Shown here in pieces: positions 1 to 64,000 of a stretch of DNA of 64,000 nt. The translations under genes and the position numbers were made by a program. Numbering within the stretch: position 1 is the stretch's first letter; every line of letters starts with the position of its first letter. Source of the stretch: Mycobacterium stomatepiae. Lineage in GTDB: Bacteria; Actinomycetota; Actinomycetes; Mycobacteriales; Mycobacteriaceae. The DNA lies in contig NZ_AP022587.1 in NCBI RefSeq assembly GCF_010731715.1, positions 5,208,001-5,272,000 on the forward strand, read 5' to 3'. The notes beneath the pieces are model-generated. The model was not told the origin of the DNA, ran no database searches, and saw nothing but the letters and a program-made list of their open reading frames with translations.

Positions 1-726
1 GTCGTGCAGCGCGTCTCGCACCGGTTTGCTCACCAAGACCTCACCACCGACGGCCTGGGCCGCGACCCGCGCCGCCATCGCGACGTTGCGCCCGAACAGA
101 TCGTCACCGCGGCGCACCGAGCGTCCCATGTGGATGCCGATCCGCACCCGAATCTCCTCGTGCCGCTTGCGTTTTGCGTCCCGGTGCAGTTCGTGCTGCA
201 GGTCGATGCCACAGCGCACCGCCTCCTCGGCCCGCGCGAAGGCGATCATGAAGCCGTCGCCCTGGCTCTTGACCACATGACCGGACCGGCGCTTCACCAG
301 TCCGGAGACGAGCTTGTCGTGCGAGCTGATCAGCCTCACCCAGGCGCGGTCGCCGATCCGTTCGTTCAGCGCGATGGACTCCTCGATGTCGGAGAACAGG
401 ATCACCACCCGGCCGTCGGGCGTCACCCGGGCGAGGTCGGGGCGCTCCACCTCGGCCCAGTCGGCGAGGTCTTCGATGCTGCTGCGCACCGCCGCGCCGA
501 AGCCCTCCTTGCGCATCACGTTGGCGGTGTTCCACACCGTTTTGACGGCCTCGCGACCACCGGATATCAACCAATTGCGGGCGTCGGCGCGCTGTCGTAA
601 CTCCTCGGCCTGCTCGCGGCTACGAACAAGCAACCTCCAGATCACGCCGAGTGCGCAGGCTTCGATCACGGCAACGCCGGCCAGGACGTAGACCGCGATA
701 TGCAGCGCATCACCCACGTCACGCAT
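1..726 (-). CDS. Class III adenylate/guanylate cyclase (3' end beyond window)
   Basis: Reading from an ATG at 726 down to base 1 gives 242 open codons with no stop, so the gene runs off the left edge. Residues about 9-27 form one hydrophobic segment ([19 protein letters not shown]), suggesting a membrane anchor. A class III cyclase catalytic domain follows. It has the first metal motif [11 protein letters not shown], the KSQGDG motif with the purine-selecting Lys and second metal Asp, and the [11 protein letters not shown] stretch that carries the transition-state Asn and Arg. All key residues appear present, so it should make cAMP from ATP. The position beside zwf matches Rv1120c, which I recall as a degenerate cyclase gene in M. 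tuberculosis; here the visible part is intact. It is divergent from zwf across about 120 bp. Confidence 0.85.
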
Positions 727-850
727 CCTTGCAAAGCACGCGATGGCTTCCGGTTGTCGGCCCCATCAGCAGTGTCTAGGGTTGAGTGCGATCACCCCCG
801 GGTAGTGAATCTCAAGTGAACCGCTCCGGTGACTTTTGGGAGGTTCGATC

Positions 851-2260
851 TTGGCCGACGCCGGTGGTGATTCGTCGAATCTGCTGGTGATCTTCGGAAT
901 TACCGGCGATCTGGCCCGCAAGATGACGTTTCGGGCGCTGTACCGGCTCGAGCGCCGCAACCTGCTCGACTGCCCGATCTTGGGTGTGGCGAGCGACGAC
1001 ATCAGTGTCGAGGAGCTGATCGCGCGGGCGCGCGGCGCGATCAACGACGCCGGCGAGAAGATCGACGACGCGGTGTTCGATCGGCTGGCGAATCGGTTGG
1101 ACTACGTTCACGGCGACGTCGCCGACCGCGATCTCTACCACCGACTCTCCGAGATGATCGGTTCGGACTACTGCCCGCTGTACTACCTCGAGATGCCGCC
1201 CGCGTTGTTCGCCCCGATCGTCGAGGGCTTGGCGCGCGAGGGCCTGGTGCAACGTGCGCGGGTTGCGGTGGAAAAGCCGTTCGGACACGACCTCGAGTCC
1301 GCGCGCGATCTGAACGAACGATTGCATGCCGTGCTGGCGGAAGATCAAATCCTGCGGGTGGACCACTTCCTCGGCAAGCAGCCCGTGGTGGAACTCGAAT
1401 GCCTTCGATTCGCCAACCAGGCACTGGCCGCTCTGTGGAACCGCCAGAGCGTGTCGGAGATTCAGATCACGATGGCCGAGAATTTCGGCGTCGAGGACCG
1501 GGGCCGGTTCTACGACAAGGTCGGCACCCTGCGCGACGTCGTGCAGAACCATCTGCTGCAGGTGCTCGCGATGGTGGCGATGGAACCGCCGGTCGGCTCC
1601 AGCGCCGACGACCTCAACGACAAGAAGTCCGAGGTGTTTCGCGCGATGCCGCCGCTGGATCCCGAACATTGCGTGCGGGGCCAGTACCGCGGCTACACCG
1701 ATGTCCCCGGGGTGGCGAAAGATTCGCAGACCGAGACCTTCGTTGCGCTGCGGACCGAGATCGACAACTGGCGCTGGTCGGGAGTGCCGATCTTTTTGCG
1801 GTCCGGTAAGGCGTTGCCGGAGAAGGTCACCGAGGTGCGGCTGTTCCTGCGCCGCGTTCCGCAGTTGGCTTTCCTGCCGCACCGCAAGGCGGCCGAGCCC
1901 AACCAGATCGTGTTGCGCATCGACCCCGACCCGGGCTTGCGGCTGCAGTTGTCGGCCCAGGTCGACGGCGAGTGGCACGACGTCCACCTGGACTCGTTGT
2001 TCGCCACCGACCTGGGTGAAGCCGAGGGGCCGTACGAACTGCTGCTACACGCCGCGCTGACCGGCGACCGTCAGCTTTTCGCACGGGAAGACAGCATTGA
2101 ACAGACGTGGCGGATCGTCCAGCCGCTGCTCGACAAGCCGAGCGAAATCCACCCCTACGACCCCGGTTCGTGGGGGCCCGAGGCCGCGCAGTCGCTAGTC
2201 CGCGGGCACCGCCATTGGCAGGACCCGTGGCTCCCTCCAAAAACGCAGTCGGGAAAGTAA
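851..2260 (+). CDS. zwf: Glucose-6-phosphate 1-dehydrogenase
   Basis: Oxidises glucose-6-phosphate to 6-phosphogluconolactone with NAD(P)+, the first step of the oxidative pentose phosphate pathway. The N-terminal Rossmann motif (VIFGITGDLARK) and the substrate/catalytic motif RVDHFLGKQ are clear. I chose TTG at 851 because GGGAGG lies seven bases upstream (838-843); a TTG at 836 is in frame but has no such site. The 469 codons agree with the family length of about 466-500. The stop is followed after 11 bases by gnd, with GGAG at 2261-2264, so the two are co-transcribed as in Rv1121-Rv1122. Confidence 0.95.
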   Translation: MADAGGDSSNLLVIFGITGDLARKMTFRALYRLERRNLLDCPILGVASDDISVEELIARARGAINDAGEKIDDAVFDRLANRLDYVHGDVADRDLYHRLSEMIGSDYCPLYYLEMPPALFAPIVEGLAREGLVQRARVAVEKPFGHDLESARDLNERLHAVLAEDQILRVDHFLGKQPVVELECLRFANQALAALWNRQSVSEIQITMAENFGVEDRGRFYDKVGTLRDVVQNHLLQVLAMVAMEPPVGSSADDLNDKKSEVFRAMPPLDPEHCVRGQYRGYTDVPGVAKDSQTETFVALRTEIDNWRWSGVPIFLRSGKALPEKVTEVRLFLRRVPQLAFLPHRKAAEPNQIVLRIDPDPGLRLQLSAQVDGEWHDVHLDSLFATDLGEAEGPYELLLHAALTGDRQLFAREDSIEQTWRIVQPLLDKPSEIHPYDPGSWGPEAAQSLVRGHRHWQDPWLPPKTQSGK

Positions 2261-2271
2261 GGAGACCGGAA

Positions 2272-3300
2272 ATGCAGCTGGGAATGATCGGCCTGGGCCG
2301 GATGGGTGCCAACATTGCGCGTCGGGTGGCCGACCACGGCCACGAAACCGTTGTGTACGACCACAATTCGGATGCCGTCAAGGCGATGGCAGATGAGCCG
2401 AATACAACCGGTGTGTACTCCCTGGAGGAGTTGAAGGAAAAGATGACCGCGCCGCGGGTGGTGTGGGTGATGGTCCCCGCGGGCACCATTACGCAGTCGG
2501 TGATCGAGGAGCTGGGCAATACGCTCGAGTCCGGCGACATCGTGATCGACGGTGGTAACTCCTACTATCGCGACGACCTCAAGCATTCAAAGATGCTGTC
2601 CGAGAAGGGTATTCACCTGATTGATTGCGGAACCAGCGGCGGTGTCTGGGGCCGTGAGCGCGGCTACTGTCTGATGATCGGCGGCGACGACTACGCGTTC
2701 TCGCATGCCGAGCCGCTCTTCAAGACCATCGCGCCCGGTGTGGACGCCGCGCCGCGCACCCAGGGCCGCGAGGGCGAGGTCGCACAACCGGAGAAGGGCT
2801 ACCTGCACTGCGGGCCGTCCGGGGCGGGGCACTTCGTGAAGATGGTGCACAACGGCATCGAGTACGGCATGATGGCTTCGCTCGCCGAGGGGCTGAACAT
2901 CTTGCGTAACGCCGACATCGGCAAGCGCGTCGAGGCGGGCGACGCCGAAACCGCGCCGCTGGCCAGCCCGGAGTGCTACCAGTACGAGTTCGACATCGAG
3001 GACATCGCCGAGCTGTGGCGCCGCGGTAGCGTCGTCGGCTCCTGGCTGCTGGACCTGACCGCGATCGCCCTGCATGAGTCGCCCACGCTGTCCGAATTCT
3101 CCGGTCGGGTGTCGGACTCGGGTGAGGGCCGCTGGACCGCGATCGCGGCGATCGACGAGGGCGTGCCCGCGCCGGTGCTCACCACCGCCCTGCAGTCCCG
3201 CTTCGCTTCGCGCAGCCTCGACGACTTCGCCAACAAGGCGCTGTCGGCGATGCGCAAGCAGTTCGGCGGACACGCCGAGAAGCCTGGAGTGGGCGGCTAG
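2272..3300 (+). CDS. gnd: 6-phosphogluconate dehydrogenase, decarboxylating (short GndA/Gnd2 type)
   Basis: Converts 6-phosphogluconate to ribulose-5-phosphate and CO2. The protein is 342 aa, the short dimer-of-domains form found in mycobacteria (Gnd2, about 340 aa) rather than the 470-aa enterobacterial type. The visible motifs are the dinucleotide fold GLGRMGANIARRV, the substrate loop GTSGGVWG and the catalytic Lys/Asn region HFVKMVHNGIEYGMM. The ATG at 2272 follows AAGGAGACC. An in-frame reading extends upstream to 2107 inside zwf but is not needed. It follows zwf in one operon and ends at a probable terminator shared with convergent bpoB. Confidence 0.95.
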   Translation: MQLGMIGLGRMGANIARRVADHGHETVVYDHNSDAVKAMADEPNTTGVYSLEELKEKMTAPRVVWVMVPAGTITQSVIEELGNTLESGDIVIDGGNSYYRDDLKHSKMLSEKGIHLIDCGTSGGVWGRERGYCLMIGGDDYAFSHAEPLFKTIAPGVDAAPRTQGREGEVAQPEKGYLHCGPSGAGHFVKMVHNGIEYGMMASLAEGLNILRNADIGKRVEAGDAETAPLASPECYQYEFDIEDIAELWRRGSVVGSWLLDLTAIALHESPTLSEFSGRVSDSGEGRWTAIAAIDEGVPAPVLTTALQSRFASRSLDDFANKALSAMRKQFGGHAEKPGVGG

Positions 3301-3313
3301 CGGCGATCGCGAG

Positions 3314-3342
3314 GGCGGCGAAGCCGGGGGAGGGTCGCCGCC
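3314..3342. terminator. Hairpin between convergent gnd and bpoB
   Basis: GGCGGCGA at 3314-3321 and TCGCCGCC at 3335-3342 form a perfect 8-bp GC-rich stem with a 13-base loop in the 49-bp gap between the two convergent genes. There is no long T tract, as is common for mycobacterial terminators. It is probably bidirectional. Confidence 0.55.
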
Positions 3343-3349
3343 ATTGGGC

Positions 3350-4219
3350 TCAGCCCGTCAACCGCTTGACGAACTCGACGACGACGTCGCTGAAGGCGTC
3401 GTTGTCGTCACCGGCGGCGGTGTGTCCGGCGTCGGACAGCTCGACGAACTCCGCACGCGGAACCGTCGCCAGGAAATGCTTGACGCCTTCGGGGCTGACG
3501 ACGTCGGACAGCTTTCCGCGGATCAACAGGACCGGAATCTTCAGATCCTGCGCGGCCTGCTCGAAGTGCTCGGTGCGCAGCTCCGGGTCGTCCCCGGGCG
3601 CCGTCATGAACGCCGGATCCCAGTGCCAGAACCAGCGGCCGTCGCGCAGCCGGAGGTTCTTCCGCAGCCCCTCGGGGCTGCGCGGTTTTTCCCGGTGCGG
3701 CAGATACGCCGAGACGGCATCGGCCGCCTCCTCGAGGGAGCCGAAGCCGTGCAGGTTGGTCAGCATGAAATCCCGGATGCGGGCGCTGCCGGTCTTCTCG
3801 TACCGCGGCACCACGTCGACCAGGATCAATCCGGTCACCTTCTCCGGTCCCGCGGCGTCGGCGACCAGGATGCCGGTCAACCCACCCATGCTGGCCCCGA
3901 TCAGCACCACTGGGCGGCCGATGGCGTCGAGGATCTGCAGGACGTCGGCCATCAGGGTTTCGATCGCGTAGTCCGCGCCTGGCGCCCGGTCGCTGTCGCC
4001 GTGGCCGCGGCTGTCCAGCGCGACGACGTGGTAGCCCTCGTCGGCCAGCACCTGGCCGGTGTTCTTCCAGGAGAATCGGTTTTGGCCGCCGCCGTGCAAC
4101 ATCAGGATGGACGGTCGGCCCGCGATTGCGGAGTCGCGGTTCCACTCGTCGGCGACCAGACCGATACCGCCGACACCAGCGAATTTGACCGTTTGGGGAC
4201 TGCTGCTCACGGTGCTCAT
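3350..4219 (-). CDS. bpoB: Alpha/beta hydrolase, BpoB-like (non-haem peroxidase family)
   Basis: A 289-aa alpha/beta hydrolase. The oxyanion motif LHGGGQNRFSW (about residue 41), the nucleophile elbow GASMGG with Ser110, an acid near GKLSDVV and the histidine in SDAGHT (about residue 267) are all present. The family is annotated as non-haem bromoperoxidase, but most members act as esterases or hydrolases, so the true substrate is unknown. Its place after zwf-gnd on the opposite strand matches Rv1123c, whose length is close. The first 25 residues contain no signal peptide, so it should be cytoplasmic. Confidence 0.85.
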   Translation of the reverse strand: MSTVSSSPQTVKFAGVGGIGLVADEWNRDSAIAGRPSILMLHGGGQNRFSWKNTGQVLADEGYHVVALDSRGHGDSDRAPGADYAIETLMADVLQILDAIGRPVVLIGASMGGLTGILVADAAGPEKVTGLILVDVVPRYEKTGSARIRDFMLTNLHGFGSLEEAADAVSAYLPHREKPRSPEGLRKNLRLRDGRWFWHWDPAFMTAPGDDPELRTEHFEQAAQDLKIPVLLIRGKLSDVVSPEGVKHFLATVPRAEFVELSDAGHTAAGDDNDAFSDVVVEFVKRLTG

Positions 4220-4301
4220 CGATCTGACGTTACATAGTCGCTCGATGAGTTCTCGCGGTTACCGGGGTCTATCCCTGAAACCCGACAGATAGGAGAAGCC
4301 C

Positions 4302-4790
4302 GTGCCATCGATCACGCCCTCGCTGTGGTTCGACCACAACCTGGAGGAGGCGGTGAACTTCTACGCCTCGGTGTTCCCGAACTCGCGGATCGAGGACCTC
4401 AACCGGGCCACCGACGCCGGCCCCGGCGAGCCCGGTTCGGTGTTGTCGGGCACCTTCGTGCTGGACGGCAACCGGTTCATCGCGATCAACGGCGGTCCGC
4501 ATTTCACGTTCAGCGAGGCGGTGTCCTTCACGATCGACTGCAAGGACCAGGACGAGGTCGACTACTACTGGGAGCGGCTGACGGACGGCGGCGAGGAAGC
4601 GCCGTGCGGCTGGTGCAAGGACCGCTTCGGGCTGAGTTGGCAGGTGATCCCGCGGCGGCTCTACGAGCTGGTGAGCCATCCCGATCCGGCCTGCGCGACG
4701 GCCGCTATCCAGGCGATGTACGGCATGCGCAAGATCATCCTCGCCGACCTCGAACGCGCGGCGGCGCAAGCATCTGGTGAAAACCCTTGA
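4302..4790 (+). CDS. VOC-superfamily (PhnB-like glyoxalase fold) protein
   Basis: A 162-aa protein starting at a GTG preceded by AGGAGAAG. The opening PSLWFDHNLEEAVNFYASVF is the hallmark of the PhnB / 3-demethylubiquinone methyltransferase-like branch of the vicinal oxygen chelate fold. The DRFGLSWQVIP stretch near residue 110 is also typical. Members bind metals or small hydrophobic ligands and few have proven reactions, so no specific function is assigned. It lies between bpoB and ephC; in M. tuberculosis bpoB and ephC are adjacent, so this gene is an insertion relative to that order. Confidence 0.85.
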   Translation: MPSITPSLWFDHNLEEAVNFYASVFPNSRIEDLNRATDAGPGEPGSVLSGTFVLDGNRFIAINGGPHFTFSEAVSFTIDCKDQDEVDYYWERLTDGGEEAPCGWCKDRFGLSWQVIPRRLYELVSHPDPACATAAIQAMYGMRKIILADLERAAAQASGENP

Positions 4791-4881
4791 TGCAGTAGGG
4801 GTTCGGAGTTCAGACCGCTCCGGTGTTAGGTTGGTCCGTGCGGACGCGCCGAACAGGAGTGAACATGGCGGACTACCCGAG

Positions 4882-5784
4882 ATGACCGAGCCCAGGTGGA
4901 TCGACGTGCCGGGTCCTCCCGCGGATCTCAAGGCGCTCACCTGGGGTCCGCCTGATGCCCCGATCGCCTTGTGTCTGCACGGCTTCCCCGACACCGCGTA
5001 CGGCTGGCGCAAGACGGCCCCGCTCCTTGCGGCGGCCGGCTGGCGCGTCGTCGCGCCGTTCATGCGCGGATATGCACCGTCGTCCATTCCGGACGACGGC
5101 AGCTATCACGTCGGCGCGATCATGGACGACGCGCTGCGGGTGCGCGAGGCCGCCGGGGGCACCGATCGCGACGTGGTGATCGGACACGACTGGGGCGCAC
5201 TGGCGGCCACCGGCCTGGCCGCGATGCCCAACAGCCCGTTCACCAAGGCCGTGATCATGTCGGTGCCGGTCTCGGCCGCCTTTCGCGGGCAGGTGAGCGA
5301 GCGGGGGCGGCTGGCTCGTCTAATTCCGCGTCAGCTGTTGCGCAGCTGGTACATGTTCTACTTCCAATTGCCTTTCCTGCCTGAGCGTTCCGCGTCCTGG
5401 GTGCTGCCGCGGTTGTGGCGCCGGTGGTCTCCGGGCTATCGCGGCGCGGAGGAGGACCTGCGCCACGTCGACGCCGCGATCGGAACACCGGAAAGCTGGC
5501 GCGCGGCGTTGGGCACCTATCGGGCCACGCTTCGCAACACCAAGCCGCCGCACCGCTATGCGGAACTGAACCAGCTGTGGACCGAGGTGCCCATTCTGCC
5601 GACGTTGTATCTGCACGGCCGCGACGACGGATGCATGACTTCGGCTTTCGCGCACTGGACCGCAAAAGTGCTGCCCGCCGGCAGTGACGTGGCGATTGTT
5701 GACCATGCCGGGCATTTTCTGCAGCTGGAACAGCCCGAGAAGATTGCCGAGCGGGTGCTTGCGTTCGTCGGCTCACCCGGCTGA
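4882..5784 (+). CDS. ephC: Epoxide hydrolase-type alpha/beta hydrolase EphC
   Basis: A 300-aa alpha/beta hydrolase matching the position of Rv1124. The HGFPDTAYGW oxyanion motif, the nucleophile motif GHDWGALAA with Asp103 as nucleophile (typical of epoxide hydrolases), the acid in LHGRDD and the catalytic His in VDHAGHFLQLEQP are all visible. I chose ATG 4882. The nearest ribosome-binding sequence (AGGAG, 4855-4859) sits better for an ATG at 4865 in another frame. That ATG opens a six-codon reading frame whose TGA overlaps the ephC ATG, so initiation may be coupled. The stop is 4 bp before the next gene. Confidence 0.85.
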   Translation: MTEPRWIDVPGPPADLKALTWGPPDAPIALCLHGFPDTAYGWRKTAPLLAAAGWRVVAPFMRGYAPSSIPDDGSYHVGAIMDDALRVREAAGGTDRDVVIGHDWGALAATGLAAMPNSPFTKAVIMSVPVSAAFRGQVSERGRLARLIPRQLLRSWYMFYFQLPFLPERSASWVLPRLWRRWSPGYRGAEEDLRHVDAAIGTPESWRAALGTYRATLRNTKPPHRYAELNQLWTEVPILPTLYLHGRDDGCMTSAFAHWTAKVLPAGSDVAIVDHAGHFLQLEQPEKIAERVLAFVGSPG

Positions 5785-5788
5785 CGCC

Positions 5789-7028
5789 ATGGGCGCGCGG
5801 CGAATGGCGGCCGTCGATGCGCAGTTCTACTGGATGTCGGCCAAAGTCCCCAGCGACGAGTTCCTGCTCTACGCATTCGACGGCGAGCCCGCCGACCTGG
5901 TCCGCGCCCTGGACGCGGTTCGGCGTCGGGCCGACGCCTGCTCCGAACTGAGGTTGCGGGTCGCCGACGGATGCTCGCTGACGTATCCGCAGTGGGTTCC
6001 GACGACGGTGACGCCCGAGCAGGTGGTTCACCACGAGCTGGCCGACCGCGGTTGGCACGCCTGCCTGGCGGCGGTGGCCGGGCTTTACGCAGGCCAGCTG
6101 GACCTTCGCCGCCTGCCCTGGCGGCTGCACGTGTTCACGCCGGTGCTCGGCATTCCGGGTGTCGATGGCCCGGGTGTCGTGGCGGTGCTGCAGGCACCGC
6201 ATGCGCTGGCCGACGGCATTCGCGGCGCGGCGCTGGCGGCCTGGCTCTTCGGCCGGTCGGCTCCGGTGCCCGGGGTGCATCCGCCGGCGCCGGGCCCGTT
6301 CGCGTGGCGGGGCCGCCCAGGCGGCATGGAGCCATCGCCGGCTGGTCCGCGATACGCAGGCGGGGCTGCTGGCACCGGGAGCCGGCACGCGGCCACCGCT
6401 TTGCACCAACACGCGCCCTGACGGCGCCCGGGTGCTGCGCACGCTGGTGCGCCACCGCTCACAGCTGCGCGGGCCCACCGTCACCGTCGCGGTGCTCGCC
6501 GCCGTGTCGACCGCGCTGTCGCGGCTGCTTCCAGGAGCGACCGACGCGTTGGGCGCAGAAGTTCCGATGGCCAAACCTGGTGTGCGACAAGCGCATAACC
6601 ACTTCGGCAATATCGTCGTCGGGCTGCACCCGGAGCTGGAGCCGGAAGCGCGGCGGAATCGGATCGCCACCGAGTTGGCCGATGGCCGGCGCCGATTCGA
6701 ACATCCGGCCACCCGCTCGGGTGATCGGGCCTTCGCCGCGGTGCCCGCCCCGCTACTGCGTTGGGGTGTCTCGCAATTCGACCCCGACAGCCGGTCTGCG
6801 CAAGTGCTGGGCAACACGGTGGTGTCCAGCGTCAACCGTGGGCCCGCCGATCTATGGTTCGGGGAGCCGCGGGTGGTACTGACCGCCGGTTATCCGGGAC
6901 TGTCGCCGTCGATGGGTCTGACGCACGGAGTGCACGGCATCGGCGAGATGGTGGCGATCAGCGTCCACACCGCGGAGTCGGTCCTCGATGTCGACGCCTA
7001 TCTGGAATTGCTGGACGCCGCACTGTAA
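5789..7028 (+). pseudogene. Frameshifted Rv1125-like protein related to WS/DGAT acyltransferases
   Basis: Starting at ATG 5789 (or 5804), the reading frame is coherent to about 6308, then continues in the +1 frame to the stop at 7028. The switch lies at GGGG 6309-6312; with three Gs the two parts join as a protein of about 412 aa, close to the recalled length of Rv1125 after ephC. The first part holds APHALADG, which resembles the HHxxxDG active site of wax ester synthase/diacylglycerol acyltransferases. The second part (NTVVSSVNRGP ... MGLTHGVHGIGEMVAISVH) resembles their C-terminal DUF1298 domain. The lesion is either a true one-base insertion or a homopolymer sequencing error. The family link is inference. 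Confidence 0.7.
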
Positions 7029-7162
7029 GTCATTGCGCGTCGCCGGATCTGCCCGCTTCGTCGCAGTTAACGTGCCCGGGCCCGCGAAGTCGCGGCCGAA
7101 TTGTTAGACAGTCACTCACCGCTGCTGTCATCCGATCTGCCCGATGATCTAGGTTTGCACGT

Positions 7163-7675
7163 ATGACTCCCTATGACGTCGGATTGCTGATCCTGCGGCT
7201 GGTGCTGGGCGTGACATTGGCCGCGCATGGCTACAACAAATTCTTCGGCGGCGGCCGCATCCCCGGCACCGCGCGCTGGTTCGAGAGCATCGGCATGAAG
7301 CCGGGCAAGTTCCACGCAACCGTGGCCGCCACCACCGAAATCGCCGCCGGCTTGGGGCTCGCCGCCGGTCTGCTCACGCCGATCCCGGCCGCGGGCTTCG
7401 TCTCGCTGATGATCGTCGCCGCGTGGACCGTCCATCGCCACAACGGGTTCTTCATCGTCAAGGAGGGCTGGGAGTACAACCTGGTCCTGGCGATCAGCGC
7501 AATCGCGGTGGCCACCCTGGGCCCCGGCCGGCTCAGCCTGGACTGGGCGATCTTCGGGATCAACGACCTGCTGATCGGCTGGAACGGGCTGCTGATCTCG
7601 GTGGTGCTCGGCCTGGCCGGCGCGATCGGCCAGCTGCTGATCTTCTACCGTCCGCCGGCCAAGCAAGCCGGCTAG
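7163..7675 (+). CDS. DoxX family membrane protein
   Basis: A 170-aa protein with four predicted membrane helices. It begins GLLILRLVLGVTLAAHGYNK, the typical DoxX opening, and has FESIGMKPGKFHA and EIAAGLGLAAGLLTPIPAAG, as in other DoxX members. The family associates with thiosulfate:quinone oxidoreductase or redox-stress membrane complexes in some organisms, and no reaction can be assigned from sequence. The stop overlaps the stop of the convergent GGDEF gene by four bases (CTAG). Confidence 0.85.
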   Translation: MTPYDVGLLILRLVLGVTLAAHGYNKFFGGGRIPGTARWFESIGMKPGKFHATVAATTEIAAGLGLAAGLLTPIPAAGFVSLMIVAAWTVHRHNGFFIVKEGWEYNLVLAISAIAVATLGPGRLSLDWAIFGINDLLIGWNGLLISVVLGLAGAIGQLLIFYRPPAKQAG

Positions 7676-8400
7676 ATCCCCAGGGCGCCGGGAAGTTTCC
7701 TTCGCTTCGCGTCGTAGAGCGCGGCGTCGGCGGTCGCGAACAGCGCGGCTATGTCGGCGTTCGCGCCGGGCGCGGATGCGGTGCCGATGCTGGTGTCCGG
7801 GGTGTGCAGGCGAATGTCGGCGACAAACTGGTCCGAGTTGCTCGGTGCCAGGTTTGCGTCGTCGGCGATACACACCGCGAACTCGTCACCGCCGAGCCTG
7901 GCCAGAACGGCATTGGCGGGCGCCAGTTTTCGCCAGTACTGGGCGCGGCCGACCAGATGTTCATCCCCGGCCAGGTGCCCGTGGGTGTCATTGATCGTCT
8001 TGAAGTTGTCGATGTCGAGCACCATGACGGTGACGGTGCTCGCCGCCGAACGGGAGCGGTCCAACAGGTCCGCGGTGGCGATCTCCCAGCCCGCCCGGTT
8101 GATCAGGCGGGTCAGGGGATCGGTGCACGCCGCGTTGACCAGGGTTCGCATCACCAGCCCGAATGACTCGGCTGCTCCGACGATCGCCACCACGAAGATC
8201 AGGTAGTCGATATAAAACCTCGGCGTGTGTGAGATCGCGAGGGCGACGACAGACGCCAGGGCAAGCGTCGCGACCAGGATCGCACCGCGGCGCGGCGGGT
8301 AGAACGCGCGCAGGTACATGGCCAGAAACATCGGCGCGATCAGGCAAGCGAACTCGGCGGTAATCGCCACATGGAAAGCCATCACGATGGGTGTGGCCAC
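7672..8400 (-). CDS. Membrane GGDEF protein (diguanylate cyclase), 3' part of a probably frameshifted gene
   Basis: Translation from GTG 8400 (or ATG 8384) gives about 242 aa with three or four membrane helices, then a GGDEF domain opening at TDPLTRLINRAGWE. The catalytic signature RLGGDEF and the VLDIDNFKTINDTHGH substrate motif are intact, so this domain could make cyclic di-GMP from GTP. The upstream reading frame (8382-8705) is also hydrophobic and would supply the missing first helices of a usual five- or six-helix sensor region. One lost base near 8400-8404 would join the two frames. Alternatively these are two coupled genes, since the upstream TGA overlaps the ATG at 8384 (TGATG). Confidence 0.75.
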   Translation of the reverse strand: MATPIVMAFHVAITAEFACLIAPMFLAMYLRAFYPPRRGAILVATLALASVVALAISHTPRFYIDYLIFVVAIVGAAESFGLVMRTLVNAACTDPLTRLINRAGWEIATADLLDRSRSAASTVTVMVLDIDNFKTINDTHGHLAGDEHLVGRAQYWRKLAPANAVLARLGGDEFAVCIADDANLAPSNSDQFVADIRLHTPDTSIGTASAPGANADIAALFATADAALYDAKRRKLPGALGI

Positions 8401-8705
8401 GATCCGACGGCCGTCGCGGGCGCGGGCTTGTCACGCCGGACGGCCAACCAGACCAGGGCCGCGACACCGAGCACGATCGCCACGATGCCTCCGGTCGGGT
8501 TCCCCCGGGCCAGGCCCCGGTGGACCGGAAATATGCTGCCCAGCAGCGTGCCGTAGAGATAGAGAAACGTGGTGGCGCCCAAATAGATTCGGAGCAGCCG
8601 AACCTGTTCCGTGGCGTAAAAACCGGTGCCTGCGTTAGCGCGCAGCCGAAGTCGGTAACGCCGAGTGGCTCGACGACCGAAAAGGCCGGGGCGGCTAACA
8701 CCCAT
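8382..8705 (-). pseudogene. N-terminal membrane fragment of the GGDEF gene
   Basis: From ATG 8705 this frame gives about 107 aa ending PATAVGSWPHPS. It contains two hydrophobic spans (IYLGATTFLYLYGTLLGSIF and GGIVAIVLGVAALVWLAV). The hydrophobic pattern continues in the next frame at 8400, so I read it as the displaced 5' part of the GGDEF membrane protein. The start is uncertain because the first 40 residues are Arg-rich and may not be translated. Confidence 0.45.
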
Positions 8706-8811
8706 CCCGTCAACTCTCTGGTCAGGCCCCCGTGATGCCGATATTCGGCCCATTGTGGCACTGCTTCTTTCGAACGGGCACGCCGGGGATGACCAGGTGG
8801 GTGCGGTGCGG

Positions 8812-10176
8812 CTAGGCGACCGCGGCGTTTTCGGCGGCCGTCACTTCGGAAGCCGCGCGCTCGCCGGAGCGAATCGCTCCGTCGATCCACCCGCACATGA
8901 CGGCCGAACTCTCGGTTCCGGCCCAGTGGATACGACCGCAGGGTTGGCGCAGGGTATAGCCGTATTCGGTCAGCACACCGGTGGGGGCGTGGCTGATCAT
9001 GCCGCCACCGGAGTAGCGTTCGGTGCTCCAGTTCTGCAGGTGGAATTGCCGCGCCTGCTTGGCCTTGCTGCCGAACCGATCGACGAGTTCGCCGATCAGA
9101 ATCTCTTTCTGTTCGGCCTCGTCGAGGGCGGTCAGCCGACGTGCGGCTGGTCCCTCGGTGATGACGCACATGATGCCGGGGTCCGCGCTGTCGGTGCAGG
9201 CGTCGATAGTCAGGGTCGCCGGGGATCCGGGGAACGAGGACTGACCGGAGAATCCGTCGGTACGCCAGAACGGCTCGTCGTAGCAGATCGAGGTCTTGAT
9301 GACCGCGCCGCTGGGCATCCGCTGGTGCAGGAACGCGCGATCCACTGGGAGCTGGGGCTCGTAGAGGATCGAAGAGGCGATCGCCAGGGGGATCGCGACG
9401 ATGACGCGGCGCGCTCGCAGCGTCAAATCGGTCGCGGTGATCGTCACGCCATCGGCGTCCTGGGCGATTAGCCGGACGGGCTGCGAAAGGTGCAGCGCGT
9501 CACCCAATTCCGCCTCCATCGGGCGGTAGAGGGCGCCCATCCCGCCGACCGGGCGGGCATCCTGGGCGCCGCCCTTGCCGGAAATGACGAAGGTGGGTCC
9601 GCCGCCGGAGCCCATCTGCAGCAGCATCCACAGCAACGACGTCTCCGCGCCCGCCGAGGTGTAGGTGCCGCCCAGCGCCATGTCCAGCATCTCCTGAGCC
9701 TGCTTGGATTTCGTGTTCTTGTGGATCCACTCGCCGACGCTGATGCGGTCCCACTCCTGGGCCTTCTTGGCTTCCCACGGCGCGTCGCGCGGGATCTCTT
9801 TGCACATCGCCTCGGCCGCGGTCAGGCCGTAGCCGAGGTTGACCACCGCCCACGGGCTCATCGTCCACGGGATGGTGCCGCCGTAGCGGTGCTTTTTGCC
9901 GTCGACGATCATGATCGCGTCGCCGTCGTTGTGCTGCTTGTATTCCGGCACGCCGAACTCGTTCATCAGCGCGTATATCCGGTCCTGTCCCGGCCCGATC
10001 CACGCGCCGCCGCGGTCGACCCAGGTCCCGTTGTCGTCGGTCACCGTGAAGGTGCGGCCGCCGACCCGGTCGCGGGCTTCCAGCAAGGCCACCGAGTGCC
10101 CCGCTTGCTTCAAGCGGAAGGCGGCCGTCAAACCCGCGAAACCCGCTCCGACCACGCAATAATCGACATCCGCCAC
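8812..10176 (-). CDS. aofH: Flavin-containing monoamine oxidase AofH
   Basis: A 454-aa FAD amine oxidase. The N-terminal dinucleotide motif (CVVGAGFAGLTAAFRLKQAG), the ARDRVGGRT motif after it, the ISGKGGAQDARPVGGMGALY region and the C-terminal FAD motif HWAGTESSAVMCGWIDGAIRSG are all typical. It oxidatively deaminates amines to aldehydes with release of ammonia and H2O2. Rv3170 (aofH) in M. tuberculosis has about the same length but a different chromosomal place, so location is not conserved. The GTG start at 10176 has GAGGAG upstream. Confidence 0.85.
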   Translation of the reverse strand: MADVDYCVVGAGFAGLTAAFRLKQAGHSVALLEARDRVGGRTFTVTDDNGTWVDRGGAWIGPGQDRIYALMNEFGVPEYKQHNDGDAIMIVDGKKHRYGGTIPWTMSPWAVVNLGYGLTAAEAMCKEIPRDAPWEAKKAQEWDRISVGEWIHKNTKSKQAQEMLDMALGGTYTSAGAETSLLWMLLQMGSGGGPTFVISGKGGAQDARPVGGMGALYRPMEAELGDALHLSQPVRLIAQDADGVTITATDLTLRARRVIVAIPLAIASSILYEPQLPVDRAFLHQRMPSGAVIKTSICYDEPFWRTDGFSGQSSFPGSPATLTIDACTDSADPGIMCVITEGPAARRLTALDEAEQKEILIGELVDRFGSKAKQARQFHLQNWSTERYSGGGMISHAPTGVLTEYGYTLRQPCGRIHWAGTESSAVMCGWIDGAIRSGERAASEVTAAENAAVA

Positions 10177-10292
10177 GACCGGCTCCTCGGTTGCTGTGCC
10201 CCGTTGAGCAGCAAACTACACCGATCGCGAGACGACAGCAGTCGGTTCGCAGGGAATTGATGCGCAGGGTCAGGGGTTGACGCCGACGCAAA

Positions 10293-11741
10293 TTAAATGT
10301 GTTGGCCCGTCGACGAATACGGCAAGCTGCTGCCGGCGTTTTCGTCGACCACCACCCGGCCGCCGAGATACGGGAATGCGCGCTGGGTACAGGCGGTCCG
10401 GTTGCAGATCTTGCAGCCCGCCCCGATCGGAACGGCGGTGGTCGGGTCGTCGAGGACGACGCCGGTCGAATAGACGAGTTTGTCGGCATAGGCCAGATCG
10501 CAGCCCAACCCGATGGCAAAGCTCTTGTGCTGCCCCAGATATCCGCGACCTTCGGGGGCGGTGGTCTTGGCCACCCAGAAATACGATCGCCCGTCGGGCA
10601 TCTGCGCCACCTGCCGGACGATTCGCCCGGGTTGGGCGAACGCATCGTGCACCACCCAGAGCGGGCAGCTGCCGCCCACCCGGCTGAAATGAAATGCGGT
10701 GGCCGACTGACGCTTTGAGATATTCCCGGCCTTGTCGGTGCGGACGAAGATGAACGGGACACCGCGGTTCTTGGGCCGCTGTAGGGTGGAAAGCCGGTGG
10801 CAGACCGTCTCGAAACCCACCTCGAACCGGCGACCCAGCAGGTCGATGTCGTACTGCAATTCCTCTGCGGCCCGGTGGAATTCGCCGTAGGGGAGCAGGA
10901 ACGCTCCGGCGAAGTAGTTGGCCAGACCGATGCGCGCGACGCCGCGGGATTCGGTGCTGAGCCGGCGGTCGGTGGCCACGATCGCCGAGATCAGATCGGA
11001 CTGGCTGAGCAGGGCGAGTTGCGTGGCGATCTGGAAGGCGCGTTGGCCGGGCATCAGCCAGCGGGCGACCTTGAGCACCTTGGCGTCGGCGTCGTAACGG
11101 CGCTTGCTCGTCTCGGGCAGGTCGTCATCGACCACCACGGTGATGCCGAGCCGGTCTCGCATCAGATCTGTCAGCTGGATGTCCAATCCGCCTGGGTGCA
11201 TTCCACTTTCGGCAAACAGCCGTTCCGCGGCGACGTCGAGTTCGCCGATGTGGTTGTTGCGATCGTAGAAGAAATCGCGCACCTCCTCGAACGGCATCGG
11301 GCGTTCGAGCGGCAGTGAGGTTTCGGCGGTTGCGCGCGATCGATATCCCTCCAGCTCCTCGGTGGCATCGCGGAGACGGCGGTGCACGGTGACCAGGCTG
11401 CGGCCGATCTCTGGCATGCGGGCAACGAACTCCTCGACCTGGGACCGGGTGATCCCGTGCTCGGCACCGGTCTCGGTGAACAGATCCGACAGGTCGGCGA
11501 CCAGCCGGGCGTCGCTGTCGGAGGAGAAGTATTGCGGCGGCAGGTCGAAGCGCTCGGTGAGCGCGATGAGCACGGCGACGGTGATCGGGCGCTGGTCGTT
11601 TTCCAGCTGGTTGACGTAGCTGGTGGACAGCTCCAAAGCCTGGGCCAGCGCCGCCTGGGTGAGCCCGCGATCTTGGCGCAGTCGTCGCAGCCGGGCGCCG
11701 GAGAACGTCTTCGAAGAAGGTCGAGCGAAGGACCGGGCCAC
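10293..11741 (-). CDS. prpR: Propionate/methylcitrate-cycle regulator PrpR
   Basis: Transcription factor controlling methylcitrate-cycle genes, homologous to Rv1129c. An N-terminal XRE-type helix-turn-helix ([21 protein letters not shown] ... [10 protein letters not shown]) is followed by the ScfR-type ligand domain. The C-terminal region carries cysteines [12 protein letters not shown] (about residues 443, 446, 451), which in M. tuberculosis PrpR are linked to an Fe-S centre and acyl-CoA sensing. I chose GTG 11741 (482 aa) instead of the longest frame from 11831. The longer start would run through the operator repeats and give an atypical Cys/Phe-rich N terminus; the known protein is about 486 aa. 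It is divergent from prpD. Confidence 0.88.
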
Positions 11742-11765
11742 CGCTGAGATGTTACTCCCTATGGT

Positions 11766-11793
11766 GTTCGCAAAGTTCGCAAATTTTGCCGAA
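11766..11793. promoter_or_regulatory. Probable PrpR operator: tandem GTTCGCAAA repeats
   Basis: GTTCGCAAA occurs twice head to tail (11766-11774 and 11775-11783), followed directly by TTTTGCCGAA, an imperfect inverted copy. M. tuberculosis PrpR is reported to bind TTTGCAAA-type sites, and the RamB/PrpR family prefers similar A/T-G-C-A-A sequences. The element sits between prpR and prpD, 25 bp upstream of the chosen prpR start and about 70 bp upstream of prpD, so it could control both. Confidence 0.65.
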
Positions 11794-11845
11794 TGAGGCC
11801 ACAAAAATACACATTTACAGGGGCTTTTCAACCCGGCCGAGCTTG

Positions 11846-11851
11846 CATAGT
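11846..11851 (+). promoter_or_regulatory. Possible -10 element of a (near-)leaderless prpDBC promoter
   Basis: CATAGT lies nine bases before the prpD ATG at 11861, and no Shine-Dalgarno sequence precedes that ATG. The spacing suits transcription starting at or within a few bases of the start codon, a common arrangement in mycobacteria. This is inferred only from sequence. Confidence 0.35.
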
Positions 11852-11860
11852 GTGCGGATC

Positions 11861-13366
11861 ATGTTGATGCACGAGCTTCGGGCGCGGCGCAGCGCCGACG
11901 ACTTTCCCCGCAGCGAGCATCTGGCCGCCAAGATCGCCGCGGTCGCCACCGATCCGGTCGCCGTCGATCCGGAGACCGCGGAGATGGTGCGCAACCGGAT
12001 CATCGACAATGCCGCCGTCAGTGCCGCGTCGGTGATCCGGCGACCCGTCACGGTGGCGCGCGAGCAGGCGCTGGCGCATCCGGTGAAGCGGGGAGCACGG
12101 GTGTTCGGCGTGCCGGGCACCTATTCGACGGAGTGGGCGGCCTGGGCCAACGGCGTCGCGGTGCGCGAGCTTGATTTTCACGACACGTTCCTGGCCGCCG
12201 ACTACTCCCATCCGGGCGATAACATCCCGCCGCTCGTCGCCGTCGCCCAGCAGCTCGATGTGCGGGGCACGGACCTGATCCGCGGCCTGGCCACCGCGTA
12301 CGAGATCCAGATCGATCTCGTCAAGGGAATCTGCCTGCACGAGCACAAGATCGACCATGTCGCGCATCTGGGGCCGTCGGTCGCCGCGGGGGTCGGGACG
12401 ATGCTTCGGCTGGACGCCGACACCATCTATCAGGCGGTCGGGCAAGCGCTGCACCTGACCACGGCCACCCGCCAATCCCGCAAGGGTCTGATCTCCAGCT
12501 GGAAGGCGTTCGCGCCCGCGTTTGCCGGAAAGATCGCCATCGAGGCGGTCGACCGGGCGATGCGCGGCGAGGGATCGCCGGCGCCGATCTGGGAAGGCGA
12601 GGACGGCGTCATCGCCTGGCTGCTCGGTGGCACCGAGCGCACCTACCGAGTGCCGCTGCCGGAGGCCGGTGAACCCAAGCGCGCGATTCTGGACAGCTAC
12701 ACCAAGGAGCACTCCGCGGAGTACCAGAGCCAGGCGCCGATCGACCTGGCGCGCCGGCTACGTGAGCGGATCGGCGACCTCGATCAGGTCGCGACGATCG
12801 TGCTGCACACCAGCCATCACACCCACAACGTGATCGGCACCGGCTCCGGCGATCCGCAGAAGTTCGACCCGGACGCCTCGCGCGAGACGCTGGATCACTC
12901 GTTGCCCTATATTTTCGCGGTCGCGCTGCAAGACGGCAGCTGGCACCACGAGCGCTCCTACGCTCCCGAGCGCGCGCATCGGGCCGACACCGTTGAACTG
13001 TGGCACAAGATTTCCACCGTCGAGGATCCGGAATGGACTCGCCGCTACCACTCGAATGACCCAGTGGAGAAGGCCTTTGGGGCGCGCGCGGAGGTGACGC
13101 TGAAGAGCGGCGAGGTGATCACCGACGAATTGGCGGTGGCCGACGCCCACCCGCTCGGCGCCCGGCCATTCGCCCGCGATCAGTACGTGCGCAAGTTCAC
13201 CGAGCTGGCCGACGACGTCGTGGAACCCGCTGAGCAGCAACGATTCTTGTCCACGGTCGACTCGCTCGCCGATCTGAAGGGTGGTGCGCTGGGAGCGCTG
13301 AATGTGGTGGTCGATCCGCGGGTGCTGGACAAGGCGCCGGTGACTGCGTCGGGGATCTTCCGATGA
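11861..13366 (+). CDS. prpD: 2-methylcitrate dehydratase PrpD
   Basis: Second step of the methylcitrate cycle: dehydration of 2-methylcitrate towards methylaconitate/methylisocitrate, used to detoxify propionyl-CoA from cholesterol, odd-chain and branched lipids. The 501-aa product belongs to the MmgE/PrpD family. It shows the early SAEDF-like segment ([12 protein letters not shown]), [23 protein letters not shown], and the [14 protein letters not shown] region typical of the family. Length is near Rv1130 (about 526 aa). The end overlaps prpB by four bases (ATGA), so the operon is translationally coupled. Confidence 0.93.
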
Positions 13367-14283
13367 GTGGGCCGGTGATCGGCTCCGCGTCCAGCGCCGC
13401 CGACAAGCGTGTCGCACTACGCGCAGGTCTGGATTCTGGTCGGCTGCAACGGCTTCCGGGTGCCTTCTCGCCGCTGGTGGCCAAGGCTGTTGCCGAAGCG
13501 GGCTTCGAGGGGGTCTATGTGTCCGGCGCCGCTCTGGCCGCCGATCTCGGCCTGCCCGACATCGGTTTGACGACGCTGACCGAGGTGGCGGGCCGGGGCG
13601 CGCAGATCGCCGCCGCCACCAACCTGCCCACGCTGATCGACGCGGACACCGGATTCGGCGCGCCGCTCAACGCCGCCCGTACGGTGACGGTCCTGGAGGA
13701 CGCCGGATTAGCCGGATGTCACCTCGAGGATCAGGTCAGCCCGAAGCGTTGCGGTCACCTGGACGGCAAAGCCGTCGTCCCGGCCGCTGACATGGTAAAG
13801 CGTTTGCGCGCAGCGATATCCGCGCGGCGCGACCCCAACTTCGTCATCTGCGCACGCACCGATGCCGCGGGAATCGAGGGTCTGCCCGCCGCGATCGACC
13901 GGGCCCGTGCGGACGCGGACGCGGGAGCCGACCTGATCTTCACCGAAGCGTTGACCGAAGTGTCGGAGTTCGAGGCGTTCCGCGCCGCGGTCGACGTTCC
14001 CTTGCTGGCCAATATGACCGAATTCGGCAAGTCGCCGCTACTGAGCGCGCGTCGACTCGCGGACGTCGGCTACAACGTCGTCATTTACCCGGTCACCACC
14101 CTGCGCCTTGCGATGTTCGCGTTCGAGGCGGGCCTGCGCGAAATCGAGTCGTCGGGAACGCAATTCGATTTGCTGGAGCGGATGCAACACCGCAGCCGGC
14201 TGTACTCGCTGCTGCGTTATGAGGACTACAACGAATTCGACACCGATACTTACAATTTCACGCTCGAAGGGAAGCAGTCATGA
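13363..14283 (+). CDS. prpB: Methylisocitrate lyase PrpB
   Basis: Cleaves 2-methylisocitrate to pyruvate and succinate, the last step of the methylcitrate cycle. The 306-aa protein is of the isocitrate lyase/PEP mutase family. It shows the catalytic loop KRCGH with Cys130, the metal-binding DADTGFG (about 93-99) and the LEDQ and VICARTDA strands. It overlaps prpD and prpC by four bases each. M. tuberculosis has no dedicated prpB at this locus (Icl1 takes the role), so this full prpDBC arrangement is the ancestral or environmental form. Confidence 0.92.
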
Positions 14284-15407
14284 CCGCGCCGACCGCTGAC
14301 ATCAAGAAGGGCCTCGCCGGTGTGGTGGTGGATACCACCGCCATCTCGAAGGTGGTGCCGGAGACCAATTCGCTGACCTATCGCGGATATCCGGTCCAGG
14401 ATCTGGCCGCCCACTGCAGCTTTGAGCAAGTGGCGTTTTTGCTCTGGCGCGGCGAATTGCCTACCGACGCCGAGCTGGCGCTGTTCAGCCAGCGCGAACG
14501 CGCGAGTCGCCGGATCGACCGATCGATGCTGTCGCTGTTGAGCAAGCTCCCCGACAACTGCCATCCGATGGACGTGGTGCGCACCGCGATCAGCTTCTTG
14601 GGTGCCGAGGATCCCGACGAGGACGACGACTCGGCCAACCGGGCCAAGTCGCTGCGCATGCTCGCGGTGCTGCCGACCATCGTCGCGGTGGACATGCGGC
14701 GCCGACGCGGGCTGGAGCCGATCCCCCCGCACAGCGGGCTGGGATACACGGAGAACTTTCTGCAGATGTGCTTCGGCGAGGTGCCCGAACCCCACGTCGT
14801 GAAAGCCTTCGAGCAGTCGATGATTCTTTATGCCGAACACGGTTTCAACGCCTCCACGTTCGCCGCGCGGGTGGTGACGTCGACGCAGTCGGACATCTAC
14901 AGCGCGGTCACCGGGGCCATCGGTGCGCTCAAGGGCGCGTTGCACGGCGGCGCGAACGAGGCGGTCATGCACGACATGATCGAGATCGGTGACCCGGGCA
15001 ACGCGCGAGAATGGTTGCGCGGCAAGCTCGCCCGCAAAGAGAAGATCATGGGCTTCGGGCACCGGGTCTACAAGAACGGTGACTCCCGGGTGCCGACGAT
15101 GAAGGAGGCGCTGCGCCGAGTCGCCGCGACGCGCTCCCACGCCGGTGGCCAGCGCTGGCTGGACATCTACAACATCCTGGAAGCCGAGATGTTCGACGCT
15201 ACCGGGATCTTGCCCAATCTCGACTTCCCAACGGGTCCGGCGTACTACCTGATGGGGTTCGACATCGCCTGCTTCACGCCGATCTTCGTGATGAGCAGGA
15301 TCACCGGGTGGACCGCCCACATCATGGAGCAGGCCGCGTCGAACTCCTTGATCCGCCCGTTGAGTGCTTACTCGGGGCGCGCGCAGCGGGCGTTGGCCCT
15401 GCGGTAG
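14280..15407 (+). CDS. prpC: 2-methylcitrate synthase PrpC
   Basis: Condenses propionyl-CoA and oxaloacetate to 2-methylcitrate. The 375-aa length suits the bacterial methylcitrate/citrate synthase type I dimer. Catalytic elements are visible: HGGANEAVM (substrate His), GFGHRVYKNGDSR (catalytic His and oxaloacetate Arg) and the Asp near the PNLDFPTG segment. The start ATG overlaps the prpB stop (ATGA). Homologue of Rv1131 (gltA1/prpC). Confidence 0.93.
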   Translation: MTAPTADIKKGLAGVVVDTTAISKVVPETNSLTYRGYPVQDLAAHCSFEQVAFLLWRGELPTDAELALFSQRERASRRIDRSMLSLLSKLPDNCHPMDVVRTAISFLGAEDPDEDDDSANRAKSLRMLAVLPTIVAVDMRRRRGLEPIPPHSGLGYTENFLQMCFGEVPEPHVVKAFEQSMILYAEHGFNASTFAARVVTSTQSDIYSAVTGAIGALKGALHGGANEAVMHDMIEIGDPGNAREWLRGKLARKEKIMGFGHRVYKNGDSRVPTMKEALRRVAATRSHAGGQRWLDIYNILEAEMFDATGILPNLDFPTGPAYYLMGFDIACFTPIFVMSRITGWTAHIMEQAASNSLIRPLSAYSGRAQRALALR

Positions 15408-15412
15408 GCCGG

Positions 15413-15637
15413 CTATTCGCCGGGCCCGCCGTATTGCCAGACCAGGTTGTGGTTGCCGGTCATGGTCGGGTTGCACCACATCGTCCGGCCATTGGCGTCT
15501 TGGGTGGTGGCGTGCAGCTCCGTGCAGGAATCACCCGGGGCGGGTGCCTGGGCGTGCGCGGTGCCGGCGGTGGCGGCGGTCGCGCTCGCCAACGCCGTGG
15601 CCGATATCAGGACCCGAAGTCTGCTCATGACCGACAT
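15413..15637 (-). CDS. Small secreted protein of unknown function
   Basis: A 74-aa protein with a clear signal peptide (Arg in the first eight residues, a run rich in Ala and Thr, cleavage likely after AHA near residue 29). The mature part is about 45 aa with two cysteines (DSCTEL and MWCNP) that could form a disulfide, and a Trp/Tyr-rich end. It stops six bases after the convergent prpC. I know similar short secreted proteins in mycobacteria but no function. Confidence 0.7.
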   Translation of the reverse strand: MSVMSRLRVLISATALASATAATAGTAHAQAPAPGDSCTELHATTQDANGRTMWCNPTMTGNHNLVWQYGGPGE

Positions 15638-15749
15638 CTCCTAAGCAGGTGCCAAGGCATCACGCTATCCGGCGGATAACCCGTGGGCAAAGGATGTCAT
15701 CCGCGATCCGCAACACGCTTCGCGAGAACGGGTTCTAGGGTGGACAACC

Positions 15750-17528
15750 ATGGGATTTCTCCAACCCGAACTGCCGCAGGTCGACATCGACGAGTGGAGC
15801 AAGCTGTCCCGCAGCGAAAAGATCCGGCCGATGGCCCGACATTGGGCCGAGGTGGGCTTCGGAACGCCGGTCATTCTGCACCTGTTCTATGTCGGAAAGA
15901 TTCTGCTTTACATCCTGTTCGCGTGGGTTTTTGCGGTGGCGACCACCCGCGGCTTGGCGTTCACCAACGTGCTGTCGTGGTACTGCGAGCCAATCGTGTT
16001 CGAGAAGGTCGTGCTCTACACGATGCTCTTCGAGGTGATCGGGCTGGGCTGCGGCTTCGGGCCGCTGAACAACCGGTTCAACCCGCCGCTGGGCTCGATC
16101 CTGTACTGGTTGCGGCCCGACACCATCCGGCTGCCCCCGTGGCCCAAGCGCGTCCCGGGGACCAAGGGCACCGCCCGGACCCTAGTCGACAACGCGCTGT
16201 ACGGGCTGCTCTTGCTGGTGATCTTCCTGACCCTGTTCGCCGACGGCACCGGCCCGGTGCCGGAGCTGGGCACCCAGGTCGGTTTGATACCCACCTGGCG
16301 GATCGTGCTGATCCTGGCGCTGCTCGCGGTGCTGGGATTGCGCGACAAGGTGATCTTTCTGGCCGCCCGCGGTGAGGTCTACGCGACGCTGACGGTGACC
16401 TTCCTGTTCGGCGGCGTCGACATGATCATCGCCGCCAAACTGGTCTTTCTGGTGATTTGGATGGGCGCGGCGACGTCCAAGCTGAACAAGCACTTTCCGT
16501 TCGTGATGTCGACGATGATGTCGAACAACCCGGTCTTTCGGCCCCGATTCATCAAGCGGGCGTTCTTCGAGAAGTTCCCCGACGATCTGCGGCCCGGCCG
16601 CTTGTCGCGGGTCTTCGCCCACTTCAGCACCTCCGTCGAAATGTGCGTGCCCATCGCGCTATTCGTCGCACACGGCGGCTGGTGGACCGCGGTACCCGCG
16701 GCCATCATGGTGATCTTCCACTTCGGCATCCTGTCGGCCATCCCGATGGGAGTGCCGCTGGAGTGGAACGTGTTCATGATCTTCGGCGTGTTCGCGTTGT
16801 TCGTCGGCCACGCCCATACCGGCCTGACCGACCTGAAAAACCCTGTCCTGGTCGGGCTTTTCATCGCGTTCATCGCCTCGATTGTGATCTTGGGCAACCT
16901 GTTTCCGCGCAAGATCTCGTTCCTGCCCGGCATGCGCTATTACGCCGGTAACTGGGACACCACACTGTGGTGTATCAAGGCGTCGGCGGACAAGAAGATC
17001 AACCACAACATCGTCTCGATCGCCAGCATGCCCGCGGCCCAGCTGGAGAAGGTGTATGGCAAGGAACGTGCGCAGATCCCGATGTATCTCGGATATGCGT
17101 TCCGCGCCATGAACACTCACGGCCGGGCGTTGTTCACGCTGGCGCATCGCGCGATGGCCGACGGGAACGAAGAGGACTACGTCATCACCGACGGGGAGCG
17201 CATCTGCAGCACCGCCGTCGGCTGGAATTTCGGTGACGGGCACATGCACAACGAGCAGCTGATCGCCGCGATGCAGCAGCGCTGCGGCTTCCGGCCCGGC
17301 GAGGTGCGGGTCGTGCTACTCGACGCCCAGCCGATCCACAAACAGACCCAGTCCTACCGGCTGGTGGACGCCGCGACGGGTGAATTCGAGCGCGGTGTCG
17401 TCAAAGTCGCGGACATGGTGACCCGGCAGCCCTGGGCCGACGATGTGCCGGTCCAGGTGCTGTCGGATGCTGCCGAGGCTGAGCCCCCCGTCGAGGAGCC
17501 CGAGCACGACGAGAGTTCGCCAGCCTAA
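15750..17528 (+). CDS. DUF3556 multi-pass membrane protein (Rv1132-like)
   Basis: A 592-aa protein in the position of Rv1132. About nine hydrophobic spans occupy residues 45-400, including ILLYILFAWVFAVATT and FLTLFADGTG-flanking helices. A hydrophilic C-terminal domain of about 170 residues follows (NWDTTLWCIKASADKKINHN onward). The first residues (PELPQVDIDEWSKL) are typical of the DUF3556 family. Function is unknown; the length and topology suggest a transporter or membrane enzyme. The last codons overlap a hairpin shared with the convergent metE. Confidence 0.85.
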   Translation: MGFLQPELPQVDIDEWSKLSRSEKIRPMARHWAEVGFGTPVILHLFYVGKILLYILFAWVFAVATTRGLAFTNVLSWYCEPIVFEKVVLYTMLFEVIGLGCGFGPLNNRFNPPLGSILYWLRPDTIRLPPWPKRVPGTKGTARTLVDNALYGLLLLVIFLTLFADGTGPVPELGTQVGLIPTWRIVLILALLAVLGLRDKVIFLAARGEVYATLTVTFLFGGVDMIIAAKLVFLVIWMGAATSKLNKHFPFVMSTMMSNNPVFRPRFIKRAFFEKFPDDLRPGRLSRVFAHFSTSVEMCVPIALFVAHGGWWTAVPAAIMVIFHFGILSAIPMGVPLEWNVFMIFGVFALFVGHAHTGLTDLKNPVLVGLFIAFIASIVILGNLFPRKISFLPGMRYYAGNWDTTLWCIKASADKKINHNIVSIASMPAAQLEKVYGKERAQIPMYLGYAFRAMNTHGRALFTLAHRAMADGNEEDYVITDGERICSTAVGWNFGDGHMHNEQLIAAMQQRCGFRPGEVRVVLLDAQPIHKQTQSYRLVDAATGEFERGVVKVADMVTRQPWADDVPVQVLSDAAEAEPPVEEPEHDESSPA

Positions 17529-17573
17529 CGCCACCGCGAAACTTGGCTATGAAAATCGCAGTGGCGTTAGGCT
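17522..17573. terminator. Strong bidirectional hairpin between DUF3556 gene and metE
   Basis: AGCCTAACGCCAC (17522-17534) and GTGGCGTTAGGCT (17561-17573) are exact 13-bp inverted copies. The stem can extend past one mismatch with GCGA (17536-17539) and TCGC (17556-17559). The left arm contains the TAA stop of the upstream gene. The site lies between convergent genes, so it is probably a bidirectional terminator; it may also belong to a dispersed palindromic repeat family. Confidence 0.65.
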
Positions 17574-17582
17574 GGGCGCGAA

Positions 17583-19865
17583 CTAGACCCCCGCGCGGAC
17601 TTGCTGTGCGGCGGCGACCATGTTCTGCAGCGACGCGCTCACCTCGTCGGTGTTGCGCGTCTTGAGCCCGCAGTCGGGGTTGACCCACAGCCGTTCCGCC
17701 GGAACTGCCCGCAGCGCGGCCCGTAGCGACTCGGCCATCTCGCCCTTGCTCGGCACCCGCGGCGAGTGGATGTCGTAGACGCCCGGGCCCACGCTGTTGG
17801 CGAACCCGACCGAGTTCAGGTCGTCCAGCACCTCCATGTGCGAGCGGGCGGCCTCGATCGACGTCACGTCGGCGTCCAGGTCTGCGATCGCGCCGATCAC
17901 CTCCCCGAACTCCGAGTAGCAAAGGTGCGTGTGGATCTGCGTCGAGTCGGCGACTCCGGAGGTGGCCAGCCGGAAAGAGCCGACCGCCCAACGCAAGTAG
18001 TCGTCCTGATCGGCGCGGCGCAGCGGCAAAAGCTCGCGCAGCGCGGGCTCATCGACCTGGATCACCGCGATGCCGGCCGACTGCAAATCCACCGTCTCGT
18101 CGCGGATGGCCAGTGCCACCTGGTTGGCCGTCTCGTCCAATGGCTGGTCGTCCCGAACGAACGACCACGCCAGGATCGTCACCGGGCCGGTCAACATGCC
18201 CTTGACCGGCTTGTCGGTCAGGGACTGCGCGTACTTGGCCCACTCCACCGTCATCGGCTGCTGGCGGATCACGTCACCGTAGAGGACCGGCGGTCGCACG
18301 CAGCGGCTGCCGTAGGACTGCACCCAGCCGTTCTTGGTGGCGAAGAAGCCGTCCAGCTGCTCGGCGAAGTACTGCACCATGTCGTTGCGCTCCGGCTCGC
18401 CGTGCACCAGCACGTCGAGGCCGAGTTGCTCCTGCAGCTTGATGACGTCGGAAATCTCCTCCTTCATCCGCCGGTCGTACTCGGCTTCATCGACCCCACC
18501 GCCGACCAGCGCGGCCCGCGCCTTCCGGATCTCGACGGTCTGCGGGAACGACCCGATCGTCGTGGTCGGCAACGGCGGCAGGTGCAGCCGCTCCGCCTGG
18601 GTGGTTCGCCGTTGTGCGGCGTCGCCGCGATGCACGCCGGACGCCAGGATCGAATCGAGCCGGGTCCGGAGTCCGTCGTTGTGCAGCCGTGGGTCACTCG
18701 TGCGCGAGGCGGCGGCGGCGTTGGAGGCCGCGATCTCCTCGGCAATGTCCTTCGACAAGGCGTCGCGACCGTCCCGCAGCGCGCGAGCCAGCGTCACCAC
18801 CTCGGCGACCTTCTCCTGACCGAACGCCAGCCAGCTGCGCAGCGCGTCATCCAGGCCGGTCTCGGGCTCCAGCGAGTACGGCACGTGCAGAGTCGAGCAT
18901 GAGGTCGAAACCGCAACGCTTCCAGCCGAACCCAGCAGGTTCGTCAGCTTGCCGAGTGCCGCCTGCAGGTCGGTGCGCCAGATATTGCGTCCGTCGACCA
19001 CGCCGGCCACCAGGATCTTGTTCGCCAGCTCGGGGACCGCGGCCAGCGCGGTGTCGGCGCCGTAGACGAGGTCGACGCCGATCGCCTCGACCGGTGTGCG
19101 GGCCAGCGCTCCCAACGAGTCGCCGGGGTCACCGAAGTAGGTGGCGACGCAGATGGCCGGCCGGTTGCTCAGCTTGCCCAGCGCGTTGTAGACCGCCTCG
19201 GCCAGCGCAGGTGCGTCCGGAGAGATGTCGGTGACCAGCGCCGGTTCGTCGATCTGCACCCACTGCGCGCCATTGTCGGCCAGCAGGCCCAGCAGCTCGG
19301 AGTAGATCGGCACGAGCTCCTGCAGCCGGTCGATCGGCGCGCCGCCGCCGTTGACGCCCTTGCTCAGCAGCAGGAAGGTGACCGGGCCGATCACGACCGG
19401 TCGTGCCGGAATCCCTTGCTCGAGAGCCTCTTTCAGCTCGGAGACCACCTTGTGCGGGTTCAGGGTGAACTTCGTCGCGGGCTCGATCTCGGGAACGATG
19501 TAGTGGTAGTTGGTGTCGAACCACTTGGTCATCTCCAGCGGCGCGACATCGGAGTTGCCGCGCGCCGCGGCGAAATAGCGGTCCAGATCGTCGGGAACCT
19601 GTGCGGCCCGGAGCGGCAACGCGCCGAGCATGACCGCGGTGTCGAGCACCTGGTCGTAGTAGGAGAAGGTGTTCACCGGTACCGAGTCCAGGCCGGCGTC
19701 GGCCAGGCTTTTCCACGTGTCGCGGCGCAGGGTCGCGGCGACGCTTTCGAGTTCGGATCGGCTGGTCCGGCCTTTCCAGTAGCCCTCGGTCGCGCGTTTG
19801 AGTTCGCGGTTCGGGCCGATCCGTGGGGAGCCGACAATTGTTGCGGTAAACGCTTGGGGTGTCAC
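17583..19865 (-). CDS. metE: Cobalamin-independent methionine synthase MetE
   Basis: Transfers a methyl group from methyltetrahydropteroyl-triglutamate to homocysteine to form methionine without vitamin B12. The 760-aa length equals the family norm (Rv1133c about 759). The N-terminal domain opens with [17 protein letters not shown], and the C-terminal barrel has [36 protein letters not shown], the THLCYSEF zinc-ligand segment and [10 protein letters not shown]. The start is GTG with GAAGGA upstream. A cobalamin riboswitch lies in the 400-bp leader, so B12 should repress it in favour of MetH. Confidence 0.96.
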
Positions 19866-20004
19866 GATATTCGTCCTTCAATCAGCGTGGTGGTCACCGC
19901 CAGCGGACGTGCAGCTGAGCCGTTCGCGGTACGCACATCAGTACCCACCACAACGGCTGCAGCCTAACGCCCATTCCACGAGGCGATGAGCCGCCGGACG
20001 CGGC

Positions 20005-20245
20005 GCGCCCGGCACAACTGGCAGGTCTCCGGACTCGCAGGCGCGCACTCAGGTGGTGCTCCTAGTGGCCGTCGCTTCCCAGTCTTCGGGCGGACCCGGT
20101 GACCAGTGCTTGCCAAAAACTCTGACGGCGGTCGTTCCTGCATACCGTTGCGGGACAGTCCCGGATTCTCACCGGGTTCCCTCTCGCGAAGCGTTACTCA
20201 CGTTGCTTCGCTCGATGCCCGCGCCGCGGGTGCGGCGCGGGCAAA
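20005..20245 (-). ncRNA. Cobalamin (B12) riboswitch upstream of metE
   Basis: On the minus strand the leader holds the conserved core in order: GGGAACCCGGTGAGAATCC then GGGACTGTCCCGCAACGGT (20144-20181), and a downstream B12 box with GGAGACCTGCCAGTTG (20016-20036). These match the adenosylcobalamin riboswitch consensus. A perfect GCGAAGC/GCTTCGC stem lies just 5' of the core. The ends are approximate. Mycobacterial metE is known to be under such a switch; about 140 bases between the box and metE can act as expression platform. The rest of the 19,866-20,267 gap shows nothing else I can name. Confidence 0.9.
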
Positions 20246-20267
20246 CCAGCTGCGAGATGGAGTTTAG

Positions 20268-20921
20268 TCAGCCTTTCAGCGCCTGCGCGATCGGGATGTC
20301 GCCATTGTTGAATTCGATCGTTCGCCGGATGGTCGAATCGTCGGCCAGCACGGCAGCCACGACGAGCGCGACGTCGGCGCGCGACACGGAACCATTTTCG
20401 GCGCCGTGCGCCGGCCCGATCGCGATCCGCCCGGACGCCTCGTCCAGGGTGAGCCGCCCGGGACCCAGCACCGTCCAGTCGAGATCACTGGCCCGCAGGT
20501 GCTCGTCGGCGGCGGCCTTGGCCTCCGCGTAGGCGAAGAACGGATCATCCTGCGGTACACCATGATTCGGGCCAGCGCCGAAGTAGGAGACCATCACAAA
20601 CCGCTTGACGCCGGCCTGGGCGGCGGCATCGATCACCCGGATCGCCGCGTCACGGTCGACGGCATGCGTACGCGCCGGGTTGCCGCCACCCGCGCCGGCG
20701 GAGAAGACGACCGCGTCGTGCCCCGCCAGCAGCTCGGCCAACGCGTTCGTGTCGAGCTGCTCGATATCGGCGACCACCGGTTTGGCGCCGGTGGCGGCGA
20801 CGTCGTCGCAGTGGGCGGGATTGCGGAGGACCGAGCTCACCTCGTCTGCGCGCTCGGTCAGGATTCGAGCCAGGTGCAGCGCGACCTTGCCGTGGCCGCC
20901 GATGATGATGATCCGTGCCAT
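20268..20921 (-). CDS. NAD(P)-binding SDR / NmrA-like protein
   Basis: A 217-aa atypical short-chain dehydrogenase. It has the Rossmann motif IIIIGGHGKVALHLARIL, a GHDAVVFSAGAGGG strand and AYAEAKAAADEHLRAS, where Tyr and Lys occupy the usual YxxxK positions. Members of this group act as NAD(P)H sensors or flavin reductases. It lies 52 bp after a TetR gene on the same strand, so the two probably form an operon, with the metE riboswitch downstream. Confidence 0.8.
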   Translation of the reverse strand: MARIIIIGGHGKVALHLARILTERADEVSSVLRNPAHCDDVAATGAKPVVADIEQLDTNALAELLAGHDAVVFSAGAGGGNPARTHAVDRDAAIRVIDAAAQAGVKRFVMVSYFGAGPNHGVPQDDPFFAYAEAKAAADEHLRASDLDWTVLGPGRLTLDEASGRIAIGPAHGAENGSVSRADVALVVAAVLADDSTIRRTIEFNNGDIPIAQALKG

Positions 20922-20973
20922 ATTCCCGACCGTACGCGTCGCAGCAGCCGCGCCGGTTGCGCGGCGGCCCAGG

Positions 20974-21534
20974 TCACGGGTTTCGTAGCCCCTCGATCGC
21001 GAGCTCCATGATCCGTTTGGCCTGCCGTTTCCCCTCCGTTCTCGCCCCGGTCCGCCACAGAAAACTCATCAGCAGCAGAACGTCCGCGGGGTCGAGGTCC
21101 GATCGCAGCGAGCCGTCGCTTATGCAGGCATCGAGCAGCTGGCCGACGGCAGCCACTATGGGCGCATACGTTTCGTCGATTGCGTCCTGTAGCGCCGCAC
21201 TGTGTAGTGCGTCGCCCAGCCCATGTTTGAGGCGCACGTAGTCGGCGAGTTTCTGGAACCAGAGGCGGAATGCATCAAGCGGTGAGTGGGCCTGCAGCAA
21301 TTTGGAGACCGAACCGACCAGTCGTTCGACATCGTGCCGGTATACGGCGAGGATCAACGCTTCCCGGGTGGGGAAGTGGCGGTACAGCGTTCCCGCCCCG
21401 ACGCCTGCGCGTTTCGCGATCTCGTTGAGCGATGTCGTGCCCGAGTCGGCGAATGCATCGTGCGCCACCTCGATGATGTGTTCGCGATTGCGCACGGCGT
21501 CGGCGCGAATCGGGGTAGCGCTGTCGTCTGCCAC
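20974..21534 (-). CDS. TetR family transcriptional regulator
   Basis: A 186-aa regulator. The N-terminal helix-turn-helix is clear: IIEVAHDAFADSGTTSLNEI then AKRAGVGAGTLYRHFPTREALI. The C-terminal ligand domain is of the TetR_C type seen in small repressors of this length. A palindrome at 21585-21597 lies 51 bp upstream and is a likely autoregulatory operator. The downstream NmrA-like gene is a plausible target, as is the aldo-keto reductase whose promoter carries related GGAGA/TCTCC sites. Confidence 0.88.
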   Translation of the reverse strand: MADDSATPIRADAVRNREHIIEVAHDAFADSGTTSLNEIAKRAGVGAGTLYRHFPTREALILAVYRHDVERLVGSVSKLLQAHSPLDAFRLWFQKLADYVRLKHGLGDALHSAALQDAIDETYAPIVAAVGQLLDACISDGSLRSDLDPADVLLLMSFLWRTGARTEGKRQAKRIMELAIEGLRNP

Positions 21535-21584
21535 GGACCGGCACCTCCTTGGTCGGCGACGTTCGCCCTGCTGCGAGCATAAGT

Positions 21585-21597
21585 GGAGACCGTCTCC
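21585..21597. promoter_or_regulatory. Palindrome GGAGAC-c-GTCTCC upstream of tetR
   Basis: Perfect 6-bp arms with a one-base centre lie between the tetR start (21534) and the stop of the preceding trpB2-like gene (21600). Size and location fit a TetR operator. The GGAGA/TCTCC arms recur at 24136-24181. Confidence 0.5.
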
Positions 21598-21599
21598 GG

Positions 21600-22897
21600 T
21601 TAGCCGTCGGACAGACGGTCGTGGAAGTAATCCTCGTAGGCCGCCAAGTCGAGCAGGCCGTGGCCCGAGTAGTTGAACAGGATGACGGTTTCTTGTTGGG
21701 CGCTGCGCGCGGCCAGCGCCGCGTCGATCACGCCTCGAATCGCATGCCCGGTCTCCGGCGCCGGGACCATGCCCTCGGTGCGCGCGAACCGCACGGCCGC
21801 CTCGAGCACGGATCGTTGTGGGTAGGCGACGGCTTCAATCCAGCCGTGTTGCAAAGGTTTGACACGATCGGGGCCGCGCCATGGTAACGCAGTCCGCCGG
21901 CGTGCTGAACCGGCGGAACAAAGTCGCGTCCGATCGAGTACATCCATAGCCGCGGTGTCAGCCCGGCGGTGTCACCGTATTCGTAGCGCAGCTGGCCCTT
22001 CGTCAAGGTCGGACACGATCGCGGTTCGACGGCCACCAGGCGGGGCCTGCCTCCTTCGGTGACGCCTGATTGCAGAAACGGCAGGGCCAGACCCGCGAAG
22101 TTCGAGCCGCCGCCGCACGAACCGACGATGACGTCGGGACTGCCCTCGCCCGCGAGACGCAGTTGGTCCTGTGCCTCCAGCCCGATGACGGTCTGATGGA
22201 GCAGGACGTGGTTTAGCACAGAGCCGAGCGCATAGTGAGTATCCGGGTCCCCGAGTGCCTCCTCGACGGCTTCACTGATGGCTATCCCGAGCGAACCGGG
22301 GGTGTCGGGATCGCGTTGCCTGGCCGATCTTCCCGCCTCGGTCGTCGAGGACGGGCTGGCGATCACCTCGGCGCCCCAGGTCTCCATCAGGACGCGGCGA
22401 TACGGCTTTTGCCGGTGCGACGCATCCACCATGAAGACACGGCAATTCAGGTCGAAGAATTGACAGGCCATCGACAACGCGCTACCCCATTGTCCCGCAC
22501 CGGTTTCGGTGGTGATTCGGCAGATGCCTTCGGCTTTGCTGTAGTACGCCTGCGCGACAGCAGTATTGGCCTTATGCGAACCGGCCGGCGACACCGACTC
22601 GTCCTTGAAATAGATCCGGGCGGGGGTTTCCAGTGCACGTTCGAGACGCATGGCACGCACCAATGGGGTGGGACGCCAAAGCCTTAAGATATCGAGCACT
22701 TCACCCGGCACGTCGATCCAGGGTTGGGCGGACATCTCCTGTTCGATCAAGGCGGCGGGAAAAATCGCGCGAAGATCGTCGCGGTCAGCCTCCCGATCGA
22801 GGACCGGATGCTGCGGTGGTGGGAGTGGCATGGGAAGGCGGGACGCCACGTTGAACCATGCCGTTGGGATATCTTCGGGTTTGAGCACATAACGCAA
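21600..22897 (-). pseudogene. Frameshifted TrpB2-like PLP enzyme (tryptophan synthase beta, type 2)
   Basis: From TTG 22897 the product follows the TrpB2 family: RPTPLVRAMRLERAL, the PLP-lysine motif PAGSHKANTA, TTETGAGQWGSALS, and the phosphate loop VGSCGGGSNFAG. After [15 protein letters not shown] the frame is lost. The true C terminus ([10 protein letters not shown] ... [19 protein letters not shown]) continues one frame over to the TAA at 21600-21602. Restoring one base near the AAA run at 21853-21855 rejoins the parts (about 432 aa). Without repair, the frame-shifted product keeps the PLP lysine but has about 43 wrong residues and lacks the C terminus. TrpB2 enzymes make tryptophan from indole and (phospho)serine. 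It lies next to a TetR gene. Confidence 0.8.
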
Positions 22898-22975
22898 TGT
22901 GTTGGTTTCCCTTCGAATCGAACGCTTCAGACCGATGCCGAAGTAAACACCTTTGCGGCCGAAATGCGTTCACAC

Positions 22976-22987
22976 TGCACAAGTGCA
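22976..22987. promoter_or_regulatory. Short palindrome TGCAC-AA-GTGCA upstream of trpB2-like gene
   Basis: Perfect 5-bp arms with a two-base centre, about 80 bp upstream of the TTG start at 22897. It is a possible operator; with arms this short, chance occurrence cannot be excluded. Confidence 0.25.
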
Positions 22988-23059
22988 TGCCCAACGCGAC
23001 AACGAAGCCGGCGATCGCGGTCGCACCGCGTGTTCGTCGTGTTCGCTTTCGCCGAATCG

Positions 23060-24109
23060 CTATCCGGCAGTGGACAATTGCGGTATTTGCGCCATTATCG
23101 CCTGCGCTAGCCTGTCATCCGAGATGCCCTGGAAGTCGTAGCGTGGCGTGTACGGCGCCTGCAGTTTCTGCATTTCGGCTTCGGTGAGGTGGAGCTCGAG
23201 GGAGGCGATCGCGTCGTCGATCTGGCCGACATTGCTAGCTCCGACAATGGGCGCTGTCACCACCGGTTGGGCGCGCAGCCAGGCCAGCGCCACCTGGGCG
23301 CGGCTGACGTCGTGCTCCGCAGCGACGGAGCCGACGGCGTCGACGATGGCCTTGTCGGAGCCGTTATCACCAGCGGCATACAGCATGTCGGCGAATCCGT
23401 CATTCGACGACCGTGCGGTGGCTTTGGCGTCCCGCCACGATCGGGCGAGCCTGCCGCGCCCCAACGGACTCCAGACGATGGTGCCAACACCCTCGTCGAG
23501 GCAGAGCGGGATCATCTCGCGTTCCTCCTCGCGGGCCAACAAATTGTAGTGGTTCTGCATCGAGACGAATCGCGCCCAGCCGTTGGCCCGCTGCAGATGG
23601 AGGGCCTTGGAAAACTCCCAGGCCGGCATCGACGACGCACCGAGATAGCGGACCTTTCCGACCTTGACCAGGTCATGCAGGGCCTCGAGAGTTTCCTCCA
23701 ACGGGGTGGTGTGATCGTTTCGGTGAATCTGATAGAGGTCGACGTAATCGGTGCCTAATCTGCGCAGCGAATGGTCGATCTCGGTCATGATTGCCTTGCG
23801 GCTCAAGCCTGTTCCGTTCGGTCCCGAACGCATCGGGTGTCTCAGCTTGGTCGCGATGACAACGTCGTCCCGGTTGGCGTAGTCGCGTAGGGCACGGCCC
23901 AGGATCTCTTCACTGCTTCCCTGCGAATACATGTTAGCGGTATCGAAGAAGTTGATCCCGGCTTCGATTGCGTGTCTGATCAAGGGCCGCGACTGGTCTT
24001 CGGGCAGCGACCACACGGGATGTCCGCGCCGGGGATCGCCGTACGTCATGGCACCAATTGCGTTGGGAGACACGTCTAATCCCGATTTGCCCAGCTTGAT
24101 GTAATACAA
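23060..24109 (-). CDS. Aldo/keto reductase
   Basis: A 349-aa NADPH-dependent reductase when started at TTG 24109, which has GGGAG six bases upstream; a longer frame to 24280 has no support and runs through the inverted repeat. The catalytic tetrad is visible: Asp and Tyr in FFDTANMYSQGSSEEILGRA, Lys in VIATKLRH and His in LYQIHRND. The cofactor-binding end PIVGASNVGQIDDAIASLEL is typical of the YajO/Tas-like AKR branch. The substrate is unknown. Its promoter region holds a striking pair of inverted sites. Confidence 0.88.
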   Translation of the reverse strand: MYYIKLGKSGLDVSPNAIGAMTYGDPRRGHPVWSLPEDQSRPLIRHAIEAGINFFDTANMYSQGSSEEILGRALRDYANRDDVVIATKLRHPMRSGPNGTGLSRKAIMTEIDHSLRRLGTDYVDLYQIHRNDHTTPLEETLEALHDLVKVGKVRYLGASSMPAWEFSKALHLQRANGWARFVSMQNHYNLLAREEEREMIPLCLDEGVGTIVWSPLGRGRLARSWRDAKATARSSNDGFADMLYAAGDNGSDKAIVDAVGSVAAEHDVSRAQVALAWLRAQPVVTAPIVGASNVGQIDDAIASLELHLTEAEMQKLQAPYTPRYDFQGISDDRLAQAIMAQIPQLSTAG

Positions 24110-24135
24110 GGCCCACTCCCGCCCGAGGCTCTTAG

Positions 24136-24181
24136 CGGAGAGTTCTCCGCTACTGCCGCGAAAGTACCGGAGAACTCTCCG
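24136..24181. promoter_or_regulatory. Paired 14-bp inverted operators upstream of the aldo/keto reductase
   Basis: CGGAGAGTTCTCCG (24136-24149) and CGGAGAACTCTCCG (24168-24181) are exact reverse complements of each other. Each is itself a near-perfect palindrome (six-base arms, two-base centre). Their centres are 32 bp apart, about three helical turns, so two regulator dimers could bind the same DNA face. They could alternatively form a 14-bp RNA hairpin in the leader. The first site ends 27 bp before the chosen start. Confidence 0.6.
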
Positions 24182-24305
24182 GTTGGCAAAAGCAGTCGAT
24201 GGCGTCACCGAGACACGAACCGCATGACGGTGGCCCGCACGGCATTGCGCCGGCTCGGCGACCTGGCGGCGCGAGATCAAATCGCCCGGTGGTCGGGCGC
24301 GATGA

Positions 24306-25148
24306 TTACAGCTTGACTTTGCCCATGATCAGGTCGATCAGCGGCTTACCCGGTGCGTACGACCCGGTCACCGATGCCATCGTGTGTCCGGTGTCCACCA
24401 GCAGCGTGACGCCGCTGACGCCACTGGCGGCCTCGCTGTTCAGGAACGCCATGACGTCGCCCATCTGCTCCGGGGTGTGCACCTTGGAGCCGGTCTCGTC
24501 GCGGTAGTCCTGGGCGAAGGAGAGCCACAGGTCCGCGTTGGCCTGGGCCAGCGGGGTATCGGTCGGGCCGGGACAGATCGCGTTGATGCGAATGCCCTTC
24601 TTTAGCAGGGGGTATCCCTGGTTGGCCACGTAGGCGTTGATGATCTTCTTGCTGGTGCCGTAGTGGATGATGCCCTCGGCCTCGTGGGCCTGCGACCAGG
24701 CCACGGCGGCCGCATAGTCCGGCGTGGCCAGGAACTCGTTGATCAGGTCCAGGTCGTTCTCCCAGCCCATGCCGGCAACCGAGGAGATGAAGCAGATGGC
24801 CGAGCCGTTGGGTAGCTGGTTGTTCTCCAGCAGCCGGTCGATCAGGTGGCGGTGGCCGATGAAGTTGATCTTCAACAGGTCGGTCGTTCCGTCGGCGACA
24901 CCGGCGGCCGAGAACAGAGCGTGGATTGGGCCCTCGACCTGCCCCAACGCGGTGTCGATCGAGGCGGGGTCGCGCAGGTCCACCTGTACCGCCTGGGCAA
25001 CGTCGTAGTCCACCGGCGCGTAGTCCAACACGATGACTTCGGCTCCGAGTTCCGCCGCCGCCTTGGCCGCCGCAGCGCCCATGCCGGTCGCCCCGCCGAC
25101 AACGAGTGCGCGCTTACCGTCGTAGCGCAACCGATCGACAATGGTCAT
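24306..25148 (-). CDS. SDR family oxidoreductase (hydroxysteroid / coniferyl-alcohol dehydrogenase-like)
   Basis: A 280-aa short-chain dehydrogenase. I chose ATG 25148 with GAAGGGG upstream. The NAD-binding motif GGATGMGAAAAK, the SAAG strand, the CFISSVAG motif (catalytic Ser) and HYGTSK (catalytic Tyr and Lys) are intact. The GRINAICPGPTDTPL-type segment (RINAICPGPTDTPL) and overall layout resemble 3-alpha-hydroxysteroid and coniferyl-alcohol dehydrogenases, which oxidise a secondary or benzylic alcohol. It lies about 100 bp downstream of the tandem-TetR gene, so it is a likely target of that regulator. Confidence 0.85.
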   Translation of the reverse strand: MTIVDRLRYDGKRALVVGGATGMGAAAAKAAAELGAEVIVLDYAPVDYDVAQAVQVDLRDPASIDTALGQVEGPIHALFSAAGVADGTTDLLKINFIGHRHLIDRLLENNQLPNGSAICFISSVAGMGWENDLDLINEFLATPDYAAAVAWSQAHEAEGIIHYGTSKKIINAYVANQGYPLLKKGIRINAICPGPTDTPLAQANADLWLSFAQDYRDETGSKVHTPEQMGDVMAFLNSEAASGVSGVTLLVDTGHTMASVTGSYAPGKPLIDLIMGKVKL

Positions 25149-25176
25149 GGAAATCCCCTTCTCGGATAATGCCAAC

Positions 25177-25211
25177 GCGGTTCTAACCGCTCAACTGTAT
25201 GGGTAACAGTT
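25177..25211. promoter_or_regulatory. Two dyads in the SDR promoter region
   Basis: GCGGTT-ct-AACCGC (25177-25190) is a perfect 14-bp palindrome. AACTGT ... ACAGTT (25193-25198 and 25206-25211, 7-base centre) follows immediately, and includes TAACAGTTA. They lie 29 bp and more upstream of the SDR start at 25148. Such dyads suggest operators. The sequence ATTTGGTTCAATA just beyond resembles the TTGnnCAA sites elsewhere in the cluster, but with a three-base centre. Confidence 0.45.
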
Positions 25212-25251
25212 ATTTGGTTCAATACCGGGCTCGGTTTAAATGACGCTGCTT

Positions 25252-26562
25252 CTACTTGCCGCGCCCGGCTACACCGCGCAACACGGTGTCACGGATGTGC
25301 ACCAGCGCCGGTCGCTTGCCGATTTCGCGCAGAATGTTCTCCGGGATCCACTGCAGCCCGATGACGCAGCGCGCCAGCATCGCGGTGGACGGAGCGTCGA
25401 TGCGGATCTCGCCGGAGCGGATCCCTTCGGAGAGCAGGGATTTCATCTGTCGCAGCCGGGTGGGATACGACCAGCCCGGATTGGCGGTCGGCGGTGATTG
25501 CCGCATCCATGCCAACTGAATCCGGAATTCGTCGGAGAATCGGTCCAGCGCGTTGACGTTGATCCAGCTCAGCGCGTCCAGCTTCTCGACCGGCGTGGCA
25601 TCTGAGCGCAGCACGCTGACCCATCCGGCCTCGACCTTCTGCCCGAACGACACCATGATCGAGTCGAGAAGTTCGTCCTTGGAGCCGATCACCCGATAGA
25701 CGGTGCCGGTGCCAAGCCCCGCCGCCGACGCGATGTCGCGAATCGTGGTGGCCTCATAACCTTTGCGACCGAATTCGGTTCGTGCCACCGCACGGACATG
25801 GGCGGCCTTGTCGCTGGGATCGGCGTCGCTGTCGTCGGCCCACGATTCGATCACCGCGCTGGCGGCCGCGAAGGCGTTGGACCGATCCAGCGCCGCATCG
25901 GTGGGTGGCCGGGCCGCCAACCCTTGCAAGATGATTCGGCACAGCAGCTCTGCCACCTGGTCGGGCGCGGAGTTGTGGCGCATGACGTCGAGCCCGACCT
26001 GCAGCATGGTCTGGCAGATGCGGTCGGCCAGCGTGGGGAGGTCGATGTCGGGTTTGATGTAGCCGCTCCAGCGGCCTGCACGCAGCGTTTGCACCATCGC
26101 CTCTTGCACCGCGACGGACTGCTGCCGGGTCAGATTCATCAATTCCGGGTCCGCGCTCGGTCCCTCGTAGAACGACATCTGCAGCGCGGCCCGATGCTGC
26201 ACGGCACAGTTGGCGACCGCCGACCCCAGCTCGATGATTTTCGCGGCGGCCGGTCGCGAATCGGCGTCGTCCAACCTCGCCTTGGCGTTTTCCCCAATGC
26301 GGTGCAGATCGTCTTGATAGCGGCGGATCAGCTCGATCAGGATCGCTTCTTTGGATTCGAAGTGGTGATACAGGCTCCCGGGCAGAATGCCCGCCGCGTC
26401 GGCGATCTCCTGCAACGAGGTGCGCAATCCCGAGGACGCGATCAAAGACGCGGCGGTCTGCAGGATCTCGGTGCGACGCGTCCCGGAGTCGTCGTTGCCG
26501 GCCTGATCCAGACGATCGGCCGTTGCCCGCTTGCCCTTAGCCAAGGTCTCGGCTTTGGCCAT
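25252..26562 (-). CDS. Tandem-domain TetR regulator (Mce3R-like)
   Basis: A 436-aa protein holding two complete TetR repressors in one chain. The first DNA-binding domain is near residues 30-80 (ILQTAASLIASSGLRTSLQE ... GILPGSLYHHFESKEAIL). The second starts near residue 245 (AVARTEFGRKGYEATTIRDI ... GLGTGTVYRVIGSKDELL), each followed by its own ligand domain. Among mycobacteria the known protein with this layout is Mce3R (Rv1963c, about 406 aa), which represses mce3 and lipid-catabolic genes including a fadE pair. Here too an acyl-CoA dehydrogenase pair lies next door. Orthology is not claimed. Confidence 0.85.
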   Translation of the reverse strand: MAKAETLAKGKRATADRLDQAGNDDSGTRRTEILQTAASLIASSGLRTSLQEIADAAGILPGSLYHHFESKEAILIELIRRYQDDLHRIGENAKARLDDADSRPAAAKIIELGSAVANCAVQHRAALQMSFYEGPSADPELMNLTRQQSVAVQEAMVQTLRAGRWSGYIKPDIDLPTLADRICQTMLQVGLDVMRHNSAPDQVAELLCRIILQGLAARPPTDAALDRSNAFAAASAVIESWADDSDADPSDKAAHVRAVARTEFGRKGYEATTIRDIASAAGLGTGTVYRVIGSKDELLDSIMVSFGQKVEAGWVSVLRSDATPVEKLDALSWINVNALDRFSDEFRIQLAWMRQSPPTANPGWSYPTRLRQMKSLLSEGIRSGEIRIDAPSTAMLARCVIGLQWIPENILREIGKRPALVHIRDTVLRGVAGRGK

Positions 26563-26652
26563 GGCTAACGGTGCGCATACCGAGAGGACTGCGACCGGGC
26601 CAAGCTGCGCATCCGTCCTCCTGCCGAACCAAATCTTTGTTAGAGGTTATCA

Positions 26653-26664
26653 GATTGCCCAATC
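26653..26664. promoter_or_regulatory. Palindrome GATTG-CC-CAATC upstream of the tandem TetR gene
   Basis: Perfect 5-bp arms with a two-base centre, about 90 bp upstream of the regulator start at 26562. The core TTGnnCAA is shared with the two sites near 29,126 and 29,241 in the promoter region of the dehydrogenase and norD genes. This suggests a common operator, by inference only. The rest of 26,563-26,826 shows no convincing gene. Confidence 0.45.
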
Positions 26665-26826
26665 GGAAACCCGGCTCAAATGCGCTGCTAACAGCGGTGA
26701 CAACCCATTTTAAGGTCCTGGAGTCCGGGGCCGCCCCACCTGTCCAGCCCGACCACCAGCCAGCGCCGGGCCTGCGAGTCCGAGCCGTAGCGGAACGGGT
26801 GGCGGTCGGCAGGTATTCGATATCCA

Positions 26827-27912
26827 TCAGCGGCCTCTCTTGGTAAGGCGCGCACCAACTTCGGCGAGATACCGGTCGGGCCCGCCGAGAAGCGCGCTCC
26901 AGCTCAGCAGGCGCTTGAGGCAGAGGTGCGCGTCGTGTTCCCAGGTGTAGCCGATCCCGCCGAACACCTGGATCGCCGTGTCGCCGACGGTGGCCAGTCG
27001 CCCGGCGAACGCCTTCGCCCGCGCCGCGGCGAGATGCCTTTCCTCGGGCGTGGCGGCGTCGGCGGCCCAGAGCGCATGGATCACCCCGCTGCGGGCCAGT
27101 TCGACCGTCTCGTACATGTCGACGCAGAGGTGCTGGATCGCCTGAAACGACCCGACGACCTGACCGAATTGCTTTCTGACTTTCGCGTATTCGACGGCGA
27201 GGTCCATGACGGCCCGGGCGGCGCCGAGCGCGTCGGCCGCGGTGGCGATCAGCAGGTCGTCGATCACCGCCGCAACGTCGGCCGGTGCCGCCGTAGCCAG
27301 CCGCCGCGCGGGCGTGCCGTCGAGCCGGACGCGAAACTGCTTGCGGGTCTGGTCGATACCGCGCTCGGGCGCTACCGTGACCGTCGCAGTGTCGGTGTTC
27401 ACCGCGAAAAGCCCGGTGCCGTTTGGTTCTTCGGCCAGCACCAGCAGGATGTCGGCCGCCGCGGCGTCGGACACGTCGCCGAGCTCGCCCCGCAGGACAT
27501 CGCCGGCGTACACCGCGACGTTCTCGAAGTCCAAGAAGCTGACGGTGGCGATCGTCGTCCCGCCGGCGATGCCGGCCAAAATTGTTGCGGCGGAGGCGTT
27601 GTCGCAGAGATGAGTCAAGGCGCGCGGCGCGGCCACCGCGGTCGACAACCACGGACCGGGATGCAGCGCGGCGCCGAGCTCTTCGGCCACCACGCCGGCC
27701 TCGATCATCGTCATCCCGGCGCCGCCGTGCTCCTCCGGCACCAACAGCCCGGTGGTGCCGAGGTCGGCCAGGCCACGCCAGACCGCGTCCTCGATACCGG
27801 CCGGATCGTCGAGCAGTTCGCGCACGTGACCCGAGATCGGAGCCTTGTCGGCAAGGAAGCGGCGGGTGGTGTCGCGCAGTGCGACCTGCTCGTCGGTGAG
27901 TTCGAGGTTCAT
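26827..27912 (-). CDS. Acyl-CoA dehydrogenase, small/beta-type subunit (FadE)
   Basis: A 361-aa acyl-CoA dehydrogenase starting at ATG 27912, which overlaps the stop of the preceding fadE by four bases. It has the family layout: an N-terminal helical domain (LELTDEQVALRDTTRRFL), a shortened beta domain and a C-terminal helical domain with EYAKVRKQFGQVVGSFQAIQH and QVFGGIGYTWEHDAHLCLKR. Adjacent unequal fadE genes in mycobacteria often encode alpha2-beta2 heterotetramers acting on steroid or branched acyl-CoAs. That architecture is likely here, but the partner gene carries a stop codon. Confidence 0.88.
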   Translation of the reverse strand: MNLELTDEQVALRDTTRRFLADKAPISGHVRELLDDPAGIEDAVWRGLADLGTTGLLVPEEHGGAGMTMIEAGVVAEELGAALHPGPWLSTAVAAPRALTHLCDNASAATILAGIAGGTTIATVSFLDFENVAVYAGDVLRGELGDVSDAAAADILLVLAEEPNGTGLFAVNTDTATVTVAPERGIDQTRKQFRVRLDGTPARRLATAAPADVAAVIDDLLIATAADALGAARAVMDLAVEYAKVRKQFGQVVGSFQAIQHLCVDMYETVELARSGVIHALWAADAATPEERHLAAARAKAFAGRLATVGDTAIQVFGGIGYTWEHDAHLCLKRLLSWSALLGGPDRYLAEVGARLTKRGR

Positions 27913-29063
27913 TTGCGTGGCAATCCGAGGACGCGTTGCGCGGTGATGTTCTTGTTGATCTGCGTGGTTCCGCCCGCGATGGTCAGCGAGCGCGAGGTGA
28001 GACGGTAGTTCGCCCACGCGGCGTTGTCGCCGCGGGCGCCCAGCACGTCGAAAGCCAACGCGGCCATGTCCTGTCCGATCTCACCCCATACGGTCTTGGC
28101 GAGGCTGGCCGATCCGAACGCGGTGATCTCCGAGCCGCCGTGCAGTGTCGCCGAGATCGACCGCTGACACAGGACCTCGAGATATTTGATGCGGACCGCG
28201 ATTTCGCCGAGGCGACGCAGCGTTACCGCGTCTTCGAGCGCGTCGGTTTGTGCGGCGATGTCGTCGACCAGTTCTTCCAGTCGCACCTGCATCTCGGCGT
28301 AGAGCCGTGCGGCCCCGGCCCGTTCGTGACTGAGCGTGGTGGTGGCAACCTGCCAACCCCCGTTGAGCGGACCCAGCAACGCGTCGGCCGGCACCCGCAC
28401 GTCGTGAAAGAACACCTCGGCGAAATCCCTTTCCCCGTTCAGCGTGACGAGCGGACGGACCTCGATGCCGGGCAGGCTCATGTCGACGATCAGGCACGAG
28501 ATCCCCTGGTGCTTCGGAGCGTCGGGATCGGTGCGCACATAAAGCTGGCACCAGTGCGCGCGGTGCCCGAGCGAGGTCCAGATCTTCTGGCCGTTGACGA
28601 CGAAGTGGTCACCGTCGGCGACCGCGCGGGTGCGCAGCGAGGCGAGGTCGGATCCGGCCTCGGGCTCCGACATGCCCTGGCACCAGATGTCGTCGGCGCG
28701 CATCATCCGGGGCAGCAGCGTCTTCTTCTGTTCTTCGGTGCCGTACTGCATGATCGCGGGAGCGATATTGTTCATCCCAATGACGTTGAGCGGCATCGGA
28801 GCCCGCGCGCGCGTGGTCTCCTCGGTGTAGATCAGCTGCTAGAGAACGGTCGCTCCGCGACCGCCGTATTCGCGGGGCCAGGAGACCGCGGCCCATCCGG
28901 CGTCCGACATCGTGCGGCTCCAGCCGCGCAGCATCTCGAATGACGCATCGTCGCGGCCCGAGGGCCGGCGGGCGGCTACCAGTTCGTCGGTCAGGTTCGC
29001 GCACAGCCAGTCGCGCAGCGCGATGCGGAACTGTTCCAATTCCGCCGGATAGGAGAAGTCCAC
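27909..29063 (-). pseudogene. Acyl-CoA dehydrogenase alpha-type subunit with in-frame amber stop
   Basis: From ATG 29063 the first 74 codons (MDFSYPAELEQFRIALRDWL ... WPREYGGRGATVL) run into a TAG at 28839-28841. Translation continues in the same frame for 309 further residues with no other lesion (QLIYTEETTRARAPMPLNV ... TTQINKNITAQRVLGLPRK). Homologues have Glu or Gln here, so a single substitution (GAG or CAG to TAG) explains it. The downstream part keeps the FAD and substrate motifs (WCQGMSEPEAGSDLASLRT, NGQKIWTS). An internal start at ATG 28796 would lack the N-terminal helical domain. A substitution is less likely than an indel to be a sequencing error. Confidence 0.88.
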
Positions 29064-29098
29064 TTTTCCTTGGCTCTGGTCGTGGCTAACTGCGACTT

Positions 29099-29248
29099 AG
29101 CCGGACTTTACGGTGGTGCATTTTGTTGGTCAACAACGTCTACCACCGGTGACCACAGCCACCTGGCCGGTCAAGGCAATCGAGACGCGCTCCCGATTCG
29201 TTGACTGCCGTGAAGCCGGACTCTACGGCGGAACAGATATTTGGTCAA
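29099..29248. repeat. Duplicated promoter element in the fadE-norD intergenic region
   Basis: AGCCGGACTTTACGGTGG (29099-29116) and AGCCGGACTCTACGGCGG (29214-29231) differ at two positions. In each copy TTGGTCAA begins exactly 27 bases after the repeat start (29126 and 29241). In the first copy this sits in a perfect dyad TTGTTG-GT-CAACAA (29123-29136). Both copies face the same way, 115 bp apart, between the minus-strand dehydrogenase genes and the plus-strand norD. They look like a duplicated operator or promoter for the two divergent transcripts. Confidence 0.55.
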
Positions 29249-29263
29249 TAAGTCGGAGGTGGC

Positions 29264-30958
29264 GTGGTTGACGACGCTGGTGCTCAGCGGTGGCAGACCC
29301 TGGGCATGCTTGCGTCCGCGCTGGCGGGCCGGGCAGTTGCGGTTGCCGGGCTGTCCTCGGGCGAGCCGGCCTGGACGGATGGCCAGACGATTCACGTCGA
29401 TATGGACGCCCCGGCCCGCGCCAAACTCGAAGCCGTCGCCGTGCAGGCGTCGATGATCGCGGCGGGCAGCCTGGACCCCGGCGTCCTGCGGTGCCTGGTC
29501 CGCCACCCGTGACTGGCCAAGCGCTACCTCGCGGTTGAGGGCCACCGCGCGTTGGTCGCCAATGAGCATCTGCTACCAACGGTTTTGGCGTCGCTGGGCA
29601 ATCGCGACATCGCGAGCCGCGCCGAGTCGCCGGCCGCGTCGTTGGACCTGGCCAGCGGGCGGGCGCTCCTTGGCGACCCGGCGCCGGCGTTCGGCGTGAT
29701 CCGCGCGGCCAAGGTGCTGGCCGCGAGCGCCCGGGTCGCCACGAAAGACGAAGAGAGCGACGCCCAACATGTGCGGCGGAAAAGTGGCCCGCAGGAGCTG
29801 GCGGAGCTCGACGACGGCGAGGTCGACGATTCCGCCGATCCCGACCTGTTCACCAGCCCGGTCGGCGGAGGCGGCTTCATCGGCAAGTGGCTGACGACGA
29901 TGCTGTCGCCGAAACGGCGGGGTGCGCACGGCAGCGGCGGCGGACCGCCCGGCGCGGATGCCGCGACGCATCGCAGCGACTCCGCAAAACGGGGTGCGCA
30001 CGCCGTGTCGTCGCTGGCCTCGACCGCGAGCGAGGATGTCAACGGCGCCACCGCTGATGGCGTCCGGTATCCGGAATGGGACGTCGCGCGCAAGCGCTAC
30101 CGGCCGGCGTGGTGCACGGTGCGCGAGGTCGAGCCGCAGATCAAGGTCTCGGCGACGCGGGCGATCGAGAACGCCGTCGGCGTGCGACGGCCGTTGTCGC
30201 GACTCGGCATGGGTTTGTACCGTCGTCACCGCCAATCGCAGGGGGACGACATCGACATCGACGCCGCCGTCGAGGCCCGAGTCGAGGTGCGGGCCGGCTC
30301 GGTGCCCGACGAGTCGGTGTACACCGACAGCTTGCGGCGCCGCCGCGACCTGTCAGCGTTGCTGCTTCTCGACGTGTCGGGTTCGGCCGCCGAGCCCGGA
30401 ACGGTCGGGCGCACCGTGCACGAACAACAGCGCACGGCGGTGGCCAACCTGACCGTCGCGCTGCACGACCTCGGCGACCGCGTCTCGCTCTACGCCTATT
30501 ACTCGCAGGGACGCACGGCGGTAACCATGGTGCCGGTCAAGCGGTTCGACGACCATCTCGACGTCCATATCATCCGGCGGCTGAACAGCCTGGAACCCGG
30601 AGCCTACTCCCGGCTTGGCGCCGCCATCCGGCATGGCTCGTCGGTGCTGGAGGCGAGCGGTGGCACGGCACGGCGGCTGCTCGTGCTGCTGTCCGACGGC
30701 CTTGCCTACGACCATGGGTACGAGCGGGCCTACGGCGCCGCCGATGCGCGCCGGGCGCTGTCCGAGGCCCGTCGGCGCGGGATCGGCTGCGTGTGCCTGA
30801 CCATAGGTGCGGGCACCGACGTGGCATCGCTGCGCCGGGTGTTCGGCGGCACCGCACACGCCACGATCGGGCGCCCGGACCAGCTCGCCGGGGTGATCGG
30901 ACCGCTGTTCCGCTCCGCGTTGCGCTCGGCGGAGGTGCGCCGGCGGGTGAGTGCCTGA
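29264..30958 (+). pseudogene. NorD-like VWA-domain protein with in-frame opal stop
   Basis: The frame opening at 29264 runs 82 codons to a TGA at 29510-29512, then continues in the same frame as LAKRYLAVEGHRALVANEHL to the stop at 30958. A single CGA to TGA change would explain it (RHP-R-LAKRYL). The full protein would be about 564 aa. The second half is a von Willebrand A domain with the metal-site motif LLLLDVSGSAAEP (DxSxS) and later LLVLLSDGLAYDHGY. The layout matches NorD/CbbO-type proteins, which work with NorQ/CbbQ AAA+ ATPases to activate metalloenzymes. The norQ-like gene follows. A C-terminal product from a GTG or ATG after the stop could still carry the VWA domain. Confidence 0.8.
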
Positions 30959-31091
30959 GCATCCGGTGTCACGCTGATGCCATGTCCCCGAATGCAGTTC
31001 GTGTACGCATCCCGACAGCAGAGCTGTTCGTCGGACGCACTTGAAACAAACATCTGTCCCGGTTAGGCACCGATCACACGGAAGGGACGTT

Positions 31092-31940
31092 ATGGCCAAC
31101 GAGTCCGGGATCGCTTGTCGCAACGGTGCGAATCCCGACCCGGACGCCGACGCTGCCGGGGTGCGGCCCTACTACCGGGCGGTCGGCGGCGAAGAGGCGA
31201 TCTTCAAAGCCGCCTACCGTCAGGGTCTGGCGCTGGTATTGAAGGGGCCGACGGGTTGCGGCAAGACCCGCTTCGTCGAGGCGATGGCCCACGACTTGGG
31301 CCGACCGCCGATCAGCGTGTCCTGTCACGACGACCTCACCACGGCCGACTTGGTCGGGCGGTATCTGCTGCGGGGCGACGAGACGGTGTGGGTGGACGGC
31401 CCGCTGACCCGCGCGGTGCGAGAGGGCGCCATCTGCTACCTGGACGAAGTCGTGGAAGCCCGCCAGGACACCACCGTGGTGCTGCATCCGCTGGCCGACC
31501 ACCGGCGGCAGCTACCGATCGAGCGTCTCGGCATCACGCTGGACGCGGCTCCCGGATTCGGCCTGGTGGTGTCCTACAACCCCGGCTACCAAAGCGTGCT
31601 CAAGGACCTGAAGGATTCGACGCGCCAGCGCATGGTCGCGATCGAATTCGGTTATCCCGCAGCCGTTGTCGAGGAGGGTATCGTCGCGCACGAAGCCGGT
31701 GTGGACGCGGCGACCGCGGCCGAACTGGTGCGCTTCGGGCAGGCCATCCGCCGCCTGGAGACCGGGGGCCTGCGCGAGGTCGCGTCGACCCGCGTGCTGA
31801 TCGCGGCGGGCCGGCTCGTCGCCGAGGGTCTGACCATGGTCGAAGCCGCGCGGGCAGCGATCGCCGGGCCGCTCACCGACGACGTCGCCGTGGGCCGGGC
31901 GCTGGGCGAGATGGTCGACGTCTACTTGGGCGGCGGATAG
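31092..31940 (+). CDS. NorQ/CbbQ-type MoxR AAA+ ATPase
   Basis: A 282-aa AAA+ ATPase starting at ATG 31092 with GGAAGGGA upstream. Walker A is GPTGCGKT, Walker B is ICYLDEVVEA, and SYNPGYQS (sensor-1 region) and the C-terminal lid are typical of the CbbQ/NirQ/NorQ/GpvN group. These ATPases pair with VWA proteins to remodel or load metal into partner enzymes (nitric oxide reductase, Rubisco). No nitric oxide reductase or Rubisco gene is nearby, so the client is unknown; the P450 or AveC-like protein downstream are candidates by position only. Confidence 0.88.
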   Translation: MANESGIACRNGANPDPDADAAGVRPYYRAVGGEEAIFKAAYRQGLALVLKGPTGCGKTRFVEAMAHDLGRPPISVSCHDDLTTADLVGRYLLRGDETVWVDGPLTRAVREGAICYLDEVVEARQDTTVVLHPLADHRRQLPIERLGITLDAAPGFGLVVSYNPGYQSVLKDLKDSTRQRMVAIEFGYPAAVVEEGIVAHEAGVDAATAAELVRFGQAIRRLETGGLREVASTRVLIAAGRLVAEGLTMVEAARAAIAGPLTDDVAVGRALGEMVDVYLGGG

Positions 31941-32034
31941 ATGATTGACGCTGCGGAGCGCTGCCGCTAGCGTCTGAACAAATATTAGGTCTGCCGTGAA
32001 TCGTTGGGCGTGAACAGGTCACCCGGGAGGTCAG

Positions 32035-33150
32035 ATGTCGTACGAAAGCAGCGCTGAGCCGATCAAGGTCGGCTACCTGATGGACTTCAGGCTGCCGCCC
32101 GGTTTCCCCGAGGACCTGTTCGCGTCTTTCACCCGGACTTTCGATCTCATCTTCGAGGAGGCGGCCGCCCAGGGCCTGATGGACCGTCCGGTGCAGATGA
32201 TCTATCGCGAGGTGGAGGGTCTGCCCAAGGGTTCGGTCAAGGCGGTGATCGACGCGTTTGGCGAATTGGTCGACGAGGGCTGCCTGGTGGTCTTCGGGCC
32301 GCACATCACCGACAACTGCGTCCCGACCCGCGAAGCGATCGAGGAGCGGTTCAAGGTGCCCGCGATCAGCGTCACCGGCACCGACGACTGGCTGGGCGAG
32401 TGGACCTTCGCCTTCCCCCAGGGATCGATGACCGATGAGCCGATCTTCCTGGCCGACCTCATCGGCAAACGAGGACTCGGCGAGATCGGCGTCCTGGTCG
32501 AGCAGAGCCTTATCGGCGAGAGCTACCTGAAGAACCTGCGAACCGCGTGCCGGCGCAAGGGCATTCGCATCGTGTCCGAGGTTTCGATCGCCCAGACGGC
32601 CCAGGACATCAACGCCGCGGTGCAGACGCTGCATGAAGCCAAGGCGGAGGCGATCGTGCACCTGGGATTCGGCTTCGGCATCGTCTTCATCAACCCCGCC
32701 CTCGAGAACCTCGGCTGGGATCCACCCCGGTTCACGACCACCGCTTGGCAGAACGCCTGGGTCAACCCGATCATGTGGAACGCGTTCATGGGCTGGACCG
32801 GTGTCGACCAGTACGACGAGGCGAACCGGATCGGCCAGCACTTCCTCGATAGCTACGCCGGGAAGTACAACAGCCGCCCCGAGTTCTGCGTGACCGTGGT
32901 GAACCGCGACGTCGCCGCGACGCTGGTGCGGGCCTTCACCGACGCTCATCCGCTGAGCCCGCGCGGCGTCAAGGAGTCGCTGGAGCGGGTCAAGATGATG
33001 CCCGCCGCCTCCGGCGCGCCCGGGACTCGGGTGTCGTTCGGGAAGTGGATCCGCCGGGCTTGGATGGGGTCCGGCTATTTGGTCGCACGAACTCTCGATG
33101 CCGACGGTGTCAACTCGCACTTGGTCGATCGCTTCGGAGAGGACGACTGA
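32035..33150 (+). CDS. Orphan type I solute-binding-fold protein (LivK-like), no signal peptide
   Basis: A 371-aa protein with the layout of ABC-transporter branched-chain amino acid binding proteins. It opens EPIKVGYLMDFRLPPGFPED and has VVFGPHITDNCVPTREAIEE, ISVTGTDDWLGEWTFAFPQG and GEIGVLVEQSLIGESYLKNL. It has neither a signal peptide nor a lipobox, and no permease or ATPase gene is near. A cytoplasmic ligand-binding role (sensor or carrier of the pathway compound) is therefore more likely than transport; this is inference. The start follows GGGAGG. Its stop overlaps the ATG of the next small gene (TGATG). Confidence 0.75.
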   Translation: MSYESSAEPIKVGYLMDFRLPPGFPEDLFASFTRTFDLIFEEAAAQGLMDRPVQMIYREVEGLPKGSVKAVIDAFGELVDEGCLVVFGPHITDNCVPTREAIEERFKVPAISVTGTDDWLGEWTFAFPQGSMTDEPIFLADLIGKRGLGEIGVLVEQSLIGESYLKNLRTACRRKGIRIVSEVSIAQTAQDINAAVQTLHEAKAEAIVHLGFGFGIVFINPALENLGWDPPRFTTTAWQNAWVNPIMWNAFMGWTGVDQYDEANRIGQHFLDSYAGKYNSRPEFCVTVVNRDVAATLVRAFTDAHPLSPRGVKESLERVKMMPAASGAPGTRVSFGKWIRRAWMGSGYLVARTLDADGVNSHLVDRFGEDD

Positions 33151-33344
33151 TGCCCACAGAACAGTTCGCACCGCTGACCACGGAAGACAAACCCTCACCG
33201 GCTGAAGGCAAAAAGCGCGGCTGGGGCGGCTGGATAGCCGGGGCCGCTCTGGGCGCATTCGCTCTCTTCTTCATCGCGAATTGCCGTGTCGCCCTTGACC
33301 CGCGCGTCGCCAACCCGAATGTGCAGGGCCGGCCCGCCCGGTGA
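33150..33344 (+). CDS. Small single-pass membrane protein
   Basis: A 64-aa protein starting at ATG 33150, one base into the upstream stop. A Lys-rich stretch (PAEGKKRGWGG) is followed by one hydrophobic helix (WIAGAALGAFALFFIANC), then a short polar tail. No family is recognised. Four-base overlap with the AveC-like gene (GTGA at 33341-33344) shows coupling, so it may be a subunit or membrane partner of that protein. Confidence 0.6.
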   Translation: MPTEQFAPLTTEDKPSPAEGKKRGWGGWIAGAALGAFALFFIANCRVALDPRVANPNVQGRPAR

Positions 33345-34289
33345 AGTTCATCTTCGGCCTGGACTACATCACCTTCCTGCACGTCGCCACGTGCATCATG
33401 CTGCTGGTGCTGCTGGTGGTGTTCATCAGGGGCTGGCGCCGCAATCCGGGCAGCCCGGCGATGTTGATGTTCCTGTGCACCACGCTGATCGTGTGGCAGG
33501 ACCCGATCATGAACTGGTCCCCGTTCGCCGTCTACAACCCTGACCTCATCCACTGGCCGGAATCCTGGCCGCTCGTGTCGATTTCGCCGACCGTCGAGCC
33601 GTTCGTCGTGTTCGGCTACGTGATGTTCTATTTCGGACCGTATTTCCCGGCGGTCTGGATCCTGCGCAAGCTGCAGGCCAAATACGGTCCGCAGTCGTTC
33701 GTTTCGCGACACCCGTTGTGGAGCCTGGGCCTGCTGACCTGTACGATACGGTTTCGTATTCGATGCGTGGCTGGAGATTCAGCTCGTGCACGCGGGGATG
33801 TACATCTACTCGCAAGTGATCCCGTGGGGCTCGGTGTTCACCGGCACCACTTTCCAGTTTCCGCTGATCTGGGAGTCCTTCTCGGTGACCTTCGTGATGA
33901 TTCCGGCGGCCATCCTGTGCTACCGAGACGACACCGGAAAGTCGATGGCCGAGAAGCTCACTGCGAAAGCCAAGGTCTTCCCTAGCCGTCCGGTGCTGGG
34001 CACCTTCCTGGTGATGTTCGCCATCATGAACGTGTCGTACTTCGCCTACGGCGCCTGGTTCTGGGTCATCAAGGCCAGTCATGCGGCGACCTCGGTCGCG
34101 TGCCCATGGCCGTACCCGGAGGCGAAAGTGTATGACCCGCAGTGCTATTACGAGAAGGCTGGCGCGAAAGGCCCATACTCGGTCGGCATCTGGTCGAGCT
34201 GGGCCAGCGGCGAACCGAACGGTCGGCCGCACGTCGAACCGCCGCCGCCGGGCCAGGGCCCCTGCGCGACCGCGGGCCAGCATGGGTGA
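33341..34289 (+). pseudogene. Frameshifted AveC-like (spirocyclase family) membrane protein
   Basis: The frame from GTG 33341 gives helices such as YITFLHVATCIMLLVLLVVF and is sensible up to about LLTCTI (33748). The next frame continues GFVFDAWLEIQLVHAGMYIY to the stop at 34289, ending in YPEAKVYDPQCYYEKAGAKG and GIWSSWASGEP. Removing one base at about 33748-33751 rejoins it (about 315 aa). Length, several membrane helices and the DPQ-YYEKAG segment suggest the actinobacterial spirocyclase AveC family, named for the avermectin enzyme; many members have unknown roles. The assignment is from memory of the family and is moderate. Confidence 0.6.
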
Positions 34290-35293
34290 GTCTCGTGCGG
34301 TCGTGATCACCGGTGCGTCACGGGGTTTGGGGTTCGCTTCGGCGGTCCGCCTCTACCGCGAGGGGTGGCGTGTGGTCGCGGCCATGCGCACACCCGAGAA
34401 GGCGATGCCGCTGCTGCGGCAGGCTATTCAGGATCAGGGGCTGCCACCGCCTGACGAGGATGGGCTGATCGGTGTGCAGCTGGACCTGACCGACGCCGCG
34501 TCGGTTTCCGCGGCGGCCAAGGCAATCGAAGAAGCCGTCGGGGCCCCCTACGCCGTGGTGCACAACGCCGGGATCTCCGCCGCCGGAATGGTGGAGGAGA
34601 CCGATATGGCGCTGTGGCAGCGGATGTACGAGACGAATGTGCTAGGGCCCGTTGCGCTCACCCAGGCGCTGCTGCCGTCCATGCGTGCGGCCGGGGAGGG
34701 CCGAATTGTGTTGGTATCCAGCGCGGCCGGGGTGCGCGGTCAGCCGGCCACCGCGCCGTACTCGGCGGCCAAGGGAGCACTCGAGCGCTGGGGCGAGTCG
34801 ATGGCATGCGAGATAGCGCCCTTCGGTCTGGGTGTCACCGTTTTGGTGGCGGGCACCTACGACACCGAGATCATCACCGATGCCGGCACCACCGACGATC
34901 GTAATTTCGCGGGGCCCTACGCGCGGCTGCACAACACGATGAACAGCCGCGGGCGCTTCGCGATGAAGATGGCGCGGCCACCCCGAGCGGTTCACCGACG
35001 GTTTGGTAAAGGCGTTGGACGACAACGGATCTTTTCGTCGTCGCGGTGTCGGGCCGGATGCATCAATGTTGTTGTTATCCAATCGGGTGCTGCCCGCCAT
35101 CGGGATGCACCACATATCGCGAGTCATCTTGGGCATCCCCAAACAAGGCTCGATGCGCGGTGGGACATGGCCGTTGACGACGAGTCAAAAGGCGATGGTG
35201 CTCGCCGCACGCGTTCTTCCGCAGCCGGTGGTGCAGCGCCTGGCGTCGCTGGTGACCAAGCGCCGCAACGGAAATAAGGGGAATAAGGGGTAG
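34282..35293 (+). pseudogene. Frameshifted SDR oxidoreductase
   Basis: Starts at ATG 34282, overlapping the AveC-like gene by 8 bp. Rossmann motif VVITGASRGLGFASAVRLY, the NAG strand (VVHNAGISAAG), LVSSAAG with the catalytic Ser, and APYSAAKGALERWGESMA with the catalytic Tyr and Lys are present. At the CCCC run 34981-34984 the frame is lost. One C fewer gives ARPPERFTDGLVKALDDNG and continues to the stop at 35293 (about 336 aa). The catalytic core precedes the break, but the C-terminal third, which shapes the substrate pocket, would be garbled. The homopolymer site means sequencing error must be excluded. Confidence 0.8.
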
Positions 35294-35295
35294 GC

Positions 35296-36516
35296 ATGGA
35301 GCAGCTTTTCGACGATCTGGAGGACTTCGGCGCCTTCGACGACGCGATCTCCGGTGACGTGCGTGACCCGTACACCGAGCTGGCACGGCTGCGCCACGAG
35401 GAACCGGTCCAGCGTCTCGAGACCTCGGGGGCGCTTCCACACGAGGAATCGCTGCCGATGTTTATCGTGTATCGCCACGAAGACATCCAGCAGATGTTGC
35501 GCGACAACGAGACGTTCTCCTCGGCGGCCGTCATCGCCGCGTTCGGTCCGGTGCTGGGGGAGGGCGTGATGTTGGGTATGGACGAGCCGGTCCACGGCCG
35601 GCTGCGCTCCCTGGTCTCAAAGGCGTTCTCGCAGAAGTCATTGGCGCGCTGGCAGGACGAGTTGGTCGGCCGCGTCGCGAACAGCCTGATCGACAACTTC
35701 GCTGCCAACGGCAAGGCGGATCTGGTCAAGGACTTCACCTTCGACTATCCGAGCCAGATCATCGCGGGCCTGTTGGGGTTGCCGGAATCCGACTACCCGC
35801 AATTCCAGCGGTGGTCGATTTCGTTGCTGAGTTGGCTGATGAACCCCGAGCGCGGGCTGGCAGCGTCGGCCGCCCTGTGTGAATACTTCGCCCCGATCCT
35901 CGAGGCCCGGCGCGCCGAGCCGAAGGAGGACCTGATCAGCGCGCTCGCTGCGGCCGAGATCGACGGCGAGAAGCTCGCGGACGAAGAGATCTTCTCGTTC
36001 CTTCGGCTGCTGCTGCCCGCCGGCGTCGAGACGACCTACCGGGCATTGGGCAGTCTGCTGTTGGCGCTGTTGTCGGATCCGGTCCAGTTGGCTGCGATCC
36101 GCGCCGACCGGTCGCTGCTGCCGCAGGCGATCGAGGAGGGCGTGCGCTGGGAATCGCCGTTGCTGACCATCACCCGGGTGGCGACTCGCGACACCGAACT
36201 CGGCGGCGTGGCGATCCCGGCCGGGGCGACGGTGATGCCGATGCTGGGTTCGGCGAACCGGCAGGAGGATCGCTACGACGACCCGAACACGTTCAACATT
36301 CACCGGCAGGCCAAGGCGAATCTGGGCTGGGGACACGGCGTGCACGTCTGCCTCGGCATGCACCTGGCCCGCCTCGAGATGCGGACCGCGATCAACCTGT
36401 TGCTCGACCGGCTGCCGAATTTGCGGCTGGATCCCGACGGGCACGACCCACACATCCGCGGGCAGGTTTTCCGATCGCCGACCTCGGTACCCGTGCTGTT
36501 CGACGCGCAGAGATAG
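35296..36516 (+). CDS. Cytochrome P450
   Basis: A 406-aa soluble bacterial P450. The I-helix motif LLPAGVETTYRALGSLL, the K-helix ExxR in IEEGVRWESP and the haem loop WGHGVHVCLGMHLAR (Cys ligand; Trp replaces the usual Phe of FGxGxHxC) are intact. It should hydroxylate a lipid, terpenoid or steroid-like substrate using ferredoxin electrons; no redox partner gene lies in the cluster. The start follows AAGGGG three bases after the SDR stop, so it is co-transcribed. The CYP family number cannot be assigned from memory. Confidence 0.93.
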   Translation: MEQLFDDLEDFGAFDDAISGDVRDPYTELARLRHEEPVQRLETSGALPHEESLPMFIVYRHEDIQQMLRDNETFSSAAVIAAFGPVLGEGVMLGMDEPVHGRLRSLVSKAFSQKSLARWQDELVGRVANSLIDNFAANGKADLVKDFTFDYPSQIIAGLLGLPESDYPQFQRWSISLLSWLMNPERGLAASAALCEYFAPILEARRAEPKEDLISALAAAEIDGEKLADEEIFSFLRLLLPAGVETTYRALGSLLLALLSDPVQLAAIRADRSLLPQAIEEGVRWESPLLTITRVATRDTELGGVAIPAGATVMPMLGSANRQEDRYDDPNTFNIHRQAKANLGWGHGVHVCLGMHLARLEMRTAINLLLDRLPNLRLDPDGHDPHIRGQVFRSPTSVPVLFDAQR

Positions 36517-36662
36517 GGGTGGTCATGGCGTCCGGCGGGCGTGCGGTAATCGCACTTCAGGGCCCTGCCCGCAGGTTGCTGGTTGCCAATCGGCTAGTTT
36601 CCAGTAAGGCTCTCCGCAGGGACGAGTCACAAGACATCGAACGCAAAGAGAGCTGAACAAAA

Positions 36663-38147
36663 ATGGCTGGCACTGTAAAGGTCCGGTTCGAGCCGAAGAT
36701 GATGATCGACGGCAAGCTCGTCGACGGCCAGGCCGGCACCTTCTCCAACATCAACCCGGCGACCGAGGAATCGCTCGGCGAGGTTTCGGACGCCTCGAAA
36801 GAGGACATGCACCGGGCCATCGACGCCGCCCGGCGTGCCTTCGACGAGACCGACTGGTCGACCAACAAGGAGCTGCGCAAGCGCTGCCTGCTGCAGTTGC
36901 ACGAGGCCATCGAGTCCGAGATCGACGAGCTGCGCGAGGAGCTCATCCTCGAGGTCGGCTCGCCCCGGGCCATCACGTTCGGCCCGCAGCTGGACGCCCC
37001 GCTGGAAGACGGGCTGAAGTATCCCGCCCGCCTGATCGACGAGTACGCCTGGGAGACCGACCTCGGCGACAAGGTGATCAGCCTGACCGGCACGCTCACC
37101 ACCCGCAAGGTGTGGCGCGAGCCGGTCGGCGTGGTCGGCGCGATCGTGCCGTGGAACTTCCCGTTCGAGGTCACCCTCAACAAGCTCGGCCAAGCGCTGG
37201 GCACCGGAAACACCGTGGTGCTCAAGCCCGCCCCCAACACCCCGTTCAACGCGAACCGGCTGGGCCGGCTGATCGCCGAAAAGACCGATATCCCAGCCAG
37301 TGTCGTCAACGTGGTCACCGCGTCGGATCACTTCGTGGGTGAGGAGCTGACGCTGTCACCCAAGGTCGACCTGATCTCGTTCACCGGGTCGACGGTGGTC
37401 GGCAAGCGGATCATGGAAAAGGGTGCGGCCACGATGAAGCGGCTGTTCCTGGAGCTTGGCGGCAAGTCGGCCACCATCGTGCTGGAGGACGCCGATTTCG
37501 GGACGGCCTGCATGGTCGGCATCGCGCCGTGCATGCACGCCGGTCAGGGCTGCGCCAACCCGACCCGGCTGCTGCTGCCGCGGTCGCGTTACGACGAGGG
37601 CGTGGAGATCCTCAAGAACATCTACGAGAACGTCACATGCGGCGACCCGCAGGACCCCGGAACGCTGTGCGGCCCAGTGATTTCGCAACGCCAGTACGAG
37701 CGGGTGACAGGCTACATCCAGAAGGGCGTCGATGAGGGCGCCACCGCGCTGGTCGGCGGTCCGGACGCTCCGACCGGTTTCGACAAGGGATATTATGTCC
37801 GCCCAACGCTTTTCACCAGCGTCGACAACAAGATGATGATCGCGCAGGAGGAAATCTTCGGGCCGGTGCTATCGGTGATTCCGTTCGACGACGAAGAGGA
37901 CGCGATCCGAATCGCCAACGACAGCGTCTACGGGTTGGCGGGCAACGTGTTTGCCGGTTCGCTCGAGCATGCGCTGTCGGTGACCCGACGGATCAGGGCC
38001 GGCTTCATGGGTGTCAACGGCGGTGCCCCATACGGCGCCGACACACCTTTCGGTGGCTACAAGGAAAGCGGTGTGGGACGCCAGAACGGCATCGCGGGAT
38101 TCGACCAGTACACCGAGATCAAGTCCGTGGCCTACCCCGCGGTCTGA
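36663..38147 (+). CDS. NAD(P)-dependent aldehyde dehydrogenase
   Basis: A 494-aa aldehyde dehydrogenase of typical length. The NAD fold (VVGAIVPWNFPFEVTLNKLG), the SFTGSTVVGKRIM motif, the general-base Glu in LFLELGGKSATI and the catalytic Cys in HAGQGCANPTRL are intact. The C-terminal GVNGGAPYGADTPFGGYKES is normal. It oxidises an aldehyde to the acid, and in this cluster could act on products of the P450 and SDR. A gap of 146 bp from the P450 contains GGTTGCCAATCGG, weakly like the TTGnnCAA sites. Confidence 0.93.
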   Translation: MAGTVKVRFEPKMMIDGKLVDGQAGTFSNINPATEESLGEVSDASKEDMHRAIDAARRAFDETDWSTNKELRKRCLLQLHEAIESEIDELREELILEVGSPRAITFGPQLDAPLEDGLKYPARLIDEYAWETDLGDKVISLTGTLTTRKVWREPVGVVGAIVPWNFPFEVTLNKLGQALGTGNTVVLKPAPNTPFNANRLGRLIAEKTDIPASVVNVVTASDHFVGEELTLSPKVDLISFTGSTVVGKRIMEKGAATMKRLFLELGGKSATIVLEDADFGTACMVGIAPCMHAGQGCANPTRLLLPRSRYDEGVEILKNIYENVTCGDPQDPGTLCGPVISQRQYERVTGYIQKGVDEGATALVGGPDAPTGFDKGYYVRPTLFTSVDNKMMIAQEEIFGPVLSVIPFDDEEDAIRIANDSVYGLAGNVFAGSLEHALSVTRRIRAGFMGVNGGAPYGADTPFGGYKESGVGRQNGIAGFDQYTEIKSVAYPAV

Positions 38148-38438
38148 TCCGTTAGACACCGTGGCGGCAGGTGTTACCAGTCCGTCGCAGCGCTGCTGCA
38201 CTGGGAAGGGCACGCCCGCCGACCCGCTCGACCTAACATTTGTTCTGGCCGTTGCGCCCGCGCGGGGTCCGTTGCGTGTGCGCTCAGGGCGGACTCCCTC
38301 GGCGTGTCGTCACCCGACCCGCGCACTCATCGCCGGGTGCATCAACGAATTCGCGTGCCCCATGACACCCCGCCCCGAGGTCCCCCAACCCCCTGGTTGA
38401 CAATCGAGGCAAGACCGGAGTCAAAGGAGAAATAAATA

Positions 38439-39582
38439 ATGCCTGAAGCTGTCATCGTCGAGGCCGTGCGCTCGCCCGTCGGCAAGCGCAACGGCGGTCT
38501 CTCCGGGGTGCACCCCGGAGAGCTGTCCGCGCAGGTGCTCAACGGACTGGCCACCCGCGCCGGCATCGACCCCGAGATCGTCGACGACGTGATCTGGGGC
38601 TGCGTGATGCAGGCCGGCGAGCAGGCTCTCGACATCGGTCGCACCGCGCTGTTGGCCGCGGGCTGGCCGGAGACGGTGCCGGGTGTGACCGTCGACCGCC
38701 AGTGCGGATCGAGCCAGCAGTCCATCCACTTCGCCGCGGCCGGCGTGGTGGCCGGCCACTACGACGTCGTCGTCGCCGGTGGTGTGGAGTCGATGTCGCG
38801 CACCCCGATGGGGGCATCTCTGGCCAACGGTGGGCGGCCCTACCCGGAGAGCTTCATCTCGCGCTACGACGGCAGGATCCCCAACCAAGGCCTCGGTGCC
38901 GAGATGATCGCCGAACAGTGGGGATTCGACCGCACCGCACTCGACCAATTCTCCCTCGACTCGCACGAAAAGGCCGCTGCCGCACAAGATTCCGGTGCAT
39001 TTGACGACCAGATCGTGGGCATCAAGGACTCCGACGGCAACGTCGTGCTCAAGGACGAGGGCATTCGACGCGGCACCCCGATGGAAAAGATGGCCTCGCT
39101 GAAGCCGGCGTTCAAGGAGGACGGCGTGATCCACGCCGTCCTCGCAGATCTCCGACGGTGCGGCCGCGTTGCTGTTCATGTCCGCGGAGAAGGCCAAGGA
39201 CTTGGGCCTCACACCAATTGCTAAGGTGCACACCGCAACCCTGGCCGGCGCCGACCCGGTCATCATGCTGACCGCGCCGATCCCGGCCACCCAGAAAGTG
39301 CTGAAGCGGTCCGGCCTGTCGATCAGCGACATCGGGGCATACGAGGTCAACGAGGCGTTCGCACCTGTTCCGCTGGCGTGGCTCAAAGACATCGGCGCCG
39401 ACGAGAAGAAGCTCAACCCCAACGGCGGTGCGATCGCGCTCGGTCACCCGCTCGGCGGCTCCGGCGCGCGGATCATGACCACGCTGGTCTACCACATGCG
39501 GGACAAGGGGATTCGCTACGGCCTACAGACGATGTGTGAGGGTGGTGGCCAGGCCAACGCCACCATTGTGGAGCTCCTGTGA
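38439..39582 (+). pseudogene. Thiolase (acetyl-CoA acetyltransferase) with 5-base deletion
   Basis: Begins PEAVIVEAVRSPVGKRNGGL after AAGGAG. The nucleophile Cys lies in VDRQCGSSQQSIH, and the second half has EVNEAFAPVPLAW, GGAIALGHPLGGSGARIM (catalytic His) and MCEGGGQANATI (catalytic Cys). Between them the conserved HAGNSSQISDGAAA motif has lost five bases: the text reads CACGCC-G-TCCTCGCAG at 39133-39145, where GGCAAC before TCCTCG is expected. This removes the Gly-Asn and shifts the frame. It is not a homopolymer slip, so a real deletion is likely. The separated halves cannot form an active thiolase. Confidence 0.87.
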
Positions 39583-40382
39583 CGGACGCTGACGGCGCTG
39601 CGCCGGCAGTACTCGTTGAGCGCCGCGGCAACGTGCTGGTCATTACCATCAATCGGCCGGAGGGGCGCAACGCGATCAACGCGGCGGTCAGCATCGGCGT
39701 CGGGGATGCGCTCGAAGAAGCGCAGCACGACCTCGACGTGCGGGCGGTGGTGATCACCGGCGCCGGCGACAAATCGTTTTGTGCCGGAGCTGATCTCAAG
39801 GCGATCGCCCGCCGGGAGAACCTGTATCACCCCGACCACCCCGAGTACGGCTTCGCCGGGTATGTGCATCACTTCATCGACAAGCCCACGATCGCGGCGG
39901 TCAACGGCACCGCCCTGGGCGGCGGCACCGAGCTGGCACTGGCCAGCGATCTGGTCGTCGCCCACGAGCTGGCGAAATTCGGTCTGCCCGAAGTCAAACG
40001 CGGACTGATCGCCGCGGCCGGCGGTGTCTTCCGCATCGTCGATCAGCTGCCCCGCAAGGTCGCGATGGAGCTGCTGTTGACGGGCGAACCGATGACGGCG
40101 TCCGACGCCTGGGAATGGGGCCTGGTCAACCAGGTCGTCAAGGACGGCTCGGTGCTCGACGCGGCACTCGCGATGGCGGCGCGCATCACCGTCAACGCGC
40201 CGCTGTCGGTGCAGGCCAGCAAGCGCATCGCCGCCGGCGTCGACGACGGCGTCATCACCGGCGACGAGATCGGCTGGAAGCGCACCGTGAACGAGATGCG
40301 CACCCTGATCCGATCCGAGGACGCCAAGGAAGGGCCGTTGGCGTTCGCCGAGAAGCGGGAGCCGGTCTGGAAGGCGCGCTAG
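39579..40382 (+). CDS. Enoyl-CoA hydratase/isomerase (crotonase family)
   Basis: A 267-aa crotonase. It starts at GTG 39579 overlapping the thiolase stop (GTGA). The oxyanion-hole strands are visible: GDKSFCAGADLKAIARRE and NGTALGGGTELALASDLVVA. The Glu in PEVKRGLIAAAGG sits where hydratases carry a catalytic acid. It ends near the stop of the convergent FAD gene. It hydrates or isomerises an enoyl-CoA in the same beta-oxidation-like path. Confidence 0.9.
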   Translation: MTDADGAAPAVLVERRGNVLVITINRPEGRNAINAAVSIGVGDALEEAQHDLDVRAVVITGAGDKSFCAGADLKAIARRENLYHPDHPEYGFAGYVHHFIDKPTIAAVNGTALGGGTELALASDLVVAHELAKFGLPEVKRGLIAAAGGVFRIVDQLPRKVAMELLLTGEPMTASDAWEWGLVNQVVKDGSVLDAALAMAARITVNAPLSVQASKRIAAGVDDGVITGDEIGWKRTVNEMRTLIRSEDAKEGPLAFAEKREPVWKAR

Positions 40383-40384
40383 CG

Positions 40385-41398
40385 CTAGCTCGCCAGAATA
40401 TTGACCCCGAAGCGAAACAACCCGGGGAGGCGTTCACACATCGGCACGAGCGCACGCCGCGTCGCGCGCGGCGTGCTGGCTAGCACCACCGCCCGGGTGA
40501 GCAGCCGGTAGTTGCGGGTGACCCGGTGCCACGACGCCTCATAGGCCGCGGGTGTGTCGTTGACGATTGCGTCGACGGCCGCCGCGGCCTGCTTGACGGC
40601 GAGGCTGACACCCTCGCCGGTCAGCGCGTCCTCGTAGCCCGCCGCGTCGCCCACCAGCAGCACCCGGCCCGTGGTGCGGCGCGAGACGACTTGGCGCAGC
40701 GGGCCGCAGCCGCGTGGGTGCCCGCGGTCGGCGCCGTCGAGGCGCCGGGCCAGCCGCGGGAACCAGCTCAGGTCGGGCCGTCCCTGGGACAGGATCGCCA
40801 CACCGACCAGATCCGGCTCCACCGGCGTCACGTAGGCCTCACCCAGCCGAGACCAATACACCTCGACGAACTCCGACCAGGCCGGCACCGTGAAATGCCA
40901 ACGCACGCCGTACCGTCGCGGCTTCCCGGCCGTCACCTTGATGCCGACCGAGCGCCGCACCGTCGAGTGCAGTCCGTCGGCGCCCACCAAGTACTTCGCG
41001 CGGACACCGGCGGCGGTCACGCCGTGCGCATCCTGCTCGACATTTGTCACCTTGGTCCGGATCCATTCGGTGTCTTGCTCTTTCGCCCGTGCCTCGAGCG
41101 CGGCGTGCAGCGTGGTGCGCCGCACGCCGCGGCCCGGCCCGGTGCGAAACAGCGCCTCGGCGCGGCGCTGCTCGTCGAGGTAGGCGATGCCGCGAAACGG
41201 CATGCCGGCCGGGTCGACACCGAGTGACGTGAGCTCGGCGAGGCCGCCGGGCATCAACCCCTCGCCGCAGGCCTTGTCGATCGGGTCCTCGCGCGGCTCG
41301 GCCACGATGACCGAAAGCCCGTGCCGACGCGCCTGCAACGCCGTGGCGAGCCCACCGGGTCCGCCGCCGACGATCAGTAGGTCGGCGTCATAAGCCAT
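40385..41398 (-). CDS. FAD-dependent monooxygenase / geranylgeranyl-reductase-like oxidoreductase (SrsC-like)
   Basis: A 337-aa FAD protein. The dinucleotide motif LLIVGGGPGGLATALQARR, the YLVGADGLHSTVRR motif (DG motif for hydroxylases) and the GD motif RVLLVGDAAGYEDALTGEG are all clear. It is the third gene after a type III polyketide synthase and an ICMT-like methyltransferase. In Streptomyces griseus srsABC a hydroxylase of this class (SrsC) converts alkylresorcinol ethers to quinol/quinone phenolic lipids. A matching role here is inferred from gene order. Confidence 0.85.
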   Translation of the reverse strand: MAYDADLLIVGGGPGGLATALQARRHGLSVIVAEPREDPIDKACGEGLMPGGLAELTSLGVDPAGMPFRGIAYLDEQRRAEALFRTGPGRGVRRTTLHAALEARAKEQDTEWIRTKVTNVEQDAHGVTAAGVRAKYLVGADGLHSTVRRSVGIKVTAGKPRRYGVRWHFTVPAWSEFVEVYWSRLGEAYVTPVEPDLVGVAILSQGRPDLSWFPRLARRLDGADRGHPRGCGPLRQVVSRRTTGRVLLVGDAAGYEDALTGEGVSLAVKQAAAAVDAIVNDTPAAYEASWHRVTRNYRLLTRAVVLASTPRATRRALVPMCERLPGLFRFGVNILAS

Positions 41399-41446
41399 GA
41401 GCGCCTCTCCTCATCGCTCCGCTCTGCATCGTCGCGGTGCGGCCGC

Positions 41447-41947
41447 TCATGTGTAACCCAATGCGGAGTTCTCCACCCGGATACGCACCGTCAGCAGAAT
41501 CGCGTTGGCCACCGTGAACGTGGCCGCGGTCAGCCAGGCCGTGTGCACCAGCGGCAAGGCGATCCCTTCGGCCACCACCGCAACATAGTTCGGGTGGTGC
41601 AGCCACCGGTAGGGCCCCCGCCGCACCAGGGGCGCCTCCGGCAACACGATCACCCGGGTGTTCCACCGCTTGCCCAACGTGGTGATGCACCACCAGCGCA
41701 GTACCTGGCTGGCCACCGCGACCGCCAGCATCGGCCAGCCCAGCCAGCCGATGAACGGCCGGTGCAGCGCCCACGGCTCGACTAGGCAGCCGACCAGCAA
41801 AGCGGTGTGAATGACGACCATCACGACGTAGTGTGGCCGGCCAAACTCCTTGGCGCCCTGAGTGAAAGACCATTGTGCATTCCGGTTGGACAGCACCAGC
41901 TCGACGATGCGTTCGACCCCGACCGCAAGGATCAGCAGGTAGTACAT
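41447..41947 (-). CDS. ICMT-like membrane methyltransferase (SrsB-like)
   Basis: A 166-aa integral membrane protein of the isoprenylcysteine carboxyl methyltransferase family. Five hydrophobic spans are visible, and the C-terminal SAM-binding motif region RRGPYRWLHHPNYVAVVAEG, with the conserved His-Pro-Asn-Tyr and following Glu, is intact. It lies between the type III polyketide synthase and the FAD hydroxylase on the same strand, with gaps of 33 and 48 bp. By analogy with SrsB it would O-methylate an alkylresorcinol-type lipid in the membrane. Confidence 0.85.
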   Translation of the reverse strand: MYYLLILAVGVERIVELVLSNRNAQWSFTQGAKEFGRPHYVVMVVIHTALLVGCLVEPWALHRPFIGWLGWPMLAVAVASQVLRWWCITTLGKRWNTRVIVLPEAPLVRRGPYRWLHHPNYVAVVAEGIALPLVHTAWLTAATFTVANAILLTVRIRVENSALGYT

Positions 41948-41980
41948 GTCACCACTATCTCTTGCATCACCCTTTTGCGG

Positions 41981-43084
41981 CTACCAGGCCAGCAGAACGA
42001 GCTCGGAGCAGAATGCGGGTCCCATCGCGATCATCAGACCGAACGAACCGGCCGGCGGCGGATCCGCCAGGTTGGCCGCAAGCACGTCCAGCACCGAGAC
42101 AGAGGATAGGTTTCCGTTGTTGCGCAACGAGTTTCGAGTCCGATCGAGGGCATCTGACGGCAGGTCCAGCACGTCTATCACCGCATCGATCACTGCCGGA
42201 CCGCCGGGATGGCAGACCCAGCGAGAGATGTCCTGCGGTGTGAGCCCGTGATCGGCGAGGAATTTGCGGACATCGTCGCCCAGGTACTTCTGGGCGACGT
42301 TCACCACGTCCGCCGACAAGACGATCTGGAAGCCGTCACTGCCGATCTTCCAGCCCATGACCTCTTCGGTGTCCGGGTAGAGCCGGCTTCGGGTGGCCAA
42401 CACCCGAGGGCCCCTGCGTTCGTCTCCGGTGCGTTCGGCGCCCTTGGTGACGACAGCGCCGGCGCCATCGCCAAACAGGCTGGTCGCAACCAGATTGGCC
42501 ACCGAATTGTCCTCGCGCTGAATCGTCAGCGTGCACAGTTCCACCGCCAGCAGCGCGGCCACCTGGTCGGGAAACGCGCGTAGGTAGTCATGCGTGCGGG
42601 CCACCCCGGCCGCGCCCGCTACGCAACCCAGGCCGAACAACGGAACGCGCTTGACGTCCTCGCGTAACCCAATGCGGCCCGCCAGCCGTGCCTCGAGTGA
42701 GGGCACGGTGAGCCCGGTGACCGTCGTCGAAAAGATGATGTCGATATCCGACGGGTTGACCTTGGCTTCGTCGAACGCCCTCAGCAGCGCCCGCTCACCC
42801 AGTTCGAGCGCCACTTCGAGATAGGCCTCGTTCGCCTCGGTGAAACCGCTTAGCTGCTCCATGCGATCCATCGATATCGCGAGATGGCGGTGCTCAACGC
42901 CGGCAGTCAGAGCGAATCGCCTGAAGTGTGGGCCGAGGACGGTACTCAGCCTGTCAATCAGTGCTTCTTGTGGGTGATAGTTGTCCGGGAATTCCACTGC
43001 GGCCGCCGCGATCGATGGGTCCGTGTCCATGGTTGATGTGTTCAGTGCGACCGTGGCCGCACCGCCCCCTGTGATCTTGTTCAT
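41981..43084 (-). CDS. Type III polyketide synthase (alkylresorcinol/alkylpyrone synthase-like)
   Basis: A 367-aa chalcone/stilbene-synthase-fold enzyme. The catalytic triad is visible: Cys in LFGLGCVAGAAG, His in WVCHPGGP and Asn in RNNGNLSSVS. GFGPG-like loop residues are replaced by SFGLMIAMGPAFCSE at the C terminus, usual for bacterial members. Such enzymes extend fatty acyl-CoA starters with malonyl-CoA to resorcinols or pyrones. It heads an operon with an ICMT-type methyltransferase and an FAD hydroxylase, the srsABC order of Streptomyces phenolic lipid genes. Confidence 0.93.
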   Translation of the reverse strand: MNKITGGGAATVALNTSTMDTDPSIAAAAVEFPDNYHPQEALIDRLSTVLGPHFRRFALTAGVEHRHLAISMDRMEQLSGFTEANEAYLEVALELGERALLRAFDEAKVNPSDIDIIFSTTVTGLTVPSLEARLAGRIGLREDVKRVPLFGLGCVAGAAGVARTHDYLRAFPDQVAALLAVELCTLTIQREDNSVANLVATSLFGDGAGAVVTKGAERTGDERRGPRVLATRSRLYPDTEEVMGWKIGSDGFQIVLSADVVNVAQKYLGDDVRKFLADHGLTPQDISRWVCHPGGPAVIDAVIDVLDLPSDALDRTRNSLRNNGNLSSVSVLDVLAANLADPPPAGSFGLMIAMGPAFCSELVLLAW

Positions 43085-43110
43085 GTACTGACTTACGGTC
43101 CCGTAGGTTG

Positions 43111-43152
43111 GTTAGTTCAGCCTAACTCGCTGTGAGTATGACCACTGGTCAT
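43111..43152. promoter_or_regulatory. Two dyads in the divergent polyketide synthase promoter region
   Basis: ATGACCA-C-TGGTCAT (43138-43152) is a perfect 15-bp palindrome with a one-base centre. GTTAG ... CTAAC (43111-43115, 43122-43126) lies just beside it. Both sit between the minus-strand polyketide synthase start (43084) and the plus-strand epimerase gene (43244). The larger palindrome is a good candidate repressor site; no regulator gene lies adjacent. Confidence 0.5.
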
Positions 43153-43243
43153 TCGGTGGCTTTCGGGTATTCGACCAGGCTTGTGTGCTCGCGGCTGGGT
43201 CGTTTGCGTTTAGCGGAGCGCGGTCCGGGATAGGGTCTGGGAT

Positions 43244-44386
43244 ATGCGGATTCTGGTCACCGGTGCCAGTGGCTATGTGGGATCACGTCTGGTTACGGCG
43301 TTGCTCGCGAATCGACACCAAGTGGTCGCCGCCACCCGAAACACCCAGCGGCTCAAGCGTTTCGGTTGGTACAGTCACGTTGCGCCGGTCGAGTTGGATG
43401 CCTCGGATCCGGTGTCGGCGCAGGCGGCGATGGACGCCGCGGGCCCGGTTGACGTGGTCTATTACTTGGTCCACGGGATCGGTCAGCCCGACTTCCGCGA
43501 TGCCGACCGGGCCTCGGCCGCCAACGTCGCGGCCGCCGCCCGTGACGCCGGGGTGCGGCGGATCGTCTATCTGGGTGGCTTCGTCCCGGGCGACGAGGAA
43601 CTGTCCGACCATCTGGCGAGCCGGGCCGAGGTCGCCGAGGCCCTGACGGTCCCCGACGGGCCGGAACTGGTGTGGCTGGGCGCGGCGGTGATCATCGGCG
43701 CCGGCTCGACATCGTTCGAGATGATGCGCTACGTCGGCGACCGGTTCCCGCTGCTGCCGGTGCCGAGCTGGATGGACAATCCGATCGATCCGATCTCCAT
43801 CCGTGACGTGCTGCACTATCTGCTCGCCGCGGCGAACCCCGAGCGAGTGCCCCCGGGCGCCTACGACATCGCCGGCCCGGACACCACGTCCTATCGCGAC
43901 CTGCTCAAGACGTACGCGCGGATCTCGGGCCGCTGGCACGCCGCGCTGCCGGTCGGCAGGGTCGACACCTCGCTGGCGTCACTGGTCACCGGGCTCGCGC
44001 TGCCGGTACCGCCGGGATTGGCCGGCGACCTGGTGGAATCGCTGGATCACCCGATGGTCGCCTCCAGCAGTGGCCTGCGTGGCCGGGTGCCCGACCCGCC
44101 CGGCGGCCTGCTGAGCGTCGAGGACGCCATCGGCCGGGCCTTGACCTCGAACGGCCGGCCCCCACCCGTCAACGCGCTGACCGATCCGCATCATCTCGCC
44201 GACACCGATCCCGGCTGGGCCGGAGGGGATGCGCTGCGCATCCGGAGGCTCGCGAGGGCGATCACCCCGCCCATCGCGCGTCCCACGCTCAAGCTGGTCA
44301 ACATGGTTCCCGGCCCGGTCGCCGGGGCACTGCGAACCGGCCTCGACATCATGGTCACGCTCACCCCGAAGGTCCGTCCGGCATGA
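43244..44386 (+). CDS. NAD(P)-dependent epimerase/dehydratase-like (atypical SDR) protein
   Basis: A 380-aa extended SDR-like protein. It opens with ILVTGASGYVGSRLVTALLA, then LDASDP, YYLVHGIGQPDF and VRRIVYLGGFVPG. It lacks a classical YxxxK, as do many NmrA-like or ubiquinone-assembly-like members, so it may be a binding or reductase protein. The C-terminal 130 residues are Pro/Leu rich without a recognised domain. It overlaps the next gene by four bases (ATGA). Confidence 0.78.
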   Translation: MRILVTGASGYVGSRLVTALLANRHQVVAATRNTQRLKRFGWYSHVAPVELDASDPVSAQAAMDAAGPVDVVYYLVHGIGQPDFRDADRASAANVAAAARDAGVRRIVYLGGFVPGDEELSDHLASRAEVAEALTVPDGPELVWLGAAVIIGAGSTSFEMMRYVGDRFPLLPVPSWMDNPIDPISIRDVLHYLLAAANPERVPPGAYDIAGPDTTSYRDLLKTYARISGRWHAALPVGRVDTSLASLVTGLALPVPPGLAGDLVESLDHPMVASSSGLRGRVPDPPGGLLSVEDAIGRALTSNGRPPPVNALTDPHHLADTDPGWAGGDALRIRRLARAITPPIARPTLKLVNMVPGPVAGALRTGLDIMVTLTPKVRPA

Positions 44387-45174
44387 GCCAGGCGGCCAGC
44401 CCGTACCGCACCAGTGTGTTCTCCGAGCTGCGTCGCGCAGTCACCAATGTCGCTGTGCCACATCACGAGCCGCCGTCAGTGGCAAGACGACGCCGGGTCG
44501 TGGCCACGCTCACCCTGGTGATTGGCGCTGCGGTGCTTGGCTTTTCGCTGCGACGCGCGCCCGGCGATTCGGACTTCTACTGGCTGACCCTGGTGTTGGC
44601 GGCGGTGTGGATCGTCGGTGGCTTCCTTTCTGGGCCGCTGCATCTGGGCGGCATCAACTGGCGCGGGCGCAATCAGCGCCCGGTGATCAGCGGCACGGTG
44701 ATCGGCCTGGCCCTCGGCGGCATCTTCGTGGCCGGCGGATTGATCGCCCGCGAAATCCCGGCCGTCGCAACCCTGATCGCGCGGGTGCTGCAGTACGCCC
44801 ACCACGGCTCGTTCTGGCTGGTGGTATTGATCACCCTGACCAACGGCGTCGCCGAAGAGATCTTCTTCCGGGGCGCGCTCTACACCGCGCTGGGCCGTCG
44901 TGCGCCGGTGGCGATTTCGACTCTGCTGTACATCTGTGTCACCCTGGCTAGCGGCAACCCGATGCTCGGTTTCGCCGCGGTAATACTCGGCACCGTGTGC
45001 GCGCTGGAGCGCCCCGCAGCGTTTCGTAGTCGGCGCGGTCGACGGCCCGGCAATAGGCGGTCACGAGCCGGTGCAGTTCGTCGCGGTCAACCATTAGTGC
45101 CAATTTGGCTTCATCCACCACCTCGCCACGATAGCTCGGTGGTAATGCGCTGGTCGTCAGCGCCTTTCCGGTGA
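44383..45174 (+). CDS. CPBP intramembrane protease, 3'-truncated with chimeric tail
   Basis: The 5' part encodes a CPBP (Abi) family membrane protease with about six helices and the first catalytic motif in GVAEEIFFRGALYTALGR (EExxxR). After FAAVILGTVCALER (ending 45012) the sequence stops resembling the family. The expected last helices with the third motif (His) are missing. The frame runs on through about 54 Arg-rich residues that are the antisense of a SnoaL-like gene fragment. A deletion joining two convergent genes at about 45010-45015 explains this. The protease is probably inactive. Confidence 0.7.
   Translation: MSQAASPYRTSVFSELRRAVTNVAVPHHEPPSVARRRRVVATLTLVIGAAVLGFSLRRAPGDSDFYWLTLVLAAVWIVGGFLSGPLHLGGINWRGRNQRPVISGTVIGLALGGIFVAGGLIAREIPAVATLIARVLQYAHHGSFWLVVLITLTNGVAEEIFFRGALYTALGRRAPVAISTLLYICVTLASGNPMLGFAAVILGTVCALERPAAFRSRRGRRPGNRRSRAGAVRRGQPLVPIWLHPPPRHDSSVVMRWSSAPFR
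45014..45118 (-). pseudogene. 5' remnant of a SnoaL-like (NTF2-fold) gene
   Basis: On the minus strand GTG 45118 (or ATG 45094) opens VDEAKLALMVDRDELHRL then VTAYCRAVDRADYETLR, the usual first helix of mycobacterial SnoaL-like polyketide-cyclase-fold proteins, which continue with a histidine/aspartate-rich strand. After about 35 codons it collides with the truncated CPBP gene. Only the 5' end remains, which fits a deletion that removed the 3' ends of two convergent genes. Confidence 0.6.
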
Positions 45175-45188
45175 GTAGTCTGTCGAAT

Positions 45189-45761
45189 GTGAAACTTTGC
45201 CTCGCTCAGGATCCCGAGGCCGACCAGCTGTTGGCCGACGATCCGCTGGCCTTGCTGATCGGGATGGTGCTGGATCAGCAGGTCACCTTTGAAACCGCCT
45301 TCGCGGGACCGAAGAAGATCGCGGACCGGATGGGCAGCTTTGACGCCGCCACGATCGCCGACTACGACCCGGACAAGTTCGCCGCGTTGTGCTCGGAAAA
45401 GCCTGCAATACATCGTTTTCCGGGGTCGATGGCCAAGCGCATCCAGACCCTGGCGCAGATCATCGTGGAACGCTATGACGGGGACGCGGCCGGATTGTGG
45501 ACCGCCGGCGACCCGGACGGAAACGAGCTGTTGCGCCGCATCAAGGGGCTACCCGGCTTCGGCGACGTGAAGGCGCAGATCTTCTTGGCCCTGCTGGGCA
45601 AGCAGTACGGCGTGACGCCGAAAGGCTGGCGCGCGGCGGCCGGAGACTTCGGCAAGGCCGGATCGCACATCTCCGTCGCCGATATCGTCGATGACCAATC
45701 GATGGGCAAGGTGCGGGCGTACAAAAAGCAGATGAAGGCGGCAGCCAAGGCGGCTAAGTAG
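45189..45761 (+). CDS. HhH-GPD base-excision DNA repair protein (Rv1156-like)
   Basis: A 190-aa DNA glycosylase-like protein matching Rv1156 in size and place. The helix-hairpin-helix is LLRRIKGLPGFGDVKAQIFL. The N-terminal LLIGMVLDQQVTFETAFAGP matches the four-helix glycosylase start. I chose GTG 45189, because TAGTCT (45176-45181) lies seven bases upstream and could drive a leaderless transcript; GTG 45171 is an alternative in the same frame. The catalytic Asp of active HhH-GPD enzymes is not evident at the usual place, so activity is uncertain. Confidence 0.85.
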   Translation: MKLCLAQDPEADQLLADDPLALLIGMVLDQQVTFETAFAGPKKIADRMGSFDAATIADYDPDKFAALCSEKPAIHRFPGSMAKRIQTLAQIIVERYDGDAAGLWTAGDPDGNELLRRIKGLPGFGDVKAQIFLALLGKQYGVTPKGWRAAAGDFGKAGSHISVADIVDDQSMGKVRAYKKQMKAAAKAAK

Positions 45762-45789
45762 TAGGTCACCAGAAGGGAAGGGCGGCAAC

Positions 45790-45936
45790 GTGAAGACACA
45801 CCTGACGTGTCCGTGCGGAGAAGCCATCGTCGGCAAGGATGAGGACGAGTTGGTCGAGCTGACCCAGGCTCACCTGTCCAGCGTTCATCCGGGCCTGGAG
45901 TACGACCGCGACGCCATCCTGTTCATGGCGTACTGA
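45790..45936 (+). CDS. DUF1059-like small protein
   Basis: A 48-aa protein, GTG start with GGGAAGGG upstream, 28 bp after the repair gene. It opens KTHLTCPCGEAIVGKDEDEL, with two closely spaced cysteines and an acidic turn, then a helix with a His (TQAHLSSVHPGLEY), ending DAILFMAY. This pattern fits the DUF1059 family, whose Cys-Cys-His arrangement suggests metal binding. No function is known. Confidence 0.75.
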   Translation: MKTHLTCPCGEAIVGKDEDELVELTQAHLSSVHPGLEYDRDAILFMAY

Positions 45937-46026
45937 CGGGACGGCCTAGCGTCTGCGGCCGCGCCGAACGCTCGACGTCGAATGCCGCCACCGGTGCCCA
46001 TACATAAGGCGAGGGTGTTGGTGGCT

Positions 46027-47088
46027 TTAGGGCACCACGGTCGAGCCGATGGTGGGCAGGAACTGGCACTGCTTTTCCTTGGTCGTGACCTGACCGAAGA
46101 TCGTCGACATGATGCTGCCCGAACCGGTGTCGGCTATCCCGGTCAAGGTCGTAGGCCCGTCGGGATTGATGTCGGTGCGCGGCTGGAGCGTGACGGTGCC
46201 CGACTTGCCCGTGGTCAGGTTCACCCAGGTGACATTCAGCGGCAGCTTCTGCACCTCGGCGGGTCCGGGCGTGCCGACCGCGGTGAACACGTAGGCGGTC
46301 TGTCCGGCCTTCGGGCCGGGCAGCGGGATCGTGGCGGGCCCCGCCACCGACAACGCGGCTGCTAGCGCGTTACTGCCGTCGGCCAGGCAATTGCTGCCGA
46401 TCGAGGGATACATGAAGTCCTGCGTAATAGGTGCGCCAGGTCCGAAACCCGGAGCCGCCGCGTCCGGCGCGGGCGCGCCCCCGGCAGCCGGTGCGGCCGC
46501 CGGTGTGGCGGCGGGTGCGGCGCCGGGTGCGGGAGCCGGTGCGGCCGCCGGGGTGGGAGCGGGTGCGGCCGCCGGTGTGGGTGCGGGACCCGGAGCGGCA
46601 CCCGGCACGGGAGCATGCGGCGTGCCGGCCAGCGGGGCCGGACCCGCGGCGTGGGCCGGGTCGATGCCCGTCGGAAGGTGTGCCTGAGCGCCCGGCACGA
46701 TGCCGACGCCGGGCACATGTTCGGCCGGGGCGGCGTCAGGCGCCGGAGCGGGCGCGCCGGGAAGCGGGGCACCCGGCTCCTGAACGAATTGATTCACCGA
46801 CGCGGCCACATTCTTCGATTCGGTGGGCGCCGACGGGTTGTGAGCGAACGCCTGCGCGGCGGCCATCAACAGCTGTGTGGCTTGGTCGGGGTCGGTCGCC
46901 GCCTGCTGAATGATCGGACTCAGCTGCGACAACGCGGGCAGGCCGGGCAGCCCCGAGGCAACGTTGGGTTGCGGTGTCGGCTGCGGTGCCGCCGGATCGG
47001 CCGCCGCGCTCGGGCAAAACCCGAACGCGGCGGCCGATGCCGTCACGACAGCGGCCAAACCCTTGGACAGATTCCAATTGCTTGCCAC
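46027..47088 (-). CDS. Ala/Pro-rich secreted protein (Rv1157c-like)
   Basis: A 353-aa exported protein starting at GTG with GGAGGA upstream. The signal peptide (SKGLAAVVTASAAAFGF) ends near AAADPAAP. Residues about 120-225 are a low-complexity Pro/Ala region with repeated PAPTPAAAP- and PGAAP-type units. The C-terminal 130 residues form a folded domain with two cysteines (GSNCLADGSNAL and EKQCQFLP). It pairs with the related next gene, as Rv1157c-Rv1158c do beside pimE. The function is unknown; a cell-wall association is likely because of the Pro/Ala linker. Confidence 0.85.
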   Translation of the reverse strand: MASNWNLSKGLAAVVTASAAAFGFCPSAAADPAAPQPTPQPNVASGLPGLPALSQLSPIIQQAATDPDQATQLLMAAAQAFAHNPSAPTESKNVAASVNQFVQEPGAPLPGAPAPAPDAAPAEHVPGVGIVPGAQAHLPTGIDPAHAAGPAPLAGTPHAPVPGAAPGPAPTPAAAPAPTPAAAPAPAPGAAPAATPAAAPAAGGAPAPDAAAPGFGPGAPITQDFMYPSIGSNCLADGSNALAAALSVAGPATIPLPGPKAGQTAYVFTAVGTPGPAEVQKLPLNVTWVNLTTGKSGTVTLQPRTDINPDGPTTLTGIADTGSGSIMSTIFGQVTTKEKQCQFLPTIGSTVVP

Positions 47089-47135
47089 GATGTCCTCCGG
47101 ACCTTCGGTAGTGGATTAGCCGGTTAACGAACGGC

Positions 47136-47837
47136 TCAGGGAATGGCCGAGAGCAGTGACAGCGGCGCAGCCGGCGCGGGTGCGGCCGGTGCCGCCGGCG
47201 CCGCGGCGCCCGGGACGGCGCCCGTGGCCAGTGCCGGCAGGTCGCCCGGGAGCGACAGCTTCGGTGGCACATTCAGCGGCAGGCCGGGCAGTGCCGGCAT
47301 GTTGACATTCGCCACGTTGGACAGCGGCGACGTTGCCGGTGCGGCGGCGGACGCGGGTGTCGTCGGCGACGTCAGTCCCGGGATCGAGCCCAGCCCGGGA
47401 ATGGCCGAGCTTGCCGCGGGAGTGGCGGGCGCGGCCGGCGTGGTCTGTCCCAGCCCAGGGATCGAGCTGAGGCCGGGAATCGACGGGCTGGCCGCCGTCG
47501 GGGTGCTCGGCGTGGTCGCGGCCGGCGTGAGTCCCGGGATGGACGGGATACCCGCCGGGGCAGACGACGCGGGCGGCTGGGCGGCCGAGGCCAGGCCCGG
47601 GAACGTGATGCCGGGCTGGGCCGGAGCCTGCGGCGGCTGCGCGCCGAGGGCGGTGGCGAGGTTCTGCAGAATCTGCGGTGCGTTGGCCGCCGAAGCGATC
47701 AACTGCTGCGGGATGTTCTGCAGGCCGGGGTCGGGAACCGGCGCCGGGTCGGCGTGGGCGATACCGCCCGTGAGTAGGGCGGCGGACGAGCCGACGACGA
47801 CGGCGGCGGCTTTCGCGAGAGTCCAGATGGTTGGCAT
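47136..47837 (-). CDS. Ala/Pro-rich secreted protein (Rv1158c-like)
   Basis: A 233-aa exported protein. ATG 47837 is preceded by GGGGGAG. The signal peptide is TLAKAAAVVVGSSAALLTGG, with cleavage near IAHADPAP. The mature chain repeats a motif of the type IPGL(S/T/G)(S/P)(I/A)PGL among Ala/Pro/Thr stretches: IPSIPGLTPA, SPSIPGLSSIPGLGQ and AIPGLGSIPGLTS. No Cys occurs in the mature part. It lies upstream of its Rv1157c-like partner on the same strand (47 bp gap) and divergent from pimE. Confidence 0.83.
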   Translation of the reverse strand: MPTIWTLAKAAAVVVGSSAALLTGGIAHADPAPVPDPGLQNIPQQLIASAANAPQILQNLATALGAQPPQAPAQPGITFPGLASAAQPPASSAPAGIPSIPGLTPAATTPSTPTAASPSIPGLSSIPGLGQTTPAAPATPAASSAIPGLGSIPGLTSPTTPASAAAPATSPLSNVANVNMPALPGLPLNVPPKLSLPGDLPALATGAVPGAAAPAAPAAPAPAAPLSLLSAIP

Positions 47838-48014
47838 TGCTCCCCCAAGGGATCGAAAACAGGTGACGGAGCCGAAGCTACTTTGATGCTGATGGGATTC
47901 AAGTGACACGTGTGGCATTTATTTGATCGTTATCGATACGAGTGATGGCGGTGACCGGACGGCCGCGCAGACGCCCCGAACAGCGGATCGCCGGCAAAGT
48001 CGGCGGCACCGCGC

Positions 48015-49343
48015 GTGCCTACGGTGACGACGGACGACACCCCAGCGTCTGCCGTGGTCGCTAAAGTCAGGCGGGTAGACGTCAATCTGTCCGCCCCGGC
48101 GGCACACTTTTCCCGGCGGTTGGCGAGTCTGATCAGCTCCGCCGCGCCGCTGCTATTGGTCGTGAGCATCGCCGCACGGCTCGGTTTGACGTACCTGACG
48201 CCCAACGGCGCGAACTTCGTCGACCTGCACGTATACCTCGGCGGCGCGGCCGCGATCGACCACCCCGGCACCCTGTACAACTTCGTCTACAGCGAGCACA
48301 CGCCGGACTTCCCGCTGCCGTTCACGTATCCGCCGTTCGCGGCGATCGTGTTCTACCCGTTGCACCTGCTGCCGTTCGGCCTGGCGGCTTTTCTATGGCT
48401 GGTCGCCATGATGGCCGCGTTGTACGGCGCGATTCGGATCAGCCAGCGCCTACTCGGCGTGCTGCCCGGCAGCGGACACCGTGTCGCGATGGCATGGACG
48501 GCGGTCACGATCTGGATTGAGCCGTTGCGCAACAACTTCGACTACGGACAGATCAACGTCTTTCTGATGCTCGCGGTGCTCTGGGCGATCTGCGCCACGC
48601 GCTGGTGGCTCTCGGGCCTGTTGGTCGGCGTGGCGTCGGGAATCAAGTTGACCCCGGCCATCGCGGGTGTCTACCTGGTCGGCGTCCGGCGATTCGGCGC
48701 CGCCGCGTTTTCGGCGGTCGTCTTTTTCGGCACCATCGCACTGTCGGCGCTGATCGTCGGCGATCAGACGCGCTACTACTTCACCGATCTGCTCGGCGAC
48801 GCCGGCAGGGTGGGACCCATCGCGACGTCGATCAACCAGTCGTGGCGGGGCGGGATTTCCCGGATCCTGGGCCACGACACCGGCTTCGGTCCGGTGGTCT
48901 TGATCGCCATCGCCGCTACTGCGGTCCTGGCCATCCTGGCGTGGCGCGCCGTGGACTCCTCGGATCGGCTCGGCAAGTTGCTGGCGGTCGAGATGTTCGC
49001 GCTGCTGATGTCGCCCATTTCGTGGACCCATCACTGGGTGTGGCTGGTGCCGCTGATGATCTGGCTGATTCACGGGCCGTTGCGCGAGCGGCCCGGCATG
49101 CGGATCGCGGGCTGGGGCTGGCTGGCTCTGAGCATCGTCGGCGTGCCGTGGCTGCTGCTGATGGCTCAGCCGAACATCTGGCAGATCAGCCGGCCGTGGT
49201 ACTTCGCCTGGGCGGGCCTGGCCTACATCGTCGCGGCGGTGGCAACGTTGGTTGTCATCGCGGCCTCCGGCAAACGCGCCGCTGGGTCGGATGCCGCGCC
49301 GCCTCGGCGGTCGCAAGCGCGGGCCGCGTCGACGCAGGGCTAG
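48015..49343 (+). CDS. pimE: Polyprenol-phosphate mannose-dependent alpha-1,2 mannosyltransferase PimE
   Basis: Adds the fifth mannose to Ac1PIM4 in higher phosphatidyl-inositol mannoside synthesis, using polyprenyl-phosphate mannose on the outer face of the membrane. The 442-aa GT87 protein has about ten helices and the loop [15 protein letters not shown]. Its Asp70 corresponds to the essential Asp of PimE (Asp58 with a shorter start). The start is uncertain; GTG 48024 is also possible. Position between the Ala/Pro-rich pair and the pterin dehydratase matches Rv1159. The last bases overlap the convergent gene by four. Confidence 0.92.
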
Positions 49344-49624
49344 CCCGCGACGATCCCGTTGATGTCGCGGGCCATCTCGACGTCGTTTTTGGTGATACCG
49401 CCCTCGGAGCGCGTAACGAGCGCGAAAGTCACCGTCCGCCAACGAATATCGATATCCGGGTGGTGGTCTTTGCTTTCGGCGTGCTCGCCCACCCGGCGCA
49501 CCGCGTCGATGCCGGCCAGGAAACTTTCAAACTTGATCGAACGGCGCAATGCGCCGTCGGCGCGTTCCCAGCCGTCGAGGTCGGGCAGTGCGGCATCTAC
49601 CTGTTCATCCGTCAGCACGGCCAT
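49340..49624 (-). CDS. Pterin-4a-carbinolamine dehydratase family protein
   Basis: A 94-aa protein, the PCD/DCoH fold (Rv1159A). The active-site motif [13 protein letters not shown] holds the paired histidines and the following Trp. The N-terminal [20 protein letters not shown] is typical. It dehydrates 4a-hydroxytetrahydropterin or may act as a folding cofactor; no pterin hydroxylase is near. I chose ATG 49624; an in-frame TTG three codons upstream also exists. Confidence 0.9.
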
Positions 49625-49786
49625 GGTCAGCAAACCTTTCTACGCGAAAAACCTTGCCCGTTGCCACGTTACGCCACCGCCTTGGACGTTTACTTGCGGC
49701 ATTTTGGGGAATACCGGAGTGAACCAGTACGGCGCGCGTCTCGTGAAGCAGGTATTGGCCCCGAGTTAGGGAGGCACGTGGCCGCG

Positions 49787-50653
49787 ATGTCCGAGAAGCT
49801 CACGCCGCACTTCGAAGAAGTCCAGGCCCACTATGACTTGTCGGACGACTTCTTCCGGCTGTTCCTCGACCCGACGATGACCTACAGCTGCGCCTACTTC
49901 GACCGTCTCCAGCCCATCACCCTGGAGCAGGCGCAGATCCGCAAGGTGGATTTGTCCCTGGGCAAGCTGGGGCTGCGGCCGGGCATGACGCTGCTGGAGG
50001 TCGGCTGCGGCTGGGGCAGCACGATCCGCCGCGCGGTCGACAAGTACGACGTGAACGTCATCGGTCTGACGTTGTCGGAGCACCAGGCCGCCCACGTGCG
50101 AAGGCTGCTCGACGACATGGACAGCGCGCGCAGCAGGCGGGTCCTGCTGCAAGGCTGGGAGCAGTTCGACGAACCCGTCGACCGCATCGTCTCCATCGGT
50201 GCGTTCGAGCACTTCGGTTACGACCGCTACGACGATTTCTTCGAGCTGGCCTACCGTATGCTGCCCGGCGACGGGGTGATGATGCTGCACACGATCACCA
50301 TGCTGACGCCGCAGCAGATGGTCGAAAGCGGCCTGCCGCTCACCGAAGAGTTGAACAGCTTCACCGAATTCATCGGCACCGAGATCTTCCCGGGTGGCCA
50401 GTTGCCGCCGATCGAGATGGTGGAGTTCCACGCCTCGAAGGCGGGTTTCAACCTGAGTCGTCGGCAGTCCCTGCAGCTGCACTATGCGAGGACGCTGGAC
50501 CGCTGGGCCGTGGCCTTGGAAGAACACCACGAAGAGGCCGTCAGGATTCAGTCCGAAGAAGTCTACCAGCGCTACATGAAATATCTGACCGGCTGCGCCC
50601 GCGCATTCCGGGCCGGCTACATCGACGTCAACCAATTCACGCTGCGCAAGTGA
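49787..50653 (+). CDS. Mycolic-acid-type cyclopropane synthase / methyltransferase (CmaA/MmaA family)
   Basis: A 288-aa SAM-dependent methyltransferase. It opens LTPHFEEVQAHYDLSDDFF, the constant start of CmaA1/CmaA2/MmaA1-4/PcaA. It has the SAM motif LLEVGCGWGSTIRRAVDKYD, SIGAFEHFGYDRYDDFFELA and TEIFPGGQLPPIEM, and ends EVYQRYMKYLTGCARAFRAG then VNQFTLRK. It modifies meromycolate chains by cyclopropanation or methylation; sequence alone does not tell cis from trans or proximal from distal specificity. I chose ATG 49787; GTG 49778 is closer to GGGAGG (49769-49774). In M. tuberculosis no such gene lies between Rv1159A and mutT2. Confidence 0.9.
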   Translation: MSEKLTPHFEEVQAHYDLSDDFFRLFLDPTMTYSCAYFDRLQPITLEQAQIRKVDLSLGKLGLRPGMTLLEVGCGWGSTIRRAVDKYDVNVIGLTLSEHQAAHVRRLLDDMDSARSRRVLLQGWEQFDEPVDRIVSIGAFEHFGYDRYDDFFELAYRMLPGDGVMMLHTITMLTPQQMVESGLPLTEELNSFTEFIGTEIFPGGQLPPIEMVEFHASKAGFNLSRRQSLQLHYARTLDRWAVALEEHHEEAVRIQSEEVYQRYMKYLTGCARAFRAGYIDVNQFTLRK

Positions 50654-50738
50654 ATACGATTGCAGCACAACACGAATTCTGCTCTACGCGACCGTGAACA
50701 GCGCAGTGGCGTGACCCGCTCTGCCCTACCCTGACCGC

Positions 50739-50936
50739 ATGAAACCCGAGGACTTCATTGCTCTGCATCGCGAGTACTTGGAACGATCCGACGCCGTCAA
50801 AGTCCTAGCCGACGCCGACGGCGGATGGAGGGTGTACATCGAGATCGGCGGTCCGTACCAAAACCCGGAGCGGGCCGAAGAGGTGGCCAACCTGATCACC
50901 GCAGACCTGGACGACCTATACCGAACCCGGGCGTGA
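50739..50936 (+). CDS. Conserved small protein of unknown function
   Basis: A 65-aa acidic protein. It reads as one helix (EDFIALHREYLERSDAVKVL) plus a short strand region (GGWRVYIEIGGPYQNPERAE) and a C-terminal helix. No signal peptide or Cys is present. I do not recognise a named family. It stands alone between the methyltransferase and the luciferase-like gene. Confidence 0.55.
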   Translation: MKPEDFIALHREYLERSDAVKVLADADGGWRVYIEIGGPYQNPERAEEVANLITADLDDLYRTRA

Positions 50937-51039
50937 GTAGCGACGATTAATCTGGCTGTCGCCCGACGTAATCGGTAGGGCGGTCATCGATCGCGTGGGC
51001 GGCCGACAGCGGGCCGGGGTCGACCGGTTAACTTGTTCA

Positions 51040-51972
51040 ATGGCCTCGATACAGCTCTCGATGGGAATCCCCTCTTTCTCCGTCGAGGCGACGGCGAACT
51101 GGGAGCACCTCACCGACTGGGCGCACGTGCTGGAGGGCGCCGGGTTCGACCGCCTGCTGGTCTCCGAGCACATCGCGTTCGGTATGAACATTGACGCCTA
51201 CGCCGATCCGGATGTCGGGGGAACGGCCGGCGGACGCCAGCCCACCGGGCCGGACGGGCCCTGGCTGGAACCGCTCACCGTCCTGACCTACCTCGCGGCG
51301 CGAACCGAGCGCATCCGGTTGGGCACCAATATCCTGCTGGCCGCACTGCGTCCAGCCGCCGTGCTCGCGAAAACCGTTGCGACACTGGATGTCCTGTCGG
51401 GTGGTCGGATCGACCTGGGGGTGGGAGTCGGCTGGCAGCGCGAGGAATACGAGGTGGCCGGAGTCGATTTCGACAGGCGCGGGGCGATCCTGGACCAGAC
51501 GCTCGAGGTGTGCACGCGGCTGTGGCGGGAGAACGAGGTCAGCTACGCATCACCGGAGTTGACCTTCGAGCGGATCCACCAGATGCCCAAACCGCTGCAG
51601 CCCGGCGGGTTGCCGATCTGGGTGAGTGGGACGGTCAATCGTGCCGTCGCCCGCAGGCTCGCGCGCTTCGGAAAGTATTGGATCCCTTGGGGTCAGGACG
51701 CCCGCGACCTCGCCGGCGGAATCGGGCGGATGCGTGCGGCGGTCGACGCCACCGGCGGCGACCCGGACGGGTTCGGGGTCACCGGCTCGCTTCGGGCGAA
51801 GGCCGACGCCGACGACCGGCCGGATCTGGCCGCCGTCGCGGCGGACGCCGCCGCGCTGGCGAAGGCCGGCGTCACGGATCTGCGGCTGACGCACTGGCCG
51901 CCGCGTTTCGGGAATCGGGAAGCCGATTTGCGCACTTTCGTCGAAGCGGTTCGAGGCGCGGTGACGGCCTGA
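51040..51972 (+). CDS. LLM-class, probably F420-dependent oxidoreductase
   Basis: A 310-aa luciferase-like TIM-barrel protein. ATG 51040 was chosen over a longer frame from 50995. Typical stretches are LEGAGFDRLLVSEHIAFGMN, RTERIRLGTNILLAALRPAA and LSGGRIDLGVGVGWQREEYE, followed by MPKPLQPGGLPIWVSG. Mycobacterial members of this layout mostly use coenzyme F420, and fbiC in the same window supplies that cofactor. The substrate is unknown. mutT2 starts 7 bp downstream, so they are likely co-transcribed. Confidence 0.85.
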   Translation: MASIQLSMGIPSFSVEATANWEHLTDWAHVLEGAGFDRLLVSEHIAFGMNIDAYADPDVGGTAGGRQPTGPDGPWLEPLTVLTYLAARTERIRLGTNILLAALRPAAVLAKTVATLDVLSGGRIDLGVGVGWQREEYEVAGVDFDRRGAILDQTLEVCTRLWRENEVSYASPELTFERIHQMPKPLQPGGLPIWVSGTVNRAVARRLARFGKYWIPWGQDARDLAGGIGRMRAAVDATGGDPDGFGVTGSLRAKADADDRPDLAAVAADAAALAKAGVTDLRLTHWPPRFGNREADLRTFVEAVRGAVTA

Positions 51973-51979
51973 CCCGCCC

Positions 51980-52384
51980 ATGTCGACCCAGATCGTTGTC
52001 GCCGGAGCGGTCATCCGCGGCTCGGCGGTGCTGATCGCGCAACGCGTCCGGCCGCCGGAGTTGGCCGGGCGCTGGGAACTCCCGGGCGGCAAGGTCGCGC
52101 CCGGCGAAACCGAGCCGCAGGCCCTGGCCCGCGAGCTGGCCGAGGAGTTGGGCCTCGCGGCCGCCGACGTCGCGGTGGGGCATCGGCTGGGTGCCGACAT
52201 TTCGCTGGATGACACGACGACGCTGCGGGCCTACCTGGTGCGCCTGCTGGGGGGCGAACCCCACCCGCATGACCACCGGGCGTTGCGCTGGGTGACGGCG
52301 GCCGAATTGGCGGATGTGGACTGGGTGCCCGCGGATCGCGCCTGGTTGCCAGACCTGGAGCAGGCGCTCTTAACGATGTCGTAA
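51980..52384 (+). CDS. mutT2: Nudix hydrolase MutT2
   Basis: A 134-aa Nudix protein. The full Nudix box GGKVAPGETEPQALARELAE followed by ELG is intact (G-x5-E-x7-REL-x-EE-x-G). MutT2 (Rv1160) hydrolyses oxidised or methylated nucleotides such as 8-oxo-dGTP and 5-methyl-CTP to clean the pool. Sequence length and neighbours (pterin dehydratase before, typA after) support orthology. In M. tuberculosis narGHJI separate it from typA; here only 127 bp do. Confidence 0.9.
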   Translation: MSTQIVVAGAVIRGSAVLIAQRVRPPELAGRWELPGGKVAPGETEPQALARELAEELGLAAADVAVGHRLGADISLDDTTTLRAYLVRLLGGEPHPHDHRALRWVTAAELADVDWVPADRAWLPDLEQALLTMS

Positions 52385-52511
52385 AGGCGTACGCGGCCAA
52401 GTGTCGTGGTGGATATCGGGCTGGTAAAAGCGTGGTTTCCTAACGGCGCTCTGCCTCCCGGTGAGCTGCTCAGTTCGCCATTGGTGGGTCCCCGCTGCCA
52501 CAATCACCGAC

Positions 52512-54401
52512 GTGCCATTTCGCAATGTCGCCATCGTCGCTCACGTCGACCACGGCAAGACCACCCTCGTCGATGCGATGCTCCGCCAATCCGGCGCGCT
52601 GACACATCGCGGCGACGACGCGGTCGAGCGCCTGATGGACTCCGGCGACCTGGAGAAGGAAAAAGGCATCACGATCCTGGCCAAGAACACGGCCGTGCAT
52701 CGCAAGCATGCGGACGGATCGACGACCGTCATCAACGTGATCGACACCCCGGGCCACGCCGACTTCGGTGGTGAGGTGGAGCGCGGGCTGTCCATGGTCG
52801 ACGGCGTGCTGCTACTGGTCGACGCTTCCGAGGGGCCGTTGCCGCAGACCAGGTTCGTGCTGCGCAAGGCGCTGGCCGCCCATCTGCCGGTCATCCTGGT
52901 CGTCAACAAGACCGACCGGCCCGACGCCCGGATCTCAGACGTCGTCTCGGAGAGTCACGACCTGCTGCTCGACGTCACATCGGACCTCGATGAGGAAGCT
53001 CAGAAGGCCGCCGAGGACGCACTCGGCCTGCCGACGCTGTACGCCTCGGGCCGAGCAGGCATCGCCAGCACGACGGAACCGTCCAACGGCTCCAACCCCG
53101 AGGGCGACAACCTGGACCCGCTGTTCGACGTGCTGCTCGAGCACATCCCGCCGCCGCAGGGCGATCCGGAGGCGCCGCTGCAGGCGCTGGTGACCAACCT
53201 CGACGCCTCGGCCTTCCTCGGCCGGCTCGCGCTGATCCGCATCTACAAGGGCCGGCTCCGTAAGGGCCAGCAGGTTGCCTGGATGCGCGAGGTGGACGGG
53301 CACCCCGTCATCACGAACGCGAAGATCACCGAATTGCTGGTGACCGAGGGGGTGGAACGGACGCCCACCGACGAGGCGATCGCCGGGGACATCGTCGCCG
53401 TCGCGGGCATTCCGGAGATCATGATCGGCGACACCCTCGCCGACCTCGATCACGCGCACGCGCTGCCGCGCATCATGGTCGACGAGCCCGCCATCTCGGT
53501 GACCATCGGCACCAACACCTCGCCGCTGGCGGGCAAGGTCAAGGGGCACAAGTTGACCGCTCGCATGGTGAAGTCGCGGCTCGACGCCGAACTCGTCGGC
53601 AACGTCTCCATCAAGGTCGTCGAGATCGACCGGCCCGATGCGTGGGAGGTCCAAGGCCGCGGGGAGCTCGCGCTGGCGGTGCTCGTCGAGCAGATGCGCC
53701 GCGAAGGTTTCGAGCTCACCGTCGGCAAGCCTCAGGTGGTCACGCAGACCATCGACGGCCAGCTGCACGAGCCGTTCGAGGCGATGACGATCGACTGCCC
53801 CGAGGAATTCGTCGGCGCCATCACTCAGCTGATGGCCGGCCGCAAGGGCCGGATGGAGGAGATGACCAACCACGCGGCCGGCTGGGTCCGGATGGACTTC
53901 ATCGTGCCCAGCCGTGGCCTGATCGGCTTCCGCACCGACTTCCTCACCCTGACCCGCGGCACCGGCATCGCGAACGCGGTGTTCGACGGCTACCGGCCCT
54001 GGGCGGGCGAGATCCGGGCCCGCCACACCGGCTCACTGGTGTCCGATCGTGCGGGCACCATCACGCCGTTCGCGATGATCCAGCTCGCCGACCGCGGCCA
54101 GTTCTTCGTCGAGCCCGGGCAGGACACCTACGAGGGCATGGTCGTCGGAATCAATCCGCGCGCAGAGGATCTCGACATCAACATCACGCGGGAGAAGAAG
54201 CTGACCAACATGCGGTCCTCGACCGCCGACGTCATCGAGACGCTGGCTCGTCCGCTGGAACTTGACCTGGAGCAGGCCATGGAGTTCTGCGCGGCCGACG
54301 AGTGCGTCGAGGTGACTCCCGAGATCGTGCGGGTGCGCAAGGTCGAGCTGGACGCCACCTCGCGGGCGCGCAGTAAGGCGCGGGCGAAGGCTCGGGGCTA
54401 G
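52512..54401 (+). CDS. typA: Ribosome-associated GTPase TypA/BipA
   Basis: A translational GTPase of the elongation-factor family, active in ribosome assembly and stress growth. G motifs are intact: [15 protein letters not shown] (G1), [13 protein letters not shown] (G2 region), [16 protein letters not shown] (G3), [10 protein letters not shown] (G4). The C-terminal half contains [20 protein letters not shown] and [21 protein letters not shown], typical of TypA. The GTG start at 52512 gives 629 aa, as in Rv1165 (about 628). The stop is followed by lpqW on the same strand. Confidence 0.95.
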
Positions 54402-54462
54402 CTTGGTGTTGCCCTGTGCCCGAAGGATTCAGAAAGCCGCCGGGCAGGCGGTCGATACCCTG

Positions 54463-56343
54463 ATGCGCGTGCTACACCGGGCCCGCCACGTTTTGCTGAT
54501 GGCCGGCGTGGTGCTCGCCTTGATGGGCCTGACGCTGGCCGCCTGTACCGTCAGTCCGCCGCCGGCGCCGCAAAGCACCGATACTCCGCACAACACACCG
54601 CCGCCGCCGCAGCGGGTCACCCAGATCATCATGGGCATCGATTCGATCGGCGCCGGGTTCAACCCGCATCTGCTGTCCGACCTGTCTCCGGTGAACGCGG
54701 CCATCAGTGCGCTGGTGTTGCCGAGCGCGTTCCGGCCGGTGCCCGACCCCGGCACGCCCACGGGTTCGCGGTGGGAGCTGGACCCGACCCTGCTGGTCTC
54801 GGCGGAGGTGACCAGCCAGAATCCGTTCACGGTCACCTACAAGATCCGGCCCGAGGCGCAGTGGACCGACAACGCCCCGATCGGTGCCGACGACTTCTGG
54901 TACCTGTGGCATCAGATGGTCACCCAACCCGGGGTGGTCGATCCGGCCGGCTACGACCTGATCACCGGTGTGCAGTCGCTCGAGGGCGGCAAGCAGGCCG
55001 TCGTCACCTTCGGGCAGCCGTACCCGGCGTGGAAGGAACTGTTCAACAACCTGCTGCCGGCGCACATCGTCAAGGACGTGCCGGGCGGTTTCGCCGCCGG
55101 ACTGGTCCGGTCGCTGACGGTCACCGGCGGGCAGTTCCGGGTGGAGAACATCGACCCACAGCGCGACGAGATCCTGATCGCCCGCAACGACCGTTATTGG
55201 GGGCCGCCCGCTAAACCCGCCCTGATCCAGTTCCGGCGCGCGGGCGCGCCGGCGGCGCTGGCCGACTCGGTGCGCAACGGCGACACCCAGGTGGCCCAGG
55301 TGCACGGCGGCTCGGCGTCCTTCGCCCAGCTGTCGGCCATCCCCGACGTGCGGACCGCCAGAATCATGACGCCGCGCGTCATGCAGCTGACGCTGCGCGC
55401 CAACCAGCCCAAGCTGGCCGACGCGCAAGTCCGCAAAGGGATCCTGGGGTTGCTCGACGTCGACCTGCTCGCCGCGGTCGGCGCCGGCAGCGACAACACC
55501 ATCTCGCTGGACCAGGCCCAGATCAGGGCGCCCAGCGATCCCGGCTATGAACCCACCGCGCCGCCCGCGATGACCAAACAGGCTGCGCTGGCGCTGTTTT
55601 CGGCCGCCGGGTATCAGGTCGAGAACAGCGCGCCAACGCCTGACACCACCACGACCCTGCCGCCGACCACCGGGCCGCCGGAGGTGATCCGCGGCCGGAT
55701 CAGCAAGGACGGCAAGCAGCTGTCGCTGGTGATCGGGGTGGCGGCCAACGACCCGACCTCGGTGGCCGTCGCCAACACCGCGGCCGACCAGTTGCGCAAC
55801 GTCGGCATCGCGGCGTCGGTGTCGGCGCTGGACCCGGTGACGCTGTATCGCGACGCGCTGACCAACAACCAGGTCGACGCGATCGTCGGCTGGCACCAGG
55901 CCGGCGGTAACCTGGCCACGCTGCTCGCCTCGCGCTACGGCTGCCCCGCCCTGGAGTCGACGACGGTCCCGCCCGCCCCGACGCCGCCGTCGACCACACA
56001 GGTCGTGTCGACCTCACCGGTCGCGCCGCCCAGCACCGCGCCCACGGCGCCGAGCCGTCAGCCCGAGCCCGGCGCCCTGGTGCAGGCGCCGTCGAACCTC
56101 ACCGGGATTTGTGATCGCAGCATCCAGTCCAATATCGACGCCGCCCTCAACGGCACCAAGAGCATCACCGACGTGATCACCGCGGTCGAGCCGCGACTCT
56201 GGAACATGTCGACGGTGCTGCCGATCCTGCAGGACACCACGATCGTCGGCGCGGGCCCCAGCGTGCAGAACGTCAGCCTCTCGGGTGCCGTGCCGGTCGG
56301 CATTGTCGGCGACGCCGGCCAGTGGGTGAAAACCGGGCCGTAG
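54463..56343 (+). CDS. lpqW: Lipoprotein LpqW (solute-binding-protein fold), regulator of PIM/LAM synthesis
   Basis: A 626-aa lipoprotein. Start ATG 54463; hydrophobic stretch [18 protein letters not shown], where the lipobox LAAC puts the acylated Cys at about residue 28. The mature part has the dipeptide/oligopeptide-binding fold ([20 protein letters not shown] and [20 protein letters not shown]). LpqW channels PIM4 towards lipoarabinomannan in mycobacteria and interacts with PimE function, which is encoded in this window. Length matches Rv1166 (about 635). A Pro/Thr-rich insert near residues 500-560 is low complexity. Confidence 0.92.
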
Positions 56344-56349
56344 CGGGCC

Positions 56350-56970
56350 TTAGTCGGCCACCGCGTCCGAGGCCGGCGCGTCCGACGGGATCACGGTGTC
56401 CACGATCATCGCCAGCTCGCGCCGATTCGGCGGTTCCCCGGTCAGCAGGAAGTGGTGGTTGATCAGGGCCGGCCCGATGCGGGCGGTCAGCGGGGTCAGG
56501 GTGGCCGGATCGATGTCGCCGGCCGCGACGGCGGCGGCCAGGATCGAATCGACGATCTTCAACCGCGGGCGCACCACGGCGTCGGCGAAGATGGTGCGCA
56601 TCTCGGGCTCGTGCAGCAGCTGATGAATCGTATCGAGGCCGGGGAAGGCGGTCTTGCCGGCCAACACGTCGCGGTGCGCGGTGAAAACCGTCAGCAGGGT
56701 GTCGCGCGCCGAGCGACCCGAGCGCGGTTCCGGCAGCGGGGGCAGCGCGAACACCAGTGCGGCGTGCACCAGGTCGTGCTTGCTGCCCCAGCGTCGGTAC
56801 AGCGCGGCCTTACCGGTCTGGGCGCGAGCGGCGACGCCCTCCATCGTCAGCCCGCCGTAGCCGACCTCGGCGAGTTCGGCCAGCGTGGCCTCGTAGAGCG
56901 CGCGCTCGAGCACCTCGCCGCGCCGGCGGCTACGAACGCCGTTCGGTGCTGTCCGGGTGGCATGCGGCAT
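56350..56970 (-). CDS. TetR family regulator (Rv1167c-like)
   Basis: A 206-aa repressor. Helix-turn-helix: LYEATLAELAEVGYGGLTME then GVAARAQTGKAALYRRWGSK. The C-terminal domain is of the TetR_C_11 type. The start ATG 56970 is preceded by GAGGA, very close. An apparent longer frame to 57867 is an antisense frame of mshB and was not used. It lies convergent with lpqW and divergent from mshB. In M. tuberculosis a PE/PPE pair separates Rv1167c from mshB; it is absent here. Confidence 0.88.
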   Translation of the reverse strand: MPHATRTAPNGVRSRRRGEVLERALYEATLAELAEVGYGGLTMEGVAARAQTGKAALYRRWGSKHDLVHAALVFALPPLPEPRSGRSARDTLLTVFTAHRDVLAGKTAFPGLDTIHQLLHEPEMRTIFADAVVRPRLKIVDSILAAAVAAGDIDPATLTPLTARIGPALINHHFLLTGEPPNRRELAMIVDTVIPSDAPASDAVAD

Positions 56971-57063
56971 TCCTCGATAGTAGCCGTCAGCGTTCCTATT
57001 TGGTGCGCTCTGATGAGACACAACGACCGAGATTACCGGGTCGGCTGCGGGTAGGGTGCGTCC

Positions 57064-57966
57064 ATGCCTGAGACTCCGCGGCTGCTGTTCGTCCACGCGC
57101 ATCCCGACGACGAGAGCCTGAGCAACGGCGCCACGATCGCGCACTACGCCGCGCGGGGGGCCCAGGTGATCGTCGTGACCTGCACGCTGGGCGAAGAGGG
57201 CGAAGTCATCGGCGATCGCTGGGCCGAACTCGCGTTCGACCGGGCCGACCAACTCGGCGGCTACCGCATCGGCGAACTCACCGCGGCGTTGCGGGCATTG
57301 CGTATCGGTGAGCCCACCTATCTCGGCGGTGCGGGACGCTGGCGCGACTCCGGAATGGAGGGCACCGAGAGGCGGCGCCGCGAGCGCTTCATCGACGCCG
57401 ACGAACGCGAGGCGGTCGGGGCGCTGGTCGACATCATTCGCCGGCTGCGCCCGCACGTTGTCGTCACCTACGACCCCAACGGCGGATACGGGCATCCCGA
57501 CCACATCCGGGCCCACACCGTCACCACCGCCGCGGTCGCCGCGGCCGCGGGCAACGACTACTCCGGCGAGCCATGGCAAGTTCCGAAGTTCTACTGGACG
57601 GTGCTCGCGGTCAATGCGTTCACGGCCGGGTGGCACGCCCTGGGCCCCGATGATTTCCAGCCCGGCTGGACCATCCCTCCCCAGGAGGAATTCGACTTCG
57701 GCTATACCGACGACGCCATCGACGCCGTCGTGGCGACTGGACCGGATGCATTGGCCGCCAAGGTCGCAGCGCTGGCAGCACACGCCACGCAGGTGGTCGT
57801 CGGCCCGACCGGGCGGGCCTGCGCCCTGTCGAACAACATGGCACTGCCGATCCTCGGCGAGGAGCACTACGTGCTCGTCGCCGGTACCGCCGGGGATCGC
57901 GATGAGCGCGGCTGGGAGACCGATCTGTTCGCGGGACTGGATCTCGGCGGGTCCGCGACGCGGTAG
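57064..57966 (+). CDS. mshB: N-acetyl-GlcN-Ins deacetylase MshB (mycothiol biosynthesis)
   Basis: A zinc-dependent deacetylase of the LmbE/GlcNAc-PI family that removes the acetyl group from GlcNAc-inositol, the second dedicated mycothiol step. The metal site residues are seen: HAHPDDE with His13 and Asp16, and GYGHPDH with His147. Asp15 is the base. The 300 aa match Rv1170 (about 303). It starts ATG 57064. It is followed 32 bp later by a very small gene. Confidence 0.95.
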
Positions 57967-57998
57967 GCTGCGAAGCAGGCAGCCACGGAAGGAATCGC

Positions 57999-58106
57999 AT
58001 GGACCCCGACCTGGACCCTAACTTGCAGCATTGGCAGGACCGGCTGGACAACTTGCAGTGGGTCATCGGCTCGATCATGTCGAGCATCGACAGCGTCCCG
58101 ACCTGA
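57999..58106 (+). CDS. Tiny 35-aa acidic peptide between mshB and the Rv1171-like gene
   Basis: ATG 57999 has GGAAGGAA upstream. The product is MDPDLDPNLQHWQDRLDNLQ then [15 protein letters not shown], an amphipathic helix-like peptide with no known family. Its TGA overlaps the presumed first codon of the next gene (CTGA), so it may serve translational coupling. Being so short, it needs proteomic or ribosome profiling support. Confidence 0.45.
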   Translation: MDPDLDPNLQHWQDRLDNLQWVIGSIMSSIDSVPT

Positions 58107-58522
58107 CCGAAACCAGGCCGCGTGTCGCTTCCGTCGAGGACACCGGCGCGACAGATCCCGCAATTCGCGTCGTGGTGTTGGCGCTATTGGCTGTCGACGG
58201 GGTCTTATCCGCCCTAGCCGGGGCCCTGCTGCTGCCTCTCTACATCGGCTCGATTCCGTTTCCGATCAGCGCGCTGATCAGTGGTCTGGTCAACGCCGCC
58301 CTGGTCTGGGCGGCCGGCCGGTGGACGCGGTCGGCGCGGGTGGCGGCGCTACCGCTGTGGACGTGGCTGCTGTCGGTCGCGGTGATCAGCATGGGCGGTC
58401 CCGCCGACGACATCATCTTGGGTGGGAGCGGGCTGATGGCTTACGGTGCTCTGCTGCTGATTGTGCTTGGGGTGGCGCCGCCGGTGCTGGTGTTGTGGCG
58501 GCGCGGTCACCACTACGGCTGA
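58103..58522 (+). CDS. Four-helix membrane protein (Rv1171-like)
   Basis: A 139-aa integral membrane protein with four helices (starting [75 protein letters not shown]). It is located between mshB and fbiC like Rv1171. No ATG, GTG or TTG lies near the expected N terminus. A CTG at 58103 overlaps the stop of the 35-aa peptide and reads [15 protein letters not shown], so a CTG start or a start at GTG 58058 is needed. No function is known. Confidence 0.65.
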
Positions 58523-58631
58523 CGCATGCCCGCCTGGCGCTACTGTTGCGCAATGGCACCCGTTATGGTTGGCCAAAATTCAGATGTTGGGACACGCGGA
58601 TGAAATTCGATCGTGGGGAAGTTACACCAAG

Positions 58632-61220
58632 GTGCCAGTGACACCGAGGCCTCCGGGCGAGGAGCCCACAGCTCTGCCTAATCCCGTCGTTCCGCCGAAG
58701 GCCAGCGCGTCCGCACTGCGACGAGTGCTGCGCCGGGCGCGCGACGGTGTGGCCCTCAATGTCGACGAGGCCGCCGTGGCGATGACCGCCCGCGGTGCCG
58801 ACCTTGCCGACTTGTGTGCGAGCGCGGCGCGAGTGCGCGACGCGGGGCTGGAGTCGGCGGGCAGGCGCGGTCCCGACGGCCGGCTGCCGATCACCTATTC
58901 GCGCAAGGTGTTCATCCCCGTCACGCATCTGTGCCGGGACAACTGCCACTACTGCACGTTTGTCACCGCGCCGGGCAAGCTGCGCGCCCAGGGCGCCGGC
59001 ATGTATCTGGAGCCCGACGAGATTCTCGACATCGCCCGCCGCGGCGCCGAACTCGGTTGCAAGGAAGCACTATTCGCTCTCGGCGATCGGCCGGAGGACC
59101 GCTGGCCCGAGGCCCGCGAATGGCTCGATGCGCGCGGCTACAACTCGACGCTGTCCTACGTGCGCGCGATGGCGATCCGGGTGCTGGAGGAAACCGGGCT
59201 GTTGCCGCACCTGAATCCGGGCGTGATGAGTTGGTCGGAGATGTCGCTGCTCAAGCCGGTGGCGCCGTCGATGGGCATGATGCTCGAGACGACGTCGCGC
59301 CGGCTGTTCGAGACGAAAGGGCTTGCGCACTATGGCAGCCCGGACAAAGACCCGGCGGTGCGGCTGCGGGCCCTCACCGACGCCGGCCGATTGTCCATTC
59401 CGTTCACCACCGGTCTGCTGGTCGGCATCGGGGAGACGCTGGCCGAACGTGCCGACACCTTGCACGCGATTCGCAAGTCGCACAAGGAATTCGGTCACGT
59501 CCAAGAAGTGATCGTGCAGAATTTCCGCGCCAAGCAGCACACCGCGATGGCCGGTGTGCCCGACGCCGGGATCGACGATTACCTGGCGACGATCGCGGTG
59601 GCGCGCCTGGTGCTCGGCCCCGGCATGCGCATCCAGGCGCCGCCGAATCTGGTGTCCCGCGAGGAGTGCCTGGCGCTGGTCGGCGCGGGCGTCGACGACT
59701 GGGGCGGGGTTTCACCGTTGACGCCCGACCACGTCAACCCGGAACGGCCCTGGCCCGCTCTGGACGAGCTGGCCGCCGTGACCGCCCAAGCGGGATTCGA
59801 GTTGGTGCAGCGGTTGACCGCGCAGCCCAAGTACGTGCAAGCCGGCGCCGCGTGGATCGACCCGCGGGTCCGGGGGCATGTCGTGGCGCTGGCCGATCCG
59901 GCGACCGGCCTGGCTCGCGACGTCAACCCCACCGGCATGCCGTGGCAGGAACCCGACGAAGCTCAATCGAGCGGGCGGGTCGATCTGCACGCCGCGATCG
60001 ATAGCGAGGGACGCAATACCGAGGCGCGCAGCGACCTCGACAGCGCGTTCGGCGACTGGGAGTCGATCCGCGCGCACGTGCACGAGCTGGCAGCCAGGGA
60101 CGTTAGTGCTCCCCAGCGCATCGACACCGACGTGCTGGCCGCCCTGCGCTCGGCCGAGCGCAACCCCGCCGGCTGTTCCGACGACGAGTACCTGGCGCTG
60201 GCCACGGCCGACGGTCCGGCATTGGAAGCTGTTGCCGCGCTGGCGGATTCGCTGCGCCGCGACACGGTCGGTGACGACGTGACATTCGTGGTCAACCGCA
60301 ACATCAACTTCACCAACATCTGCTACGCCGGTTGCCGGTTCTGTGCTTTCGCGCAGCGCAAGGGCGACGCCGACGCGTATTCGCTGTCCGCGGCCGAGGT
60401 TGCCGATCGAGCCTGGGAGGCTCATGTCGAAGGCGCAACCGAGGTATGCATGCAGGGTGGGATCGACCCCGAGTTGCCCGTGACCGGCTACGCCGACCTG
60501 GTACGCGCCGTCAAGGCGCGGGTCCCGTCGATGCACGTGCACGCGTTCTCACCGATGGAGATCGCCAACGGTGTGACCAAGAGCGGGTTGAGCGTTCGCG
60601 AGTGGCTGATCAGCCTGCGCGAGGCCGGGCTCGGAACCATCCCGGGCACCGCCGCCGAGATCCTCGACGACGAAGTGCGCTGGGTGCTCACCAAGGGCAA
60701 GTTGCCTACCTCGATGTGGATCGACATCGTCAGCACCGCGCACGAGGTGGGCCTGCGATCGTCGTCGACGATGATGTACGGACACGTCGACAGTCCCCGG
60801 CATTGGGTCGGCCACCTCAGCGTGTTGCGCGCAATCCAGGACCGCACCGGCGGTTTCACCGAATTCGTGCCGTTGCCATTCGTGCATCAGAGCTCGCCGC
60901 TGTACCTGGCGGGTGCGGCCCGTCCGGGGCCCACCCATCGCGACAATCGGGCCGTGCACGCGTTGGCGCGAATCATGCTGCACGGCCGCATTTCCCAGAT
61001 TCAGACCAGCTGGGTCAAACTCGGCACCGAGCGCACCCAGGTGATGCTCAACGGCGGCGCCAACGACCTGGGCGGCACGCTGATGGAGGAGACCATCTCG
61101 CGGATGGCCGGCTCGGAATACGGGTCGGCGAAGACGGTGGCCGAGCTGACCGCGATCGCCCACGGCATTGGCCGCCCGGCGCGTCAACGCACCACCGACT
61201 ACAGCCCGCTGGCCGCCTAG
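58632..61220 (+). CDS. fbiC: FO synthase FbiC (fused CofG-CofH radical SAM enzyme)
   Basis: Makes 7,8-didemethyl-8-hydroxy-5-deazariboflavin (FO), the chromophore of coenzyme F420, from tyrosine and a flavin precursor. Two radical SAM halves are fused: the first cluster motif [10 protein letters not shown] (about residue 100, CofG half) and the second [10 protein letters not shown] (about residue 565, CofH half). The family usually has 840-860 aa; from GTG 58632 this is 862. GGGGAAG lies 10 bases upstream. Rv1173 in M. tuberculosis. Confidence 0.95.
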
Positions 61221-61269
61221 CGTACTGCTGCTGCGACGTCGACCGGGCGGTCCGTCAGCGAGCCGTGGC

Positions 61270-61605
61270 TCAGTAGTTGTTACAGACGACCGCGACCTGC
61301 TGGATCGTGTTGAAGTACTTCGCGGCCGCCGGCATGCCCTGGATCTGCGCGGCCATCTGCTGACGCTTCGGCGGCGGCGAGGCAAGGAACTGCCGGATGT
61401 AGTTCTGCGCGAATGGCGACGCGTTCAATTCCTGGGCGGTGGCCGGATCGTTCGCGTTCAGCGCGGCCATCACCTGCGGGTAAGTGCAGGTTGTGTTGAT
61501 GATCGGATCCAGCGGGTCTGCCGAAGCAATCCCCGCCGCGGCGCTCAGCGCCACTGCCGCACCACCGACCGCGGCTGCCAGTTTGGTTAACGACAGCGTC
61601 ATCAT
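61270..61605 (-). CDS. Secreted TB8.4-like antigen (haemophore-like family)
   Basis: A 111-aa exported protein. The signal peptide is LTKLAAAVGGAAVALSAAAG, with cleavage after ASA near residue 29. The mature part has two cysteines (NTTCTYPQV and VAVVCNNY) as in the mycobacterial low-molecular-weight antigen TB8.4 (Rv1174c, 110 aa) and related haem-binding secreted helical proteins. GGGGAAGG precedes the double ATG. It is convergent with fbiC. Confidence 0.9.
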   Translation of the reverse strand: MMTLSLTKLAAAVGGAAVALSAAAGIASADPLDPIINTTCTYPQVMAALNANDPATAQELNASPFAQNYIRQFLASPPPKRQQMAAQIQGMPAAAKYFNTIQQVAVVCNNY

Positions 61606-61767
61606 GCTTGGACACCTTCCCCGGATTTATGAAGCCAACGACGGCTACGTGATCTGCCCTAACGGCTGCCGTCTGGGACGAGGCTACCAGCCGCTGCGGA
61701 CGTTCTTTTGTTGCACAGTTATTCGGACCCCCCGCCCGGAACGTAACTATCCCCAGATCAACATCTG

Positions 61768-61783
61768 AGTGACGTTCGTCACA
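61768..61783. promoter_or_regulatory. CRP (Rv3676-type) binding site candidate
   Basis: AGTGACGTTCGTCACA fits the mycobacterial CRP consensus TGTGA-N6-TCACA at nine of ten defined positions, and has perfect GTGACG/CGTCAC arms. It lies about 163 bp upstream of the TB8.4-like start and 130 bp upstream of the fdxC -35 element. It could regulate either gene in response to cAMP. Confidence 0.5.
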
Positions 61784-61911
61784 TGAAGGAAAACGTCGGC
61801 GAATCACCGGTTGGCGATCTCGTCGACACGTTCGAATGGTCGGAAGGGCGACCTGCGAGGCTGCGAGACTGACCGTATGAAAGGGGGCAATCATCGTGGC
61901 GTGCCAAGTGG

Positions 61912-61938
61912 TTGACGTGTATGTGCGACGTCTAGTAT
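61912..61938 (+). promoter_or_regulatory. Probable fdxC promoter
   Basis: TTGACG (61912-61917) and TAGTAT (61933-61938) resemble SigA -35 and -10 hexamers, with a slightly short 15-bp spacer. A leader of about 95 bases would precede the fdxC GTG, with GAGGAG just before the start. Confidence 0.4.
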
Positions 61939-62038
61939 CAGTAACCGAAAGCTTTGCTTACGCGGCCGGAAGCGCCGCAGCGAGGCAAACAGCAGCCCAC
62001 ACTGAGCAATCAAAAGAGAAAACGTTGAGGAGACGTCC

Positions 62039-62365
62039 GTGACGTACACGATCGCCCAACCCTGCGTCGACATCAAAGACAAGGCGTGCATCGAGGAATG
62101 CCCCGTCGACTGCATTTACGAGGGCGCACGGATGCTCTTCATCCACCCCGACGAATGCGTGGACTGCGGCGCCTGCGAACCGGTTTGCCCTGTTGAAGCG
62201 ATCTACTACGAAGACGACGTGCCCGATCAGTGGAGCCAGTACACCCAGATCAACGCCGACTTCTTTGTTGAGCTGGGTTCACCCGGGGGCGCGGCGAAGG
62301 TCGGGATGACCGAGAATGACCCGCAAGCGGTCAAAGATCTGCCGCCGCAGGGCGAAGGGGACTAA
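62039..62365 (+). CDS. fdxC: Seven-iron ferredoxin FdxC
   Basis: A 108-aa ferredoxin carrying one [3Fe-4S] and one [4Fe-4S] cluster. Cysteines lie in CVDIKDKACIEECPVDCIYE and ECVDCGACEPVCPVEAIY. The C-terminal tail (TENDPQAVKDLPPQGEGD) is typical of mycobacterial FdxC. It starts at GTG 62039, matching Rv1177. It transfers electrons to redox enzymes, possibly P450s or reductases. dapC begins 9 bp after the stop, so the two are co-transcribed. Confidence 0.95.
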   Translation: MTYTIAQPCVDIKDKACIEECPVDCIYEGARMLFIHPDECVDCGACEPVCPVEAIYYEDDVPDQWSQYTQINADFFVELGSPGGAAKVGMTENDPQAVKDLPPQGEGD

Positions 62366-62374
62366 GGGGGAGCA

Positions 62375-63496
62375 GTGGCGCAGGACCCCAGGGGGGGCCG
62401 ACCTGCCTTGTCGGCATCTCTGCCGGAGTTTCCCTGGGACACCCTGGCAGAGGCGAAAGCGTTGGCCAGCGCGCATCCGGACGGAGTCGTCGACCTGTCT
62501 ATCGGGACCCCGGTAGACCCGGTCGCGCCGGTGATCCAAGAGGCGCTGGCGGGCGCTGGTTCCTCGCCCGGATACCCCGCCACCGCCGGCACCGCCCAAC
62601 TGCGCGAATCCGCGGTCACGGCGTTGGGTCGCCGCTTCGGCGTCACCGGGCTCGCCGAGTCCGCGGTGTTGCCGGTGATCGGCACCAAGGAACTCATCGC
62701 CTGGCTACCGACCCTGCTGGGGCTTGGGCCCGCGGACGTGGTCGTGGTTCCCGAGCTGGCCTACCCGACCTATGACGTCGGCGCCCGGCTGGCCCGGGCG
62801 CAGGTGGTCCGCGCGGATTCGCTGACTCAACTGGGGCCGCAATCGCCGGCACTGGTCTACCTGAACTCGCCGAGCAACCCGACCGGACGCGTGCTGGGCC
62901 TCGATCATCTGCGCAAGGTGATCGGGTGGGCGCGGGAGCGCGGTGCCGTGGTGGCTTCCGACGAGTGCTACCTGGGGCTGGGCTGGGAGGCCGAGCCGCT
63001 GTCGGTGTTGCATCCCGACGTCTGCGACGGCGACCACACCGGACTGCTGGCCGTGCATTCGCTGTCGAAGAGCTCGTCGCTCGCGGGATACCGGGCCGGT
63101 TTCGTCGCCGGCGATCGCGGCCTGGTCGCCGAGCTGCTGGCGGTGCGCAAGCACGCCGGAATGATCGTGCCGACGCCGGTGCAGTCCGCCATGGTGGCCG
63201 CGCTGGAGGACGACGACCACGAGAAGGTGCAGCGCGAGTGCTACGCGCGCCGTCGCGCCATCCTCGCGCCGGCGCTGCGCGCGGCGGGCTTCACGATCGA
63301 CGATTCCGAAGCCGGGCTGTATCTGTGGGCAACCCGCGGTGAGCCCTCTCGCGACAGCGTCGGGTGGTTGGCCGGCCGGGGCGTCCTGGTGGCGCCCGGC
63401 GAGTTCTACGGCCCGCGCGGCGGGCAGCATGTGCGCGTCGCCCTGACCGCCACCGACGAGCGCATCGACGCCGCCGTGCAGCGGCTCACCGCATAG
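62375..63496 (+). CDS. dapC: N-succinyldiaminopimelate aminotransferase DapC
   Basis: PLP aminotransferase of class I/II, 373 aa, matching Rv1178. It catalyses the transamination step making N-succinyl-LL-diaminopimelate for lysine and peptidoglycan. PLP-binding parts are seen: the Asn/Pro loop YLNSPSNPTGRVLG, the Tyr/Asp segment SDECYLGLGW, the lysine in SLSKSSSLAGYRAGF and the Arg near the C terminus (GGQHVRVALT). GTG start follows GGGGGAG. Confidence 0.93.
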   Translation: MAQDPRGGRPALSASLPEFPWDTLAEAKALASAHPDGVVDLSIGTPVDPVAPVIQEALAGAGSSPGYPATAGTAQLRESAVTALGRRFGVTGLAESAVLPVIGTKELIAWLPTLLGLGPADVVVVPELAYPTYDVGARLARAQVVRADSLTQLGPQSPALVYLNSPSNPTGRVLGLDHLRKVIGWARERGAVVASDECYLGLGWEAEPLSVLHPDVCDGDHTGLLAVHSLSKSSSLAGYRAGFVAGDRGLVAELLAVRKHAGMIVPTPVQSAMVAALEDDDHEKVQRECYARRRAILAPALRAAGFTIDDSEAGLYLWATRGEPSRDSVGWLAGRGVLVAPGEFYGPRGGQHVRVALTATDERIDAAVQRLTA

Positions 63497-63511
63497 CCCG
63501 CGCGCCGATCG

Positions 63512-63592
63512 CGAGAAATCAGGCGTCGGTCTGCTGCTGATCAGCCGAACCGGCAGAATGCATCGAAGGCATTACCCAACCGCTGAATCTCG
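63512..63592 (+). ncRNA. Structured leader upstream of the KimA-like gene (possible cis-regulatory RNA)
   Basis: CGAGA (63512-63516) pairs with TCTCG (63588-63592), enclosing two hairpins. One is CGGT (63527-63530) with ACCG (63549-63552), having GCTGATCAGC inside; the other is AATGC (63557-63561) with GCATT (63569-63573). This three-way-junction-like fold occupies most of the 112-bp gap. KimA genes in Bacillus are controlled by a c-di-AMP riboswitch, but the conserved motifs of that class are not evident here, so the identity is open. Confidence 0.35.
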
Positions 63593-63608
63593 GGTAAGGA
63601 ATGTTGTC

Positions 63609-64000
63609 GTGACAACTTCGGCTGGCAAACTGCGCCTCCCACTGTCGGTCCAGGACATCGCCAAGCGCCTCTTCCTGGGAAAGCCGCTGATCACCGAGGA
63701 GCTGGCAGGCGAGAAACTGTCGAATCCGGTTGCCCTAGGCGGACTTTCGCCCGACGCGATCTCGTCGACCGCCTATGGCCCCGAGCAGATTCTGATCGAA
63801 TTGCTGCCGGCCGCGGGGCTGGCGGCGTTTGCCTTGCTGCTTCCGATCACCGGCGTCATCCTGTTGATCCTGGTGTTGGTGACCGCGTCCTATCGGCAGG
63901 TCGTAATGGCCTACACCCGCGCGGGCGGGTCCTACATCGTGGCGCGGGAGAACTTCGGGCCGCGGGTGGCTCAGGTCGCCGCCGCGGCGCTGTTGATCGA
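63609..64000 (+). CDS. KimA-type APC-superfamily potassium transporter (partial, 3' end beyond window)
   Basis: From GTG 63609 the frame is open to the window end (130 codons). The start FLGKPLITEELAGEKLSNPV, then LGGLSPDAISSTAYGPEQIL and SYRQVVMAYTRAGGSYIVAR closely resemble the KimA/YdaO transporters (LSSDALSSVAYGTEQIL and AYPQGGGAYIVSKENLG in Bacillus). These are high-affinity K+:H+ symporters of the APC superfamily. In M. tuberculosis no such gene follows dapC as far as I recall. The substrate is inferred from family resemblance; an amino-acid permease remains possible. Confidence 0.8.
   Translation, partial: MTTSAGKLRLPLSVQDIAKRLFLGKPLITEELAGEKLSNPVALGGLSPDAISSTAYGPEQILIELLPAAGLAAFALLLPITGVILLILVLVTASYRQVVMAYTRAGGSYIVARENFGPRVAQVAAAALLI

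What the first reader, a model, noticed from the sequence alone, without database searches (positions are those of the whole stretch)
25252..40382. NorQD-AveC-P450 catabolic island under a tandem-TetR regulator: candidate undescribed pathway
The region combines parts that are rarely discussed together: a double-domain TetR repressor, SDRs, a heteromeric acyl-CoA dehydrogenase pair, a VWA/AAA+ activation pair (NorD/NorQ) without nitric oxide reductase, a solute-binding-fold protein without signal peptide or transporter, a small membrane protein overlapping an AveC-like membrane enzyme, a P450, an aldehyde dehydrogenase, a thiolase and a hydratase. Overlapping stops and starts (TGATG, GTGA, 8-bp overlap) show tight coupling from the binding-fold gene to the P450. 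The working idea is that NorQD matures or remodels a metal-dependent or membrane enzyme (AveC-like or P450) acting on a cyclic lipid or terpenoid, with products finished by beta-oxidation.
Basis: partly seen in the sequence, partly recalled or inferred. Interest (0 to 1): 0.75.

Follow-up and report, generated by a model that had tools for sequence, protein, structure and literature searches.

The report
Chaperone pair dedicated to AveC proteins
A motor-and-adaptor pair of bacterial proteins, known for loading iron into nitric oxide reductase, turns up in mycobacteria and some unrelated bacteria next to a different membrane enzyme of unknown chemistry (the AveC-like family), which suggests that this enzyme too is matured by such a pair; in the genome read here the gene cluster itself looks broken.

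Summary
The island is real, but the gene list needs correcting. In this assembly AveC lies in three pieces, the SDR and thiolase in two each, and NorD and one acyl-CoA dehydrogenase carry in-frame stops; the "small membrane protein" is AveC's own N-terminus. Assembly error is not excluded.

In relatives the module is conserved: NorD-NorQ-binding protein-AveC-SDR-ALDH/P450. Of the first 62 loci found by NorQ alone, 60 carry AveC; of the last 18, one does. AveC and NorQ occur together in 106 of 148 genus genomes, one without the other in 7; the link recurs in Nevskiales, another phylum. The stable core is AveC+NorD+NorQ, in several gene orders, with varying partners.

Best reading: NorQD is a dedicated maturation machine for AveC-like membrane proteins, which share membrane carboxylates and a cytosolic DDxG loop that could dock NorD. 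Metal insertion is inferred; metal-free remodelling is the main rival. Some AveC copies stand without NorQD. No paper in my searches discusses the pairing; one lists such genes together without comment.

The parts
24306..25175 (-). SDR, nearest NCBIfam model coniferyl-alcohol dehydrogenase (below cut-off)
   Evidence: L018 relative
25252..26562 (-). tandem TetR regulator, two TetR_N stretches
26827..27912 (-). acyl-CoA dehydrogenase a
27909..29063 (-). acyl-CoA dehydrogenase b, interrupted by an in-frame stop
29230..29248 (+). candidate TetR operator GGAACAGATATTTGGTCAA
29264..30958 (+). NorD-like VWA protein, interrupted by an in-frame stop near its N-terminus
31092..31940 (+). NorQ-like AAA+ ATPase, whole
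32035..33150 (+). Peripla_BP_6 binding-fold protein without signal peptide, whole
33341..33754 (+). second piece of AveC-like gene
33750..34289 (+). third piece of AveC-like gene
34282..34983 (+). SDR, first piece, overlaps the AveC end by 8 bases
34982..35281 (+). SDR, second piece in another frame
35296..36516 (+). cytochrome P450, whole
36663..38147 (+). aldehyde dehydrogenase, whole; best NCBIfam model TIGR04284 below cut-off
38439..39137 (+). thiolase, first piece
39139..39582 (+). thiolase, second piece in another frame
39579..40382 (+). enoyl-CoA hydratase, whole

Best explanation
The heart of the island is a three-part machine. The AveC-like protein is a membrane enzyme of about seven helices; NorQ (AAA+ motor) and NorD (VWA adaptor) are its private maturation chaperones, as NorQD is for nitric oxide reductase. 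NorD would dock by its MIDAS site on the conserved acidic DDxG loop on the cytosolic side of AveC (inferred). ATP-driven twisting by NorQ would then open the helix bundle so that a metal ion can be set into a carboxylate cluster (D119, E151, D206, E210, E242/243) at the outer ends of helices 3-6 (inferred). The mature enzyme acts on a hydrophobic substrate; SDR, P450 and ALDH carry on, and acyl-CoA dehydrogenase, hydratase and thiolase finish by beta-oxidation, under a tandem TetR (inferred from gene content). Shown here: the AveC-NorQD association, its depth, the shared residues, and that this copy is broken in the assembly. Not shown: contact, metal, substrate. I put the dedicated AveC-NorQD link at about 0.85 and metal insertion as its purpose at about 0.4.
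For: Loci picked by NorQ alone: AveC in 60 of the first 62 (57 same strand, 3 opposite), in 1 of the last 18; a COX1 (NorB-type) gene beside NorQ in 4 of the 4 of those 18 whose neighbour I scanned. Genus sample, 148 genomes: both 106, AveC only 5, NorQ only 2, neither 35. Of 84 listed long-frame AveC places 69 lie within 5 kb of a listed NorQ; of 12 of the 15 exceptions fetched, 3 have NorQD adjacent, 1 a third-type pair within 5 kb, 1 a NorQ remnant, 7 none. Phylum sample, 296 genomes: all 8 with AveC over cut-off also have CbbQ_C, against 25 of the other 288. Nevskiales, 85 genomes: both 12, AveC only 3, NorQ only 6, neither 64; 23 of 37 AveC places within 10 kb of NorQ. Orders differ (D-Q-binding protein-A; A-Q-D; A-D-Q; D-A-Q) but the trio stays. 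NorQ tree: the NorQ of classes A, B, C and L079 fall in one clade of 108 apart from the COX1-linked ones, support 0.82. NorQ and AveC distances correlate: Mantel r 0.82 over 93 loci, 0.76 within class A. In 111 AveC of classes A, B, C and three others: D119 111, E151 110, D206 108, E210 110, D261 108, D262 107; in 120 class C homologues D119 120, D206 116, E210 120, E242 119, D262 119. Hydropathy puts the carboxylates at ends of neighbouring helices and DDxG in a K/R-rich loop. In cNOR, NorB D220/E222 and the NorD MIDAS are needed (PMC9976466, passages).
Against: Class B AveC stands without NorQD in some genomes: G332 (only weak AAA+ matches genome-wide) and G418, G357, G314 (only a 46-48% NorQ elsewhere); all four keep the carboxylates. 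Other AveC copies (L170, L171, L173, L207) showed no NorQ in the stretch fetched. L040 has NorD-NorQ-binding protein without AveC. Class S AveC (21 sequences) lacks E151, D206 and E210, yet in six Nevskiales genomes sits in an island with a second NorQD pair, so the carboxylates are not a simple mark of NorQD dependence. No histidine is conserved across classes A, B and C, unusual for an iron site. The E151 column fell below the 93% print threshold in the 120 class C homologues (90% or more in the 52-row alignment). Only class A forms a single split in both trees as I labelled the classes. No structure could be predicted. Genomes are related, and CbbQ_C also counts the third NorQ type, so p-values overstate independence.
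Confidence: 0.6

Rival explanations
1. NorQD remodels AveC without any metal: it frees an inhibited or misfolded AveC or drives assembly of an AveC complex, as CbbQO is thought to do for Rubisco.
For: CbbQ is nearly as close in sequence as NorQ (E 2e-84 against 4e-88); no histidine ligand is conserved; class S lacks most of the carboxylates but has a NorQD pair in its island in Nevskiales.
Against: Membrane-embedded carboxylates kept in classes A, B and C; the nearest solved NorQ relatives include those of a membrane metalloenzyme; ferredoxin and ferredoxin reductase beside class C AveC in L158, reductase alone in L156.
Confidence: 0.3
2. NorQD serves the P450 or another soluble enzyme of the island, and AveC is a bystander.
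For: P450 is a steady neighbour in class A; a P450 follows the class B triad in L150 and NorQD-free AveC in L165 and L166.
Against: No P450 labelled in the fetched stretches around class B triads L147, L148, L149, L151, L154 or in class C L158; AveC is the shared partner across gene orders.
Confidence: 0.06
3. AveC and NorQD only share regulation and travel together as a catabolic island, without a direct functional tie.
For: Some AveC copies lack NorQD nearby and L040 has NorQD without AveC.
Against: Repeated adjacency with different gene orders and partners in two phyla; near-complete co-occurrence in the genus sample.
Confidence: 0.05

Closest known systems
NorQ/NorD of cytochrome c nitric oxide reductase (Paracoccus denitrificans, Jhaorihella thermophila)
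   Same: Best solved relatives: NorQ 9qhd E 4e-88; NorD 9qhd_G E 6e-38 over residues 271-563 of the L018 protein; AAA+ motor plus VWA adaptor; the client is a multi-helix membrane protein.
   Different: No COX1 family gene among island proteins scanned; separate NorQ clade; AveC-like partner; the T of the MIDAS is mostly S; the N-terminal part of NorD gave no match in the PDB sequences.
CbbQ/CbbO Rubisco activase
   Same: CbbQ_C domain; CbbQ 6l1q E 2e-84.
   Different: No Rubisco domain among island proteins scanned.
MoxR-VWA pair of mycobacterial CO dehydrogenase (MSMEG_0748/0751)
   Same: MoxR-VWA pair proposed for metalloenzyme maturation in mycobacteria (PMC12657314, passages).
   Different: That pair lies downstream of CO dehydrogenase genes; no such domain among the island proteins scanned.
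AveC spirocyclase/dehydratase of avermectin biosynthesis (PF17198)
   Same: The island gene and its relatives match PF17198 over the cut-off.
   Different: No polyketide synthase among island proteins scanned; catabolic surroundings. I had no avermectin AveC sequence to compare.

Membership tests
MoxR/CbbQ-NorQ AAA+ ATPases | AAA_5 domain, Walker A and B, CbbQ_C domain | tested here: met
   131 of 133 NorQ frames hold both motifs
NorD-type VWA adaptors | C-terminal VWA with MIDAS DxSxS-T-D | tested here: met
   DxSxS pattern in 90 of 96 NorD frames; at the T position S in 61, T in 12, not located in 23 (loose patterns); aligned to a solved NorD; the window copy has DVSGS and SDG but an in-frame stop upstream
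NorQD of nitric oxide reductase | gene beside norB (COX1 family) | tested here: not met
   no COX1 among the 20 window frames scanned; COX1 in 4 of 4 control loci scanned
NorQD of nitric oxide reductase | inserts non-haem iron into its client | not testable with these tools
   needs protein chemistry
AveC spirocyclases | PF17198 match over cut-off | tested here: met
AveC spirocyclases | spiroketal cyclase/dehydratase activity on a polyketide | not testable with these tools
   no polyketide synthase among the genes scanned
CO dehydrogenase MoxR-VWA pair | next to CO dehydrogenase genes | tested here: not met
   no such domain among the 20 window frames scanned
CbbQO Rubisco activases | next to Rubisco genes | tested here: not met
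   no Rubisco domain among the 20 window frames scanned

The most novel reading that the evidence does not exclude
NorQD-linked AveC-like proteins are an unrecognised family of integral-membrane metalloenzymes with an all-carboxylate (di)metal site, fed by ferredoxin, loaded by a private NorQD through a cytosolic acidic dock, and opening the catabolism of hydrophobic ring compounds; the name 'spirocyclase' then hides an oxygenase-like family.
Probability: 0.22. Interest if true: 0.9.

Novelty: new variant of a known kind. Interest (0 to 1): 0.68.

Why it matters
Few MoxR-VWA chaperone pairs have a proven client (my recollection of the field, in line with the introductions seen). A NorQ clade that nearly always travels with one family of membrane proteins names a testable client and candidate contact residues, and would let the NorQD twisting model be tried on a smaller membrane target than nitric oxide reductase. 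It would also give the large AveC-like family (1461 proteins at E up to 1e-5 among the 8000 candidates scored) a first functional handle.

Tried and rejected
Structure of AveC: structure prediction was never accepted, so clustering of the carboxylates in space rests on hydropathy only. Plasmids: no AveC match; NorQ matches there reach 62% among the 15 rows listed of 560 records. PDB sequences: no relative of AveC at E up to 1, one chance-level hit with the profile (E 0.82), none of the binding-fold protein. Idea dropped: 'the carboxylates occur only where NorQD is'; refuted by NorQD-free class B copies and by class S. Idea dropped: class S is NorQ-free. P450 sequence relatives are too broad to name a substrate. 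The mycofactocin hint (ALDH, SDR models) stays below curated cut-offs (that TIGR04284 relates to mycofactocin is recalled). Patterns that were too strict were redone (by 79; by 108 and 109, of which 108 crashed); an SDR query in a wrong frame was replaced. Rows dropped or uneven: repeated places, fragments and L064 were left out, but not every duplicate (L090 and L158 are one contig; L107 and L159 overlap), and the 111 'linked' AveC include a few copies without NorQ beside them (L135, L136, L138); lists were cut by the tool, so the 5-kb counts are lower bounds, and one 'long' AveC (G000:23460) is class S by sequence; G009 (below cut-off) was left out of the phylum test and four rows below cut-off out. 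Paper searches: 8, 25, 26, 53, 58, 81, 100, 101.
Full report
WHAT IS THERE. The window is part of a 6.2-Mb single-contig genome; its nearest named relatives by NorQ are mycobacteria. Comparison with the relative L018 (Mycobacterium sp. 852014-52450) shows which genes are in one piece: SDR, tandem TetR, first acyl-CoA dehydrogenase, NorQ, binding-fold protein, P450, ALDH, hydratase. AveC lies in three pieces, the SDR behind it and the thiolase in two each; NorD and the second acyl-CoA dehydrogenase carry an in-frame stop. The nitroreductase and the minus-strand SDR of L018 gave no match above 50% identity in the window. The 'small membrane protein' aligns to residues 1-63 of the L018 AveC and is part of the same gene there.

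IS THE DECAY REAL? A codon-usage scan finds same-strand frame switches without a nearby stop 19 times in 178 kb of this genome, 8 of them in the 64-kb window. In two other NorQD loci of the same genome the class C NorD (L012) and the third NorQ (L014) also fall into two frames. So either many genes are decaying or the assembly has indels; the two in-frame stops favour real decay, but reads would be needed. The biology below rests on relatives.

CONSERVATION. Eighty loci were fetched by NorQ alone (the tool kept the best 80 of 584). In L018-L079 AveC is present in 60 of 62: 57 on the same strand, 3 on the opposite strand (L065, L066, L078), none in L040 and none in L076, where the locus ends just after NorQ. 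In L080-L097 it is present in 1 of 18 (L090). In the four of those 18 loci where I scanned a large hydrophobic neighbour (L082, L083, L096, L097) it was a COX1 family protein. The commonest order is NorD-NorQ-binding protein-AveC-SDR followed by ALDH-P450 or P450-ALDH. Class A AveC is found in mycobacteria, Aldersonia, Nocardia, a Gordonia MAG, an Acidimicrobiales and an Actinomycetota MAG, Solimonas terrae (Gammaproteobacteria) and, at a contig edge, a deltaproteobacterial MAG.

CO-OCCURRENCE IN WHOLE GENOMES. Genus sample, 148 genomes: PF17198 in 111, PF08406 in 108, both in 106. AveC only: G332, G343, G408, G415, G435 (G415 and G435 are weak hits). NorQ only: G143 (interrupted) and G372 (weak). 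Of 150 listed AveC places 84 have a long open frame and 69 of these lie within 5 kb of a listed NorQ. I fetched 12 of the 15 exceptions: three have NorQD adjacent (L167, L168, L174), one a third-type NorQD pair about 3 kb away (L172), one a NorQ remnant (L169), seven no NorQ in the stretch (L163-L166, L170, L171, L173). Of the 66 short-frame AveC none is within 5 kb and 23 are within 15 kb. Phylum sample, 296 genomes: 8 with AveC over cut-off, all 8 also with CbbQ_C, against 25 of the other 288. Nevskiales, 85 genomes: 12 both, 3 AveC only, 6 NorQ only, 64 neither; 23 of 37 AveC places lie within 10 kb of NorQ and 19 of 26 NorQ within 10 kb of AveC. The genomes are not independent, so Fisher p-values (4e-26, 1e-8, 5e-8) are only a rough guide.

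ARCHITECTURES. Class A: the window type. Class B: a TetR gene facing AveC-NorQ-NorD (L147, L148, L149, L150, L151, L153, L154; L074 has the same trio with 4-base overlaps). Class C: in L158 (the same contig appears as L090) ferredoxin, ferredoxin reductase (Pyr_redox_2 + Reductase_C), AveC, NorD, alpha/beta hydrolase, NorQ; in L156 reductase, AveC, NorD; in the window's own genome (L012) AveC, a 250-aa membrane protein, NorD in two frames, NorQ. A Nevskia MAG has AveC-NorD-NorQ (L079); other Nevskiales have further orders (L224-L228). In six Nevskiales genomes (L219-L223, L229, the last being Solimonas terrae) class A AveC-SDR-NorD-NorQ shares an island with a second pair, NorD3-NorQ3, and a class S AveC (in the genome of L223 the class S gene lies just beyond the stretch). 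Order and partners vary; the trio stays. P450 is steady in class A, follows the triad in L150 and follows the NorQD-free AveC in L165 and L166, and is not labelled in the stretches around L147, L148, L149, L151, L154 or in L158.

COEVOLUTION. NorQ of classes A, B, C and L079 fall in one clade of 108 with support 0.82, apart from the COX1-linked NorQ and from a small third group (L051's second copy, L157, L172); several inner splits are weak. NorQ and AveC tree distances correlate (r 0.82 over 93 loci, largest of 500 permutations 0.14; within A 0.76, within B 0.83); part of this reflects species relatedness. As I had labelled the classes, only class A forms a single split in both trees.

RESIDUES. 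Classes A, B and C are far apart (a class A profile gives class B about 41-57 bits), so shared residues are informative. In 111 AveC of classes A, B, C and three others D119 is invariant, E151 110, D206 108, E210 110, N123 107, D261 108, D262 107, E269 109. A glutamate follows at 242 (B, C) or 243 (A). In 120 class C homologues: D119 120, D206 116, E210 120, E242 119, D262 119, E269 115; the E151 and D261 columns fell below the 93% print threshold there. By hydropathy and charge class A has about seven helices; the membrane carboxylates lie at the same ends of helices 3-6 and DDxG in the K/R-rich loop after helix 6. In cNOR, NorB D220/E222 on the cytoplasmic surface and the NorD MIDAS are needed for an active, iron-loaded enzyme (PMC9976466, passages), and NorQD is proposed to twist and stretch the NorD linker (PMC13036017: abstract, introduction, discussion). 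The parallel is mine. Against it: class S has P, A and N at 151, 206 and 210 although its island in six Nevskiales genomes holds a second NorQD; NorQD-free class B copies keep the carboxylates (of the three related ones two have DE for DD; G332 is unchanged); no histidine is conserved across A, B and C.

REGULATION. A 19-base element lies before NorD (29230-29248). Core 10-mers of it occur in 33 of 48 upstream regions of class A NorD and in none of 48 control stretches taken from the same loci; the window has one match at up to 3 mismatches, none in 100 shuffles. It is a candidate operator of the tandem TetR (inference).

KNOWN OR NEW. My searches of the open-access library found no paper that discusses AveC with NorQ. 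One lists spirocyclase, P450, SDR, ALDH, TetR twice and CbbQ/NirQ among accessory genes of a Mycobacterium avium isolate (PMC10876796, one passage). A mycobacterial MoxR-VWA pair has been proposed for CO dehydrogenase (PMC12657314, passages); it is a different pair. On AveC itself I saw passages of PMC13303154 and PMC6490886 and PMC5819568. Most subscription journals are not in the library.

VERDICT. That NorQD serves the AveC-like protein is well supported as an association and untested as a mechanism; the P450 alternative is unlikely.

Noticed in passing
window 20003-20265 (-): Cobalamin riboswitch (RF00174, 79.8 bits) upstream of a cobalamin-independent methionine synthase gene (17583-19865 -).
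   Followed up: no
L012:15433-16200, L210, L211, L212, L228, L017: A family of about 250-aa membrane proteins without Pfam match (one member scanned) recurs beside class C and other AveC genes; several copies lie around an AveC-like gene in the window's own genome (L017).
   Followed up: partly
L219-L223, L229: Nevskiales islands hold two AveC classes and two NorQD pairs; in L051 a TonB receptor gene lies between NorD and NorQ.
   Followed up: partly
P0026, P0030, P0078: Single proteins with both AveC and SDR domains: natural fusions or merged overlapping frames.
   Followed up: no
L030: A second NorD-NorQ copy in the same locus of Mycobacterium interjectum.
   Followed up: no
L147, L148, L151, L074: Class B triads lie near Rieske-type oxygenase, TauD, ChsH2-like and thiolase genes.
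   Followed up: no
window 46464-46587: GC-rich tandem repeat with 12-base spacing.
   Followed up: no
window 6311, 8643, 21526, 21854: Further possible frame breaks outside the island (codon-usage scan).
   Followed up: no
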